From Phytophthora quininea (Eukaryota > Oomycota > Peronosporomycetes > Peronosporales > Peronosporaceae), in assembly GCA_011947345.1 (NCBI GenBank), contig JAAVTG010000561.1, positions 62,001-126,000 on the forward strand: 64,000 nucleotides of DNA, given 5' to 3'. Both the position numbers and the translations under genes were made by a program. The first letter of the stretch is position 1. Each line of letters starts with the position of its first letter. Shown in pieces: positions 1 to 64,000 of this stretch. The notes beneath the pieces were generated by a model. It was not told where the DNA came from. It searched no databases and worked only from the letters and a program-made list of their open reading frames with translations.

Positions 1-140
1 ATGGCTCTCCGTGCTGTCCTTCATGCTGCTACCGCTGTCGAGCGTGCGGTGTGTGCCGCCTTGCTCCTGCTGCCGCCAAATCTCGCTCTGCTTCTTGCTA
101 TTCGTCGGAGGCTTCGCGTCCGTAGTGACTCCGAGGTTTG
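1..140 (-). CDS. Possible partial exon running off the left edge
   Basis: The reverse strand is open here and reads as hydrophilic, Gln/Ser/Thr/Lys-rich protein. The forward strand gives only a 49-codon Leu/Arg-rich reading, which looks like a shadow. No homology is recognised. The upstream border is uncertain; a possible acceptor lies near 130-150. It could be an exon of a gene continuing left of the window, or chance. Confidence 0.25.
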
Positions 141-377
141 TGCAAGATAGCTGTTAGGATAGGCATCGTGCCTGAGTTATCCATGCTGTGGTGTCGTCCG
201 GAACTGTAACGAAGGAGGCGCTCAACAAGTGAGGAATTATCTTCTTCTTTTTACCCCGATTACATGGAAAGTATATTTAATGCTGACTCCGTCGCCCGCT
301 GCTGAGTGCTCTTGGAGTATATCAAACGTACCCTTTCCCCTTGCAATCACTTAGGAAATGACGCTGCAATGAATATA

Positions 378-396
378 GTCTTGAGCAGTGCTTGGA
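378..396. repeat. hAT left target duplication and terminal repeat
   Basis: Target duplication GTCTTGAG at 378-385, then terminal inverted repeat CAGTGCTTGGA at 386-396. Confidence 0.9.
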
Positions 397-2394
397 CATT
401 AGAATAAGTTATTCTTCAGTATGTTATGAAAAACAATAAGAAAAGAATTGGTTGGCAGCATCAACAATAATAAAAGAATGAAGAATACGTAATGTATTCT
501 CATCGAACGAACCGGACTACTGCTCCTCGTCAATGACAAGGGCCATCAGCGTGCTCGCGTCCCAATACTGCCTGTTCACGCGCAAAAATGAAAGCGTCTC
601 GAAGTTGATGGAAAGCAGCGAAGCCCGCTGCGGAGTAAGGATCAGCTTGCACTGCGAGAGGCTCTTCTCGCAGTGATTGCTAGTAGGTGGTATCTTCGCC
701 ACGGTCTCGCAGTAGCGCTGTGTTGCGGGTGCAGCCGGCGCGTCATTCCTCAGCACGGCCGTGGCAAAGTCCTCCTCTCGAGGCTGTTGACGAGTGCGAC
801 GTGCACTACCTCCACGAGGAGCAGCGGCCGACTCCACCTGCAACTCAAACGGCTTCAAAGCGGTAGTCTCGTCCTCGCTCAAGGCTTCGACGCGATTAGT
901 AGCCACCTAATGCAACATTAGAATAATTAGACACAAGAGCACTGGCGACAGTAAAAATAGCATACCTTAACGACGCCGCTCTTGAAGGCTGGCGAGTGCA
1001 CGATCCGAGCGTCAGGGCTCAGATGCTCCTTGGTCACCGGGTACATCTCGATAATGCGGTCGAACAGCACTCGAACCGCAGCCATCGACAAGCCATCCTC
1101 CTGCAGCTTCTTGCAGACGCTGTTAAACGTCAAAAGGTTTTCAAGGAGCACCTTGACCCGGTGATGAGCAGCAGGCTTCGGGACAAGGTCGTACACAGCG
1201 TCAACATGCTTGATTGCATCCCTAATCTTGACGTACCGCTCCAGCATAGCGAAGGTCGAGCTCCAGCGAGTCGCATTAGCGCGGAGAGGCGCCAGGTTGG
1301 TGTGGCGTCGCAGCTCCCTGCGGTTGTTCGGGGCGCGCAGGGCAGCCATCAATGCGGCCACAGCGTCGATGATCTCGCTATGGCGAGTAAGGTACTTCTG
1401 TGTCGCCAAATTGAATCGATGCGACGCGCAACCGACCAATGGGACGGCGAGCTTCGTCGCCACCAGTTGATTGGTTCCACAGTTATCGCCAATCAGAAAC
1501 TTCAGCGGGTCTTGTGATTGGCCAAAAATGCCCAAAATGTTCCGGATGTAGGAACAATGCGAGTCCGCCGTCTGATCGACCTCGTCGAGCGAAGCGATGG
1601 CTAACAGCGGGATGTGCATTTGACCCTCGTGCCAAAACACGGCGAACAGCGCCACATACTGCTCTAGGAAGCATCTCCAGCCGTCGAACATAATCCCGAA
1701 GCGGGGGAAGAATTGAGGCGATTCGCTGCTCGACGAGCTTAGCTGTCCCGGCCAGGTACTTCTTCAGAGTCTTGGACGAGATGGGCTTGAGCTGGGACAT
1801 GGAGCGGGTTGCTGGGTGGTCCACCTCAGACAACGGCATGTTGCGGTCGACCACCCAAGACATCCAGCGGTAGATGTTTGAGATTTTGTCGTTAACAAAT
1901 CTGTGGGCGTGCAGGTTTCCCGGTTGCGAGCTAGCATGGGCCAGGTAGTCGTCTACGTAGGAATCGTGCTTGTCCTTCAAGTGGCTAACGAGGTTGCCGT
2001 AGCCACTTGAAGGGAGCTGTCTCCGGATGGTTCCGCAGTAGTTGCACTTGAAGTAGTGGTCGGGCAGCGAGGAGAAAAGCACTCGGCAAATGTCGGCATT
2101 CTTGGGCATGGTGAGGAGGGGGATTTGAGCTGGGGATTTCAGATTGAAAAGTGGTAGGAAGGAAAACGATAGCGATCGAATGGATCTCGCTGCCAGCCAT
2201 TTCCAAAGACTTATCCTAACAATGTCTTACTTTGATTCACACTTTATAAAAACACTTATGTTTAGTATAGAATACTAAATTTCAAGTAAATGTCTGGCGT
2301 ATCATTATTAGTCCTCATTTAAAGTAGCAATAGTAAATAAATGTAGTACACTATTATCACTACTATTTATTATAATATATTTTTCCAAGCACTG
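386..2394 (-). mobile_element. hAT-superfamily DNA transposon, complete ends
   Basis: A 2,009-bp element. It begins CAGTGCTTGGA at 386-396 and ends with the inverted copy at 2384-2394. It is flanked on both sides by the identical 8-bp direct repeat GTCTTGAG (378-385 and 2395-2402). An 8-bp target duplication and short CAGTG-type terminal repeats are hallmarks of hAT elements. The transposase gene inside reads on the minus strand. The perfect target duplication implies a fairly recent insertion, although the transposase has a frame change. Confidence 0.93.
517..2109 (-). pseudogene. hAT transposase with BED zinc finger, one frame break
   Basis: The start is ATG at 2107-2109. The N-terminal part has a BED-type finger (FKCNYCG, then H-x4-H in HLKDKH). 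The middle holds the RNase H-like core, with FDGW near 1690 and IGDNCGTN near 1490. The last exon ends with the hAT dimerisation signature FLRVNRQYWDAST. A 59-bp intron (907-965, GTATGC...TTAG) joins cleanly. The frame is broken once, at a run of five C on the coding strand (1703-1707) where four would keep the frame. The protein would otherwise be about 520 residues. Either the element lost autonomy or the base is a sequencing error. The family assignment is firm because the termini agree with it. Confidence 0.85.
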
Positions 2395-2402
2395 GTCTTG
2401 AG
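2384..2402. repeat. hAT right terminal repeat and target duplication
   Basis: Inverted terminal repeat at 2384-2394 (reads CAGTGCTTGGA on the minus strand), followed by the second GTCTTGAG at 2395-2402. Confidence 0.9.
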
Positions 2403-3076
2403 CACAGCAATAGTGGTTCAACAGCAGTAAACAACACCGCTGTTGCCACCCTGGTGCCGAACTTGGACCCTTACTCAGTTAGTGGGATTTGCCACGACGG
2501 ACCGCGTGAAGGGACGCGGAATTTACCTGTTGTTCCACGCCCTACAGCAAGCATGCAAATTTTGTTGCTGAGTGGGGAGAATCGCTTGCTGGCTTTAATC
2601 TCGGAGCTCTCGATGAGCTGTGGAGAAGCACAGGCCCCTTCTAACATCGTTGCGCAGATTATGAGTGTTTGAAGAGACAAGGTGAAAGTCTACTTAAACC
2701 GTAGGAGAGCTGAGTCCTTAAACTAACATTCATGGGCGTCGACGATGCAGTTCATCGAATGCATTCAATGCGTATTACATACAGTTTGACGCGCATAAAA
2801 TATTGCACATAATGTCAGTAATGCAAACCAATCCAGCCGATCGAAATACGTTCCACGGCCTGAGTAAGCTAAAAGCGTAAAAGGAAACAGAATTTACGTA
2901 ATCGGCATACTTCAGCTACTAGACAATCGATTCCCTCATCAGCAATGCAAGTTAAAGAAAAGTCTGTAGATCATAGCCGCATTCGAAATAATATTTTATT
3001 GAATAATGACGTAAATTATAGATACTAGTATTTCTCCAACAGAAATGCTTCATTTTCTGAAGTTACTCAAGCTCTG
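2403..3076. other. Intergenic stretch, no supported gene
   Basis: Short open frames around 2454-2680 exist on both strands but mirror each other and show no recognisable domain, signal peptide or splice structure. The right part (2700-3060) is AT-rich. No repeat ends or RNA genes were recognised. Confidence 0.5.
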
Positions 3077-3555
3077 GATGCAACGCCGAGTCGCCATTCT
3101 CATTTTACGGTGCGGAGACTGACGGCACTTTGCAGTAGGAACTTGGCACAGTCGAAGTTGCCTTGCAGACATGCTGCCAGCAGTGGGGTGTTCCCGTTTC
3201 ATCTCGAGCTTCGAGATCCACAGCGAATTCACACATGAGCATCACCGAGTCGATATCGCCCAGCTCACACCTACACGTGCACAGCAATAGCAACAATGAG
3301 CTTCAACAAGGGCCAGCGAAGCAGCACAATGCCTACGCCAAATGAAGTGGAGTGCCCTTCTCCGCAATGTCTCGTTGGTTGGGGGACACGCCTCTCAAAA
3401 GTATTTCTTGCAGCCTTTGTAGCTCGCTCTTTCGGACAGCGTCGAATACGGAGTGTGCTCGATACAGGCTGGAGGGGGTTCCCCTATTTCTAGGATCGCT
3501 GGGTGGACTGCGGATGCTTGACTCCAGACCGGAGGAGAGTTACCCTGAAGAATGA
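3077..3555 (-). pseudogene. Duplicated fragment of the WW-ankyrin gene at 47-50 kb
   Basis: On the minus strand this stretch matches about 49,330-49,870 of the WW-ankyrin gene almost base for base: the pre-ankyrin exon, the intron with its GTAGG donor and TGTAG acceptor, and the start of the second ankyrin block. One internal part of the source (Ser/Pro-rich region, around 49,350-49,400) is deleted. Because the intron is kept, it was copied as DNA, not through mRNA. Beyond 3077 the match stops abruptly. It has no start, no stop of its own and no flanking exons, so it is a dead fragment. Both copies share the same four-C run in the ankyrin exon that changes frame. Confidence 0.85.
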
Positions 3556-4054
3556 CTCCACAATGGTCTCCACACTGCAAGCGACGCAGACAAGTGTTAA
3601 ACGCTGCGCTCGACTGCGTTCTTGTCGACTTCCGCTGCCGGCTCTATGGGTCAGCAGTGACTTGATCACAGCCCGCTCAAGAAATCAAGCGGACCCCGCG
3701 CCACAAACGGCGGCAACTGTTTACAGCGCCACCGTCTCTCCGTCGCTCCAAGTAGCTATCAGCTCAGGTGTTGCATGACGACGATCACCGAAGATCTTGG
3801 CGATCGGCAGTCCTGTCCTCTCATTGGTCGAGCGAGTTGAAGTTTCCCTTGTGGCCCAAGGGAAACCTAGCTCTACGCGACATCTCCCGTCCAGCGCTAG
3901 TCGAGTGCAACGCAGCCGCCTTCAGTCTCCAACTTGCTCGGCAACCTCCAGAAGCAAACCGTCTATCTGGCGCTTCCGGGGAGGAGCGACAGGGGCAACT
4001 TGCGCCACCCGCGAGCCCCAGTCAGTCTCGAATTTGCGCGCTCGAGTCAAAGCC
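3556..4054. other. Upstream region of the SANT-like gene
   Basis: Open frames in several phases are short and conflict with each other. No domain is recognised. It probably contains the promoter and 5' leader of the gene that starts at 4055. Confidence 0.4.
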
Positions 4055-5563
4055 ATGAGTGATTGTCCTCCAACTCCGAGCCGCCACCGCAAGCCCCGCG
4101 CCAAGTCTGTCCGGACGCCGCCGCCCGCCGTGAGCAGCCACAGCTTCCTCTCCCCGACGTCCAAGGCCACGGGGCCACCACTGACCGCTTGACTTTCCTG
4201 CAGAGTGCCATCGACCGCGACGAGCCCGTGCGCTTCGGCAAGTGGAGCAGCGCAGAGGAAGCGTACTTGGACGAGCTCGTGACGCTCTTCCGGCAGGGCC
4301 TGCTGGCCGGTGTGAAGCCCAGGACGTCCATGCGCTCGTGGCTGGCGCAGATGCTCAACTGCTGCCCCATGCGCATCTCCAAGAAGCAGACGCACGGCCA
4401 CGGCTTCCAGGGCAAGCACAAGTTCGAGCGCAACAAGGCCAAGCAGGAGCGACTGACGCAAGATGCGTATGACTGCAAGACCCGCGAGCTCTGGACGCTG
4501 CGAAGCAACTTCCTGCGCGCATGGGCCAAAGAGGAGTTCGAGCGACGCGGACTTCATGTCAGTGCACTGGGCTTCCAGCTTTGGTTCGACAAGGCGCAGA
4601 CGCTGCTGCCGGTGCCCACGATAGCCAGGAATGAGCGCGTCCAGGAGTACAAGAAGCGACCAGAGGCAGAGTCCGCCGAGCAGTTGTGGCAGGAGTTGAC
4701 GGGCAACAACAAGCGACACCGAACGGTCCACCACGAGCCACGGGAGGTGCGGGCAAAGCTGGGGATGGAGACGAAGACCAAGTTGAAGGCGCAGCTCAAG
4801 ACGAAGCCGGAAAAGAAGAAAGCTGCAAACCATCGCAAGGAACCGAAACATACTACTGACGAGGATGTGCTGATCTCGGCGCCGATCAACTGCAAGAAGC
4901 CGAAGCACACCATTGGCGAGGATGTGCTGACCCCGGCGCCGATCCAACCAGGAGTTGCTACGGTGGTGAAAGTTTCATCAGTCCCTGCTGCCACGCCCAG
5001 TCCGGCACCGTTAACCCCGCACCAATCACATGCAGTCCACCGGTAATCGCGCTGGACCCCGCGCCGATTCCATCGAGTCCACCGGCAATTACGTTGAACG
5101 CTGCGCCAACCGCATCAAGTACGACCACAACGGCGTTGACTCCCGCAGTGATCTCGTCAAACTCTGCGCCTCGAAACTCTTTCGGTGACGCGGAAATCTT
5201 AGGAGACTGGTTATTCGCGAACCCAAGTCGCGGCTTCAATTCGCAATGGGCGGACTTGCAGACGTTGAGCCACATTAGTGGAGAAGCTCGCTATGCAATT
5301 CGTGAAGATACCGTGCAGTTCTCTGTCATGAGGGGAGACCAGCAAAACCCGACGGGGATGTCTATGGTTCGTCGGTCGTCCAGAGTGCTCATCGACTTTG
5401 GTGCACCAAGCTCCTGGCTTTTGGAGACGAATCGAAGCGCTTGTCCATGTCGGACCTCTCGCCATGGAGCGACCATGATCTCGTCAACGACTTGGCCATG
5501 ATGGCAGACTCCGGAGTACTAGGCTGGGAAGATGCACCAGGGACGACATCCAGCCCATTGTGA
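4055..5563 (+). CDS. SANT/Myb-like stramenopile protein, frame broken twice
   Basis: ATG at 4055 opens a 25-codon exon. An intron at 4130-4203 (GTGAGC...CTGAC...TGCAG) joins in phase 0 to exon 2. The conserved core follows: FGKWSSAEEAYLDELV, then a TSMRSWLAQMLNCCPMRISK block and a basic segment. This domain is known to me as a stramenopile-wide family of unknown function that resembles SANT/Myb folds, so nuclear DNA or chromatin binding is an inference. The C-terminal half is Lys-rich, then a Pro/Ala/Ser/Thr tail with degenerate repeats. The frame changes near 5000-5020 and again near 5400-5430. After each change the next frame reads as sensible tail sequence, ending with an acidic stretch and a stop at 5561-5563. 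If the changes are real the protein stops at 5046. Confidence 0.65.
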
Positions 5564-5740
5564 ACTCTCGGGCGAGTGTACGCAGGAACTTCCCAGTACC
5601 TCGGTCTAACTGGTGGAGTACTTGCTTGTGCGTGTTGCAGACGTATGTGGTACCGTGTCCCTGTGTGAGTTTTTCGACTTTCCGTATCTCGTTGGAGGTT
5701 TTACTCAGCGTAATGTGTTCGTGAATAAGCAGTTGGTCGT

Positions 5741-7293
5741 CTAGGCTCCAGATTGCGCCTTTATCGTCTCGAGTTGCTGCACTATCCGACCGATCTCCTT
5801 GTGCAAGTGCTTCAGCTTCTTCTGCTCGGCCAAGATAGTATCCCCGGCGTGGTCTCGCGAGCGAATCCGCTCTAGCTCGGTCGCCATGGCGCTCACTTTC
5901 GTCACGGTACTCCAGTTGCTGGATAAAATCTGCATCAGCCGCTGCTCGCTGGCACGGTCTTCGTCAGCATCGCCACTTTTCGAACCGGTCAGCTTGTTGC
6001 GAGTAGCGCCCATGCGCATTCTAGCCGTCGGGTCGGCTCGGTCCACTGCTGTCGTGACAACTGTGGCATCATGAAGCTCGCTCCAGTCTGGACGTGGAGT
6101 ATATGCGCGCTTCATGTGAGCGGCCTCGTCCTGGATATCACTTAGGCCTTCTCTACCGTCGCGCTGGTCATTCAACTCCCGAAGCTGGTTCCGCACGACA
6201 AAAATCGCCTCAGTTCGAGCTTTTACGAGCGCTTTGTGCTCGCTTTGGGTATCCTGGAGCCCTTGGTTCCTCGCTATCGCCATAGTAAGTCGTGCAAGTT
6301 GCTGCTGCGCCGAGGTTTTCGAGCCCATTCGTCCCGCCGGTAGCATCGATGCTGATGTGGACAGGATCCTCAGGTCTTCCAACCGCTTGGCGCGCAGTTT
6401 GTTAGCCTGCTCTTCCTTTTTCACGTCGCTCGTTGCACTAGAGACCAACTGCTTGAGCTCGCTACGACGTGTCATCAGATCGTTCAAAGCGGTACGTAGT
6501 TCACTGCAGGCCCATGCGCGGAGTTCCTTTCGGCGCCGCATTAAGGCGATTTCCTCACGGATTGACTCAGTTGTGGCGTTGACGGCGGTCTCTTCGGTGA
6601 CACTCGAAACGTTAGCGATGCTGCTCCTTCGCTCGCTATCGGTTGACCCATACACAGCCAACTGAACAGCACGAGCCATGTCTGCTTGGTATTCTTGAAT
6701 TTGCTGAGGTAAGTCATTATTCCGTTTCTCAACGTGTTGGATTTCTTCGCGTAGCTCCTCGCAAGCATCTTGCTCTTCTAGAAGCATTTCTTCTGCTCCT
6801 CTCAAAGCCTGCGAATAGAGAACCCGTGGCGATAGCATTTTGGTATCCTCACGATTTGGATACTTGTGTTGGTCCCCGTTGGCATCGCTCTGGTCGGAAG
6901 TAAATGGTTGCCAACAAGCAGCTTCCAAGCCGGCTAACATTTTCTGTAGAGCAGAACTCTCTCCTTGTGTACTGTGAACAGCTTGTCGAAGTTTGGTGAT
7001 TGCTTCGTCAGGACTCATAGTTGATTTATGTTGCGCTGAAGTAATATGTTTTTCTCGACTTGAGCGATCTCCTCCAACACGCGAGGGGATCTGAAGGCTT
7101 CTGTGGCGAAAACAACAGTTTGACGTGAGGTAGGGTCACCAGTATGTCGTCTTGGCGATGGCGGCATAGCTTTTAAATTTGCTCCTTGTCGAGCTGCACG
7201 AGCACGAGCTTGCGCGCGAGCGGATTGCTTGTAACTTGTCTGAGGTGGCTTTGAGGGAACACATGATGTCGATGAGTAGTGAGAGGTCTCCAT
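5741..7293 (-). CDS. Long coiled-coil protein, function unknown
   Basis: ATG at 7291-7293 starts a basic Arg/Ala/Ser-rich N-terminus of about 90 residues. The frame then ends at 7015, and a second frame opens four bases earlier (ATG at 7018) and runs 425 codons to 5741. The two are most likely one protein of about 520 residues with a one-base frame change. The body is strongly heptad-like, rich in Glu, Arg, Leu and Gln, with no enzyme motif. Coiled-coil proteins of this kind in oomycetes often belong to the cytoskeleton or flagellum, but nothing here proves that. It is divergent from the secreted-protein gene at 7382, with only 88 bp between start codons, so the two probably share a promoter region. 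Confidence 0.7.
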
Positions 7294-7381
7294 ACTCTCG
7301 CCGGGAAGCAATGGAAAAGCTCTCGACAGTTATTCGCGCGCAGAAATAGTTGTCAAAGCTTGGCATTTACATTTGGCGGCC

Positions 7382-8341
7382 ATGACTTCCACACGATTAT
7401 TGTGCACAGCTTTTGTGCTGGCTTGGTTGTGGGGAGGTGATGTCGCTACTGCAGCCGGAGGTTTGGGCGGAAACGCGGTGAGTATCCAACAATTACCCCC
7501 AACAGGCTTTACGGAGCCATTTCAATTTTTTTCAACTCATCCACAACGATCGTGTTCTTGTAGACTTCACAAATATGCAGCCAAACCATTGACGAAATCC
7601 ATGACCTGCTGATCAACAAAAACCAGGAGCAAAACGGCGTCGAGGGCAATGTCCTTGTCAACAACGACTGCAAAATATTGGTAGACGCCAACGTGATGGA
7701 TCTCCGCACTGATGCAGAACAGAAATCGCTTTGTGGGAACTCTTGTTATTCCTCGCTCAGCGCCAAGTACAAGATCATGCTCGACAACAACTGCTTTGCC
7801 AGTGACGACGCCGATGAAGAGGCCAGCGCCAAGCTCCAAGCCGCCGCGTACCAAATTGCGTGCCAGACCAATACCAAAGGAAAATATTGCAGTACGTTCA
7901 CCACCAGCTGATGAATTCCCATGTGAAATGTTAACGCTGTCGACTGTAGTCCCATTGCTGGGGACTCTAGTCAAGGATGCAGGCACCAGCTTCGACGTCT
8001 GCAACGACATCGTCTCGAAGCTTGGCTGCTGCTTTCAGAGCTATCGCCAGTACATCCTGCTCGGTACAGCAGCTAGTGTGAGCGCCATGGACAAAACTCA
8101 ACAGGAGTGCACGAAATCCGGTATCAGCGGTCTCGACCAAATGTGTCCATGCAGCTACAACCAGCACGCCTTCGGAGACACCACCTTCTGCTCTTGTACG
8201 TGCACGGTCTCTATAGCATTGTTGTCATCGGAACTCAACTAAGCGCTCATACCCACCATGTTCACAGACGCCGCAGGCCTCGGGTCCACCGCCAGAATCA
8301 TCGCCATCGCAGTAGCGCTCGTGACAGCAGCAATTCTGTAG
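7382..8341 (+). CDS. Small secreted Cys-rich protein, likely membrane-anchored tail
   Basis: Four exons join perfectly: 7382-7477, 7564-7891, 7950-8195 and 8268-8341, giving 247 residues. All introns have GT donors (GTGAGT, GTACGT, GTACGT) and AG acceptors. Residues 1-25 form a signal peptide (LLCTAFVLAWLWGG core). The mature part has many spaced cysteines (ICSQT, NDCK, CGNSC, NNCF, IACQ, YC, VCND, GCC, QEC, MCPC, FCS), probably disulphide-bonded. The last 20 residues are hydrophobic and end right at the stop, as in a GPI-anchor signal. I do not recognise the family. It is probably a cell-surface or secreted protein. The gene is intact, in contrast to many neighbours. Confidence 0.85.
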
Positions 8342-8582
8342 CATAACGAATGGAATCCACTCATATTATGCGGCCCCGGTCCCAGTTGACGCGCCCAAAC
8401 CACTTGCAGGTCTCCATTGCACGGTCATGTCTCCCTGGACAAAGTCATCATCAAGTGCGTCAACGGATCATCAATGATACGTGGATGCTTCAACTTGTTG
8501 CTCCCTCATTGCCAACCTCAGAACGGGGGCATTCGTCGATCCTCGTCCAAGTGCACAAGCGTCCAAGATTTCTCGAACGACC

Positions 8583-10636
8583 ATGGCGACACACGAGCGA
8601 GAGCCGAAAGAGGAGACCCATCTGACCATGAAGGACGGCCACTTCGTGGACCAGCACGGCCGCGTGGCGCTGCTCCGCGGCGTGAACCTGGGCGGCTCCT
8701 CCAAGCTGCCGTTCGGCTACGGCCACCGCGACGACGCCGACTTCAGCGCCTTCTTCGACGGCGCCGCCTCCGTGTCCTTCGTGGGGCGGCCGTTCCCGCT
8801 GGAGGAGGCCGACCTGCACCTGTCCCGCCTGCAGCGCTGGGGCCTGACGTTCCTGCGCTTCATCGTGACGTGGGAGGCCATCGAGCACGCCGGCCCCGGC
8901 CAGATCGACCGTGACTATCTCCAGTACATCCGTGCGGTGGTGGCCAAAGCGGCCGAGTACAACATGCAGGTGTACGTGGACCCGCACCAGGACGTGTGGT
9001 CTCGCTGGACGGGTGGCGATGGCGCCCCCATGTGGACGCTGGAGTGCGTCGGCTTGGAGCCGCGCAACTTCGAGCAGACCAAGGCGGCGCTGTGTCTCGA
9101 GACGTGCGGGCTGCCGGCGTCGCAGTTCCCCAAGATGATCTGGCCCACCAACTACGGCAAGTTGGCGTGCGCCACCATGTTCACGCTGTTCTGGGGCGGC
9201 AAGAAGTTCGCCCCCAAGTGTCACGTGGACGGCGTGCAGATCCAGGACTACCTGCAGTCGCACTACCTCAACGCCTTGTGCGAATTGGCGAAGGTGTTGA
9301 AGGACCTGCCCAACGTTGCAGGATACGGCACAATGAACGAGCCAAGCAACGGATTCATCAGTACCAAGGACCTGCGGGAAGCGGGAGGTTTCCGTAATGG
9401 CTATGCCCCGACCCCGTTCCAAGCGATGGTGCTGGGCGAAGGTATTGCTCAAGATGTCGAAGTGTGGAATGCTGACATTATTGCTATGGTGCGTGGCAAG
9501 CCCGCGCGTGTCGAACACGTGGACCCCAAGGGCGTCCGAGCTTGGAAAGAAGGTGCCAAGTGCATCTGGCAGGAGGCTGGCGTGTGGGACTTTGATGCTA
9601 ACGGAAAGCCCAAGCTCCTTAAGCCAGACTACTTCGACAACGTTGATTTCGGCAACGAGTGCTTCCTGCCGTTCGCGAGGGAGTTCACCAAGCGCATCCA
9701 GAGCATTTCTCCTAAGGCCATGATCTTTGCTGAAATGCCGCCGACCGAGGGCGGTGGCGGTTTGGAGTTCCCGCAGATCCCAACGCGGATATCCCGCTCG
9801 CTGTGAACGCGATGCATTGGTACGACCTGGTCACCCTCTTCACCACGACGTGGCGGTCGTACTTCACGCTCGACTTCGTCACGGGTAAGCCTGCCTTTGG
9901 TAACGCCGCGCTGCGCAAACTGCACCAGCAACAGTTGGCACACACGGCCAGCTTCGGTCGTAAGAAGATGGCGAATGCCCCTACGCTTATCGGCGAGACG
10001 GGCATCCCGTACAACATGAACAGCGCGCAAGCTTTCGTGACGGGAGACTTCTCCGCCCAAGTGGAGGCTCTGGACAACACCATCTACAACCTCGAGTCGC
10101 ATCTGCTGTCCTTCACGCTGTGGAACTACACGGCTGACAACTCGCATGAGTTCGGGGACCTGTGGAACCTCGAGGACTTGAGTATCAGCAGTCCTGACTC
10201 GGAGACGCTGGTGCGTCGTCTCAATGGCGTTCGTCGACGGGATGACTCGGCTCGTGGCCTTCGCGCTTTTGCACGTCCTCACGCTCGCAGGATTGCCGGA
10301 GTCCCGAGCAAGTCGCAGTTCGACTTGAAGACTGCCGAGTATGTCCTGGAGTACACGGCGGAGAAGTCGGCGTCCTCCAATGTCACGGAGATCTACGTGC
10401 CGTACGTTCACTACCCGGATGGTTTCCGTGTGACGGCGTCCGACGGCCGCTTCACGATCGACAAGCACGAGGGCTACGACGTGGTCAAGCACGAACACGA
10501 CAACCACGCCCACAAGCACCGCGTAGTGGTGGCCCCTACGAAGCCTCTGCACTCGACGCACTCGAACCTGCCCGTGTATCTCGCTCTTGGCGTGGCGCTG
10601 CTCAGTCCGTACTTCGAAGCCTACTCGCGCCAGTAA
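8583..10636 (+). CDS. GH5 family (subfamily 12-like) glucosylceramidase/beta-glucosidase
   Basis: ATG at 8583. The TIM-barrel shows LLRGVNLGGSSKLP near the start, RWGLTFLRFIVTWEAIEHAGPG, the acid/base Glu in TMNEPS (codon near 9339) and the nucleophile Glu in LIGETGIPYN (codon 9995-9997). A C-terminal beta-sandwich follows and a hydrophobic tail (LPVYLALGVALLSPYF) that may anchor it to a membrane. Members of this branch hydrolyse glucosylceramide or steryl glucosides. No signal peptide is visible, so it is probably intracellular and membrane-associated. The frame changes by one base near 9779-9783 (run of C before AACG); otherwise the roughly 680-residue protein is complete. A paralogue lies inverted at 13438-15491. 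Confidence 0.85.
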
Positions 10637-10736
10637 ATAGCACCGTAGTACAAGTGCTTGCAATTTTGAAAGTGCGTGAGATAGTCGACGATGTCTTCTC
10701 AGTATCAATCGTTTGTATTGCATTGCCCCGGTCGCT

Positions 10737-11805
10737 TTATAGTTCATCATCTGAAAACCATTCCGTGTGTGTCAGCTCTCCAGCCGCATGGGGTCGCTTG
10801 GGCGATGCCGCGTCTTCTTCATCGTCCTCCATCATCTCCACGTCATCTCCATAGTCGCCAAAGACACCATCGTCTTCTTCGTCCGTACTAGGCACGCCCA
10901 GCATCTGAAACGACTTGCTCGAGCTCGCACTGGAGCTGCGTCTTCTCTCGGCTTCAAACAGCCCACAAGTTTCCGTCGACTTGGCTTCTAGGGGCGGTTC
11001 ATTTTCCTTCTCGCTCTTCTTCTCGGCCGCAGCGTCCAATTCCCGCATGTATTTACTGTGTGCCTGGTACCATTGCTTCTTCTCGGTCATCGTGAGCTTC
11101 TCAAACTCATGTGGAGTCAGCGACAAGTACGCCGGTAGGTCCTCTGTAAACGTCGTGCTTTTAGTGACCGGTGGCGGTGGTCGGAACACCACCATCTCGT
11201 TTCCCTGTGTAGGCGTCGTCACCACCGCTTGAGCCACCGCCACGTAGTGGCGGTACATTCTGTCCATCGGTCGGTGTCGCCTCCACCTCCAGCAGCAAAG
11301 AAGCGCCGAAGTCCGACGTTGTCCACGTCCCCATAGACTTTCAGTCCGGGGCTGCCTGTGTCCATCATCCCGTCGCTGTCGCTGCCGCTGCCGTCCACAC
11401 TGGGAGGTTTCTCCCGTCCGAAGTCATCCAGCTCCACCACACGAGCGTCTTTGGCTCTCTGGCGTCGCTGGCTGCGTCCTCTGCCTCTGCTCTTGGCGCT
11501 TTGCTATTCTGCAGACACAGTTCGTCCAGCTGCTCCGCCAGCGTCCGCTGCCGCTTGCGGGACGACGGACTACGTCTCAGAGAAGACTTGAAGGTCGGCG
11601 TGCGCAGCAGACTGGGCGTGGCCCCCACCCCATGGTGCTGGAAGTAGTTGTACGAGTTCTGACGCATCGTGTGCGAGTCCAATTCCTCGATCTCCACGGG
11701 CTCTTCGCGGCGCCGACGCACACCATGGGAAGGAGACGCGCGTACGAACATGCTGGAGGCGTCAGAGTGGGGAGAAGCGGACGCGTGTAAGCGCTGGGCG
11801 GCCAT
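10737..11805 (-). CDS. Acidic, Ser-rich protein of unknown function
   Basis: ATG at 11803-11805. Three successive frames read smoothly into each other: the basic N-terminal part (11805 to about 11440), a middle part with ELDDFGREKPPSVDGSGSDSD (to about 11260) and a C-terminal part with DRMYRHYVAVAQAVVTT (to the stop at 10737). Each step is a one-base change. The combined protein would be near 355 residues, with an Asp/Glu-rich end and many Ser-Pro sites suggesting a phosphorylated regulator. No known domain is recognised. It is convergent with the GH5 gene, which ends 100 bp away. Confidence 0.6.
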
Positions 11806-12104
11806 CTAGGTCAGGAATCCTTTTCTGGTCGACTCCTCTTCGAAATGATGCGCTTTCTAATTTTGTTGTGTACTCTAATTTTTTTAGGATAAAAGCAACA
11901 CTAACAAAAACTTGCAGATCGAAATCACTCATAACGTGGTAAGTGGACTGGATATGGAGTTCGGGAGGGCGGTAGCGGCGGCTACAGGACGCTGTCGAAG
12001 CTGCCGCTAGGCTCGTTGTGTTGCCAACTCACGTACGTATCTAACTAGCGTCTTTAAGTCCTTTATCACCGCAATCTTCGCCAACAGGACAAGAGCACAA
12101 GCCC

Positions 12105-13249
12105 ATGGATCTCAACAGTCTACGCGTCAAGGAGCTGTCCGAGATGTGTCGCAAGTTCGGTGCGTAGTAAATAGCGATGGGGTTATATGCCAAAGGTTAA
12201 TCCTGCTGTGCTTGACAGGCCTCCGGACTAGCGGCCGCAAGGCGGAGCTCATCCAGCGGATACAGTCGAACGCCTTGTACCAGCAGGACATTGCCGGACT
12301 GGCCAAAATGGGCGTGTCCAGCGGACGCGGCCACAAGCGCGGCACCAGCCACAATGTGAGAGGAAGAGACCACTATACAAGGCACAACTACTGACTTTAC
12401 GTGCTGATGCAGGTTGGAGGCGGCAACAAGAAACACAAGAGCGAAAAACCCGAAGATAAGACGGCGGTGGACGAAGTTTTCGAGAGATTTAGAGGTAAGG
12501 GAGAAGTGGCATTGTTGATGAACTAAGATAGAGCTAAATTGTTGGGGTTATGGCAGACCCAGAGGCTGCGGAAGCGTCGATTACGGACGACGGGATTCTG
12601 CTGCTGTGTGACGCCCTGGGCGTTGATGCGCAGGACCCAGTTATGTTGGCTCTGAGCTGTGCTATGGAAGCGGAAAGCATGTGTGTCTATACACGGACTG
12701 AGTTCCATCGCGGCATGACAAGAATGGGCTGTCGCACGCTGAACGACCTCCGGAGCAAAATGCCGATGCTGAGGAGTCAACTGCGCGACCGCACACAGTT
12801 TGCCACTATTTATTCGGTAGGATTTTAGCCACGTTGTTGCTGTGGGGAGTTCTTACGCTGACTCGATTGCTGCAGTTTACGTTTGGCTTCGCCAAAGATC
12901 CGACGCAGAAGAGCTTGGCCCTGGAGTTGGCTATTGGGCTCTGGGACTTGCTACTCCCGGGCACTTCCACTGGCACCGCCACTGGATCCAGTTTGTTCGC
13001 AAGAACTCGCGCAGTGTAGTGGCAAAAGACTTGTGGCTTCAGCTGTTGGACTTTGGCCACCAGATCGAGGCGGATCTGAGTAACTACGACGAGAATGGAG
13101 CGTGGCCTGTGCTGCTAGACGACTTTGCAGCACATATGCAGGAGCTTATTGCCAAGAAGGGGTTGGCAGCTGTCCAGCTTGATGAGGACACGATCACGGT
13201 GGAAGGAGAGGCAGCAGATACCGCCGAAGACATGGTGGTTGAGGAGTAA
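12105..13249 (+). CDS. DCN1: DCN1-like neddylation E3 with N-terminal SAP motif
   Basis: Five exons: 12105-12159, 12219-12355, 12413-12494, 12557-12816 and 12876-13249. All have GT/AG borders and matching phase. The N-terminus (NSLRVKELSEMCRKFGLRTSGRKAELIQRI across exons 1-2) is a SAP DNA-binding motif. The rest is the potentiating-neddylation domain: ITDDGILLLCDALGVD, the TRTEFHRGM segment, FTFGFAKDPTQKSLALELAIGLW and a Trp/His-rich end with LLDFG and WPVLLDDF. DCN1-family proteins bind cullins and the Nedd8 E2 and stimulate cullin neddylation. A SAP motif on a DCN1-like protein is less common and suggests a nuclear role (inference). One frame change occurs near 12957-12962 in exon 5. The acidic tail is dispensable in the family. 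Confidence 0.85.
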
Positions 13250-13437
13250 TCGCGTCGCTAATTCCTGTGGTATCACTTGAAAAGCCGAGCTGGGAGCTAG
13301 GGAGGACCTGCATAAAGTCTGCATCTGATTTTGGCGGGACTGTTGCGTACATTGATCACAAGCGATTTCGTTTACGCTCGTTTGTGCAGCTTGTCTTCCC
13401 TTCGACAATCACCCGCATCAGCTTCACAAAATCGAGC

Positions 13438-15491
13438 TTATCTACGTTTGAAGATGAAAAGCGGGATGGCGACGGCAGTGACGGCCAGCGCGATGTAAAG
13501 CGGTGCGTTGGCACGCCTCGGGTCGCCACCAGTTGGCTTTGTAGGCGCCACAATCACGCGGTGCTTGTGGGCCTTAACGTCGTGGGCGCACTTGACGATG
13601 TCGTAATTCTCGTGCTTTTGGATCGTGCAGTGGCCGTCCGACGACGTCACACGGTAGCCGCCAGGGTAGTGCACGTACGGCACGTAGATCTCAGTAGGCG
13701 CGGAGGGCTCCGTGTTCACCGACACGTACTCCAGCACATACTCGGCTGTGGCCATCTTGAACTCAGACTTGAGCGGCACACCAGCGATCTTGTGAGCATG
13801 CGGACGAGCAAACCCACGAAGACCACGCGCAGAGTCATCACGACGGCGAGTGTGACCTCCAGCAAGACGCACCGCCAACTTCTCCGAGTCTGGGCTGCTG
13901 ACACTCAAGTCCTCGAGGTTCCACAGGTCGCCAAACTCATGCGAGTTGTCCGCCGTGTAGTTCCACAGCGTGAACGACAGCAACTGCGACTCCAGATTGG
14001 AGATCGTGTTGTCCATGGCCTCAATCTGGGCCGAGTAGTCTCCACTGATGTACGCTCGCCCGCCGTTCATGTTGTACGGGATGCCCGTCTCTCCGATCAG
14101 CGTCGGGGCGTTCGCCATCTTCTTGCGTCCAAAGCTGGCCACATGGGCAAGCTGCTTCTGGTGGGCCTTGCGCAGCGCCTTGTTTCCAAACACGGGCTTC
14201 CCGTGGCGAAATCCACCGTGAAATACGAACGCCACGTGGTGGTGAGCAGTGTAATACCGTCGTACCAGTGCATCGCGTTGACCGCGTTCGGGATATCATC
14301 TTTGGAGATCTGCGGGAACTCCATGGCGCCGAAGTCCATCGGCGGCATCTCCACGAAGATCATGCTCTTGGGGACGATTTCCTGCAGTCTCTGCGTGAAC
14401 TTCTTGGCGAACGGCAGGTAGAAGTCCTTGCCAAAGTCGACGCCGTCAAAGTAGTCGGCCTTCAGCAGTTGGGGCTTGCCGTCTGCATTCAACCCCCACA
14501 CTCCTGCTTCCTTCCAGACACAGCCAAAACCTTCTTTCCAAGCGCGCACGCCCTCCGGATCGACGTGTTCAACACGGGACGGCTTTCCACGCATCATGGC
14601 GATCAGTCCGGCGTTCCAATAGTCTACATCTTGCGCAACACCTTCGCCCAACGCCATCCCCTGCAGCCCCGTCGGAGCGTAACCATTGTGCAGAATCCCC
14701 ACGGGTTTTGCCAAGTCTTTGACGCCAATAAACCCATTGGACGGCTCGTTCATGGTGCCGTATCCTGCAACGTTGGGCAGGTCCGTCAACACCTTCGCCA
14801 ATTCGCACAAGGCGTTGAGGTAGTGCGACTGCAGGTAGTCCTGGATCTGCACGCCGTCCACGTGACACTTGGGGCGAACTTCTTGCCGCCCCAGAACAGC
14901 GTGAACATGGTGGCGCACGCCAACTTGCCGTAGTTGGTGGGCCAGATCATCTTGGGGAACTGCGACGCCGGCAGCCCACACGTCTCGAGACACAGCGCCG
15001 CCTTGGTCTGCTCGAAGTTGCGTGGCTCCAAGCCGACGCACTCCAGCGTCCACATGGGGCGCCGTCGCCGCCCGTCCAGCGAGACCACACGTCCTGGTGC
15101 GGGTCCACGTACACCTGCATGTTGTACTCGGCCGCCTTGGCCACCACCGCACGGATGTACTGGAGGTAGTCACGGTCGATCTGGCCGGGCCCGGCGTGCT
15201 CGATGGCCTCCACGTCACGATGAAGCGCAGGAACGTCAGGCCCCAGCGCTGCAGGCGGGACAGGTGCAGGTCGGCCTCCTCCAGCGGGAACGGCCGCCCC
15301 ACGAAGGACACGGAGGCGGCGCCGTCGAAGAAGGCGCTGAAGTCGGCGTCGTCGCGGTGGCCGTAGCCGAACGGCAGCTTGGAGGAGCCGCCCAGGTTCA
15401 CGCCGCGGAGCAGCGTCACGCGGCCGTGCTGGTCCACGAAGTGGCCGTCCTTGATGGACAGCACGGTGGTGTCCGCGGTGGGGGTTGGCAT
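13438..15491 (-). CDS. GH5 glucosylceramidase-like paralogue 2, several frame changes
   Basis: ATG at 15489-15491, stop at 13438-13440. It is very similar to the gene at 8583-10636 in the opposite orientation. It has the same LLRGVNLGGSSKLP, TMNEPSNG, LIGETGIPYN and C-terminal beta-sandwich, with a hydrophobic end (LYIALAVTAVAIPLFIF). The frame changes near 15210, 15055 and 14875 (the third restores the first frame) and again near 14205. The intact paralogue reads straight through these places, so they are either sequencing errors or true decay of this copy. The 5' 800 bp are nearly identical to the paralogue at DNA level while the 3' part has diverged, which suggests gene conversion of the 5' half. 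Confidence 0.8.
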
Positions 15492-15629
15492 GGAGGTGGG
15501 CGGTGGTCAATACAGTGGGGACGAGCGTGGGGTCGAGATTGTTGACAGCTGGTTGAAGTGGATACAAAATATATGTGACGTGTGAGGAAAGCGACTGTTT
15601 GTGCACACTATACGCAGGGCGGTGGAAGA

Positions 15630-16190
15630 CTACCACGTGACGTAGGGTTGGATGAGGGCGAAACCCAGCGCGATGTACACAGGAAGAGTGGAGTGACTGG
15701 CCCAGGAAAACTGCGACGGCTCGATCTCGTGTCTCTTGGCGCGCTCCACCACCACGCGGTGGTGGTGTCCGTGGTTGTCGTGCTCGTGTTTGATGATGTC
15801 GTAGCCCTCGTGCTTCTCAATGGTGCAATGGCCGTCCGACGCCGTCACGCGGTAGCCGCCGGGGTAGTGCACATAGGGTACAAAGATCTCGGCGGGCTCC
15901 GTCTGCGAGCTCTCGGCCGTGTACTCGAAGACGAACACCGAGGTGGTGGCTTTGAACTCGCTCGACACCACCGACCCGACGACTTTACGTGCGTGGGGGC
16001 GGGCAGCTTTGGCGTCTCGGAGATCGATCTCGATCTTCTGGGCCGACTCAGAGGTGTGCACGTACGTCCTCTTGTGCAGCTCGTCCGCGTGATTAGTCGT
16101 GGTCTTCTTGGCGGTCGTGTGGGCATTGCTGGGGCTGGACGAATGCAGGTGCGACGTGGTGGTGGTCGTGGTCTTGACGGAGGAGCTCAT
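15630..16190 (-). CDS. Stand-alone C-terminal domain of the GH5 family
   Basis: Intact 186-residue ORF, ATG at 16188-16190. The first 50 residues are Ser/Thr/His-rich. The rest matches only the C-terminal beta-sandwich and tail of the two GH5 genes (ARPHARKV, FVPYVHYPGGYRVTASDG, EKHEGYDIIKHEHDNHGHHHRVVV, then a hydrophobic tail THSTLPVYIALGFALIQPY). The TIM-barrel and both catalytic Glu are absent, so it cannot be a glycosidase. It starts about 140 bp upstream of GH5 copy 2 on the same strand. It may be a domain split off by a deletion. The preserved frame argues for some use, perhaps membrane or glycan binding (inference). Confidence 0.75.
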   Translation of the reverse strand: MSSSVKTTTTTTSHLHSSSPSNAHTTAKKTTTNHADELHKRTYVHTSESAQKIEIDLRDAKAARPHARKVVGSVVSSEFKATTSVFVFEYTAESSQTEPAEIFVPYVHYPGGYRVTASDGHCTIEKHEGYDIIKHEHDNHGHHHRVVVERAKRHEIEPSQFSWASHSTLPVYIALGFALIQPYVTW

Positions 16191-16465
16191 CTGGCGCTGG
16201 CCTTGGGAGTAGATTCTGGAATGAAGTCACGGGTGGAGTCGCGGAGGTGCTGACACCCTCTGCACGCCGAAGAAGGAAACGACCTCCCTAGACAAGACAT
16301 ATGAGATTGCTGCTTTAAGATTAAGCAGCACTGGGCTGCCCACTCTGGGCAATCCTCCTGGCTTCCCTATGCTAAAACGCTTATCTTGGTGTGGCTGGCG
16401 ACACAAATCCTGCACCGCAAACGCTGCAAGGCTTTCCAGCCACCGTTGTTTCAGTCTTTCGTGTG

Positions 16466-18707
16466 CTATTGTCCGCGCCTGAATGCTCTCAGCCGTTTTG
16501 CACCATGCTTGCCCTTCAGCCCACTGCGCAGCAGTTCCAGCATGTTCCTCGCGGCGTTAACGTCTCGATCCCAGAAGTTGGCTCGGCAGCGGCTGTTCAC
16601 ACAGCGAATGACATTTCTGGTGCACTTGAACACAATCTTCTTGTCTGCGAGCTTGGGACTGCGGAACTTCTGCATCTCCGCGATCTCCTTCATCTCCTTC
16701 TTGGACGGGTTTGCTTTCGTCCGAATATCTTCTTCGTCCTCCTTCCGCTTCACTTTCGTGAACAGTCTGGCTTGCTTGAGGCGCTGGTGGCAGCAGGAGC
16801 ACATGATGCTGGTTCGGTACTCGTCCATTAGCACCACGGTCGCCCGTTTCTTGAGTGCCTTGACAAAACCTTTGACCGGGCCCGTGGGATGCCCCTTAAC
16901 ACCATCTCGTCGACTCCAGTCGCCATAGGCGATGCAGACTTGCTTGCTTGGTTTTGGCACGAGTCGAGCAGCCAAAGCGTCCACGGCCTTCATCTTCGCG
17001 TGGTCTCGCGTGAACCTCCACTTGGAAACGCGTTCTCTGCGGAGAACGCCAGCAAAAACGTAATTGCTCCCATACGAACTGCAAACTGGAGAAGTAAGTC
17101 TTGTAGCTGGCCGTCTTAAACGAGGGCATGGCGCGCAGCCTGCCCCTGTACCAGGGCTCGCGCTTCTTCAGGTTTTCGTGGTAGGCTTGAAAGTCTTTCA
17201 TGCGGGCCATGTGGCGGTATTCACGAGTCGAGATTTGAGTGACTCTTTCGTGACAATTTTCGCGTCGCTGTCTGCGTAGCCGTCGAGGTGTTCTCCTGCC
17301 ACGCCGTCGACGCTTGCGGCTGCGCAGCCGTCCGACAGTCACTGCCGTGACCAGGTTGCGCATTCCTGGGTCGATGCCAATGAGTACTTCGGGGTGTAGT
17401 CGGATCCGAGCTTGAACAACTCCTTGCTGAACGAGTCTTTTGGCGTCAGCTCCTCGGGTGTTGGTGGTGTCGGCTTCCTTGGCTCAGTAGCGCCATCACA
17501 CTTCTTTTTCTTCTTCTTCTTTGCCTTCGTTGCAACCACTACTACCGAGCGCGTTGTCACAGGGCGCTTCATCGTCACTGAGGCCGCATAGCCGTTCGAC
17601 TTGATTTCATCTACAAATTGTCGTTTCTCGGACTCAAATTGAGCAACGTCAAATACAGCTCGCGTTACGAGAGACTTGTTCTTCTGGAACGCTTTCTCAG
17701 AAAACGTGAGCTGCTTAACTCTCTTTCCCTAGCAGGACCCATGTTCAGCTCGCTACCCAAAAACGCTTGTATTTTCGGATCATCAATGACCTGAGCAAAC
17801 AAACCGTGAAAAGTGCTCGCGTTTAGCTTGATGTAGATCGCCTGGTAGGTTCGAGCCATTGGCAATATGGAGTACAGCTTTGCACCTTTTGTCTTTGGAT
17901 GACTGTCAACGAATTTCTCCATGAAAACGAGCATGACGTGCAACTTGTGAACAAAGTGAGCGCTGTTTTCACGAATCTGCCATTGCCACGGAACGATACC
18001 GAGCCACTTGCGCACTTCAAGCTCAATTGGATCTTCAGTTGAGTTCCATTCGGTCCACAGCTTGACCGTATTGCCAGTCGGGTTGCCCTCCTCATCGAGC
18101 TCCGGCGCCGTCCTAACCCGATAACAGCTATCCACAAGCTTCTTGGTCTGGCGATACGTGCGCTGCAACTTGCCTTTTGGAGCGTACCGGAACCGCTCGT
18201 ATTGGTGCAGACGTCGACGAAAGTTTAGAGCTATCATGTTGAGTGCATTTGTAGACATAAGTTGAGCCATCTCGTTTATCATCCGCGACCCGTTAACTAG
18301 GGTCTCGGCATCGTACGTAGGCACTCGTGCCCTGCCGGCCCAGTAACGACAGCACGTGATGTGGAATGTTGGGTACTTGGCATCGAATGAGGGGGATTAG
18401 CCTTCACGGCACTGCAGCAGCGGTAGAACATCATCTGCTCGATCTCGGGCACCTCGTCGCCCTCTTCCAGACAGCGAAGAACGTGAAGGTTTGCGAGATG
18501 CCAGCCCTCCAGCTGTATCTGCTTCATCACGACACACAAGCGCTTGATCTGAGGGAGAAGTTCGGACACGCGAAGAATCCGCGACAGCTTGCAGATGACG
18601 CTTGAGTGCTGGTCGTTAGTGGACTCCTTGATACGGTATCGTGGCGCAGCTTCCGAGCCGTCCGAGTCGTCCGGGTCGCCCCTCTTCTTGCGCTTTCGAC
18701 TCATAGA
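16466..18707 (-). pseudogene. Divergent Fanzor nuclease gene, frame broken
   Basis: The locus reads from ATG at 18705-18707 (MSRKRKKRGDP) through five frame segments: 18707-18300, 18324-17665, 17578-17340, 17385-16990 and 16993-16466. N-terminal helical part; then RuvC-I with IGIDPGMRNL (Asp codon 17370-17372). Next is the segment VCIAYGDWSRRDG and DEYRTSIMCSCCHQRL (first zinc Cys pair), later CVNSRC (second pair), then RuvC-III in FWDRDVNAARNML. These are the TnpB/Fanzor signatures. It is far diverged from the three copies at 28-42 kb but shares their order of motifs. The many frame changes point to an old relic, although the catalytic blocks are intact. Element ends were not found. It could also be a domesticated gene damaged by errors in this sequence. 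Confidence 0.8.
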
Positions 18708-18892
18708 TACTCTGGCGTGGAGTGTCCGTGGCAAAAGCAAAACTGAGGGAAATCCTGCTGTCTTGCAGCGCAGCAGCGCTCTTTGTCAAGCGCGTACCTC
18801 ATTTCAATCCGGCAGTCTGACGAAGTTAGCATCACTTGGTGGGCTAATGGGTTAACTTTCTTTCGTGCCGCTGCTGGCACGACCTGGCGGCC

Positions 18893-19081
18893 ATGACCTG
18901 GCAAAGTGCCTAGCTTCTGGCGTCGGCGTTGGTGGTCGCCTCTTTCGCAACAGCCGAGGCCAATGGCATGACCAACTTCCTGATACCCTCGCGAATACTG
19001 GACGAGGACGAGGAACAGGCCGTGCCTTACGACTCGTGGAGCAACGCGCCCGAGACCCTGAGCTCCTGCTGGTCTTCGTGA
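18893..19081 (+). pseudogene. Possible signal-peptide ORF with in-frame stop
   Basis: ATG at 18893 is followed after six codons by TAG. The same frame then reads LLASALVVASFATAEANG, a convincing secretion-signal core, followed by a short acidic segment (SRILDEDEEQ) and a stop at 19079-19081. A secreted protein fragment beside the monooxygenase cluster is plausible, but the early stop and shortness make it a probable remnant. No family is recognised. Confidence 0.3.
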
Positions 19082-19216
19082 TGGTGCTGCTACAGTGTAG
19101 GCGCTCACCCGTTAGGACTCTTCCCCGAAGTATCACCGTATGTTTTCGTGTGCCAAGAAGGCTTCGTTCGTTTTCTTAATCTGCACGCTTACACCAATAT
19201 AACGCGATTGACGAAC

Positions 19217-20231
19217 ATGATGATCGTCTCCCCATCGACCGTTATCACGCTGGCTACGTTGGTGGCTTCGGTGCAGGGCCACGGCTACATCTCCAAACCG
19301 AAGGCGTCGTACAAGCCCAACACGGTCTACACGACGTACAACGGTCTGACGAGCGCTAGTATCAACAAAGGTTTCGACGGTGGCCACTACAACTGGAGCC
19401 CCGAGCAAAACGTGCAGGCGTTCACGGAGCACTGGAAGGCCACGGACTACACGTCGCTGCGTGCCATGCTTGACCCGATCTCTCCTGGCTACGGATACTC
19501 CTGGACACGGCGGCCCCGGTCGACGTGTCCAGTGAGACCGAGATGTGGTGGCAGAACGACGAGTACAAAGAAGGCTTCCTCAACTCGCACCACGTACGTA
19601 GAGCAACGTCCCCATGTAGCTGCGTTATCGTCTCTAACCATGTTGTTCTGCAGGGTCCATGCGAAGGTTGGATCGGTGAGACCATGGTGTTCCACTACGA
19701 CGACTGCGTCGCCGAGTTCCCGTCCTACCCGGCGAAAATCCCCACGGACTACTCGTCGTGCAAGGGCAAGTGTCTCTTTGTCTTCTACTGGCTGGCGCTG
19801 CACAGCCCGGACTGGCAGATCTACAAGCAGTGTGTGCCGATCACGAACGGCGGGTCGAGCACCCCGTCGACCCAGCAGTCAAGCACCGCAGGCTCGTCGG
19901 CGCAGCAAACACCTTCCACGCCGTCCACGCAGACCCAGTCTTCCAGCGCCGGCGACAGCGCTTCAACCGACGGCGAGGCATCCCCGCGACCGACGCCCCG
20001 GCCTCTGAGACCACCCCGGCCTCCACCCCGGCAACGCCGTCGACCGAGACGACCCCATCAACCGAAACTTCCTCGTCGAGTGAGACCACCCCGGAGACTG
20101 CCCCAGCGACCCCTTCTACGGAGACTGAGACTCCGGCGCCGGAGACCAACACCGAAACGGAGGCCCCGGCAGCTGCGACGACTGCACCTGAGACTTCCGA
20201 CGCTGGCAAGTGTGTTCGTCGTCGTCACTAA
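19217..20231 (+). CDS. AA17-like copper monooxygenase A (chimeric)
   Basis: ATG at 19217 (a second ATG at 19220). The signal peptide ends before His (ASVQG/HGYISKPKASY). The N-terminal His that binds copper after cleavage is typical of lytic polysaccharide monooxygenases. The layout and sequence resemble the oomycete AA17 pectin-active family (my recognition). An intron at 19594-19653 (GTACGT...CTGCAG) lies between NSHH and GPCEGWIG. The tail is Ser/Thr/Glu/Pro-rich and ends GKCVRRRH. One base is missing against copy B at 19500 (CC, not CCC), and the tail changes frame near 19,975, a change shared with copy C. Up to about 19,767 the gene matches copy B; from about 19,744 on it matches copy C. 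Confidence 0.75.
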
Positions 20232-20633
20232 GTGCTACAGGTCTCGATGTGTGAGTGTAGATGTTCGTACTATTATACGTAGTATAACAGCCAACATGAT
20301 GGCTTGGCCACGCTTGCTCTGTAAAATCGAGTCGAGTATTTTGCTGTTCGGCAGATCCCCATCTGGTGGGGCGGCGGTGGGATCTGCAAGACGCTTTTCT
20401 TGACTTGCAGCTTCACATTGTGAATCACCGCACCATCACATGAGGGTCCTCTGCTTCTACATTGTCGTTGGTGCCAGCACACATCGTGCTAAAGTAAGTT
20501 TTTTTCTCCACTTCTTAACGCCAAGATGTCGCGGGTAAGAAGAGATACGAGAAACAGGAAGGTGTTGGGATCAACGATGGAAATCTACGGCACGGAAGAT
20601 GGCTACATCAACTTCAACAACACGTATCAACGT
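20232..20633. other. 3' flank duplicated from copy C, no gene
   Basis: From 20232 to about 20490 this is an inverted near-identical copy of the region downstream of monooxygenase C (23,535-23,784). It includes a short palindromic stretch (TTATACGTAGTATAA) and the ATGAGGGTCCTCTGC segment. No coding potential is seen. Confidence 0.7.
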
Positions 20634-21425
20634 CTAGTTCTCGGACCGCAAGTTGCTAGTCATGCGACGGCGGCGACGGGCGTTGCAACGGGCCGATTCC
20701 GGACTCTGTGTGGAGGGCGTGGCCGTTGGGGCAGCAGTCGTCGCGGTCGGCGCAGTGGTCCACGTCGTCGGGGCAGTAGTGGTTGGTGGTGAGGTGTAGT
20801 CGCTCGCCGGCGCGTCCGTCGCGGGTGCCGTTGTTTGCGTCGACTGGCCGCCGCCGCTTCCGTTCACAATGGGGGCGCACTGCTTGTAGACCTGCCAGTT
20901 GGGCTGGTGCAACGCCATCCAGTAGAAGGTGAAGGTGCAGTCGCCCTTGCACGACGAATAGTCGATGGGGATCTCGGCCGGGTACGCGGTGTAGTCGGCG
21001 CGGCAGTCGTCGGAGCGGAACACACGCGTGTCATCGATCCAGGCCTCGCAGGGCCCGTGGTGCGAGTCGATGAACCCCATTTTCTCCTGGTCATTCTGCC
21101 ACTTCATGGAGCTGAGGGAGCTCACGTCCACGGCGGTGCCGGTCAGCACGGTGTTGCCGCAGTCCGGGGCGGCGGTGTCCATGAGAGCACGCAACGTCTT
21201 GTACTTGGAGTTGGGGAAAGAGCTCGTAAACGTGGCCGTGTTCTTCTCGGGACTGTCATCCCACTTGAGTCCGCTGAAGGCGGGGTCGCAGCTAGCCGTC
21301 AGGAGGGCGTTGTACTTGGTGTTGATGCCGTTGGGGAAATACGCGGCCGGTTGCGAGAGGTAGCCGTGGGCATGGACCTCATTGAGCAAGTAGGCGAGAG
21401 CGGTGGTGGCGACCAGAAGCTTCAT
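20634..21425 (-). CDS. AA17-like copper monooxygenase D
   Basis: Intact, intron-free, 263 residues, ATG at 21423-21425. The signal peptide MKLLVATTALAYLLNEVHA is followed by HGYLSQPAAYFPNG, placing His at the mature N-terminus. Conserved family features: GPCEAWIDDTRVF, DYSSCKGDCTFTFYWMALHQPNWQVYKQC. The tail is Thr/Pro/Ala-rich (linker-like) with an Arg-rich end. It is the most divergent of the four genes and has no frame change. It probably acts outside the cell on plant cell-wall pectin, with copper at the N-terminal His brace (family knowledge). An oomycete initiator-like motif lies upstream. Confidence 0.8.
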   Translation of the reverse strand: MKLLVATTALAYLLNEVHAHGYLSQPAAYFPNGINTKYNALLTASCDPAFSGLKWDDSPEKNTATFTSSFPNSKYKTLRALMDTAAPDCGNTVLTGTAVDVSSLSSMKWQNDQEKMGFIDSHHGPCEAWIDDTRVFRSDDCRADYTAYPAEIPIDYSSCKGDCTFTFYWMALHQPNWQVYKQCAPIVNGSGGGQSTQTTAPATDAPASDYTSPPTTTAPTTWTTAPTATTAAPTATPSTQSPESARCNARRRRRMTSNLRSEN

Positions 21426-21879
21426 GGTTGGGGAATTTGAGTTTGGATTGGGGCCGAAGAGGTGAATGGCGGAATGAGATACCAAAGCCGACGGTCCTGC
21501 ACCTCTGCACCTCGTGCCGTTCGAGCGAACGATAAACGACAGCGGCAGATGGACTTGCCGCTGCCATCGCCACATGAAGAAGCGATAACCGCCGCGACGC
21601 AGTCCACGAAGTCCCGAGTGGAGTTGGCAGCACGGTACGGTGGATATCCCCTAGACTTTCGACGCTGAAAAACAGATGCCCTCGAAAAGATCACCAAGCA
21701 AACAGCAAAAACCTACAGCGACTACATCTTGGCGAGACGAAATGCTTGTTTGCGTTGTTCACGACTCGTGAACAACGTGAATGGTGAGGACGAAACTATT
21801 GTGGGGAGGAGATCTCGTTCTGAATGCTGTGATTGAACGCTTGTCGAAGGTAACGCGTAGATCTTCAAATCGAGTGCAC
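21426..21879. other. Upstream region of gene D, otherwise featureless
   Basis: Short conflicting frames only. Contains the promoter of gene D. A weak minus-strand open stretch at 21722-21994 may be a last exon of the uncertain gene to its right. Confidence 0.4.
21464..21479 (-). promoter_or_regulatory. Oomycete initiator-like element before gene D
   Basis: On the minus strand it reads TCTCATTCCGCCATTC, close to the oomycete Inr consensus (GCTCATTYBNCAWTTT), 39-54 bp upstream of the ATG. The position suits a transcription start. Confidence 0.4.
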
Positions 21880-22545
21880 TACTTACAGTACGTGAATTTC
21901 GATGAGCCCCGGAAGTAGTGGCAATGCCTTTTCCTTCTGACGATAACAGCGTCTCCATTCTGAACGGAAGTCGGCCGATTTGAGGGAATACCATGCACCA
22001 ATGTGCCGTATAATCCGCGAAGTCCGGCTAACTGCACGACGGCAGAGTCCTCAACGGCATCGTTTTTCCCGTTGAGATCCAAGATGGCCAGCGCTGGCAC
22101 GCGCCGACTCCTTCCAATGTGTTTTCAAGTAACGATCCGAATTTGGCGCTGTGGTAGACGCTTGCTAGCAACCTGCGGTGGGAACATTCTGCATTCCACA
22201 ACTGATCGTTGCCGTTAAATGTAGTCGAACAGGGTCGCCAAGAAACCAACAGCTTTATCGCTTAGATATTCCATCAATGTCCTGGACCGACCGACGGCGG
22301 CTTGGCTTGGTCGCTGTAGTTAACGTCTCCCGGCGTCGGCGGTGGCGAGCACGAAGAACAGCAGAATCAGGTTTTCTTCGTTTACGTCGTCGTCTTGGTT
22401 GGCGGTGCAAGTACCATCTCGAACGAGCAGGTAGCGCCCCACCGCAAACGCTCCGGCGAAGAGACACAAGTCCGCGAGCGGCATCAAACCCCTGCGGTGT
22501 CGAGTGGCTTTGGAAGAGTGAGTAAAGTCCATGGAGATCGACATG
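21880..22545 (-). pseudogene. Uncertain broken gene with hydrophobic segments
   Basis: On the minus strand an ATG near 22542-22544 opens a 74-codon frame with two hydrophobic stretches (LADLCLFAGAFAVGRYLLV and LILLFFVLATADA). Further on, 22100-21880 reads as a plausible soluble segment (PALAILDLNGKNDAVEDSAV, LRGLYGTLVHGIPSNRP, NGDAVIVRR). The pieces are in different frames. A clean splice model was not found. It may be a multi-exon gene or a relic. No family is recognised. Confidence 0.3.
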
Positions 22546-22656
22546 CTGGTGCAATCCAGGGGTAGACATTCAGACTCTTCTCGTGTTCTTCATCTCGCGA
22601 CATCACTACAAACGACCACTACAAGCTTTTACTGGAAGAGACCTCTCTGGGAGGGT

Positions 22657-23397
22657 TTAGCTACGCATGCGGCGCTTGCGCTGGGTCGTGTCGGTCGTCG
22701 ACGACGCTTCCCCGGCGAGCTCGCCAAACGTCAACGCCTCACCCGCGACTTCTCCTGAGCCTCCGTTCTTGATCGGCACACACTGCTTGTAAATCTGCCA
22801 CTCGGGCTGGTGCAGCGCCAGCCAGTAGAACACGAACAAGCACTCGCCCTTGCACGACGAGTAGTCCGTGGGGATTTTCGCCGGGTAGGACGGGAACTCG
22901 GCGACGCAGTCGTCGTAGTGGAACACCATGGTCTCACCGATCCAACCTTCGCATGGACCCTGCAGAACAACATGGTTAGAGACGATAACGCAGCTACATG
23001 GGGACGTTGCTCTACGTACGTGGTGCGAGTTGAGGAAGCCTTCTTTGTACTCGTCGTTCTGCCACCACATCTCGGTCTCACTGGACACGTCGACCGGGGC
23101 TGCCGTGTCCAGGGAGTATCCGTAGCCAGGAGAGATCGGGTCAAGCATGGCACGCAGCGACGTGTAGCCCGTGGCCTTCCAGTGCTCCGTGAACGCCTGC
23201 ACGTTTTGCTCGGGGCTCCAGTTGTAGTGGCCACCGTCGAAACCTTTGTTGATACTAGCGCTCGTCAGACCGTTGTACGTCGTGTAGACCGTGTTGGGCT
23301 TGTACGACGCCTTCGGTTTGGAGATGTAGCCGTGGCCCTGCACCGAAGCCACCAACGTAGCCAGCGTGATAACGGTCGATGGGGAGACGATCATCAT
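22657..23397 (-). CDS. AA17-like copper monooxygenase B
   Basis: ATG at 23395-23397. Exon 1 is 23397-23020, intron 23019-22960 (GTACGT...CTGCAG, 60 bp), exon 2 is 22959-22657. The intron is a multiple of three without stop, so an unspliced reading is also open. Splicing joins NSHH to GPCEGWIGETMVFHYDDC as in copy A. The signal peptide ends ASVQG/HGYISKPKASY. A short tail without the long Ser/Thr linker ends in a basic stretch (TQRKRRMRS). No frame change. This is the 5' donor of chimeric copy A. Confidence 0.8.
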   Translation of the reverse strand: MMIVSPSTVITLATLVASVQGHGYISKPKASYKPNTVYTTYNGLTSASINKGFDGGHYNWSPEQNVQAFTEHWKATGYTSLRAMLDPISPGYGYSLDTAAPVDVSSETEMWWQNDEYKEGFLNSHHVRRATSPCSCVIVSNHVVLQGPCEGWIGETMVFHYDDCVAEFPSYPAKIPTDYSSCKGECLFVFYWLALHQPEWQIYKQCVPIKNGGSGEVAGEALTFGELAGEASSTTDTTQRKRRMRS

Positions 23398-23784
23398 GTT
23401 CGTCAATCGCGTTATATTGGTGTAAGCGTGCAGATTAAGAAGTGGCGAGCAAATCCGTGATCGCAGCGGGTTACCAGCAAAAGCGGTTCGTCCGCAATCG
23501 CGGCGCGCTTATTCCAAAGACAACTTCGCGCGATATGTGCTGGCACCAACGACAATGTAGAAGCAGAGGACCCTCATGTGATGGTGCGGTATCCACAATG
23601 TGAAGCTGCAAGTCAAGAAAAGCGTCTTGCAGATCCCACCGCCGCCCCACCAGATGGGGATCTGCCGAACAGCAAAATACTCGACTCGATTTTACAGAGC
23701 AAGCGTGGCCAAGCCATCATGTTGGCTGTTATACTACGTATAATAGTACGAACATCTACACTCACACATCGAGACCTGTAGCAC

Positions 23785-24740
23785 TTAGTGACGACGACGA
23801 ACACACTTGCCAGCGTCGGAAGTCTCAGGTGCAGTCGTCGCAGCTGCCGGGGCCTCCGTTTCGGTGTTGGTCTCCGGCGCCGGAGTCTCAGTCTCCGTAG
23901 AAGGGGTCGCTGGGGCAGTCTCCGGGGTGGTCTCACTCGACGAGGAAGTTTCGGTTGATGGGGTCGTCTCGGTCGACGGCGTTGCCGGGGTGGAGGCCGG
24001 GGTGGTCTCAGAGGCCGGGGCGTCGGTCGCGGGGATGCCTCGCCGTCGGTTGAAGCGCTGTCGCCGGCGCTGGAAGACTGGGTCTGCGTGGACGGCGTGG
24101 AAGGTGTTTGCTGCGCCGACGAGCCTGCGGTGCTTGACTGCTGGGTCGACGGGGTGCTCGACCCGCCGTTCGTGATCGGCACACACTGCTTGTAGATCTG
24201 CCAGTCCGGGCTGTGCAGCGCCAGCCAGTAGAAGACAAAGAGACACTTGCCCTTGCACGACGAGTAGTCCGTCGGGATCTTGGCCGGGTACGACGTGAAC
24301 TGCTTGGCGCAGTTGTCGTGGTGGAAGACCATCGTGTCGTCGATCCAGGCCTCGCACGGGCCTTCGTGGGACGCGATGAAGCCTTCCTTGTACTCGTCGT
24401 TCTGCCACGTCATGTCGGAGTAGCTTGACACGTCCACGGGGTCCGCCGTCTCGAGCGAGAAGCCGTAGTCCTTGGCAATGGGATCGACCATATCGCGAAG
24501 TGACTTGTAGCCCGTGGCGTTCCAATGGTCGGTGAACGCCTGCGTGTTCTGCGCCGGGCTCCAGTTGTAGTGGCCGCCGTCGAATCCCTTGTTGATCTTG
24601 GCGCTCGTGAGCGCGTTGTACGTCGTGTAGATGGTGTTGGGCTTGTACGACGCCTTGGGCTTGGAGATGTAGCCGTGACCCTGCACGCTAGCGGTCAACG
24701 CCGCGAAGCCAACGACGGTGGTGAGCGAGGAGACTTTCAT
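23785..24740 (-). CDS. AA17-like copper monooxygenase C
   Basis: ATG at 24738-24740, signal peptide MKVSSLTTVVGFAALTASVQG followed by HGYISKPKASY. No intron: the position where A and B have one reads straight through (FIASHEGPCEAWIDDTMVFHH). The Ser/Thr/Pro/Glu-rich tail ends GKCVRRRH with the stop at 23785-23787. Near 24,045 the frame changes by one base exactly as in copy A; the following frame gives the expected low-complexity tail. It would be a secreted monooxygenase of about 317 residues. It is the donor of the 3' half and 3' flank of copy A. Confidence 0.78.
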
Positions 24741-24766
24741 GGGTATTAAAGTCTCGATTGCGGTCC

Positions 24767-24781
24767 GAATTGGGGAATGGC
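24767..24781 (-). promoter_or_regulatory. Oomycete initiator-like element before gene C
   Basis: Reads GCCATTCCCCAATTC on the minus strand, near the oomycete Inr consensus, 27-41 bp upstream of the ATG at 24740. Confidence 0.4.
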
Positions 24782-25064
24782 GACGAACGCTGCAGTTCCA
24801 GCGGGCAAGGCAGCACCGTCGAACACCAACAATGAACAATGACAAGACTAAGGAGCTGCTTCCGCTGCCACAGCTGCCGGATCAGCAACAAGAGCCCGTC
24901 AGTTAGGTCAAGCTTACGAGCAAAGCTGCAGCTGGTCATGAGGAACGATCATCGAGATTAGTCGATTATCACCGCGAGGACATTTTGATAAATGCTGTAA
25001 GGTTGACGTAAGTTGGCAGCCTAAAATACTTGCGCCAGACTCATCGAGAAAGAAGGCAAAGATA
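24782..25064. other. Spacer between gene C and CRN pseudogene
   Basis: No supported gene. Divergent promoters are expected at both ends. Confidence 0.4.
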
Positions 25065-27125
25065 ATGAAGCTCTACAGGCGTACGATTTGGCTCGAGGAG
25101 TTGTGTGTGTCGACCCCGACCTGCAAGTGTATAACCTTCAGGGTGAGATCTTCAAGCAGGGAGGCCTGCGTTTCAACGGCGCTTATGTTTCCCAGTTGCG
25201 TCTGTACGCGGCCAAGACGGAGAATGGGGACTGGTTGTCCGCTGCTGCGCCTCAAGCGAAGGCCCTCGCCACGACAGAGTTACCGTCGATTCCAGGGCTG
25301 CGGGCCGAGGAGTTAGCCCCCAAAAGTAATCGCTAAAGTGTTCAAGTCGCTTGGAGAATGTCAAATCCACGTTCTTGTGGAGATCCGGCATTTAGGTTCC
25401 CAACCAGAGCTCGGGGCCAAGCCTTGGTACAGCCGAAGGAGAAGCTAAAGCTAGCTTGTCTTCTGGTCGGGGCGGGATTTGGTGCTTTCTCGGTTCCGAT
25501 CAAGAAGAGCGGTGATGTTGATGATCTGCGGAGAGCGATCGAGCAGAACGGGGGCGCTGTCCTTGCTGAGGTGGAGCACCTCCAGCAAAACCGTTTGCCG
25601 CCAAGACAAAAGACAGCAAGTGGCTCGCCTCCGATGCACCGGAAGCGGAGAAGTTTGAGATTGCCGAGCGCATTAACGATGTTGATGCTATTAGTCCTCA
25701 ATTTGTGGACCCGAAGAGGAAACTACTTGGCATTTTCGAGTCCATCGGGGTTGCCAAGTTCATGTGCTGGTGGTTGTCCAGGAAAACCGATAGAAACGTT
25801 TGTTTCTAAGTGAGGACAACATTTATGTAGACTCGAAGAAGATGACTACTGAAGCCGAAAGGTCCAAGCTATGGTGTCTTATGGTGGTAGTACGGACCGA
25901 CCCGTTTTCGACATTTGTTGGTAGCGATGACGACGTCGACGATTTACAAAGGGCTACCAAAAAGACCGGGGAGGGTCGGGGAGTGCAGCTGGGTTGCTAC
26001 TACACCTCGCAAAGCTGCAAGAAGCTTGGATTTCCCGAATTCTTCAGTCGTGAAAAGGCTCAGGACTGACGAGTGCCCACTAGCTCAAGGATTCGAGATG
26101 ATGATTCTCTTCACTCAATGAGGAAGATTGCCGAGGTTTTCAATGGTGCTCCTCAAAACGACTCGTGCATTCACGCGTTAGTCGTGCGTGCCAACACGTC
26201 CAAGCGAGAATTTATTCCAATAGTCGATTGGTTCCCGGGTGAGATGAAGCAAACACAACTACAAGTGGGAGACGAATCTGTTCCTGTGAATTACTTCCAA
26301 GCCGGCAGACTTCCTGCGATGAGTTGCAGTCCGATCTCGCCAACCTTTGGAGCGTTCCTGTTTTGGTGTCATCTTCGATCAGCTCATGGAATTTGCGACA
26401 GAATGCTGTCAACTCTACAGGACCAGAAACGTTTTGGTGGCGGGGAATCGAGGAATTGGCAAGACCTTCTTCTGTATTTACTGCGCGTAAATGAACACGC
26501 TACTACCAGACTCGACGTTGGTGCTGGTTTTGGCGACGTTTACTTTAAGCATTGCCCCAACGCCAACTTGTTTTACACGCTCTCAAGCGAAGAAGTTAAT
26601 GAGATTTTGTGTCAGCCGTGGGTCGTCCGGTTGATCATCGAGAGCGAGTTCTAGTTCACTCAGTTTTACGGATTTTCGCCTGTATTCGAATCGTGTGGAT
26701 CGCGTGGATACCTTCAGTTTATCAATGAAGTTAGTAGGACAAAGTTTATCCTGCCACCCTGGTCCCTTGAGGATCTTCGGCCGTGCAACTCGCTTCGTGA
26801 GGACAAGTTGACCGACAGCATCTTGAGTGAACGGTTTTCCGAATACGGCGGTATCCCGCCAGCGATTTTCGCCACTGACCAAGAGCGGGTTGCGGAGAAT
26901 TTGGCCATTGCCATTCACCGGTTTGAAGTCTTTAAAATTACGCACAAGTTCCCGAAGATAAGCCAATTCCTAAAGACCGACCGAATCTTGGCCACGGTGC
27001 CCACGGCAACGAACTACAGCGCCGAGTTTAAGATCGAATTTCTTTCCGAGCGCATCGCGACCAAAATCGCCGCCCGAGCTGACGACAAGGAATTGCAGGA
27101 AATGCAGCGTTTGGGCTGGCTGTGA
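25065..27125 (+). pseudogene. Crinkler (CRN)-type effector pseudogene, copy 1
   Basis: The locus starts at ATG 25065. Two successive N-terminal CRN-like modules are visible: one around 25180-25320 (LRLYAAK...WLSA) and one around 25450-25800 (LACLLVG near its start, later the AAKT...WLAS block in another frame). A C-terminal NTPase-like region follows (QPWVVRLI near 26,610) and a conserved C-terminal end with stop at 27123-27125. The frame changes repeatedly, so no intact protein is encoded. CRNs are host-targeted proteins of plant-pathogenic oomycetes that act in plant nuclei (family knowledge). A closely similar inverted copy lies at 56435-58515. Confidence 0.75.
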
Positions 27126-27202
27126 GACGCCAAAGGAAGCAAGCAGGAGTATTGTCGTGTCCGATCAATTTAAACAAACTTACGTAGCAGTTTGATCTAA
27201 AA

Positions 27203-28812
27203 CTACGTTTTCTTCGTGGGGCTGGAGTGAGGTTTCGACTCGGATACGTAGGCAGAGGCGGACGAGTGATCAGAAGCTAATCCACTGAGGTTTGATTCGC
27301 GAGGGGCTTGCACTGGGCCGACGGGGAGTTGAGACTTGGTAGGAGTATTGGGATTGCTGCTACCAGTTGTCTGCACAGGTGGAAGTGAAGTATTTGACAG
27401 AACTGTAGACGCAGCACCGTTGGATGGAGTTTCGACTACTCGCTTCGATGGAGATGGCTCCGGTACCGACTGAGTGTTTGCGTCGAGGGTGTCTGAGGAC
27501 TGGCTGGTTCGACGCTGTAGGCCAGGCATACGCTTGGCCGAGGTGTTTTTGTGGTGGGCTGTCGATAACTTCGATGGGTACCAGACGGCTTGGAATTCGC
27601 AGAAGTCCTTGCTCAAGAGAGATCGCAGCTACGGACTGACTTAAGGTAGCGACGGCAGCAATTGTGCTTCCGTTCACGTCACTACCAGGCTCTGGCTTGG
27701 CATTGTTGGAATCACTGGAGGGTTTTTGCTCAGTACTGCTGTCAATGATAGTCGTCCGTGGTGAAGACGCAGGGGAGTTCACTTTGGGACTAGTAGACCC
27801 ACTAACTTCTCGACCAAGCGGAATAAACACCAATTTAAATGATTGCGAATTTAAGTCGACCCACTCGACAGTTCTGGTGGTGGCGAAGCGAATCGGCGTT
27901 AATCGATTGGGGACTGCTGCACTAAGCACAGCTCCGCTGCGGAAATTGCCGACCAAAGGCGAATAAACGTCGATAGTCTGTCCCATCGGAAGCACTTTGA
28001 GACTCTGCAGACCGTGCACCACGGCCTTAAAGGGCTGCGCCGAGCAAGTGATCTCGAAAACCCCTCGCTGTTCGTTGTAGAGCTGAAGATGAGAGCGCGT
28101 CTTGGAGCAGACGGTAGCGCCTTCGATGAAGTTTCCGTCTCGATCGCAGAGCTCCACGTGAGTGACTTCAGTTTGCCAGTCGAATTGGTCGGGGCCGATG
28201 TGAGGCAGACTTAAAGGCAAGACACTTAAAGACGCCTTGCTGTCAGACATCGACAGCTGCATGGATCGGTGGCGAATCGATACGACGTCTTCACTGATAG
28301 CTTCAGTAGCTACAGCATCGCGAGGACTCACTTGGTGTCCGGGGATTTTGACCCGAAAGAACGAGAGATCCAACCACTCCTTCCTACCGGTACTAAAGCA
28401 GACCAAGGCGCAATTGATGTCGCAGTCAACTTGCTTGATTCTCCCGCACTCGACACGTTTAGTATCCACAGTTTCGAGCTCAATTTCCAGTCCCACCATT
28501 TCGGATGAAAGAGAACGCAACTCGCCAGCCTCGTACACGACCTAACAAGTCAAATCAAGTACAATAAGTGATCTCTTTTCCAATAAAATAAGGTGTTAAT
28601 ACTTTGTAGAAACTCCGATGTAGATCGAGTAATTGAAGTGGTTCATGTGGCGAAACCTGGACGGTGCATCTCCCGTCGCCTCCTTGATCTACGGGACTCA
28701 CCTCCACTACTCGGCCAGTACCGGTACGAGACTGCTGACAATTCCCCACTCCATTTGACCTTGCAAGTTGTCCATCGCACTCGAGCACGTCGCCAACTTT
28801 TATTCGCAGCAT
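27203..28812 (-). CDS. Protein with Tudor/Agenet-like repeats
   Basis: Likely start ATG 28810-28812 (MLRIKVGDVLEC). In-frame ATGs further upstream (28869, 28890) lie inside the Fanzor insertion. An intron at 28542-28602 (GTATTAAC...TTGACTTGTTAG) joins SFYK to VVYEAGEL in phase. About three beta-barrel-like repeats are seen: KVGDVLECDGQ..., GLEIELETVDTKRVECGRI... with GRKEWLDLSFFRVKI, and GQTIDVYSPLVGNFRSGAVL... with EWVDLNSQSFKLVF. Such repeats resemble Tudor/Agenet modules that bind methylated histones or arginines (inference). A Ser/Pro/Thr-rich tail follows. The frame changes once near 27,540, and the new frame continues as low-complexity tail to the stop at 27203. The gene is convergent with the CRN pseudogene (78 bp). 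Confidence 0.65.
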
Positions 28813-28888
28813 CAGCAAGATCTCCTTGAAGACTCTACGAAACCTTTTTCTTTTAGCGAACTTGGTCATTCTGCAATTTGCGCCGAAC

Positions 28889-30961
28889 ATGCCAGGCCCA
28901 CCTGGATCCCCCGACCCCGGTGGCGGCTGCCAATGTCAGTCTCCTTCCACAGAAGCTGAGCCAGAGTCCAAGCGTCGACGCACTGACGAGAACACGCCAC
29001 CCAATCGAGCCGAACGCCCAAGTAGAGCCGGCGCACGTCCCGACGCCGCGCGCCGTATAGCAGTCAACGCAACGTACAACTTTGTCAGCAGGAAATCAAC
29101 ATTGCGCGCGGTTTGTACGGACGAGGCGCTCTCGCTTCCGTGGGAGGACGTCCTGAAGACGATGAACAGAGTTGTTGCAGAGGGATATCTTCTCGCCGAC
29201 TTTTATGTCATCAACACGCTGGCGTCCAACGGTCAGCTTGTTGAGCTGACCAAGCCGTTCTTCCGCAAGTGTCTTGCTGCGTTGTCTGACCCCAAACGTG
29301 TGGGCAAAACGACCGCCCAGTACCTCGAGACTATCACCGGAGCTGATTCTAGCGACATACATTTCGAGACCACAGTGCAAGAATACGTGTCACTTCGAGG
29401 TGATATACCTGCCATCAACGGCAGGTATATTAACCAGGGCTTTACGGCTCCGCAGCAGAGCAAATGGCGAAGGCAACCCGACTCAGCGTGACACGGAACA
29501 TCGGCCGTCGGCTTCGACTGTACGTATTTGCCAAGTACAACAAGAAATGCGGTGACGCGACGGATATCGTCAAAGGTGCAATGGATGACGTCTACACGAG
29601 AAGGCTGTGCCAGTCCTGCCGCACTAAGAAACGCAAGAAGAAGGCTCTACCTCCTGACTGTGCTGTTTGTAAGTTGAACCACGACGCAGCTACCGAGGTC
29701 CGAAGACTGGTTCCTCGAGACCGGGAAGGCAAGATCAACTGGAGTACACAAGCGCTGCTACCGCTCTACTCAACCATCCTTTCTGCCGTGGAGACAGCAA
29801 ACGAGAAGAACAGCAAAAAACCAAGTTCCAGGCCATCCGAACGTTCAGCTTGGTACCGACGAAACAGGGCTTCCGCTGTGCTTACGCGCACATTAACTCG
29901 ACGGGGCTGAGGGACCTGCTTCAGTGCAGCACGTTGGACCGGAGCATGACCGTGGTGACCTCAAGCGGGCAATTGGTTACTCTTGGTGAGAGCTTCAAAG
30001 TTTGGGGCTCAGTCGCGGAACTGTGGTGGCGTAAACTATTTCGTGTTGCGAGCTTTGAGAAGAGCGGTCTTCACTTCCACTGCGAGCTGGCAACGAACGG
30101 GAAAGGTGTCAGTATTACTCTGCATCGGAAAAACCGGAGGCGCCAGCGGAGACACCACCTCGGCGTCTCGAAGACTACGATGTCGTGTGGAGCCTAGACC
30201 CCGGCAGCACCGACATGTTTACTGCCGCGAGATTCGACGTCAGCACGCACACGCTGTCTGATGAAATAGTACATTACCCGTCGACTAAGTTTTACGGGGA
30301 CAGCAGCTACAGACGTAGCACCAAGCGCATCCAGCGCAAGATTGCAAGGGCCTCCGACATCCAGACAACACTCAAGAACATACCAACCAAGAAGACGGCC
30401 TCTTTGGAGACCTTGAAGGAGCACATCCGCTACGTTGTTCCCAAACTCGACAAACTACTGACGTTCTTTATGCAAAAGACGTTCAGGAATCTGCGATTTC
30501 GTCGGAGCATGCTAGCCGACAAAAACTTGAAGAAGGTCTGCTACGATCTGGCCGGCAACAGCAGCCAGCGCACTCTGGTTGCTTTCGGGAACTGGGCTGC
30601 CACCAACTCCGCGGGCATCATCAAGAAGAAAACGCCCGGATCGGTGAAGCGCTTGGAGCGCATGCTCGCTCACTACTGCGACGTCAAGTCTACCGACGAA
30701 TACCTGACGAGCCAGATGCACCACGGCTGCTCCAGTCCAGAGCGAATGGAGAACCAACGAACCAAGCGTCGCTGCCGCGACAACGTCGTGCGGTCCGTTG
30801 CTGTGCACAAGGTCTTCCATTGTCGACGCAGAGATGGTGGCTGCGGCCAAACCGTCAACAGGGACGTGAACGCTTCGAGGAACATCTTGGATGTGGCACT
30901 GTGTGAGCTTCAGTACAGCGAAGGAGCGCGGCCAGTGCGACTTCGCAGGCCATCTCCATAA
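28889..30961 (+). pseudogene. Fanzor RNA-guided nuclease gene, copy 1
   Basis: ATG at 28889 (MPGPPGSP). Frame segments: 28889-29491, 29434-29910, 29814-30197 and about 30120-30961. Each step is a one-base change to the same side, and all are shared with copies 2 and 3. The N-terminal half has a helical domain (LPWEDVLKTMNRVVAEGYLLADFYV) and a four-Cys cluster (CQSC...CAVC). The C-terminal 258-codon frame is uninterrupted and holds RuvC-I (WSLDPGSTDMF, Asp codon 30197-30199), VAFGNWAATNSAG, DEYLTSQMHHGC, the zinc-finger half CRRRDGGCG and RuvC-III (NRDVNASRNI, Asp codon 30863-30865). Fanzors are eukaryotic relatives of TnpB that cut DNA guided by an RNA from the element's own end. Whether a complete protein is made depends on the frame changes. 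Confidence 0.85.
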
Positions 30962-31083
30962 TCTCAAGCAACCGAGGTCTCCTTTGAGGGGACTGTGCAG
31001 CTGAATGGCTGGTGGAGAGTGGGGCTGCACCATCGGACGCCGGCTCGGAAGAAGAACACCGTACAACGTACACGAGTCGGTAG
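30962..31083 (+). ncRNA. Putative Fanzor guide (omega) RNA, copy 1
   Basis: The segment after the stop codon is conserved in all three copies although it codes for nothing. It can fold: CCGAG (30972-30976) with CTCGG (31044-31048) as outer stem, GTCTCC (30977-30982) with GGGGAC (30988-30993) as a small hairpin, GTGCAGC (30995-31001) with GCTGCAC (31024-31030) as a second hairpin, then GTAC/GTAC near the end. In known Fanzors and TnpBs the guide RNA comes from this place, with the guide starting just outside the element. Expression is not shown. Confidence 0.5.
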
Positions 31084-31197
31084 TACTTTGCTATGTTAAT
31101 AGTCAGGGCTTCGGCAGCGTGTTCCGAATACAGCAAACGACTTCATCAACAACTTGGAATGCAACTTTACTACTACGACAAATGCCATCTAGAACTG

Positions 31198-32214
31198 CTA
31201 GTGTTGGGTCTGAGAACTACTTAAAATCTGCGTGAAGATGGCGCCTAATGCGTCGATATCATCGCCATCGCGACCGTGGAAGCCGCTCAACTGGAATCCG
31301 TCCGGCGCGTTAATGCTCGCTCCTTCGTCGGTCGGCGTGCCGCCTTCAACGTGTGGTCCACCTGCAGCGTTGCTGAGTTGCAGGTCGGGGTCGAGCGACC
31401 ACGGAAAGGTCGACGAAATCGGCGAGTGGTCCGACAACTGCGTGCCGTTGTCGTCCAGGAACGCTTCGTTCTCATTATTCCACTTGCCGAGCTTGAGTAT
31501 AAAGTAGTTGTTGCCGGGGTACATGATCTTGTCGACCACCTCGCAGTCGTTCGACATGGTCTTCTCGTCACAGACAATGGCATCCGCACCCTTTTCAGGC
31601 GGGATGCCTTTCCGGACGTACTCGACCCAGCCGTCCGTCAGGTTTTGACTGGCAACAAACTCGGCGATGGTGCCGAGCGACCGGGTGTACCTCGTGTTGG
31701 TGTCGCCCATAACGATCACGGCGTTGTCGGTCGAGTTTGCTGTGATGAAGTCGCCTAGCTGAGCCAGACTCGAGCCACGCGCGTCTTCATCTGCATCGGT
31801 GGTTCCCGTGTCGGCGTGCAGGTTGTACAGGTCGATCAAGACGCCGTCCGCGAGCTGAATCGTCAAGAAGGTGAAGCCTTTCGGGGTTAAACAATCCGCC
31901 GAGGAGAAGGTGCTACAGTCGTTCCACTTGGTGCGCTCCAAGTCGGTGATGTTGCTGAACGGGTAATGTGAGAGCGTATTGAGACCACTGCCGAACGGCA
32001 CCCCACCGCTGGTCGGAGTGCGATACTCGTGCGTGTTTTTCGAGTAGATGTAAGCGTGGGAGTTGAAATCCTCTTGGACGTTGACGATATCCCAGTCGCT
32101 GATGCGCTTGCCCATTTCCACGCTGTAGGAGGCCGGGTCGCCGCTAGACAGAAGCGCCGGCAGCCCAGCCACGTTGAGGACGGTAAACGTCGTCTCGGCT
32201 AATGCCCGCAACAT
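31198..32214 (-). CDS. DNase-I-fold (EEP) hydrolase 1 with shortened jacalin tail
   Basis: Intact ORF of 338 residues, ATG 32212-32214. Endonuclease/exonuclease/phosphatase fold: N in VLNVAGLP, metal-binding Glu in VNVQEDF, GDTNTRY (catalytic Asp), and SDHSP (catalytic His). The closest types are sphingomyelinase or phosphodiesterase-like EEP enzymes; the substrate is not known. The C-terminus keeps only the end of the jacalin-like lectin domain seen in genes 2 and 3: after GGPH the central strands are missing and it resumes at EGGTPTDEG and FQLSGFHGRDGDDIDALGAIF. No signal peptide is visible. It is the first of three tandem genes on this strand. Confidence 0.75.
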   Translation of the reverse strand: MLRALAETTFTVLNVAGLPALLSSGDPASYSVEMGKRISDWDIVNVQEDFNSHAYIYSKNTHEYRTPTSGGVPFGSGLNTLSHYPFSNITDLERTKWNDCSTFSSADCLTPKGFTFLTIQLADGVLIDLYNLHADTGTTDADEDARGSSLAQLGDFITANSTDNAVIVMGDTNTRYTRSLGTIAEFVASQNLTDGWVEYVRKGIPPEKGADAIVCDEKTMSNDCEVVDKIMYPGNNYFILKLGKWNNENEAFLDDNGTQLSDHSPISSTFPWSLDPDLQLSNAAGGPHVEGGTPTDEGASINAPDGFQLSGFHGRDGDDIDALGAIFTQILSSSQTQH

Positions 32215-32504
32215 GGCCAGTTAGTTTGCTGTGGAGACAGCGGGTCGGTGAGTGACCGGCACCGCCGACGGCCCCTGGAAAAATTGTGCGCGGTCTTGAG
32301 GTGAGCATGATCACATCTCTATTGGCCCTCACCACAATTTCCTGCTGCTCTGTTCCATTATGATGCGGGACAAACAACTGCAGATCGAAGTTGGCTTGCT
32401 CGTTCGGGATGGCGGCCCGGATGTGTGCCGTCGATTGTCATTAAGGAATCAAACATTCATTGAGTCTCCCTGGTGGCAATAACATAACTCTTGAACCACT
32501 TTGT

Positions 32505-33821
32505 CTACGTCTGCTGCTGCTGCTGAGCGCTGCTATCGACCTTAGCGAAAATGGCGCCCAGAGCGCTGATGCTGTCGTCGCCGCGACCGTGGAAGCCGAC
32601 CAACTGGAACCCTTTAGGTGCCGTCACAATGGCGCTGTTGTCCGTCGGGGTGCCGCCCTCCACCGTTCGGTCCTTGTTCGTCGTAAACTTTAGGTAGAAC
32701 AGGGTCGTGCGGCCGTCGCTCAAGAGAGAACCGCCGGCCTTGTCCCAATGCGCCTCCATGGACGTGATGTACTCGCCGGCTTCGAGCGCGAACTCGATCG
32801 GATCACCGCCGGTGCCGCCGTGGGAAAGCGTGCTCTCCGTCGGGTCCGACACCGACAGCGTCACCGCGTCGATCCGCTTGTCGGCTCGGATCGTAATGGA
32901 GCTCACCGTTTGTCCGGCGGCGGCCAAAGCCACGTCCGTGAAGCCGGCGCCGTGCGGTCCGCCGACTGCGTTGCTCAGATGCAGATCCGGGTTCAACGTC
33001 CACGAAAAAGTCGACGAGAGCGGCGGATGGTCCGACAGCGGCTTGCCGTCCTTCCCCATGAAGGCGTCGTTCTCGTTGTTCCACTTGTCTAGCGTCAGCG
33101 TGATGTAGTTATTGCCGCGATACATGATCTTGTCCACGACCTCACATTCGTTCGTCATGTTGGCCGTCTCGCACTTGATGGCCTCGGCGCCCTTCTTGGG
33201 AGCCTTTCCCTTGCGGACAGTCTCGATCCAGCCGTCCGTCAAGTTCTGGCCCTTGATGAACTCTCGGATGGTGTCGAGCTCGCGGGTGTAGCGGGTGTTG
33301 GTGTCGCCAAACACAATCACTGCGTTGTCGGCCGAGTTGGCGGTGATGTAGTCACTGACTTGCGCCAAGTTGGACGCACGCGCCTTCTGGTCGGCGTCGG
33401 TGGTGCCAGCGTCCGTGTGCAGGTTGTAGATGTCGATGGTGACGCCATCGGCGATCTGCACCCCGACAAACGTGAAGCCCTTGGGGGTCATGCAGTCGGC
33501 GCTGTCGGTGTTGCTGCACTCGTCCCACTTGACGCGGTCGAGGGCCGAGACATTGGAGAACGGGAAGTGCGAGAGCGTGTTGAGGCCACTGCCGAACGGC
33601 ACCCCGCCACTGGTCGGGGTCCGGTGCTCGTGCTTGTTCTTTGAGTAGAGCGCGGCGTGGTAGTTGAAGTCCTCTTGAACGTTGACGATGTCCCAGTCGC
33701 CGATGCGCTTGCCCATGTCGACGCTGTACGTCGACGGGTCGCCGCTAGACAACAGTGCGGGCAGTCCCGCCACGTTATAGCACATGACACTAAACGTGTT
33801 GGCTGCTTCCTGGAGCGCCAT
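32505..33821 (-). CDS. DNase-I-fold hydrolase 2 with jacalin-like lectin domain
   Basis: Intact. The preferred start is ATG 33819-33821 (MALQEAANTFSVMCYNVAGLP), as it lines up with its neighbours; the protein is 438 residues. The N-terminal 290 residues are the EEP domain (NVQEDF, GDTNTRY, LSDHPPLSSTFSW). It then has a complete jacalin-like beta-prism (GGPHGAGFTD, VSSITIRADKRIDAVTLSV, SHGGTGG, FQLVGFHGRGDDSISALGAIF). Jacalin domains bind sugars, so the enzyme may be targeted to glycans or glycolipids (inference). No secretion signal is seen. It is the reference full-length gene of this small family. Confidence 0.8.
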   Translation of the reverse strand: MALQEAANTFSVMCYNVAGLPALLSSGDPSTYSVDMGKRIGDWDIVNVQEDFNYHAALYSKNKHEHRTPTSGGVPFGSGLNTLSHFPFSNVSALDRVKWDECSNTDSADCMTPKGFTFVGVQIADGVTIDIYNLHTDAGTTDADQKARASNLAQVSDYITANSADNAVIVFGDTNTRYTRELDTIREFIKGQNLTDGWIETVRKGKAPKKGAEAIKCETANMTNECEVVDKIMYRGNNYITLTLDKWNNENDAFMGKDGKPLSDHPPLSSTFSWTLNPDLHLSNAVGGPHGAGFTDVALAAAGQTVSSITIRADKRIDAVTLSVSDPTESTLSHGGTGGDPIEFALEAGEYITSMEAHWDKAGGSLLSDGRTTLFYLKFTTNKDRTVEGGTPTDNSAIVTAPKGFQLVGFHGRGDDSISALGAIFAKVDSSAQQQQQT

Positions 33822-34375
33822 GGTTTCCGGAGTGCCTTCTTGTCGGAAGCGGGACGTGCGCACTCAATTGAGTATTGGAGAATGAGCGATGAGGAGTGCT
33901 CTGCGATGATAGCAAGCCACGGACACAACAACATGATCCATTTTTGTACTGTTCGAAATATACCTTTTCCCAAGTGCAATGCGATGCCTTTCCTGCGCTC
34001 GACCGGCTGGCAAACCTCGGAGTAGGTTCGCGATGGGCGTGCAACGCGGCAATGCTCTGTGTTGACTCGGATTAACAAATAATATTCATCGTAGTGTTAG
34101 TAAGGTATTAGTAACAGCGATAATGGCAAGAACGTCTTGCTGGGGACGGCACCCGACAAGCTTCCAACACCAACATTGATCAACATCAATGTCGCATTCG
34201 TTGTTGATGAAGATCTAGTCCCTTTCTTCAAATACCATGCCCACGTGGTTGTCATGCTTAAGTGATCAGGCAACTTTTAGCACAAAGCGATTATAATAGT
34301 CAACACAGCAAATTGCCTGCTCCCACATGACATTATGGAACACTTTGCGGGTCTCAGACTGCCGCAGCCACAGAA
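33822..34375. other. Spacer between hydrolase genes 2 and 3
   Basis: No supported gene. Only short mirror frames. The AT-rich part around 34060-34360 holds no recognised repeat. The promoter of gene 2 should lie at its left end. Confidence 0.5.
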
Positions 34376-35642
34376 TTATACCTTGGTCCAAATGGCGCCA
34401 AGGGCATCGATCTCATCGCCGTCTCGGCCGTGGAAAGCGCTAAGTTGAAACCCGTCCGGGGCAGACACCGTGGCGCTATCGTCCGTCGTGGTCCCCCCGA
34501 AAGAGTGTTGCCCAAGCTGGTGGTGAACTTGATGTAGAAAATGCGCGTGTGGCTGTTGTACTTGCCCCAATGCGCCTCCATCTTGGTGACATACTCGCCA
34601 GCGGACAGTGTCAAGGTTTTCGCGGTCCCGCCTGTTCCGCCGTGGGAGAACGTCGTAGCCGTGGGCGACGACACCGTCACACTAACGGCGTCCACTCGGG
34701 ACCCGGCTCGGATCGTGATCGAGCTCACCGTTTGCCCCGCTGCAGCGGACGCGACATCCGTGAACTGGTCTCCGTGTGGCCCGCCCACGGCGTTACTCAA
34801 GCGGATCGCTTCATTGAGCGACCACGAAAACGTCGACGACACCGGCGGGTGGTCGGAAAGCATATCGCCGTTGTCGTCGAGGAACGCGGCGTTCTCGTTG
34901 TTCCAGTTCTCGAGCGTCAGGGTGAGGTAGTTGTTGCCTCGGAACAGGATCTTGTCGACGACTTCGCACGTGTTGGTCATGTTGCTCTCTTCGCACACGA
35001 TGGCATCGGCTCCTTTCGTCGGGTATACTCCGTTGTGAACGTACTGGACCCAACCGTCCGTCAGGTTCTGGCCTTCGACGAACTCGCGGATGGTATCGAG
35101 CGACCGGGTGTACCTCGTGTTGGTGTCGCCCATGACGATCACGGCGTTGTCGGCCGAGTTGGCGGTGATGAACTCGCTGAGCTGCTCCAAATTGGACGCC
35201 CGCGCTTCTTCGTCGGCGGTGGTGGTGCCCGCGTCAGTGTGGAGGTTGTACAGGTCGAACGTGACACCGTCGGCCAGTTGGATCTCCAGGAACGTGAAAC
35301 CTTTGGGCGTCAAGCAGTCGGCTCCATCAAACGTCGAGCAGTCGTTCCACTTGGTGCGGGTCAAGTCGGTGGTGTTGCTGAACGAGAAATTGACAGCGTG
35401 TTGAGACCGTCGCCGAACGGCACCCCGCCGCTCGTGGCGGTGCGGTACTGGTGCGAGTTCTCCGAGTAGACGTAGGCGTGGTAGTTGAAATCCTCTTGGA
35501 CGTTAACGACGTCCCAGTTGCTGATGCGGCGGCCGATCTCGACGCTGTTCTCGGACGGATTGCCACTCGACAGCAGCTCCGGCAGCCCCGCCACGTTGTA
35601 GCTCATGACGCTGAACGAGTTCTCGACCAGAGACTGCAGCAT
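34376..35642 (-). CDS. DNase-I-fold hydrolase 3 with jacalin-like domain, two frame changes
   Basis: ATG 35640-35642 (MLQSLVENSFSVMSYNVAGLP). Same layout as gene 2: VNVQEDFNYH, GDTNTRY, LSDHPPVSS, GGPHGDQFTD and the jacalin end FQLSAFHGRDGDEIDALGAIW, with the stop at 34376-34378. The frame changes near 35,395 and at a six-C run near 34,497 (ahead of the GGTTTDD segment). If the second change is real the protein runs on to 34354 with an unrelated end. The 5' side is bordered by Fanzor copy 2, whose 3' end lies 168 bp upstream of the start codon. Confidence 0.72.
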
Positions 35643-35817
35643 TTCTAATGCTATAACCACTTGAGCTGGAGACGGTCACTTGATGAATGACTTTCAAATG
35701 GCAAGACATCTTGGTGACCACTGCAGCCCCGACAGACACTGCAACGTGGTGGAGACAGTTGCAAACGCGCAGTGTCCGATAAAAGAGTCCGATTAGAACT
35801 TTTATATAGCAGAGGTT

Positions 35818-35939
35818 CTACCGACTCGTGTACGTTGTACGGTGTTCTTCTTCCGAGCCGGCGTCCGATGGTGCAGCCCCACTCTCCACCAGCCATTCAG
35901 CTGCACAGTCCCCTCAAAGGAGACCTCGGTTGCTTGAGA
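35818..35939 (-). ncRNA. Putative Fanzor guide RNA, copy 2
   Basis: Same 122-bp structured 3' segment as in copy 1, including the CCGAG/CTCGG, GTCTCC/GGGGAC and GTGCAGC/GCTGCAC pairings, with no change in the paired bases. Confidence 0.5.
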
Positions 35940-38012
35940 TTATGGAGATGATCTGCGAAGTCGCACTGGCCGCGCTCCTTCGCTGTACTGAAGCTCACAC
36001 AGTGCCACATCCAAGATGTTCCTCGAAGCGTTCACGTCCCTGTTGACGGTTTGGCCGCAGCCACCATCTCTGCGTCGACAATGGAAGACCTTGTGCACAG
36101 CAACGGACCGCACGACGTCGTCGCGGCAGCGACGCTTGGTTCGTTGGTTCTCCATTCGCTCTGGACTGGAGCAGCCGTGGTGCATCTGGCTCGTCAGGTA
36201 CTCGTCGGTGGACTTGACGTCGCAGTAGTGAGCGAGCATGCGCTCCAAGCGCTTCACCGATCCGGGCGTTTTCTTCTTGATGATGCCCGCGGAGTTGGTG
36301 GCAGCCCAGTTCCCGAAAGCAACCAGAGTGCGCTGGCTGCTGTTGCCGGCCAGATCGTTGCAGACCTTCTTCAAGTTTTTGTCGGCTAGCATGCTCCGAC
36401 GAAATCGCAGATTCCTGAACGTCTTTTGCATAAAGAACGTCAGTAGTTTGTCGAGTTTGGGAACAACGTAGCGGATGTGCTCCTTCAAGGTCTCCAAAGA
36501 GGCCGTCTTCTTGGTTGGTATGTTCTTGAGTGTTGTCTGGATGTCGGAGGCCCTTGCAATCTTGCGCTGGATGCGCTTGGTGCTACGTCTGTAGCTGCTG
36601 TCCCCGTAAAACTTAGTCGACGGGTAATGTACTATTTCATCAGACAGCGTGTGCGTGCTGACGTCGAATCTCGCGGCAGTAAACATGTCGGTGCTGCCGG
36701 GGTCTAGGCTCCACACGACATCGTAGTCTTCGAGACGCCGAGGTGGTGGCTCCGCTGGCGCCTCCGGTTTTTCCGATGCAGAGTAATACTGACACCTTTC
36801 CCGTTCGTTGCCAGCTCGCAGTGGAAGTGAAGACCGCTCTTCTCAAAGCTCGCAACACGAAATAGTTTACGCCACCACAGTTCCGCGACTGAGCCCCAAA
36901 CTTTGAAGCTCTCACCAAGAGTAACCAATTGCCCGCTTGAGGTCACCACGGTCATGCTCCGGTCCAACGTGCTGCACTGAAGCAGGTCCCTCAGCCCCGT
37001 CGAGTTAATGTGCGCGTAAGCACAGCGGAAGCCCTGTTTCGTCGGTACCAAGCTGAACGTTCGGATGGCCTGGAACTTGGTTTTTTGCTGTTCTTCTCGT
37101 TTGCTGTCTCCACGGCAGAAAGGATGGTTGAGTAGAGCGGTAGCAGCGCTTGTGTACTCCAGTTGATCTTGCCTTCCCGGTCTCGAGGAACCAGTCTTCG
37201 GACCTCGGTAGCTGCGTCGTGGTTCAACTTACAAACAGCACAGTCAGGAGGTAGAGCCTTCTTCTTGCGTTTCTTAGTGCGGCAGGACTGGCACAGCCTT
37301 CTCGTGTAGACGTCATCCATTGCACCTTTGACGATATCCGTCGCGTCACCGCATTTCTTGTTGTACTTGGCAAATACGTACAGTCGAAGCCGACGGCCGA
37401 TGTTCCGTGTCACGCTGAGTCGGGTTGCCTTCGCCATTTGCTCTGCTGCGGAGCCGTAAAGCCCTGGTTAATATACCTGCCGTTGATGGCAGGTATATCA
37501 CCTCGAAGTGACACGTATTCTTGCACTGCGGTCTCGAAATGTATGTCGCTAGAATCAGCTCCGGTGATAGTCTCGAGGTACTGGGCGGTCGTTTTGCCCA
37601 CACGTTTGGGGTCAGACAACGCAGCAAGACACTTGCGGAAGAACGGCTTGGTCAGCTCAACAAGCTGACCGTTGGACGCCAGCGTGTTGATGACATAAAA
37701 GTCGGCGAGAAGATATCCCTCTGCAACAACTCTGTTCATCGTCTTCAGGACGTCCTCCCACGGAAGCGAGAGCGCCTCGTCCGTACAAACCGCGCGCAAT
37801 GTTGATTTCCTGCTGACAAAGTTGTACGTTGCGTTGACTGCTATACGGCGCGCGGCGTCGGGACGTGCGCCGGCTCTACTTGGGCGTTCGGCTCGATTGG
37901 GTGGCGTGTTCTCGTCAGTGCGTCGACGCTTGGACTCTGGCTCAGCTTCTGTGGAAGGAGACTGACATTGGCAGCCGCCACCGGGGTCGGGGGATCCAGG
38001 TGGGCCTGGCAT
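35940..38012 (-). pseudogene. Fanzor RNA-guided nuclease gene, copy 2
   Basis: ATG at 38010-38012, stop at 35940. Same four frame segments as copy 1 (38012-37410, 37467-36991, 37087-36704, 36780-35940). Differences from copy 1 in the RuvC part include VCNDLAGN for VCYDLAGN, RRCRDDVV for RRCRDNVV and a Ser for Pro just before the end. All RuvC Asp residues and the zinc-finger cysteines are kept. The change of frame at the six-A run (37082-37087 as T6 on the plus strand) is the same. Confidence 0.85.
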
Positions 38013-38165
38013 GTTCGGCGCAAATTGCAGAATGACCAAGTTCGCTAGCTTTGATCGCGTCCGCAGGAAACCTTCGGCTGGCTTCGTTCGAGCAGCGCAG
38101 CGAAGGCTGTAGATGGCATGCCTTCAAAAGCGCGTTTGCGCGCGCAGGGTTTCCGTTTTGAATGA

Positions 38166-38375
38166 GACCGTATTATCCGGACGTCCGTTTTCTACCATGA
38201 CAATACTCCAAACGCTATTGACCGGATACAGTGCGACCCAGATCCAAGTGCTGGCTGCGGCTGGTATCCTGCAGCTCACTTGGCAAAAGCTCGCGGACCT
38301 GACACTTGCTCTGCTGCCACGGGCTTCTTCATCGACCCGAAGGACTTGCCGGACGACGGCTACGGCCTGATCCAG
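38166..38375 (+). pseudogene. N-terminal exon fragment of an EF-hand cation exchanger
   Basis: Open plus-strand stretch that reads like a real exon. It has a luminal Cys-rich segment (CDPDPSAGCGWYPAAH, then a Cys) and GFFIDPKDLPDDGYGLIQ, ending at a CAG/GTGCTT donor-like border (38375/38376). Such a segment precedes the first membrane helix in NCX-like exchangers with EF hands (moderate recognition). No membrane helices follow; downstream is unrelated AT-rich DNA. It points toward the C-terminal fragment at 38846-39649, which lies on the other strand. Confidence 0.4.
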
Positions 38376-38845
38376 GTGCTTCCAAGTATAAATCTGTTTC
38401 TTCAGACGAGTTCAAGCAGCAATACGCGTAATGTACGCATCAAAGTCCGATAGAACTCGATCTCACTGGGTGAATATGGCAGCAATTCCACAAAGTTTGG
38501 CATTGGCAAATGCTTTATTCAATGATTACACTGCACTCTATTACGGCAGCCTGCATACAATCGTGAACCTAGCATTGACACCAACTGCGCAGATGCTCAA
38601 TAACTTGACACCAATAAAGAAGTTGTAATTGTAGCAACAGCCAATTCACAATAAAGGTTCCCGGGGCTCAGCACAGCACTTGTAGTGTGCTATTCAATAC
38701 GTGACGCGAAAAAGGTTTTTGACGACCATTACTTCGGAGTTATGTGCACGCACAGCAGACCTCAGCAACAATCGGAAAACTGGAGCAACGCCACTTTATA
38801 ACACAGACCCACGTACGGATCTCAAACGAAGACACTGGGGCCGCC
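38376..38845. other. Spacer between the exchanger fragments
   Basis: AT-rich, no supported gene. Short frames are present on both strands only. Confidence 0.4.
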
Positions 38846-39649
38846 TTAGTCCATGCCGAGCACGTTCTCCAGCAAGAACACCAGGAAGATCGACAGCGGG
38901 TACAGACACAGCACAATCAGGCCGTCCAGGAGGCGCTGGGTCTTGTGCATGGCGATGTAGCCGATGGCCAGCTCCACGAACAGAATCGAGATGGTCTCGG
39001 CCGAGAACTCCCACACCAGACCGCCGCTCTTGAACGACATAAGCGCCGCGAAGATGCCGAGGCAGAAGGTGTTGTTCATCCACGCAGCGCCCAGGAGCGC
39101 CGCCACCGAGATGGAGATCGTCTTGAACGTCTTCTTCTGCGCGTAGTTGTAGGCAGCGATCAGCTTGCTGGTGTTCGAGGCCAGCGGTGCCACCACGAAC
39201 GACACGTAGAAGGCCGGGATGCCTGTGCGAGCACCCACCTCCGAGAGCACGTCCACCATCGGGTAGGAAAACAGCAGCACCAAAGCCGTGCCCAGGAACA
39301 TCATGTACGCCGAACGGATCTTGATCTTCTTCTGCTGCTCGTGGATCGACAGGTTGACGAGGTCCTCGGGCATCTCCTCCTCCTCTTCGTCGTCCTCGTC
39401 CTCGGCAGGCGGGATGGCAAGCGAGTACTGCTGCTCCACCACCACACGCTGCATCGAGACAGATGAGCGTCCCTGGAGTTCGTCCTCGTACTTGGCCAGC
39501 AGGTAGCGCAGCGTCGCCTCCACGAGCTCGTTGAACTCGATGAAGCCGCTCTTATCCTTGTCGGTCGCAGACATCCATCTCTCAGCTTCGTCGCGGGAGA
39601 CGTTCTCGCCCAAGTCCATGAAGAAGACCTGGAGCTCAGCCAACATCAT
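38846..39649 (-). pseudogene. C-terminal half of EF-hand Na+/Ca2+ exchanger-like protein
   Basis: From the first ATG (39647-39649) to the stop at 38846-38848, 267 residues. It has an EF-hand calcium loop (DKDKSGFIEFNE) then an acidic loop, then five or so membrane segments with the second exchanger repeat (PAFYVSFVVAPLASNTSKLIAA, LLGAAWMNNTFCLGIFAALM) and a last helix (LYPLSIFLVFLLENVLG). This is the back half of a plant NCL-like cation/Ca2+ exchanger. The first exchanger repeat is missing: Fanzor copy 3 with its flank begins only 21 bp upstream of the ATG. It is therefore 5'-truncated, unless an upstream exon lies across the insertion. Confidence 0.7.
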
Positions 39650-39758
39650 TTAAAAAGGCAACTCACCAACCTGCGCTGCTCGAACGAAGCCAGCCGAAGG
39701 TTTCCTGCGGACGCGATCAAAGCTAGCGAACTTGGTCATTCTGCAATTTGCGCCGAAC

Positions 39759-41831
39759 ATGCCAGGCCCACCTGGATCCCCCGACCCCGGTGGCGGCTGC
39801 CAATGTCAGTCTCCTTCCACAGAAGCTGAGCCAGAGTCCAAGCGTCGACGCACTGACGAGAACACGCCACCCAATCGAGCCGAACGCCCAAGTAGAGCCG
39901 GCGCACGTCCCGACGCCGCGCGCCGTATAGCAGTCAACGCAACGTACAACTTTGTCAGCAGGAAATCAACATTGCGCGCGGTTTGTACGGACGAGGCGCT
40001 CTCGCTTCCGTGGGAGGACGTCCTGAAGACGATGAACAGAGTTGTTGCAGAGGGATATCTTCTCGCCGACTTTTATGTCATCAACACGCTGGCGTCCAAC
40101 GGTCAGCTTGTTGAGCTGACCAAGCCGTTCTTCCGCAAGTGTCTTGCTGCGTTGTCTGACCCCAAACGTGTGGGCAAAACGACCGCCCAGTACCTCGAGA
40201 CTATCACCGGAGCTGATTCTAGCGACATACATTTCGAGACCGCAGTGCAAGAATACGTGTCACTTCGAGGTGATATACCTGCCATCAACGGCAGGTATAT
40301 TAACCAGGGCTTTACGGCTCCGCAGCAGAGCAAATGGCGAAGGCAACCCGACTCAGCGTGACACGGAACATCGGCCGTCGGCTTCGACTGTACGTATTTG
40401 CCAAGTACAACAAGAAATGCGGTGACGCGACGGATATCGTCAAAGGTGCAATGGATGACGTCTACACGAGAAGGCTGTGCCAGTCCTGCCGCACTAAGAA
40501 ACGCAAGAAGAAGGCTCTACCTCCTGACTGTGCTGTTTGTAAGTTGAACCACGACGCAGCTACCGAGGTCCGAAGACTGGTTCCTCGAGACCGGGAAGGC
40601 AAGATCAACTGGAGTACACAAGCGCTGCTACCGCTCTACTCAACCATCCTTTCTGCCGTGGAGACAGCAAACGAGAAGAACAGCAAAAAACCAAGTTCCA
40701 GGCCATCCGAACGTTCAGCTTGGTACCGACGAAACAGGGCTTCCGCTGTGCTTACGCGCACATTAACTCGACGGGGCTGAGGGACCTGCTTCAGTGCAGC
40801 ACGTTGGACCGGAGCATGACCGTGGTGACCTCAAGCGGGCAATTGGTTACTCTTGGTGAGAGCTTCAAAGTTTGGGGCTCAGTCGCGGAACTGTGGTGGC
40901 GTAAACTATTTCGTGTTGCGAGCTTTGAGAAGAGCGGTCTTCACTTCCACTGCGAGCTGGCAACGAACGGGAAAGGTGTCAGTATTACTCTGCATCGGAA
41001 AAACCGGAGGCGCCAGCGGAGCCACCACCTCGGCGTCTCGAAGACTACGATGTCGTGTGGAGCCTAGACCCCGGCAGCACCGACATGTTTACTGCCGCGA
41101 GATTCGACGTCAGCACGCACACGCTGTCTGATGAAATAGTACATTACCCGTCGACTAAGTTTTACGGGGACAGCAGCTACAGACGTAGCACCAAGCGCAT
41201 CCAGCGCAAGATTGCAAGGGCCTCCGACATCCAGACAACACTCAAGAACATACCAACCAAGAAGACGGCCTCTTTGGAGACCTTGAAGGAGCACATCCGC
41301 TACGTTGTTCCCAAACTCGACAAACTACTGACGTTCTTTATGCAAAAGACGTTCAGGAATCTGCGATTTCGTCGGAGCATGCTAGCCGACAAAAACTTGA
41401 AGAAGGTCTGCAACGATCTGGCCGGCAACAGCAGCCAGCGCACTCTGGTTGCTTTCGGGAACTGGGCTGCCACCAACTCCGCGGGCATCATCAAGAAGAA
41501 AACGCCCGGATCGGTGAAGCGCTTGGAGCGCATGCTCGCTCACTACTGCGACGTCAAGTCCACCGACGAGTACCTGACGAGCCAGATGCACCACGGCTGC
41601 TCCAGTCCAGAGCGAATGGAGAACCAACGAACCAAGCGTCGCTGCCGCGACAACGTCGTGCGGTCCGTTGCTGTGCACACGGTCTTCCATTGTCGACGCA
41701 GAGATGGTGGCTGCGGCCAAACCGTCAACAGGGACGTGAACGCTTCGAGGAACATCTTGGATGTGGCACTGTGTGAGCTTCAGTACAGCGAAGGAGCGCG
41801 GCCAGTGCGACTTCGCAGGCCATCTCCATAA
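39759..41831 (+). pseudogene. Fanzor RNA-guided nuclease gene, copy 3
   Basis: ATG at 39759, stop at 41829-41831. Frame segments as in copy 1: 39759-40361, 40304-40780, 40684-41067 and about 40990-41831. It shares VCNDLAGN, a synonymous variant in the DEYLTS region and the Ala in ETAVQEY with copy 2, and differs uniquely by VHTVFH for VHKVFH before the zinc finger. RuvC Asp residues and cysteines are all present. The sequence is slightly closer to copy 2 than to copy 1. Confidence 0.85.
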
Positions 41832-41953
41832 TCTCAAGCAACCGAGGTCTCCTTTGAGGGGACTGTGCAGCTGAATGGCTGGTGGAGAGTGGGGCTGCAC
41901 CATCGGACGCCGGCTCGGAAGAAGAACACCGTACAACGTACACGAGTCGGTAG
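41832..41953 (+). ncRNA. Putative Fanzor guide RNA, copy 3
   Basis: Third instance of the conserved 3' structured segment. Paired bases are identical to copies 1 and 2. Confidence 0.5.
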
Positions 41954-42017
41954 AACCTCTGTTTAGTGGAATCTCGACTAAACGTTCTTGGTTCTCAAAT
42001 ATAAAAATTACAGAAAA

Positions 42018-45000
42018 ATAGGGGTGCAGAATCTGTGGGTGTTGCTGGCGCCCGTGGGGCGGCAGATCGAGCTCGAGTCGCTGGCGGGGCAGGTGCTGGC
42101 CGTGGACGCCAGCATCTGGCTCACGCAGTTCGTCAAGGCCATGCGTGACGACGAAGGCAACATGATCCGCAACGCGCACTTAATGGGGACGCTACACCGT
42201 GTAGCCAAGCTGCTCTTCTATGGGGTGCGACCTGTGTTCGTATTCGACGGCCAGACGCCCGAGATCAAGAAGCGCACGACCGCCAGACGACGCAAGCGGC
42301 AGGAGCAGCAGAGCGCCAACCTCAAGCACACGGCGCAGCGGATCCTACTGAATAGACTAAGACAACAACAACAAGAACTTAGGAAGACTGGAGCAGCTCA
42401 GCCAAGTGCTGTAGCTCCTGGAGTTATCCTACCAGTCAGTGGGGAGACTCAGAAGGCTGCAGAGGAAGAGGAAGAGAGTGAAGAGAAACAACAAGAGACT
42501 GACGAAAAGAAGGAGACCAATTGACACTGGAAGATATTGAGTTGGACACTTCCAGACTCAATAAGATCGACCTGCATGCGGTGTTTTCATTGCCGCCACA
42601 TTTACAGAAGGATATGATCCAGAAGATCCTACGAGACAGGAGACAGGAGGTGAGAGACCAGTTCATCCCATTGGCAGGCAACCCGGAAGCGTATTCGCAT
42701 ACACAGATCTCGGCCTTCTTGGAGACCAGTGCGTTGAATAGACGTATCGAAGCTGCCAAGAGCCAGAAGAAAGACGAAGAGATGCAGCAGCAGGGAGACA
42801 CCGGGTTGGGGCCGGGCCAACGCATTGACTCAAACAGCAATAGGTTTTATATCTACCAGAAGGATGAGGAACACAAACAGTCGGAAGACCGAGAAGAAGA
42901 CGTAGTGGCGGAGATTGAACAGACTGATGCAGCGGAGAGAGACACAGTCGCAGGTTCTGAAGTACTGGGTAAGGGCCATAGTGCATTCAAAGCGATCGAT
43001 AAAAGACCGCTGTCTGAATTCCCTGGTGGCAAAGCGGGACAAGTTCCTGATGCCTCTGCGAAGGCCGTCACGGATGCATGGGTTGCGCGGCATCAAGTCC
43101 GGGTAAAGCAAGAGCCGATGCTTGCAATCGAGAAACTTCGACGCAGTAAAGTCGAACCAGAAGAGATTCCTACTACTGTACCTGCTGACGACCCGAAACT
43201 AATTCCTGTGAGTGACGTCTCCGTCTCCGTGAAGCTTGATGATATGGACCCGGAAGATATGGCACGTTTAAAGAAGCTGTTCCCTGGCACGGCGGTTAAC
43301 CCTGTCGAAGCGAAGCCTTTAGAAGCTGATGAAGACGAAGACGTTGACTGGGAAGAGGTGCCAGCTACAAGTAACACGAGTGCTCCCTCTGAGCCGAAAG
43401 GTGACATTGACGATGCAGAAGAGAAACAATTGGCTTTATTGTCTTCGAGTGTCGTAAATAATGTATTCAGTGAGAAAGATGAGGATGAGGAGATGGAGTG
43501 GGAAGATGTACCGGCTGAAGCTGGATCCGATAAGCCATCATCAAGCCAGGCCGTGCTTGATCAAGATGCGGCTGTACAGGATCAAAATATTGCCTCAGCG
43601 ATTACGGAAGCGCTGCAAGAAGAGAACATCGAAGAGCAAGCTGTTGATGAAGATGGCACAGACGAATTGTTCTTGACTTTGAAGAATGAAATGGAGGATG
43701 CGAAGGCGCATGGAGATCTTGACCTCCTGAAGGACGAGGCGTTAAAATCTGCTATGGCTACCGCCTCAAATCTCACGTACGTTGGCAAAATTGCAGGGAG
43801 GAATGCGCTTATCGGACTAACTCCAAACTCTATTGTATGCAGGCAATGGGCAGCCGGAGCGGTTCGAAGAGCTTTAGAAGCGCACTCGCTGCAGCATGGA
43901 CATCACCGATCTCCAGTCGCAGCAACCGAGGTACGTACTACATCGCAGTTTACTTCCGAGAAGGGTTCAGCAGAGGCTCCAGTGGAAGTCTCAGATGATG
44001 AAAACGATTTCCAATCTCCGTCACCCGCTACTAAAACCCCAGAAGTAGTCGAAATAGACGAGGGCAATGAAAGCCGCCCGAACGATACCGAAGAAGATGA
44101 TAGTAATCGACGGCTACAAGCTGCGCTGGCTGCTTCGATCGCTGAAGAGAAAGAAGGGGCTGGGGATCAACGTGTTCGCTACCTTCAGTATACACAGCCT
44201 AGTGAATCTGCATCAACTGCGGCGGACAAAGTTCAACAAGAAATGGATGCAGCTGCTCTGCAACAAGAGCAGATCGAGTTGAGGAAACTCCGTAGTCGAC
44301 AACTGCGCGACACAGAAGGGATCACTGACGAGATGGTAGCGGAAGTTATGGCACTGTTGCGTCTATTTGGTGTGCCGTTCCTAGTCAGTCCAATGGAGGC
44401 TGAAGCGCAATGCGCGGCATTAGAGCAGCTTGGTCTTGTCGACGGAGTGATCACTGACGACAGCGATATCTTCCCATTCGGTGGACAGCGTGTGTACAAA
44501 AACATCTTCCACCACCAGAAATTTGTCGAGGCCTTCTCAGCGCAAGACATCGCGCGAGAACTGGGCTTTTCTCGCGAGCAGATCATCGCGATAGCGCTGT
44601 TGTTAGGTAGTGACTACACGGACGGAGTGCGCGGTATTGGCATCGTCAACGCAACGGAGATTGCAGCAGCCTATCCGGGACTTGATGGTCTTCGTGAATT
44701 CAAAGAGTGGGTAGGCTCCTTTGATGTGAGCGAGGAAGCTCAACGCTTAGCCTCAGCTGGCTCGAAGAAGAAGAAAAGCAAAACATCTAAAGGCAAACAC
44801 AATGGATCCGACGACGAAGGAGAGGAAAGTGAAGATGAAACAGTTCGAGAGCGATTCCAGCGATCTCATGCCAGCGTGCGACGCAAGTGGGAGCTTGGCG
44901 ACGAGTTCCCGAGCAAACAAGTGGTGCAAGCGTACATGTCTCCTCAAGTTGATCGTTCGGAAGCTCGCTTTTCGTGGAGCGCACCGGATTTGGCAGCGTT

Positions 45001-45250
45001 GAGGAATTATTGTGCGAATGCATTTGGATGGGACCAACTGAAAAGTGACGGGGTGTTGAGGCCTCTGGAAGAGAAGGCCAAGGAGGCAGCAGCCAACAGT
45101 GGTCGCCACATACAAACGCGGCTAGATCGGTTCTTTACGAGTTACGACGACCAAGTCCACTACGCCAAGATCAAAAGCAAACGTCTGCGATCTGCTGTCA
45201 ACCAAGGAACAGGGACCAAGAAGAAGGCGGGCAAGAAGCAGCGGAAGTAA
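42018..45250 (+). CDS. XPG: XPG/Rad2 structure-specific endonuclease
   Basis: The N-domain reads GVQNLWVLLAPVGRQIELESLAGQ with FVFDGQTPEIKKRT. The I-domain lies around 44320-44660 (EGITDEMVAEV, MEAEAQCAALEQLGLVDGVITDDSDIFPFGG, LLLGSDYTDGVRGIG). A long acidic spacer separates them, as in XPG rather than FEN1. Near the C-terminus QTRLDRFF is a PCNA-binding motif. XPG cuts 3' of the lesion in nucleotide excision repair. Two oddities: where the start Met is expected the codon is ATA (42018-42020), right after Fanzor copy 3, and the frame changes near 42,515-42,521. Either an upstream exon supplies the start or the insertion has damaged the gene. The rest is one open frame of about 900 codons to the stop at 45248-45250. 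Confidence 0.88.
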
Positions 45251-45282
45251 GGATGCAGCGCAAATTATGACCGTAATACCTC

Positions 45283-46501
45283 CTACTTGAGACCATGAAT
45301 GGTGGCGCTGGAACCCCCACCGATCGATGATCCTGCGCCTGTGTGGTTGCCTTCTCCCACCGTGAAGGTGGTGACTCCTCCTGTTGCTTGTGCCGCAGCA
45401 GCAGCTGCAGCTGCTGCTGCTTTCTTCTGCGCTCTCTGTGCATCGATACGTCCTTGGACGATTGCTGTAAAGTCTGTCATATAGGCGGCGACGACATCGA
45501 GGTCGATCTGTGCGCGTTGGCCGTGATGAATCACATCTGCCTCTGAAATACCATTAGAGTTCTTTGTTCCAGACACTGTCGATGCTGCTGCGGATCCCCC
45601 AGCAGCATTCCCCGCACCGGAGCCGTCGTCGTTGCTGGATTGGTTGTTACTTTGGGCGTGATAGCTGCCTTCGACATGCTTCAGAATTTGGCCATGAATG
45701 CCGCTGGTGCATCGCTGGAGAAGGTTGCCGATGGCCATGATAATTTGGCCCAAAGCTAACGTTTTCTGCGTCGTAGCACGAAGACTTGCATCCGTCTCGT
45801 GCTGCAGCCGCACTGCTTGGATTTCTTCGCGCTCCAGTGCTCGTTGAAGAGCGGCGATGCGGTTGTTAAAGGTCAGTATCTCGTTCGCGCGTTCCTTCTG
45901 GAAGGCGGAGAATTCAAGCCGCTTGGTCTCGCTCTCTTCCTCGTGAGTGATTTGGTTCCGACTCAAGTCACGGTTGGTCTCACGCAGCGTGTGGTAGCGA
46001 TTCACCAAGTCGCTCACCTCTGGGTAATCCTCTGGGACAGCTTCTTGCACGAACTCCAAGTAGCGGGTGTATTTGAGATGGTGTCGCACTTGAGCTCCAA
46101 GCGCGTCGCTTTCACGCTGAAGAGCTGCGAGCTGAACCTGCAGTCTCGCCACCTCCTGCTCCTTGTTCATCCGCTGCTTCACTTCATCACTAGCGCGTTT
46201 AACTGCTCGGTTGCGCTTGGACTCGTTCTCCTGTAGGAACTTGTTAAACTTGATGAGGGATTCCTGCAGCTCCAAGTCTTTTGCGGAGTCCCTCCTCACG
46301 ACGATGGAAGGCGTCTTCACGACGAGCAAACTCCTCTTTCTGAGCGTCCAGAGCTTCCTGCACTTCAAACATTTGCCGACGTTTCTCTAGCAACCGCGTT
46401 GCAGGCGAAACGTGATCGAGCGTCAAAGTCTGCGGCATCTTCGACCGATTCAAGATCATGGAGGCACCGGCGCTGGTCAGCGCGCTGCTACGAGGCTCCA
46501 T
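45283..46501 (-). CDS. CCDC42/CFAP73-like flagellar coiled-coil protein
   Basis: ATG 46499-46501 (MEPRSSALTSAG). The N-terminal region has the DUF4200 signature: TRLLEKRRQMFEVQEALDAQ, KEEFARREDAFHRREEGLRKR, then DLELQESLIKFNKFLQENE. It stays coiled-coil to about residue 260, then an Ala/Gly/Ser-rich tail with a poly-Ala run. Members of this family (CFAP73/MIA2, CCDC42) belong to the axonemal inner-arm regulatory complex, which fits zoospore flagella. The frame changes once near 46,280 between the first and second coiled blocks. The 3' end converges on XPG with only 32 bp between stop codons. Confidence 0.75.
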
Positions 46502-46778
46502 GATGCTTTCCGCTAACGACGGACCGGCAAACTGCAACTGCTGCAAGTTGCTTTTTATTTTCGTCGACCACTTGGAGATCTTGAAGCGTCGCAGTAGATT
46601 TTTGTTCCGCTGTTGTGGCGCTACGTGAGACTTGGTCTCAGTATCCAAGAAGCACTGGCTGGAAGGACGCGTCCGAGTTTTCATGCGAATCGTCGAGGTG
46701 GCAGGAGGCGCAGAAGCTGTAAACAGACCGACGAGAGAAGAGCAAAAGACCCAGGACACTACCAATACTTCTGCGGCC
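46502..46778. promoter_or_regulatory. Bidirectional promoter region
   Basis: 277 bp between divergent start codons (46501 minus, 46779 plus). Both genes must be driven from here. No specific box is claimed. Confidence 0.4.
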
Positions 46779-49700
46779 ATGACGTTGACACCAAACGAAG
46801 AGATTGCTGCGTCTCAGGAAGGTGCGGGAGGCGATGGCAGCGAATGGTCGAGCTCAAGAAGAACGGGAAGAAGAGCGAGAAACGGACCCAATCGCCACAA
46901 TCCAGGGGCCCAAGACACTCGCGAGGAGCTTCGAGTTGACACCTGGCCTCCTACCCAAGTGGATAGTTACAGGTTAAGTGAAAAACGTGAAGAAGAAGAT
47001 CGAGAGGCTGTGCGAGATGCCAGTCATACTGATAGTGGCGAACTGAAGGAACCAGAGGAGCCTGTGATCCCAGTGACGGTGAGAACGTCGTTGGAGGCGG
47101 AGAAGAAGAATGGGCGTAAAGATGAAGAGACCAAGAGCAAGAGGTCGTTGCCGGCGGAGTATGTTCCTGACAAGGAAGAGGGAGAGGACACAGAGGATGA
47201 CATCGCACTGTTAGAATACTTGTCAGGTGCTGAGAGTGACTACTACGAGATGGATCGAGCGAGTCGCAAAGGGAAGATGGCGATGACCAGACGCCAATTA
47301 TGTCGCTGTCTCCGAGATCGCACGATGAAAGTTTGGGGACCCCAGGAAGCCCAGGGGGCTCCTGTCGGTCGAGGAACATGGAGGATTTGGCCTCTCGCCG
47401 ATACGTTACACGACCGTCACGCGTCGCACGATGGTGCATGCCCAAGAAGCGCCCCGTCAGGCGTCGACTCTTGTAACTGAGTCGCCACCAGGTTTTGACT
47501 CTGAGGGGAAAGCAACTGACGTTCATGGAGTCGCCGAGACAACAGAAGTCAAACAAGCGGCACATCCAACGTCTCCGCAGCGAACAGCTCAACCAGGAGC
47601 TACAATCCCAGAAGGAGAGAGCGACTGGGTCACATTCGAGACGGAAGAAGGCGTTCCTTACTACTACAATCGTCGTACGCAGGAGTCGCAATGGACGCTT
47701 CCAGGGTCTCGTACGTACAGTACAGAAGAATTGTTTGAATTTGTAGCGGTTGATGAGCTGTCGGATAGTGAAGGGAGACAGCTTAGTATCATGCTACATT
47801 CTGGGATGGATCTGCAAGCAGTAAATGCTGAAGGCCTCACAGCTTTACATGTTGCAGCCAAGAAGGGAAACGAACAAGCCGCTGCGTTACTCGTTTATTA
47901 CGGTGCTAAGGTGGATGCCCGCGCACTTCGAGACGACGCTACTCCACTCATTTTGGCTTGTCGTTGCGAGAACGAAGACATTATCAAGATGCTGGTCGAA
48001 GCGAATGCTGCTCTCTCTGCGAGTGATAGCAACGGGGATACAGCACTTCACGTGGGTGTTCAGACTGGGAACGATGACCTGGTCATGTTTCTGCTAAATG
48101 TTTGCGACCACGCTCTAGTGAACCAGAAGAATAACGACGGAGAATCCCCTCTGCATATTGCAGCAAAGTATGGCCACATTGGCATCGTCCGAAACTTGTT
48201 GGCGTATGGTGCTAACACAAAGAGGAAGATGCACAGGGTCGAACTCCGTTGATATTGAGTATTTTGGAGAACCATGTGGAAAGTGTCCAGCTATTACAGA
48301 GTGTGGAAAGTACTTCGACTCTGGCAAGCGCGCCAACGCCGACCACGCCGGCTGCACCAGCCTATTACTCGTTGACGAACGTGCCCGACGTTCGACAAGG
48401 GTCTAACGGAGATCGAGATGCCTTGGCAATCCTCCATTCCTATCTTTTCCAGCTCCTCGCAAGTCATTCTGCAGCTGAGGCACAGACTGTTTATCAGCTT
48501 GTCGAGGATGTGAGGGGACAGCTTAGCGGCTTGAGTTCGAGCTTGCAGGTTAAAAATCGAATTCTGTATAGTGAGGTAGCATCACCATACTAACTGTACT
48601 TTGTGTCGACAGGTGTCGAACGCTCGAGAGGCACATTATCGATCACAAATTGACGAGGTATCTTCAGTATTGGCATCGACAACTGAAGAGCTGAAGCAGG
48701 TTCGCGATTTAAAAGCATTTGTTGCTCCTGTGATGGTTTTATAACTTGCAATGTTTTATTTTGTAAAGGAAAAAGCGCAGCATGCGGAGGTTCAGAATCG
48801 ATTAATGGTCCGTGAACTGGAGCTAGACGCGAGTGGCGTCTCTCACCTTGCGCTGACGTCGCGCTGCGAGCTACTGGAATCCATAGCTCGGAATGCTCAA
48901 GAAAAATTAGGAAGAGAACGTTTAGAGCACTCACGCTATGAAGACGCCATGCAGGAGCGACTTCATCAAAGCTTGGAGGAAAACGCGACTGTCATCGAGT
49001 CCTGTCGACAGCTCCAAGCCAAGTGGAACAGCCAGCAGTCTAACAAGCGCTTGCTACATCGCGACAGCGAGGGAATGTATGAATCGGGCCACTACGCTAG
49101 TGACCAAGAACCCGTTAATGAAAATTACCGCGCGGCTACAGCAGACAGCACGGCGAGTTATGGGTCAGGAAACCAACTACGAGAGCGACTACCGAGTAAT
49201 CAACAGCAACAGCATCAGCTCTACTACAGCTACCAACACCCACCGGATCAATATCAGTTCGACAATGCCCCGAGGATTCGGACACTTTACCACCACTCGA
49301 AGACAATCCTGACGAGGTTCCGATGCACAAGGGAAACTCTCCTCCGGCCTCTCCATCTCGTGTGAATGCTGTCTGGAACCGCTTCTTTGAGAACGTTGGC
49401 CACGCTGGTGATGAGTCAAGTATCCGCAGCCCCAGCGACCCACAATATCCCGAAGTAGGGCGACCCGCCAGTCCGTATCCTGCGAGCTCGCTCGTATTCG
49501 ACGCTGTCCGAAAGAGCGAGCTACAAAGGCTGCAAGAAATGCTTTTGAGAGGCGTGTCCCCCAACCAACGAGACATTGCGGAGAAAGGCACCCCACTTCA
49601 TTTGGCGTAGGCATTGTGCTGCTTCGCTGGCCCTGGTTGAAGCTCATTGTTGCTATTGCTGTGCACATGTAGGTGTGAGCTGGGCGATATCGACTCGGTG

Positions 49701-50717
49701 ATGCTCATGTGTGAATTCGCTGTGGATCTGGAAGCTCGAGATGAAACGGGAACACCCCACTGCTGGCAGCATGTCTGCAAGGCAACTTCGACTGTGCCAA
49801 GTTCCTACTGCAAAGTGCCGTCAGTCTCCGCACCGTAAATGAGAATGGCGACTCGGCGTTGCATCTAGCAGCTTGGGATGGCAGTATCGACTGCGTCACG
49901 ATCCTGCTGGAGTACGGGATTGACCCGATGACAAACAATCGCTTCGGCCTGACAGCTCTGGGGAACATGAAGACTCGATCCCCAATGCGACACAAATTCG
50001 ATGACTTGCCCGATGGCCACCCCATGCGCAGAACATTGGAGCTGTTGGAGAATGCCGAACAAAAAAGCGCCAGGTTAGTAAAACATGAGCAGTAACTGAC
50101 TAGCACACACACACTAACAAGGAATCGTTTTAACCAGGCGACGGAAAATCAATCGCCACCGAAGCAAGCTATTGCTGAGCAACCATCCCAGTTGACACGA
50201 CAAGAAAGCAGCGACAGCTCGTCGAAACGATCGTCTTGGACGGTAAGTTTTACCCTTCAAATGTCCACAATTCTGTTCTTCTAAGTGCTTACTGTGGGGA
50301 TTATAGCAATGGCTGCTCGGCTTCCGTGGTGCGTCTGTCGATGAGCAGATTTCGTCTAAAGCTGAAGGTCGCAAGGCTGAAGCTGGAGACGCCAGCACTT
50401 CGGCAACCACCGCCACCGACGACAATGAAATGGACAGTGAGGACGACGACGACCTGGCGACCTATGAAGAGTCCCAAGTGACGCAGTACGAGCCGTTGAC
50501 GCCTCCGCCAGAAGTCGTAGAGGCTCTGCGTCGTGCCAAAGCAGGTCTGTTGGTTGATTTGGAGCCGCAGAGTCCGATCGTATCCGCTCCGACCCACCCA
50601 CTCACTCGACAGGATCTGGTGAAACATGCCAATATGAATCGCAACCCCAAGGCACATCCGCCGCCAGCACCGTCCAAAGTTCGATCCAGATACGTTGACA
50701 CTTTCAACATGCAGTAG
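46779..50717 (+). CDS. WW-domain ankyrin-repeat protein with coiled coil
   Basis: ATG 46779 (MTLTPNEE). Order: charged N-terminal region, WW domain near 47,620-47,700 (WVTFETEEGVPYYYNRRTQE), five or so ankyrin repeats to about 48,250, a coiled coil (48,600-49,020), a Ser/Gln/Pro-rich stretch, a second ankyrin block (49,670-50,090) and a C-terminal acidic/Pro-rich end with the stop at 50715-50717. Introns seen: about 48,550-48,612, 48,702-48,769, a GTAGG...TGTAG intron at about 49,608-49,671, about 50,074-50,138 and 50,242-50,307. Frame changes occur near 47,340-47,430, 48,230, 49,290 and 49,752. Probably a cytoplasmic scaffold protein (inference). A DNA-level copy of its 3' part lies at 3077-3555. 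A Tc1 element begins 4 bp after the stop. Confidence 0.78.
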
Positions 50718-50720
50718 TTG

Positions 50721-52259
50721 TACAGTGCTGCTATTAACTATAGGCGCACTCGATATGTGTTTCTCCCGCTCGACAGAAGCTGTCTTGAAAAGCGCTACAC
50801 CCCACAGAACACGCTCAAGTGATGCTTCCCACGGCCCGGTATTGTATTTGCGCGAACGACAATTGTTGCAGTCACACGATAAAAATTGACGGATTTGGGG
50901 GTGTTCCAAACTATAGGCGCACTAGCTTATTGGGCCAATTTTGCAAGAACTACTGCTTTTTATTGGCTGAAAATTGCACCACTAGTTCCCCTGTTTAAGG
51001 GGCGTTGCTGACCACAATCTCGAGGCTTGGGGGCTCTCCAAAATGCCAAGGGGGCCAAGGTTGACCGAGGAGGAGAAAGGTCGCGTTTTGGCTCACCACC
51101 AAGACGGCAGAAGCAACAGGTGGATCGCGCATGAGCTCAAGCGCAGTGAACATGCTGTACGAAACGTGTTGAAGTCTCGTTCTGCTAGAAAAACATTAAA
51201 AGGTCGGAAGGAAGGCTAAATGCACAAAGCGCATGGCCCGCCGAATTTTTCGACTCGCCACCGTGAAAAGTTTTCCTCCAAACGCGTGTCGGAGGCAATC
51301 GATGGCGTTTACGTCCCAGTACGATTCATAAGCTGCTCAATTCGTCTAAACTGGCCAAGTGGATCAAGCTTAAACCGTCGCCGGCCATCAAGCCGCACCA
51401 CAAGGTCGCCCGAGCAGCTTTTGCCGCTAAATTTTTAAGTAAAACCAGGATTTGGCTCCGTATTGTTTTTAGTGACGAAAAGAAATTTAACTTGGACGGC
51501 CCTGACGGCTACCAGTACTACTGGCATGACGTCAGGAACGACCATGAACTTTTCTCGAAGCGAGCGAGTGGGGGAGGAAGCGTGATGGTGTGGGCGGGCA
51601 TGAACTATTTTGGAAAAACTGAGATCGCTTTTCTGGAGGGGAGACAAAACTCTGAATGCTACACTAAAACGCTGGACGCGTATCTTACGCCTTTTCTTGA
51701 AAACCTTCGTGAAAACCATGGCATTTCCAGACCGATTTTTCAACAAGATAACGCATCTATTCACGAATCACGATTTTCTAAGGCTCACATTGAGGCGCTG
51801 GGGATCCGTAAGCTGAAGTGGCCTTCTAAAAGTCCAGATTTGAACCCGATAGAAAACGTTTGGGGGCAGTTGGCGTGGTCTGTGTATGAAGGTGGACGGC
51901 AGTTCGATTCTAAAGAAGAATTGAAGGCTGAGATCACTCGTAGCTGGAAAAACATCAAACAAAGCTACTTACGGCATCTCGTGGATGGCATGCCCACCCG
52001 AATGGCTAACGTTGTCATCAAAAACGGCGGTCCGATCGACAAATAGGTTGGAGATTAGCATGTGCGCCTAAAGTTTAGAACACCTAATAAATCTCCATTT
52101 TGCTTTTTTCCTACATTGGTTGCCCTTTCCAAAACGAGACCACAGAGGCGTCATTTGCATCACTTGAGCGTGTTATGGTGGGCGTGGCATTTTCAAAAGC
52201 CTTTAGTCGGTCAGCAGCTAAAAATATTGTGTGCGCCTATAGTTAATAGCAGCACTGTA
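50721..52259 (+). mobile_element. Tc1/mariner element with long IR/DR-type ends
   Basis: Perfect 28-bp inverted ends at 50722-50749 and 52231-52258, starting (T)ACAGTGCTGC. TA occurs at both borders (50721-50722, 52258-52259), the normal Tc1/mariner target duplication. Each end carries a second, inner copy of the core TATAGGCGCAC or its one-base variant (50910-50920 and 52061-52071), about 170 bp inside, in the same orientation as the outer one. This is the IR/DR layout known from Tc1-like elements such as Sleeping Beauty. Imperfect similarity (for instance ACACGCTCAAGTGATGC) extends through the whole 190-bp ends. Confidence 0.92.
51043..52046 (+). pseudogene. Tc1-type DD34E transposase, N-terminus broken
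   Basis: ATG 51043 gives a helix-turn-helix segment (PRGPRLTEEEKGRVLAHHQD, RSNRWIAHELKRSEHAVRNVL) ending at a stop near 51,218. After further frame changes an open stretch runs to the stop at 52044-52046. It holds the catalytic triad: FSDEKKFNLDGPDG, then FQQDNASIHES and SPDLNPIENVW. There are 34 residues between the second Asp and the Glu, i.e. DD34E, the Tc1 signature. The DNA-binding half is interrupted, so this copy is probably not autonomous. Confidence 0.85.
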
Positions 52260-52413
52260 GTAGCAAGAATGTCAAAATATGACGTTAGCTAGTCGTATCC
52301 GGAATATTGCATTTCAAACCCAATATTCGGCAAATCGACGACGCGTCGCTTGCTCGCACTCCCCAAAGAAATCCACCGCAGCTGAGCCCGGCCTGGGGAA
52401 GAAGACCGTCGCC

Positions 52414-54718
52414 ATGGACCGCTTCGCGCTAGACAAGCTCAAGAACGTCATGGACGACGCGTAGGCTACACTCTACCTGCTCTACCCGGCCTACTTAAAC
52501 TTACTCTTTGTCTGTTTGCCAGCAAGAGCGCCGTCAAGGCCAAGATGGGGACCGACGTGGAGCGCAAGATGGAGGAGGCGCTGTCCAACAAGAACTGGGG
52601 CGCGTCCAGCACGCTGCTCAACGAGATATCGCAGCTCACGTACGACTACGAGGGCTACGGCGTCGTGATGCGCAAGATCTGGGAGGCGCTGGACGCCGAG
52701 GGCCGCCAGTGGCGCACCGTCTACAAGGCGCTGAGTTTGCTGGAGCATTTGATCAAGAACGGCACGGAGAGGGTCATCGAGAACGCACGTGACCACATGT
52801 TCAAGCTGCGTCATCTCTCGGGCTTCTCGTACCATGACGGAACCACGGACAGGGGCAATGGCGGTATGCTTCTATGATTTTATTACTATTATTACTACTT
52901 AACTTATTTATTTTGTGATATGGTAGTACGTGACAAGGCCAAGCAGCTTGTGGACATGCTGAACGACAATGAAATGATCCGATCCGAGAGAGAGAAGGCG
53001 GGACGGCTGCGCAACAAGTACGTGGGCATTGGCAGCGGCGTTGGAGGCAGCATGGGCGGAGGATACAGTGGCAGTAGTGGCTACAGTGGTAGTGGAGGAT
53101 ACAGTGGAGGTGGTGGTGGTTACAGTGGAGGTGGTGGTGGTTACAGTGGAGGCGGCGGCTACAGTGGGGAGGTAGCAGCAGCTACAGCGGTGGTGGCAGC
53201 ACCAGCTACAGTGGTGGTGGTGGGTACAGCGGTGGTGGTGGTCGATACGGTGACAACGACTCCAAGGGCTACCAGGACAAGGAGAAAAACTACTCGAGCC
53301 GCTATGCTGACGATGATCGTGGTAAAGATACATTTTGCTAGCAAGGTTTGGTTGAGTATTCATCATCGTGACGAATTGCTGTGTGTGTGTTGAATAGATG
53401 AGGAAAGCGAGTCGGAGTCGGAGGAAGAGGCTCGCTCCAAGCGACGAACGGCATCGTCGAAGCGCAAAGCCGCTGCAAAGAAGAAAGAGGTGCGTTTTCA
53501 GGAAAGCTGACGTTGAAATTATTTCCGTTATGGTTAACCTTGGGATCGTGAAAACAGGAAGCTGAGAGCAAACCTGCGACGAAGGCACCGTCAGCGGCTC
53601 CATCGTTGTTGGACGCTGATCTCTTCAATGCTCCTACCCCAGCAGGTATGTGCTAAAGACGTTCCGTTTGAAGGCGGCACTAACCTAACGTTACGTATGC
53701 TTGTCAATCGTGTTCATTAGCTGCCCCAGCGTCAAACACGTTTGATCCGTTCGCGGTGTCTCCTGCTGCCGCCGCTCCGGCGGCCCCTCAGGCCGCATCG
53801 TTCAACGCGTTCGGCAGTGCTTCTCCCGCCTCTCAGCAAGGGTTCAACGCCTTTGGGAATGCGCAACCACAGCAGCCGCAACAGGCATCCTTTGATGCGT
53901 TTGGAAATGCGGGCCAAGCGCAGCAGTTTGGCTCGTTTACTTCTGCGCCGCCTCAACAACAAGGCTTTAATGCATTTGGCCAGCAAGGCAACACTGCACC
54001 CCGGTCCCCGCTTTTAACCAGCAACAGCAATTCGGCCAGTTTGGAGGCATGCAAGGTGGAATGCAGGGCGGCATGCAGGGTATGCAGGCTATGCAAGGCG
54101 GCAACATGCAAAATGCCGCGCAAAGCAGGACGGCGTCGAACCCTGGCCAAAGTCACTCACAGCCGACCTCGGCACCGAAGGCAGAGCCAGAAAGGAAGAG
54201 CAACGACGCGTGGGGGCTGGCTCCTCTCTGTTTAACCTCAGCAACCTGGGAAGCTCGTCCTCGAGCACTGGCAGTGGGAGCGGGAACCGTCCTGTCCAGC
54301 AACAGCAACAACAGGCGAACGGCGGCCGCAGCAGCTTCAGCGGCTTGGACACGCTCGCTGGTATGCCCAACAAACCCGCGATGGGAGGCGCTGGCGGCAT
54401 GAACTCGATGGCTGGTGGCATGAACTACGGCAACAATATGGGAATGGGAGTGCCTCAAGGCGGAATGAACATGCAACAACCAGGATACGGCCAGATGCAG
54501 ATGGGCGGCATGCAAATGGGAGGCATGCAGCCCCGCCCGATGATGGGGGCATGGGAATGCAGCAACCTGCTATGGGCATGCAGCAGCCTGGCGTGGGGAT
54601 GATGAATCAAGGCGGCTTCGGTGGAATGCCTGCGATGCAGCAGCAGCAACAGCAGCAACAACAGCAACGACAGCAACGACAGCAGCAAGCGTTCAGTTCT
54701 TTTGGAAACTTTTCGTAA
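52414..54718 (+). CDS. Epsin-like ENTH-domain endocytosis adaptor
   Basis: ATG 52414. Exons include 52414-52460, 52523-52863, 52927-53320 or so, 53397-53490 or so, 53559-53643 or so and 53720-54718. The ENTH domain covers exons 1-3 (SAVKAKMGTDVERKMEEAL, NWGASSTLLNEIS, WRTVYKALSLLEHLIKNGTERV, VRDKAKQLVDMLND). A YSGGG repeat tract, a basic/acidic segment, an FDPF motif (AP-2 binding type) and many FNAFG-type motifs follow, then a Met/Gly/Gln-rich end with a Q run and FSSFGNFS. Epsins bind PIP2 by ENTH and recruit clathrin adaptors by the tail. Frame changes of one base occur near 53,160, 54,000, 54,220 and 54,540, all in low-complexity parts. Confidence 0.8.
53040..53260 (+). repeat. Gly-Tyr-Ser coding minisatellite in epsin
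   Basis: Tandem 15-24-bp units of the type GGTGGTGGTTACAGTGGA, coding YSGGG-like repeats. Such tracts change length easily, and the frame change near 53,160 lies inside it. Confidence 0.8.
54636..54690 (+). repeat. CAG/CAA trinucleotide tract in epsin
   Basis: Interrupted CAG, CAA and CGA triplets coding a Gln-rich run near the C-terminus of the epsin-like protein. Confidence 0.8.
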
Positions 54719-55217
54719 GCTGTGGCTCTGCTTGTGGATATAGCACCGTAGCTTGAGGAAACAAGACGCAGGATTGCGGTTTAACTAACGGGGATGCCTA
54801 CAGAAACGTCCAACTAGACAATAGGAATGACAATGCATCCGCAGGATACATGTGAACGAACGTCGACGTTGTCCATGTAGCTGGCGTGTCATAAATGTAA
54901 GCTCTCGTCGCCATTGAACTCCCGCAATGTGCAGCCTTCCTACTGTCTACAATGGTATCTGCTACATCATCAAGCAAGTCGAGAAGGCCTGCAGCCACAT
55001 CCAACACACCAAGTTGACTAACCCAACTACAAACGACAACGATGGCGACGTAGAGGGCGATGGAGGAGGTACATGTACAGACGCATACCAGTATCTGTCT
55101 CCTCCGAAGGTTCCAAAGCCCGAAGCTTCACGACCACTGCGTTATCCACAGACACTCGTGACATGGATACCCTGTTCCGTTATATCTAACAGGAGGAACA
55201 CTCACGCTCTGTTTCTT
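54719..55217. other. Spacer between convergent genes
   Basis: No supported gene. A plus-strand open stretch around 54,927-55,190 has no recognisable domain and overlaps the 3' side of the next gene. Presumably two 3' ends. Confidence 0.4.
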
Positions 55218-56019
55218 TCAGGAACATGCCGACAGTCGGCCGTGGAGTGGGTTCTGCGGAGACTGCGGTCGAGTGGCGCACTCGTCCATCTCCATGTCCT
55301 TGTCCTCGATCCTTTGTACCGCAAAGGCCTGGAACATTTCCCCGTGGCGCTGCTGCTTCTGGGAAGGCTGGCGGTGGACGTGGCCAGGATGTTGACCTGG
55401 CTGGAGGTTTTCTTGAGACTTCCCTCTCTTCGGGGTCTCTGTCTCCTCCACTGTCCACATGCACCGACTTCCGTTTCCTGAGCCCCTCTGGGTACTTGTT
55501 GAGGACACTAAAGGGCGATCGGACTCTCAAATGGCCAGGGATGGACAGTCTAGCTCGAGGACTGCGCCGACCCTTTGCAGGGGGCGAGTGCACTGCGTTA
55601 CTGTCTTGTTTGTCTTCGTCGACGTCCATGGGGGTGATCTCCACGCCGTCTACACTCACCATGGCATCCAGTTCGTCCTCTTCAGAGAAGCTGCTGCCTG
55701 TGCTGAGCCTCCTGGCCTGCTGTTTGAGTCTCAGCTGCTTCCTCAGTACATCTCGGGGCTGTGGGGAGCTCGGCGGCGTGTTGGTTCGCTCTGGAGGCTG
55801 CAGAGGGAACACCTTGAAAGGTGGCCGGCTCTCTTCGGTGGTCGATGACTTGGTTTCAGTATGGTGACGGCCCACTGCGATCCGCTTGAGCTTCTCGCGC
55901 AGCAGATTCACGTCCTCGGGGTCGCTCACGAGCGAGTTGCGCCGTAGCTTGGAGCTGATGTTGAAGGCCTCGGGCGTCATCCCAATGGCGCGCGTCTTGG
56001 ACTGGACGGGGGACGCCAT
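55186..56019 (-). CDS. Ser/Pro-rich protein of unknown function
   Basis: ATG 56017-56019 (MASPVQSKTRAIGM). An open frame of 277 codons reaches 55186. Near 55,420-55,440 a second frame opens that reads more like protein (Gln/Glu-rich, VQRIEDKDMEMDE) and stops at 55218, so a one-base change is likely there too. Many Ser-Pro and Arg-rich sites, an acidic patch (ITPMDVDEDKQD) and basic patches suggest a regulated nuclear or cytoskeletal protein, but no domain is recognised. Confidence 0.55.
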   Translation of the reverse strand: MASPVQSKTRAIGMTPEAFNISSKLRRNSLVSDPEDVNLLREKLKRIAVGRHHTETKSSTTEESRPPFKVFPLQPPERTNTPPSSPQPRDVLRKQLRLKQQARRLSTGSSFSEEDELDAMVSVDGVEITPMDVDEDKQDSNAVHSPPAKGRRSPRARLSIPGHLRVRSPFSVLNKYPEGLRKRKSVHVDSGGDRDPEEREVSRKPPARSTSWPRPPPAFPEAAAPRGNVPGLCGTKDRGQGHGDGRVRHSTAVSAEPTPRPTVGMFLKETERECSSC

Positions 56020-56164
56020 GTACGCAGACAGTTACGGAGGCCCCGCGCTGAATGCCGACGAAGAGTCGCTCGCTTTTTCTTCAAACGACACGCAAAAACC
56101 TCTGAGGTTTTTCAATGTGATTATGCGCCATAATATTTATCGTTAAAGAAGTTTTTTTAAGAAA

Positions 56165-56320
56165 AAATCTACGAGAGTGACTTCAGTTTGCCAGTCGAAC
56201 CGATGTGAGGCAGACCCAATTAAAGATGGGATGCTGTCAGACAACCTCTTGCGAATTGCGACGTCTTCACTGATAGTATTAGCAGCTGTGGGGACTCACT
56301 TGGCGACCAGAGATTAGAAC
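56165..56320 (-). pseudogene. Decayed remnant of the Tudor-like gene
   Basis: This stretch matches 28,153-28,345 inside the Tudor-like gene with small deletions and substitutions. Shared blocks are GAGTGACTTCAGTTTGCCAG, CGATGTGAGGCAGAC, CTGTCAGAC and CGACGTCTTCACTGATAG. It is too short and damaged to code. It lies beside the second CRN copy, just as the source gene lies beside the first. Confidence 0.75.
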
Positions 56321-56434
56321 AAGTGGCAACGAAATTGTTGCGAAGTTGATCATAATAGCACAATACACAAACTTCGTTGACACACGCAAAATTCATTTCC
56401 ATTGTTGCCTTGCATTCTTGTGAAAATACCAGTC

Positions 56435-58515
56435 TCACAGCCACCCCAAAAGCTGCATTTCTTGCAAAGCTTCTTCGTCAGCTTCGGCGGCGATTTTGGT
56501 CGCGATGCGCTCGGAAAGAAATTCGATCTTAAACTCGGCGCTGTAGTTTGTTGCCGTGGGCACCATGGCCAAGATTCGGTCGGTCTTTAGGTATTGGCTT
56601 ATCTTCGGGAACTTGTGCATAATTTTAAAGACTTCAAACCGGTGAATGGCAATGGCAAAATTCTCCGCAACCCGCTCTTGGTCAATGGCGAAAATCGCTG
56701 GCGGGATACCGCCGTATTCGGAAAACCGTTCACTCAAGATGCTGTCGGTCAACTTGTCCTCACGAAGCGAGTTGCACGGCCGAAGATCCTCAAGGGACCA
56801 GGGTGGCAGGATAAACTTTGTCCTACTAACTTCATTGATAAACTGAAGGTATCCACGCGATCCACACGATTCGAATACAGGCGAAAATCCGTAACACTGA
56901 GTGAACTAGAACTCGCTCTCGATGATCAACCGGACGACCCACGGCTGACACAAAATCTCATTAACTTCTTCGCTTGAGAGCGTGTAAAACAAGTTGGCGT
57001 TGGGGCAATGCTTAAAGTAAACGTCGCCAAAAACCAGCACCAACGTCGAGTCTGGTAGTAGCGTGTTCATTTACGCGCAGTAAATACAGAAGAAGCTCTT
57101 GCCAATTCCTCGATTCCCCGCCACCAAAACGTTTCTGGTCCTGTAGAGTTGACAGCATTCTGTCGCAAATTCCATGAGCTGATCGAAGATGACACCAAAA
57201 CAGGAACGCTCCAAAAGGTTGGCGAGATCCGGACTGCAACTCATCGCAGGAAGTCTGCCGGCTTGGAAGTAATTCACAGGAACAGATTCGTCTCCCACTT
57301 GTAGTTGTGTTTGCTTCATCTCACCCGGGAACCAATCGACTATTGGAATAAATTCTCGCTTGGACGTGTTGGCACGCACGACTAACGCGTGAATGCACGA
57401 GTCGTTTTGAGGAGCACCATTGAAAACCTCGGCAATCTTCCTCATTGAGTGAAGAGAATCATCATCTCGAATCCTTGAGCTAGTGGGCACTCGTCAGTCC
57501 TGAGCCTTTTCACGACTGAAGAACTCGGGGAAATCCAAGCTTCTTGCAGCTTTGCGAGGTGTAGTAGCAACCCAGCTGCACTCCCCGACCCTCCCCGGTC
57601 TTTTTGGTAGCCCTTTGTAAATCGTCGACGTCGTCATCGCTACCAACAAATGTCGAAAACGGGTCGGTCCGATCCAACCACCATAAGACACCACAGCTTG
57701 GACCTTTCGGCTTCAGTATTCATCTTCTTCGAGTCTACATAAATGTTGTCCTCACTTAGAAACAAACGTTTCTATCGGTTTTCCTGGACAACCACCAGCA
57801 CATAAACTTGGCAACCCCGATGGACTCGAAAATGCCAAGTAGTTTCCTCTTCGGGTCCACAAATTGAGGACTAATACCATCAACATCGTTAATGCGCTCG
57901 GCAATCTCAAACTTCTCCGCTTCCGGTGCATCGGAGGCGAGCCACTTGCTGTCTTTTGTCTTGGCGGCAAACAGTTTTTGCTGGAGGTACTCCACCTCAG
58001 CAAGGACAGAGCCCCGTTCTGCTCGATTGCTCTCCGCAGATCATCAACATCACCGCTCTTCTTGATCGGAACCGAGAAAGCGCCAAATCCCGCCCCGACC
58101 AGAAGACAAGCTAGCTTTAGCTTCTCCTTCGGCTGTACCAAGGCTTGGCCCCGAGCTCTGGTTGGGAACCTAAATGCCGGATCTCCACAAGAACCACATG
58201 GATTTGACATTCTCCAAGCGACTAGAACACTTTAGCGATTACTTTTGGGGCTAACTCCTCGGCCCGCAGCCCTGGAATCGACGGTAACTCTGTCGTGGCG
58301 AGGGCCTTCGCTTGAGGCGTAGCAGCGGACAACCAGTCCCCATTCTCCGTCTTGGCCGCGTACAGACGCAACTGGGAAACATAAGCGCCGTTGAAACGCA
58401 GGCCTCCCTGCTTGAAGGTCTCATCCTGAAGGTTATACACTTGCAGGTCGGGGTCGATACATACGCGCTCCGTGGCCACATCCTGCGCTTGCAGTACACG
58501 ATACCAGATCTTCAT
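56435..58515 (-). pseudogene. Crinkler (CRN)-type effector pseudogene, copy 2
   Basis: Start ATG 58513-58515, stop 56435-56437. Similar along its whole length to the copy at 25065-27125 in opposite orientation, with the same two N-terminal CRN-like modules (LRLYAAK...WLSA and LFAAKTKDSKWLAS). Here the P-loop of the C-terminal NTPase is visible (VAGNRGIGKS, around 57,120). The frame is interrupted at several places, some shared with copy 1 and some not. It is not a working gene as it stands. The C-terminal block is slightly better preserved than in copy 1. Confidence 0.75.
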
Positions 58516-59074
58516 GCTTTCTTCGAATTCAGTTACTGTGTAACATATTCGTGAAAGTTGCCCACATTATACGTTTTTATTAACATTAAGGCCACTTCGA
58601 GTACAAGAGTCGATTCTGGTTCGCTTGTCAACCACCAAAGGCATTCATCTTGCAATGGCTGCTAGTCTCTTAGCTCGTCTTGCCAGCCTGCCTTCTGCTT
58701 CTAAAATGGTTTACACGAAAGATCTATGGCCAGATCTCCGTTTTTCGATGCACACATGACGGCAGACCTCGCGGGTGTGTGTTGTCGTCATACCCGTCGG
58801 AAATGGCTGACTACGATCCGCCCAGCGTGCGTCCCATTCCTTGACGCAGCTACAGTAATTCGAGAATATCTTGAGAGCAAGTTCGCTCATCGCTTCCAGC
58901 TCCTTTTCGTCCAGACCTGGAAGAGTCTCACCGAGGTGTGTTGTGCAGAATGTCTACGACCAGCAAAACCGCTTTCGTAATTCACTAGACGACCAACTTT
59001 TAGGAAGTTCATCGCCAAAGGCAATGCCAAAAGTTTTAGCAGTCATTCTTTGGAAGACTATATTCAACTGATGC
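58516..59074. other. Spacer, no supported gene
   Basis: Plus-strand frames around 58,726-59,071 are short and in conflicting phases; no motif is recognised. The left end should contain whatever promoter the CRN copy had. Confidence 0.4.
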
Positions 59075-59374
59075 TCACAGCTCCGTATGGACTTCTGCAG
59101 TGTAGACTACCCGCACTGGTTTGATGTTTGGAGAGTGGAGTGCTACATAGACTGCTTCCGCCACTGGTGGAGCGCTGTGAGGGTCTGATCGGCGCCAATA
59201 GTCGTCGTGTTCGCGATGCTCTCCCATTTCCACGTCGCGTTCGTGTCGTCGCAGCAGAGCGTCCCGCATCGCTCGTCGGTAGCCTCGCCAGGCCCAGTAG
59301 CCATAGCCCACGACGCCCAGCATCGCCAGGATAATGAGGCAATACACCGCAATGTACGCGCCGCTCGAGCCCAT
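59075..59374 (-). CDS. Small single-pass membrane protein
   Basis: Intact 99-residue ORF, ATG 59372-59374. A short N-terminus, one membrane helix at about residues 7-26 (YIAVYCLIILAMLGVVGYGYWAW), then a basic stretch (RGYRRAMRDALLRRHERD) and a soluble tail. The arrangement predicts an outside N-terminus and cytoplasmic tail by the positive-inside rule. No family recognised. It ends 122 bp before nothing on the left and starts 122 bp from the lipase gene's stop. Confidence 0.6.
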   Translation of the reverse strand: MGSSGAYIAVYCLIILAMLGVVGYGYWAWRGYRRAMRDALLRRHERDVEMGEHREHDDYWRRSDPHSAPPVAEAVYVALHSPNIKPVRVVYTAEVHTEL

Positions 59375-59495
59375 TGTTGATTACCTTCAAACGAGAGAAT
59401 TGCAAGTGATGCAGTGCTTGTTTCTATCGCTTCAGCCAGCCAATCAGAACAAAGTTGCCGACAACTTCAACTTGGTACTTTATTGCCGTCTAAAT

Positions 59496-62400
59496 CTAAA
59501 GCTCGTAGTAGCATCGATCACAGACGCGGACGGGCACGTTGATGCCGAACTCCGGGATGGATTTCCACTTTTCCGAGCATCCTTCGCACACGAGGCCGCC
59601 GCAGTGGCGGCAGTTGTGCTGGTCACGATTTTGCTGAGCCTCACTATCGGACGTCGAGTTCCACGTGAAAGGCGAGTCGCAGCACATGCAGCGCGTCTTG
59701 GTGCTGAACGGCACCCACTCGGGTAGTGTTGGCTTGGCCCGACGCGCATCGCGTACGATACGCAACGCACTCAAGTAATTCCGTCCCAAGTGGTCGCTTA
59801 GCATGTTCTGCAGCACTGGGATATGCGAGAGCTCCTCGCACTTGCGGTCGACGTGCACAGCCTCGTAGATTCCTTTGTAGAAGAACAGATGAGTCACTTT
59901 GCCGGGGATGTAGAGCTCCTTGGGGTCCTCTAACAAGTTATTCGCCAAGTCCGCAATCACCTTCGCCTCTTCTTGGCGCTTCTCCGTTGGAGGCTCTAGC
60001 GCTTTATCTTCACTACTCGCTTCCCCAGCTTTGTCAAGCTGATCGATTAGATTTGTGCGCGTGAGAGTCCAAGACGAGACGTGGTTTTTGTCGTCGTCCT
60101 GCTTTGCCTTTTGTTCTTCATCGGTGGGTTGGTCCTTCGCAGCTGCAGCTTCGGCGCTTTTCTTCTGCTCCGCCAGTTTGCCTTGGTTAGCAAGCTTACC
60201 TTTCCTCATGTCCGCTGCCTCCTTGGCCCACTCGCGCTTCCTTGGAGCCCAGAGTGTCTTTGCACGATCTTTAAACGCTTCTAAATCCTCAGAGGCTGTA
60301 TCGCGCCAGCAGCCTTTAAAATTCTTTAGCTCGTCGACTAGCTTCAGAACGTTGGAGGCCTTAGCACGCGGAACAAAATCGTCTCGAAGCACAATCGAGT
60401 GGACAAAGTCGTCACAAGATTCAGCCACGCCTAAGTTTACACAGGCAGGGACAGCATACGCAAAGCATTCAAGGTCCTCGAACTCCTTCTGCAGCATAAT
60501 CGACAGCAATGCCGCGCATCCAGCTCCCAAAGAGTGGCCACCAAACACAATATGGTAACCTTCCTTATGTAAGACGCGCAGAGACTTGATAATGCGATCT
60601 TTGATCCACATGGCTGCCTTGAGCATACCATTGTGTGCGAAAGCATCAACAAAGCCTCCAGCAGTCTCGCTTTTAGATGCACCCGCAGCCGAAAGCCCAA
60701 TATCCTCTGGGTTGGCCTGGATATCCGTCAACACGTCTTGAACAGATTTGGAGCCTCGAATAAGTACAAGGGCCGTCTTGCTCTCCTTGTTGCCTAAGAG
60801 TGAGAACGAAGGGTGTCTGACATCCTGGTCTTGGACGTGTGCGTAGATCATTGAGAAGCCTTGCAGCTTGCTGATGCGCTGGACATCCAACACATCAAGC
60901 TCATAGATGCCATGCAACGCCAAGGGGGCGTACTTGAGCATTTTGCCCAGAAGCTCATCTGAAACTGGTTCGCATTCTTTGTGACTTTCGCGTTCCCCTC
61001 GGGGTCTGCTCCACGTTCGCCGCGGTTCGTTGCCATAAAGTAATACGCCCCAATGGCTGCATCCTGGAAGCTGAGGTCGTCTACGTCTCCAATCAGACCT
61101 TTCAATGTGGAGAAGGACTGCATGAATTCGTTCCGAAGGATAAACCCCAACAGACCCGCTTTGCCGTATTTCCGCAAGAAATCAGCACTGACAACTGCCA
61201 TTTTAGCCGCTGCACCGATAGGAGCTGATTTCGCAGCGACTAGCGTACCGCCTGCAGCACGCATGATCTTGTCTACGGTTGTGTCTGTAGCTGTGTTGAA
61301 GTACAAAATCAGTTTGTCCGCCAGAAAGTCGTTCACGCGCTCGATTCGCCACTGAACGAGTTGCTGGTCAATCTTTTCCTTCAAAATGAAATGGCAGTTC
61401 GTGCACAGCTTCGACGGGGTGGTGTGTCCGTATGCGCGAATAATGGCAGATTCGGGCAAGTCATCGCGGCAAAAAGATTCCGAGCAGTAGCCACACTGGT
61501 AGCGAAATTTGGTCATGCCGAACTCTACGTGGCATACCTTGCACTGCTTCCCCTCTGTAATTTCTGGCGGCGACAAGTACTTTGGAATGGTATCTTCACA
61601 ACACGTCACAAGAGATCGCTCGACGGGAGACAGGTCTGGGAACTTCTTGGACAGCATAGAGAGAACCTCGCCATTCTCTAATTCACCCGGACTCTCTTCA
61701 TCTGACCCTTTGGTACTGCTGAACTTGCGACTTCGTCGAGCCCTAGGGAGTTCTGGTTCTGTAGCGATAGCGGCGGCAGTGGCAGCTTGTGCCATCTCTA
61801 ACCCAAAGAGAGACGCTTCTTTAAGGGACTGCACCGTCGTCGATGGCAGCGAGAATGCTGCTGCCGACATTCTGCCGAAAAAGCCTGATCCACGTTTGGG
61901 GAATTTTTCTTGTCTTTAGCTGACGGGAACAGCACGTTGTCCTCGCTTGGGCCGTCGGCAGATGGGAACAACGTATTCACGTCATCTTCCTTGGTGTCGC
62001 TAGTATCTTTCTCCTGTGCTTCTTTCTTAGACATCTCTCCGTCTTTATCCCCCTTCTTGCTGGACGGGAACAGCGTGGACCACTCGGGAGTGCCTTCAAC
62101 TGTCTCAGAGCTCTCTTCAGTCCCTGAAGCCACTGCTTCCTCCTGTTTCTCACTCTCTTTCACGTCCTCTGGCTTGTGCCCCATCCAGACCCGAGTGCGT
62201 ACTACACTGGAGCGTGAGTAGGGCCCCAGAGTGTCTTGAAAAGTAGCCCCGTAGAGCCAACCTTCTTCGTCGTAGTCTTCCCCCTTATAGACCTGCCACG
62301 TGAGCTCCTTCTGCTCGTCTTTACTGGCACACGCCTCCCGTTGAGCTGTGCACCACGCTGGTGGATCTTCTACATGTAGGCGCGCAGTCCAGCCCTAAAT

Positions 62401-62568
62401 ATTGGGAGAGAATGATGGATATTACATGAGAATGTTAGTGATTTTAAACAGTGCAATTCCTCAGCGTATAGAGCGAATGAGAGGGCGAGGGGGCGTGGAT
62501 ACGGAGTGGAAACAGGGACGCACCACGATGGGGTACCACCGCTGGTTCTCGATCACCTCCTGCGGCAT
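59496..62568 (-). CDS. DysF-FYVE-class 3 lipase multidomain protein
   Basis: Likely start ATG 62566-62568 (MPQEVIENQRWYPIV); an upstream exon is possible, since the acceptor-like border at 62606 leaves the frame open. An intron at 62395-62523 (GTGCGT...TTTAG) joins to GWTARL, forming a DysF-like module (ENQRWYP...GW and DEEGWLYGATF...RTRVWMG). Then three LFPS-type acidic repeats, a first FYVE-like finger (CKVCHVEF, CGYCSESFC, CTNCH), the alpha/beta lipase with GGHSLGAGCAALL (nucleophile Ser) and a second finger at the C-terminus (CMCCDSPF, CRHCGGLVCEGC, CDRC). The lipase resembles sn1-specific diacylglycerol lipases. FYVE fingers target PI3P membranes, so an endosomal lipid hydrolase is likely. 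Frame changes near 61,890 and 60,950. Confidence 0.8.
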
Positions 62569-62759
62569 GGCACGGTGGAGACGCAGCTCCTTCTTCACTT
62601 CAAGACTGCAATTTCAGTTATGACACGTGAGATGCGACACAGCCAAAAAGAACGCACTTTCAAGATGGCTACACGATGACAGGAGGCGTTTATTGTGCAC
62701 TGCACCAGATGCAGTCGAGTGTTGTAGACATTTTAACGAAGATCGGGTGTGCTACACGA

Positions 62760-63729
62760 CTATAAGTCGCTGTCGATGTCGTCGAATGCGTCGTCGATCT
62801 TGTCCCAGAGCGCGTTGGCAGCGGTGAAGTGCTCCGTCTCGGGGTCGATCTCAAAGCGAACGATGCGCTGCTTTGCTGGCACGTGAATGTCTGTCCATGA
62901 CCATCGCTCAGAGTCAACAACAAAAGAAGGCTTGAGAATTACATGAGCAACGCACCTCCAGCAATCTGCGACCCACTAAAGTCCCATCGAATGCCCGTAA
63001 TCGACGCATACAAACTCATTTGACTCCTGCAACAGACAATAAAAAGCTTCAGTGAGCAAGCCATCCCTTCGCCTTGTTCTCAACAATTTGCAGCGGTCAT
63101 ACTTTGCCAGTGGGATGTCATTCTGGTGCTCTGCGTTGTATCGCACCAGCTCCTGTCTCGCCTCGTCGTACTTGTCCAGCAACTCGTCCACTCGGTCCTT
63201 GTTCTCCGTAGATCCCCGCACAACGACAATTAGTCAAAACCAAGTTAAGGGAAACTAGGAGCCACATGCAATGTCGACTACAATATAATTCTACAATTGG
63301 TTGTAAAGGATATTGTTCGTCCAGACGAAAGCGCTCCAGCTCCACGCCCATGTCTCTCTTGATGGCTTCCAGTTCCTGTAGCTTCTTGAGCACTTGCTCG
63401 TTGCGTGCCTTGGCTGCAGCTTCCTGTTCCTCCCACTCCTTTAGATTCGCCCTAAGATCTATAAAATATTATATTCAATTAAATTTCCTTCATCCAGCAC
63501 CAATTTCCTGCTATGTCATTGTCTCTTTACGGGCGAGTTGGCGCTGCGCCGTGTTCTGGCGACTCTGCAGCGCACTGGCAATGTCCTTACGCTTCTGCAC
63601 CAGTGCGCGCAGGCGCTGGGCGTCCTCCAGAGCGTCCTTGTGGAACATTGACTCCACTTGCCCGCAGATATCCTGCACTTCCGACCACGACAGCGGCTCG
63701 CCGGCGCTCATGCGTCTTCCCTCCATCAT
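62760..63729 (-). CDS. SPC24: Kinetochore Spc24-like protein
   Basis: ATG 63727-63729 (MMEGRRMSAGEPLSW). At least five exons: about 63729-63534, about 63457-63290, about 63210-63103, 63026-62956 and 62890-62760. Introns at 63027-63102 (GTATGA...TTGCAG) and 62891-62955 (GTGCGT...GGACAG) join in frame. A long coiled coil (LKEWEEQEAAAKARNEQVLKKL, DRVDELLDKYDEARQELVRYN) is followed by a globular end: LYASITGIRWDF, then DIHVPAKQRIVRFEIDPE, ANALWDKIDDAF. This order matches the C-terminal domain of Spc24 of the Ndc80 complex, which binds the inner kinetochore. Exons 2-3 borders are approximate. Alternative: another RWD-domain kinetochore protein such as Spc25. Confidence 0.6.
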
Positions 63730-63806
63730 CGAGCTGGCGATTTCAAAAATGGGTCAAATGAACCGATTATGTGCTGCAGTCTTTTGAGACCAGTCACTTT
63801 TTGAAC

Positions 63807-63944
63807 ATGTCGTTCAGGTCGCTGCTGGAGGCGGCCATGGGCGGCGCCGAGGGCGTCCAGGAGCTGCCCGAGAGCGAATACAACCGCGTGGACGCAGGCG
63901 TCAACATGTTGGACGACGAGTCGCAGTTCTCCGACGGTCTGTGA
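63807..63944 (+). CDS. Short ORF or first exon at right edge
   Basis: ATG 63807, 45 codons, ending TGA 63942-63944; high-GC and codon-like (MSFRSLLEAAMGGAEGVQEL). It is divergent from Spc24 with 77 bp between starts. A GT just before the stop (63937) could be a donor, in which case it is exon 1 of a gene running off the window. Not recognised. Confidence 0.45.
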   Translation: MSFRSLLEAAMGGAEGVQELPESEYNRVDAGVNMLDDESQFSDGL

Positions 63945-64000
63945 CAGCGAAAATGGAGTTTTAAGAGCATTTACAAGCTGATAAAATGGGTATTTTGACT

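Follow-up and report, generated by a model that had tools for sequence, protein, structure and literature searches.

The window, a 64,000-nucleotide stretch of Phytophthora quininea DNA, carries three near-identical Fanzor-type copies that are probably recently spread, broken (non-autonomous) Fanzor1-type pieces of the Peronosporales, which arrived in two insertions, one of them a composite kept uniform by gene conversion, with their movement driven from outside the copies themselves.

The copies occupy 28854..31083 (+), 35818..38047 (-) and 39724..41953 (+), and gapless comparison over 2,230 bp each reveals nine variable sites and no indels, confirming three near-identical 2,230-bp copies at the predicted positions and strands. 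Chance likeness is excluded. The original prediction of an element of exactly 2,230 bp stands as a shared length and not as an element, the 2,230 bp being the only part common to all three and the core of differently truncated copies. Copies 2 and 3 have a further 53 bp (5′ side) and 8 bp (3′ side) in common and are thereby near-identical over 35810-38100 and 39671-41961, copy 1 being 5′-truncated relative to both, while family homology of copy 3 reaches back to about 39629-39648. In nine of ten family copies the shared tract stops at one common 3′ point or no more than about 10 nt from it, and the sequence that follows is unrelated. The 5′ limits of the three window copies are unlike one another, as are their flanks, and copies 2 and 3 are dissimilar in their outermost 5′ stretch, where each resembles the family. 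For the 5′ end of copy 2, the anchored test gave 0/500 against C691 and 1/500 against C204, was weak against copy 3 (49/500) and failed against C570 (198/500); the unanchored test was weak throughout (159 for C691, 58 for C204, 169 for C570 and 564 for copy 3, each per 1000).

All nine variable sites are private derived changes (five in copy 1, three in copy 2, one in copy 3), their polarity having been set by seven other family copies, some of them gapped at two sites. Six of the nine change an amino acid, in line with little or no selection on the copies. Since copies 2 and 3 have no derived change in common against copy 1 at these sites, the trio gives no direct view of any conversion between them later than the origin of copy 1.

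Comparison with contigs C145 and C643 shows two insertion events rather than three, namely copy 1 alone and a composite block. In insertion 1 (28850..31126, +), copy 1 is preceded by 4 nt of filler and followed by a 43-nt unmatched stretch; the insertion replaces 10 nt of C145 and lacks a target-site duplication. C145 (loci L068 and L072) matches the window through 28849 and again from 31127, the insertion point adjoins a T-run, and the 43-nt right-hand filler has no other genome match at E 0.001. Insertion 2 (35806..41973) is a single 6.2-kb composite of copy 2, cargo and copy 3, absent from C145 and C643, in which the two copies stand head to head with their 3′ ends outward; it likewise lacks a target-site duplication. 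Its junctions read ...CTTTTAT/block/TCGACTAAA..., and the empty site reads ...TTTTTAT/TCGACTAAA, flanked by 593651-597049 and 597085-600387 in C643 and by 1-3215 and 3251-6645 in C145. The right edge was set by the 9-nt match beside the left edge; BLAST resumes only at 42018, and the interval is not alignable. In C145 and C643 the insertion points are adjacent bases for the block and 10 nt apart for copy 1, and the block's empty site holds no recognisable remnant.

Most flanks are 96-97% identical between the window and C145/C643. The latter are taken to represent the other haplotype; they could also be a duplicated segment, as this level of identity over most flanks does not separate a duplicate from an allele. 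Absence from C145/C643 together with the nine private changes supports a young age of the insertions. The predicted youth is thus upheld by empty sites and exclusively private changes, and the proposed search for empty sites found both insertions missing from C145/C643. The count of three elements gives way to two insertions, the second of which combines two copies with cargo.

Copies 2 and 3 face each other with their 5′ ends across the cargo (38101..39647), in which a dispersed repeat accompanies two oppositely oriented pieces of a Na/Ca exchanger (NCX) gene region. An EF-hand/sodium-calcium exchanger C-terminal fragment, open over 267 codons with a PF01699 match, lies at 38846..39649 (-). 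NCX homologues are located on other contigs, those on C752 and C401 being the only close ones found in the genome, and the fragment is unexpectedly diverged from them (dS 0.19-0.20, dN/dS 0.07-0.08). Because the silent divergence of the cargo (0.19) exceeds that between presumed haplotypes (dS 0.01-0.07) by a factor of about 3 to 15, at a dN/dS of 0.07-0.08, the source gene of the cargo seems to be absent from the assembly.

A second head-to-head pair of the same family, again with outward 3′ ends, is found on C691 and C204. Over 2,418 alignment columns (58 with gaps), 127 sites group the two copies of a locus and none group copies by position, which shows complete homogenisation of this pair; its interior has been flipped with respect to the outer flanks. 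These copies have been kept identical within their locus, so near-identity by itself is no proof of recent multiplication. Gene conversion between the inverted repeats probably maintains the near-identity of copies 2 and 3, whose 5′ difference would mark where a conversion tract stops within the element. Of the three other family loci, two (C691/C204 and C570/C352) occur on both presumed haplotypes. A genome-wide preference for head-to-head Fanzor pairs was considered and dropped, as orientations in the Fanzor list looked mixed by eye.

As assembled, none of the three copies has an intact reading frame. A RuvC/zinc-finger frame of 258 codons, with DPG, E, HxxC, C, C and NRD, lies at 30185..30961 (+) in copy 1 and is matched at 35940..36716 (-) in copy 2 and 41055..41831 (+) in copy 3. 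This frame is only the C-terminal part; the remainder falls in three other frames, the N-terminal part of the copy-1 protein (28892..30137, +) being split over 28826-29491, 29464-29910 and 29850-30197, an arrangement that copies 2 and 3 share. Against three relatives, including P. sojae PHYSODRAFT_337834, copy 1 has at least three frame breaks, and the window copies, none of which is an intact protein-coding gene, are classed as degenerate members. Assembly error is possible in principle, given about one indel per kb in one contig overlap, and is unlikely because the three breaks are common to the three copies. Introns were rejected as the source of the frame changes, since the contiguous proteins of the three relatives jointly leave no intron room at any break. 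At the last break, 168 nt are still open between the P. sojae segments alone and are bridged by P0124. The predicted 258-codon nuclease frame carries its RuvC/zinc-finger motifs as the C-terminal part of a broken gene, and the idea of a working mobility system is not supported, given the broken frames of all three copies.

The predicted Fanzor/TnpB-type nuclease identity is corroborated by domain and motif evidence. The PF07282 zinc-ribbon domain scores 29.9 bits in copy 1 and 29.2 bits in copy 3 (curated cut-off 26.3), and copy 2, which lay outside that scan, scores 27.2 bits as a genome match. The frame carries SLDPGS, the DPG motif at RuvC1, and DEYLTSQM-HHGC, in which six residues separate E, the rearranged glutamate, from the zinc knuckle; DPG at RuvC1 and a glutamate so rearranged are Fanzor criteria in Yoon et al. 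2023 (PMC10711439). Within the zinc knuckle, compared with the C4 zinc finger motif of Bao and Jurka, the first Cys is replaced by His in 11 of 13 aligned rows, a clade feature whose bearers include P. sojae, P. citrophthora, P. nicotianae and Nothophytophthora; in the motif first quoted as a Cys cluster, it is likewise His that stands at the first Cys position. Histidine is able to bind zinc. Loss of the Cys through decay was rejected, as relatives also carry His, among them annotated proteins of other species. One middle frame gave a Tat-like Pfam match (21.4 bits, below the cut-off of 22.5) in a basic stretch, which was discarded, and a predicted structure of the window's own frame, built with five sequences, was poor (pLDDT 43.6) and set aside.

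Profile and Foldseek rankings place SpuFz, PpFz and GtFz on top, with TnpB-like L79 (mimivirus Fanzor2) fourth in the profile list (3.3e-5). In VIA-align, SpuFz and PpFz are among the first five rows, and GtFz (11.5) scores level with mimivirus Fanzor2 (11.6) and TnpB (12.1), below Cas12f (14.0). By profile and Foldseek ranking, rather than by a tree, the copies are closest to Fanzor1 and not to Fanzor2 or TnpB; the clade to which they belong is of Fanzor1 type and comprises Phytophthora and Nothophytophthora members. The closest named relative is P. sojae PHYSODRAFT_337834 (53-54% identity over the RuvC half), and the named relatives of highest identity come from Phytophthora, in agreement with the predicted oomycete host. 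Likeness to the solved Fanzor structures SpuFz, PpFz and GtFz is remote, at 11-17% identity and low Foldseek TM-scores (0.30-0.37 over the whole model, query-normalised); a search with the single window sequence reached PpFz only at E 0.056, and unlike these proteins the window copies as assembled encode no working protein. Phytophthora Fanzors were tabulated by Bao and Jurka 2013 (PMC3627910) as 4 and 1 in P. sojae, 2 and 1 in P. capsici, and 1 and 1 in P. ramorum, where the first figure of each pair is presumably Fanzor1. These belong to the same protein family as the window copies, which differ by their broken frames and His-first zinc knuckle (11/13 rows).

In the proposed history, the copies present in C551 and absent at the matching points of C145 and C643 would have entered as two insertions without target-site duplication, one a single 5′-truncated copy and the other a 6.2-kb composite whose head-to-head copies enclose host-type gene fragments. 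Gene conversion between the inverted repeats would keep the composite's two copies nearly identical, as at C691/C204, and copy 1 would derive from the composite or share its source, with its 5′ end lost in the copying. The copies would not have moved by their own means: the machinery of another element may have carried them, or repair of a chromosome break may have copied them in. That a working Fanzor element transposed three times independently in a recent burst is favoured by near-identity, star-like private changes and absence from C145/C643; it is made unlikely by the finding of two insertion events, one holding two copies plus cargo, by broken frames in all three copies, by the differing 5′ limits and by the homogenisation at the sister pair. 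Host recombination might instead have produced the trio through segmental or inverted duplication of one locus, without element-specific movement, in keeping with the location of the copies within 13 kb in alternating orientation, the slightly longer sequence common to copies 2 and 3 than to copy 1, and the rearranged NCX pieces. Such an origin is improbable, however, when nine of ten family copies stop within about 10 nt of one 3′ point with unrelated sequence beyond, insertion points are adjacent or 10 nt apart in C145/C643, and the cargo has homologues on other contigs.

The insertions could also be old and lost from the C145/C643 haplotype, with near-identity arising from gene conversion alone. 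The strong homogenisation at C691/C204, a cargo dS (0.19) exceeding the haplotype dS (0.01-0.07) and the diverged 5′ ends of copies 2 and 3 point in this direction, but the block's empty site shows no recognisable remnant, two separate precise losses would be required, and two of the three other family loci (C691/C204 and C570/C352) persist on both presumed haplotypes, so that we regard great age as rather unlikely. A collapsed or chimeric contig is highly improbable: although the assembly consists of 993 contigs and has residual indels, the copies differ by nine substitutions and no indels, in the one contig overlap examined all differences are indels (0 mismatches, 6 gap openings, 6.4 kb), and the bases flanking each insertion are neighbours, or nearly so, in C145/C643. 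Together with the differing flanks, these features show that the copies are not one locus assembled three times. Finally, head-to-head pairs could bound a mobile composite loaded with host gene fragments, one that passes between haplotypes or even species and is copied into breaks which Fanzor, guided by RNA, cuts at empty sites. This reading is doubtful, and it is allowed by the presence or absence of the block as one unit, the outward 3′ ends at both independent pair loci, the junctions with filler and no duplication, and the diverged cargo (0.19; dN/dS 0.07-0.08) with its seemingly absent source gene; if it were true, homing and homogenisation would be achieved by the same repair. Bacterial composite transposons similarly have two inverted copies of one element enclosing unrelated DNA, and the DNA enclosed in the block is, as there, present or absent as a unit; unlike them, the block has no transposase and is known here as a presence/absence unit. 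Among the matches listed from the open-licence literature, seen as titles and abstract openings, composite Fanzor blocks are not described.

For the preferred history of broken pieces moved from outside, a Helitron-like rolling circle is the leading candidate mover. The Chlamydomonas elements CRe-1, 2 and 3 are Fanzor1 elements within Helitron2 transposons, which are characterised by a 5′ hairpin, a 3′ hairpin, insertion after TTTT and termini common with a RepHel element (PMC3627910). Like the window family, they are often truncated on the 5′ side while the 3′ end stays intact, have captured sequence at 5′ ends and a 5′ terminal hairpin (here in the C691 and C204 copies), and include some insertions without target-site duplication; copy 1 additionally matches their T-rich target (PMC3627910). 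They differ in that no termini common with an autonomous Helitron were found here, in that most truncated CRe copies have duplications whereas copy 1 has none, and in that a head-to-head composite is not described for them (PMC3627910, sections 8 and 9). Genome searches with the 5′ terminus and with the 3′ terminus each found only members of the same Fanzor family, and no RepHel element with the family's termini, so that the connection to Helitrons is one of analogy. A 16-base pattern from the 5′ core occurs at 100 places versus 44 for the reversed control, and Helitron-type Rep domains (PF14214) have at least 152 genome matches, with 150 of 231 candidates scored.

Bearing on how Fanzors contribute to the spread of their elements, filled and empty sites here coexist in one genome. 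With a young single copy, a young composite and a homogenised, inverted second pair, comparison of isolates can test insertion, truncation, excision and homing, and the family serves as a warning that near-identical Fanzor copies need not imply recent transposition.

The 3′ noncoding ends at 30959..31083 (+), 35818..35942 (-) and 41829..41953 (+) are candidate omega RNA scaffolds. Unit positions 2136-2198 include the least substituted 44- and 60-nt windows among five copies compared, and the least substituted 76-nt window of the same comparison lies outside the candidate omega RNA 3′ end. The 3′ end folds with a z-score of -1.14, shows no covariation (no pair with both sides changed) and has no match in 18 other Fanzor loci, and Rfam gives no match up to E 1 in 28800-42100. 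A 3′ hairpin was not better than shuffles in the two copies folded. The 5′ hairpin persists as a degenerate remnant at 39668..39702 (+), where its z-score is 0.22 (0.15 in copy 2, -0.08 in C570), and is clear in two of the five folded copies, those of C691 and C204 (L010/L012), with z-scores of -3.50 and -3.42.

The three Fanzor copies lie exactly where they were originally predicted (copy 1, 28854-31083, plus strand; copy 2, 35818-38047, minus strand; copy 3, 39724-41953, plus strand), each being 2,230 bp long with 9 variable sites and 0 indels among them, and their assignment to the Fanzor family is correct. A search of the 87.2-Mb assembly (G000) with this 2,230-bp unit returns 13 matches, which after joining of pieces represent ten family copies: the window and contig C691 hold three each, C204 two, and C352 and C570 a single one. 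The C570 copy consists of three pieces, and one C691 copy (L009, C691:450102-451832) is interrupted by a ~1.7-kb insert. Matches outside the window are 82-89% identical to the unit, so that no close source of the trio is found elsewhere in the assembly. The wider Fanzor complement of the assembly is large and varied, with 93 PF07282 matches and 102 RuvC-frame matches, some being pieces of one gene, and includes several long open frames (e.g. C669:246873, 519 codons).

Empty sites for the copies are seen in contigs C145 and C643. At the copy-1 site C145 is continuous, matching the window to 28849 and, after 10 nt, again from 31127. Copies 2 and 3 stand head to head within a composite block (35806-41973), at whose site C643, and likewise C145, is continuous, matching to window 35805 and then carrying the nine bases TCGACTAAA, which correspond to window 41974-41982; beyond these, 26 nt in C643/C145 and 35 nt in the window are unalignable, and the BLAST match resumes at 42018. 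Because of this continuity, copies 2 and 3 and all sequence between them constitute one presence/absence unit. The history originally predicted, a recent burst of three copies read from their near-identity, thus stands only in part, since near-identity in this family can also be locus-maintained. Contig C551, which contains the window (C551:62001-126000), carries two insertions absent from C145/C643, showing truncation, a composite structure and broken frames. Comparison of the window with the empty sites reveals no target-site duplication at either insertion; extra sequence is present at the ends of copy 1 (4 nt and 43 nt) and of the block (4 nt and 12 nt), the 12-nt stretch approximating an inverted copy of the target bases that follow.

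C145 and C643 are 99.9% identical in their overlap and differ from the window flanks by mostly 2.2-2.9% substitutions, with 4.5% and 5.2% in two stretches; we read them as the other haplotype, although they may possibly represent a duplicated segment rather than an allele. Of the other family loci, two (C691/C204 and C570/C352) are present on both presumed haplotypes, and no counterpart is found for a third, C691c (a C691 copy with a 3' deletion). As these loci are mostly common to both presumed haplotypes, the three window copies seem to be the young members of the family. The window copies would have moved in trans, similar in behaviour to Chlamydomonas Fanzor1 elements (PMC3627910). Helitron-type Rep domains are abundant in the assembly (at least 152 matches), and 5'- and 3'-end searches of it reveal no termini in common with a Helitron-type element. 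An alternative to Helitron-type movement in trans would be copying into a chromosome break, as suggested by the fillers and the small loss at copy 1. Overall, two insertions, with C145/C643 as the allele lacking them, are probably the best explanation of the trio, our confidence being slightly lowered because that allelic relationship is itself something we infer.

Homogenisation and inversion are observed at the sister locus C691/C204, where each contig carries a head-to-head Fanzor pair at corresponding places. With the interiors aligned, the outer flanks have changed sides between the two contigs, which marks the interior as inverted. Among these four copies (2,418 alignment columns, 58 with gaps), 127 sites group by locus, 0 by position and 20 are private, indicating that homogenisation has acted within each locus on two copies predating the separation of the loci. 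Divergence is higher in the interior (5-9%) than in the outer flanks (1.5 and 3.8%), as expected if the inversion hinders exchange. Copies 2 and 3 are near-identical inside and unlike in their outermost 5' stretch, though both are family-like there, and we interpret the drop in identity as the point where a conversion tract ended. Support for the family likeness of copy 2 is mixed: in anchored tests its 5' stretch is positive against C691 (0/500) and C204 (1/500), weak against copy 3 (49/500) and negative against C570 (198/500); the unanchored test is weak (C691 159, C204 58, C570 169 and copy 3 564 of 1000). All nine differences among the trio are private (copy 1 five, copy 2 three, copy 3 one) when polarised against the seven other copies, some of which have gaps at two sites. 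The mean private change, 3 per 2,230 bp or 0.13%, compares with roughly 1.1-1.5% per presumed haplotype lineage and, if conversion has acted, gives a minimum age of the insertions. The system is of interest for its composite, for having filled sites paired with empty ones, and for demonstrating that identity in this Fanzor family can be maintained within a locus.

The cargo between the 5' ends of copies 2 and 3 (38101-39647) comprises two Na/Ca exchanger gene-region pieces in opposite orientation and one dispersed repeat. Close homologues of the exchanger piece in the assembly, among 40 of 45 candidates scored, occur only on C752 and C401, which share 97% identity (dS 0.02). The cargo exchanger differs from both with dS 0.19-0.20 and dN/dS of 0.07-0.08, compared with dS 0.01-0.07 between presumed haplotypes (five genes or gene parts), which argues for a source copy long under selection. 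From these comparisons, the source seems to be a gene copy not found in the assembly, seemingly a lost paralogue, an unassembled one or a gene of another species. The highest-identity named exchanger proteins among 120 of 316 listed are partial matches from Phytophthora fragariae (91 and 89%).

The 2,230-bp unit is the stretch common to all three window copies; copies 2 and 3 alone share a further 53 bp upstream and 8 bp downstream, and family-like sequence of copy 3 reaches about 39629-39648. The 3' limit is concordant within ~10 nt in nine of ten family copies, the exception being C691c with its deletion there, and the 5' limits vary. The folded C691 and C204 copies form a clear 5' hairpin (z -3.50 and -3.42), which is no better than shuffles in copy 2 (z 0.15), copy 3 (z 0.22) and C570 (z -0.08) and whose region is absent from copy 1. 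The 3' noncoding end is a candidate guide RNA. Across five copies (C691c excluded for its deletion), the least substituted 44-nt window lies there, as does the least substituted 60-nt window, which ties with a RuvC stretch when gaps are counted; for 76-nt windows the minimum falls within the RuvC frame. Folding of the 3' end is not markedly better than shuffles (27/200 as good), no base pair has changes on both sides, and a model from nine copies matches none of 18 other Fanzor loci.

Three tandem paralogues occupy 31198-35364 on the minus strand. Endonuclease/exonuclease/phosphatase and Jacalin-like matches are seen in the two that were scanned, and the third (34354-35364) has an apparent frame shift near its end relative to its neighbour. 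Between the first and second paralogue, C145 contains ~26 kb of additional DNA (C145:6645-32737) relative to window position ~32442. A 2-kb inverted repeat, 97.6% identical, flanks the entire Fanzor region (25103-27128 and 56432-58464), and one frame in it may be a decayed crinkler-type gene. Further repeats, direct as well as inverted and with about 74-98% identity, cluster at 19173-24686. The pattern TAGCGAACTTGGTCAT, allowing up to 2 mismatches, occurs at 100 places in the assembly versus 44 for the reversed control, several of them clustered on C369 and C456.
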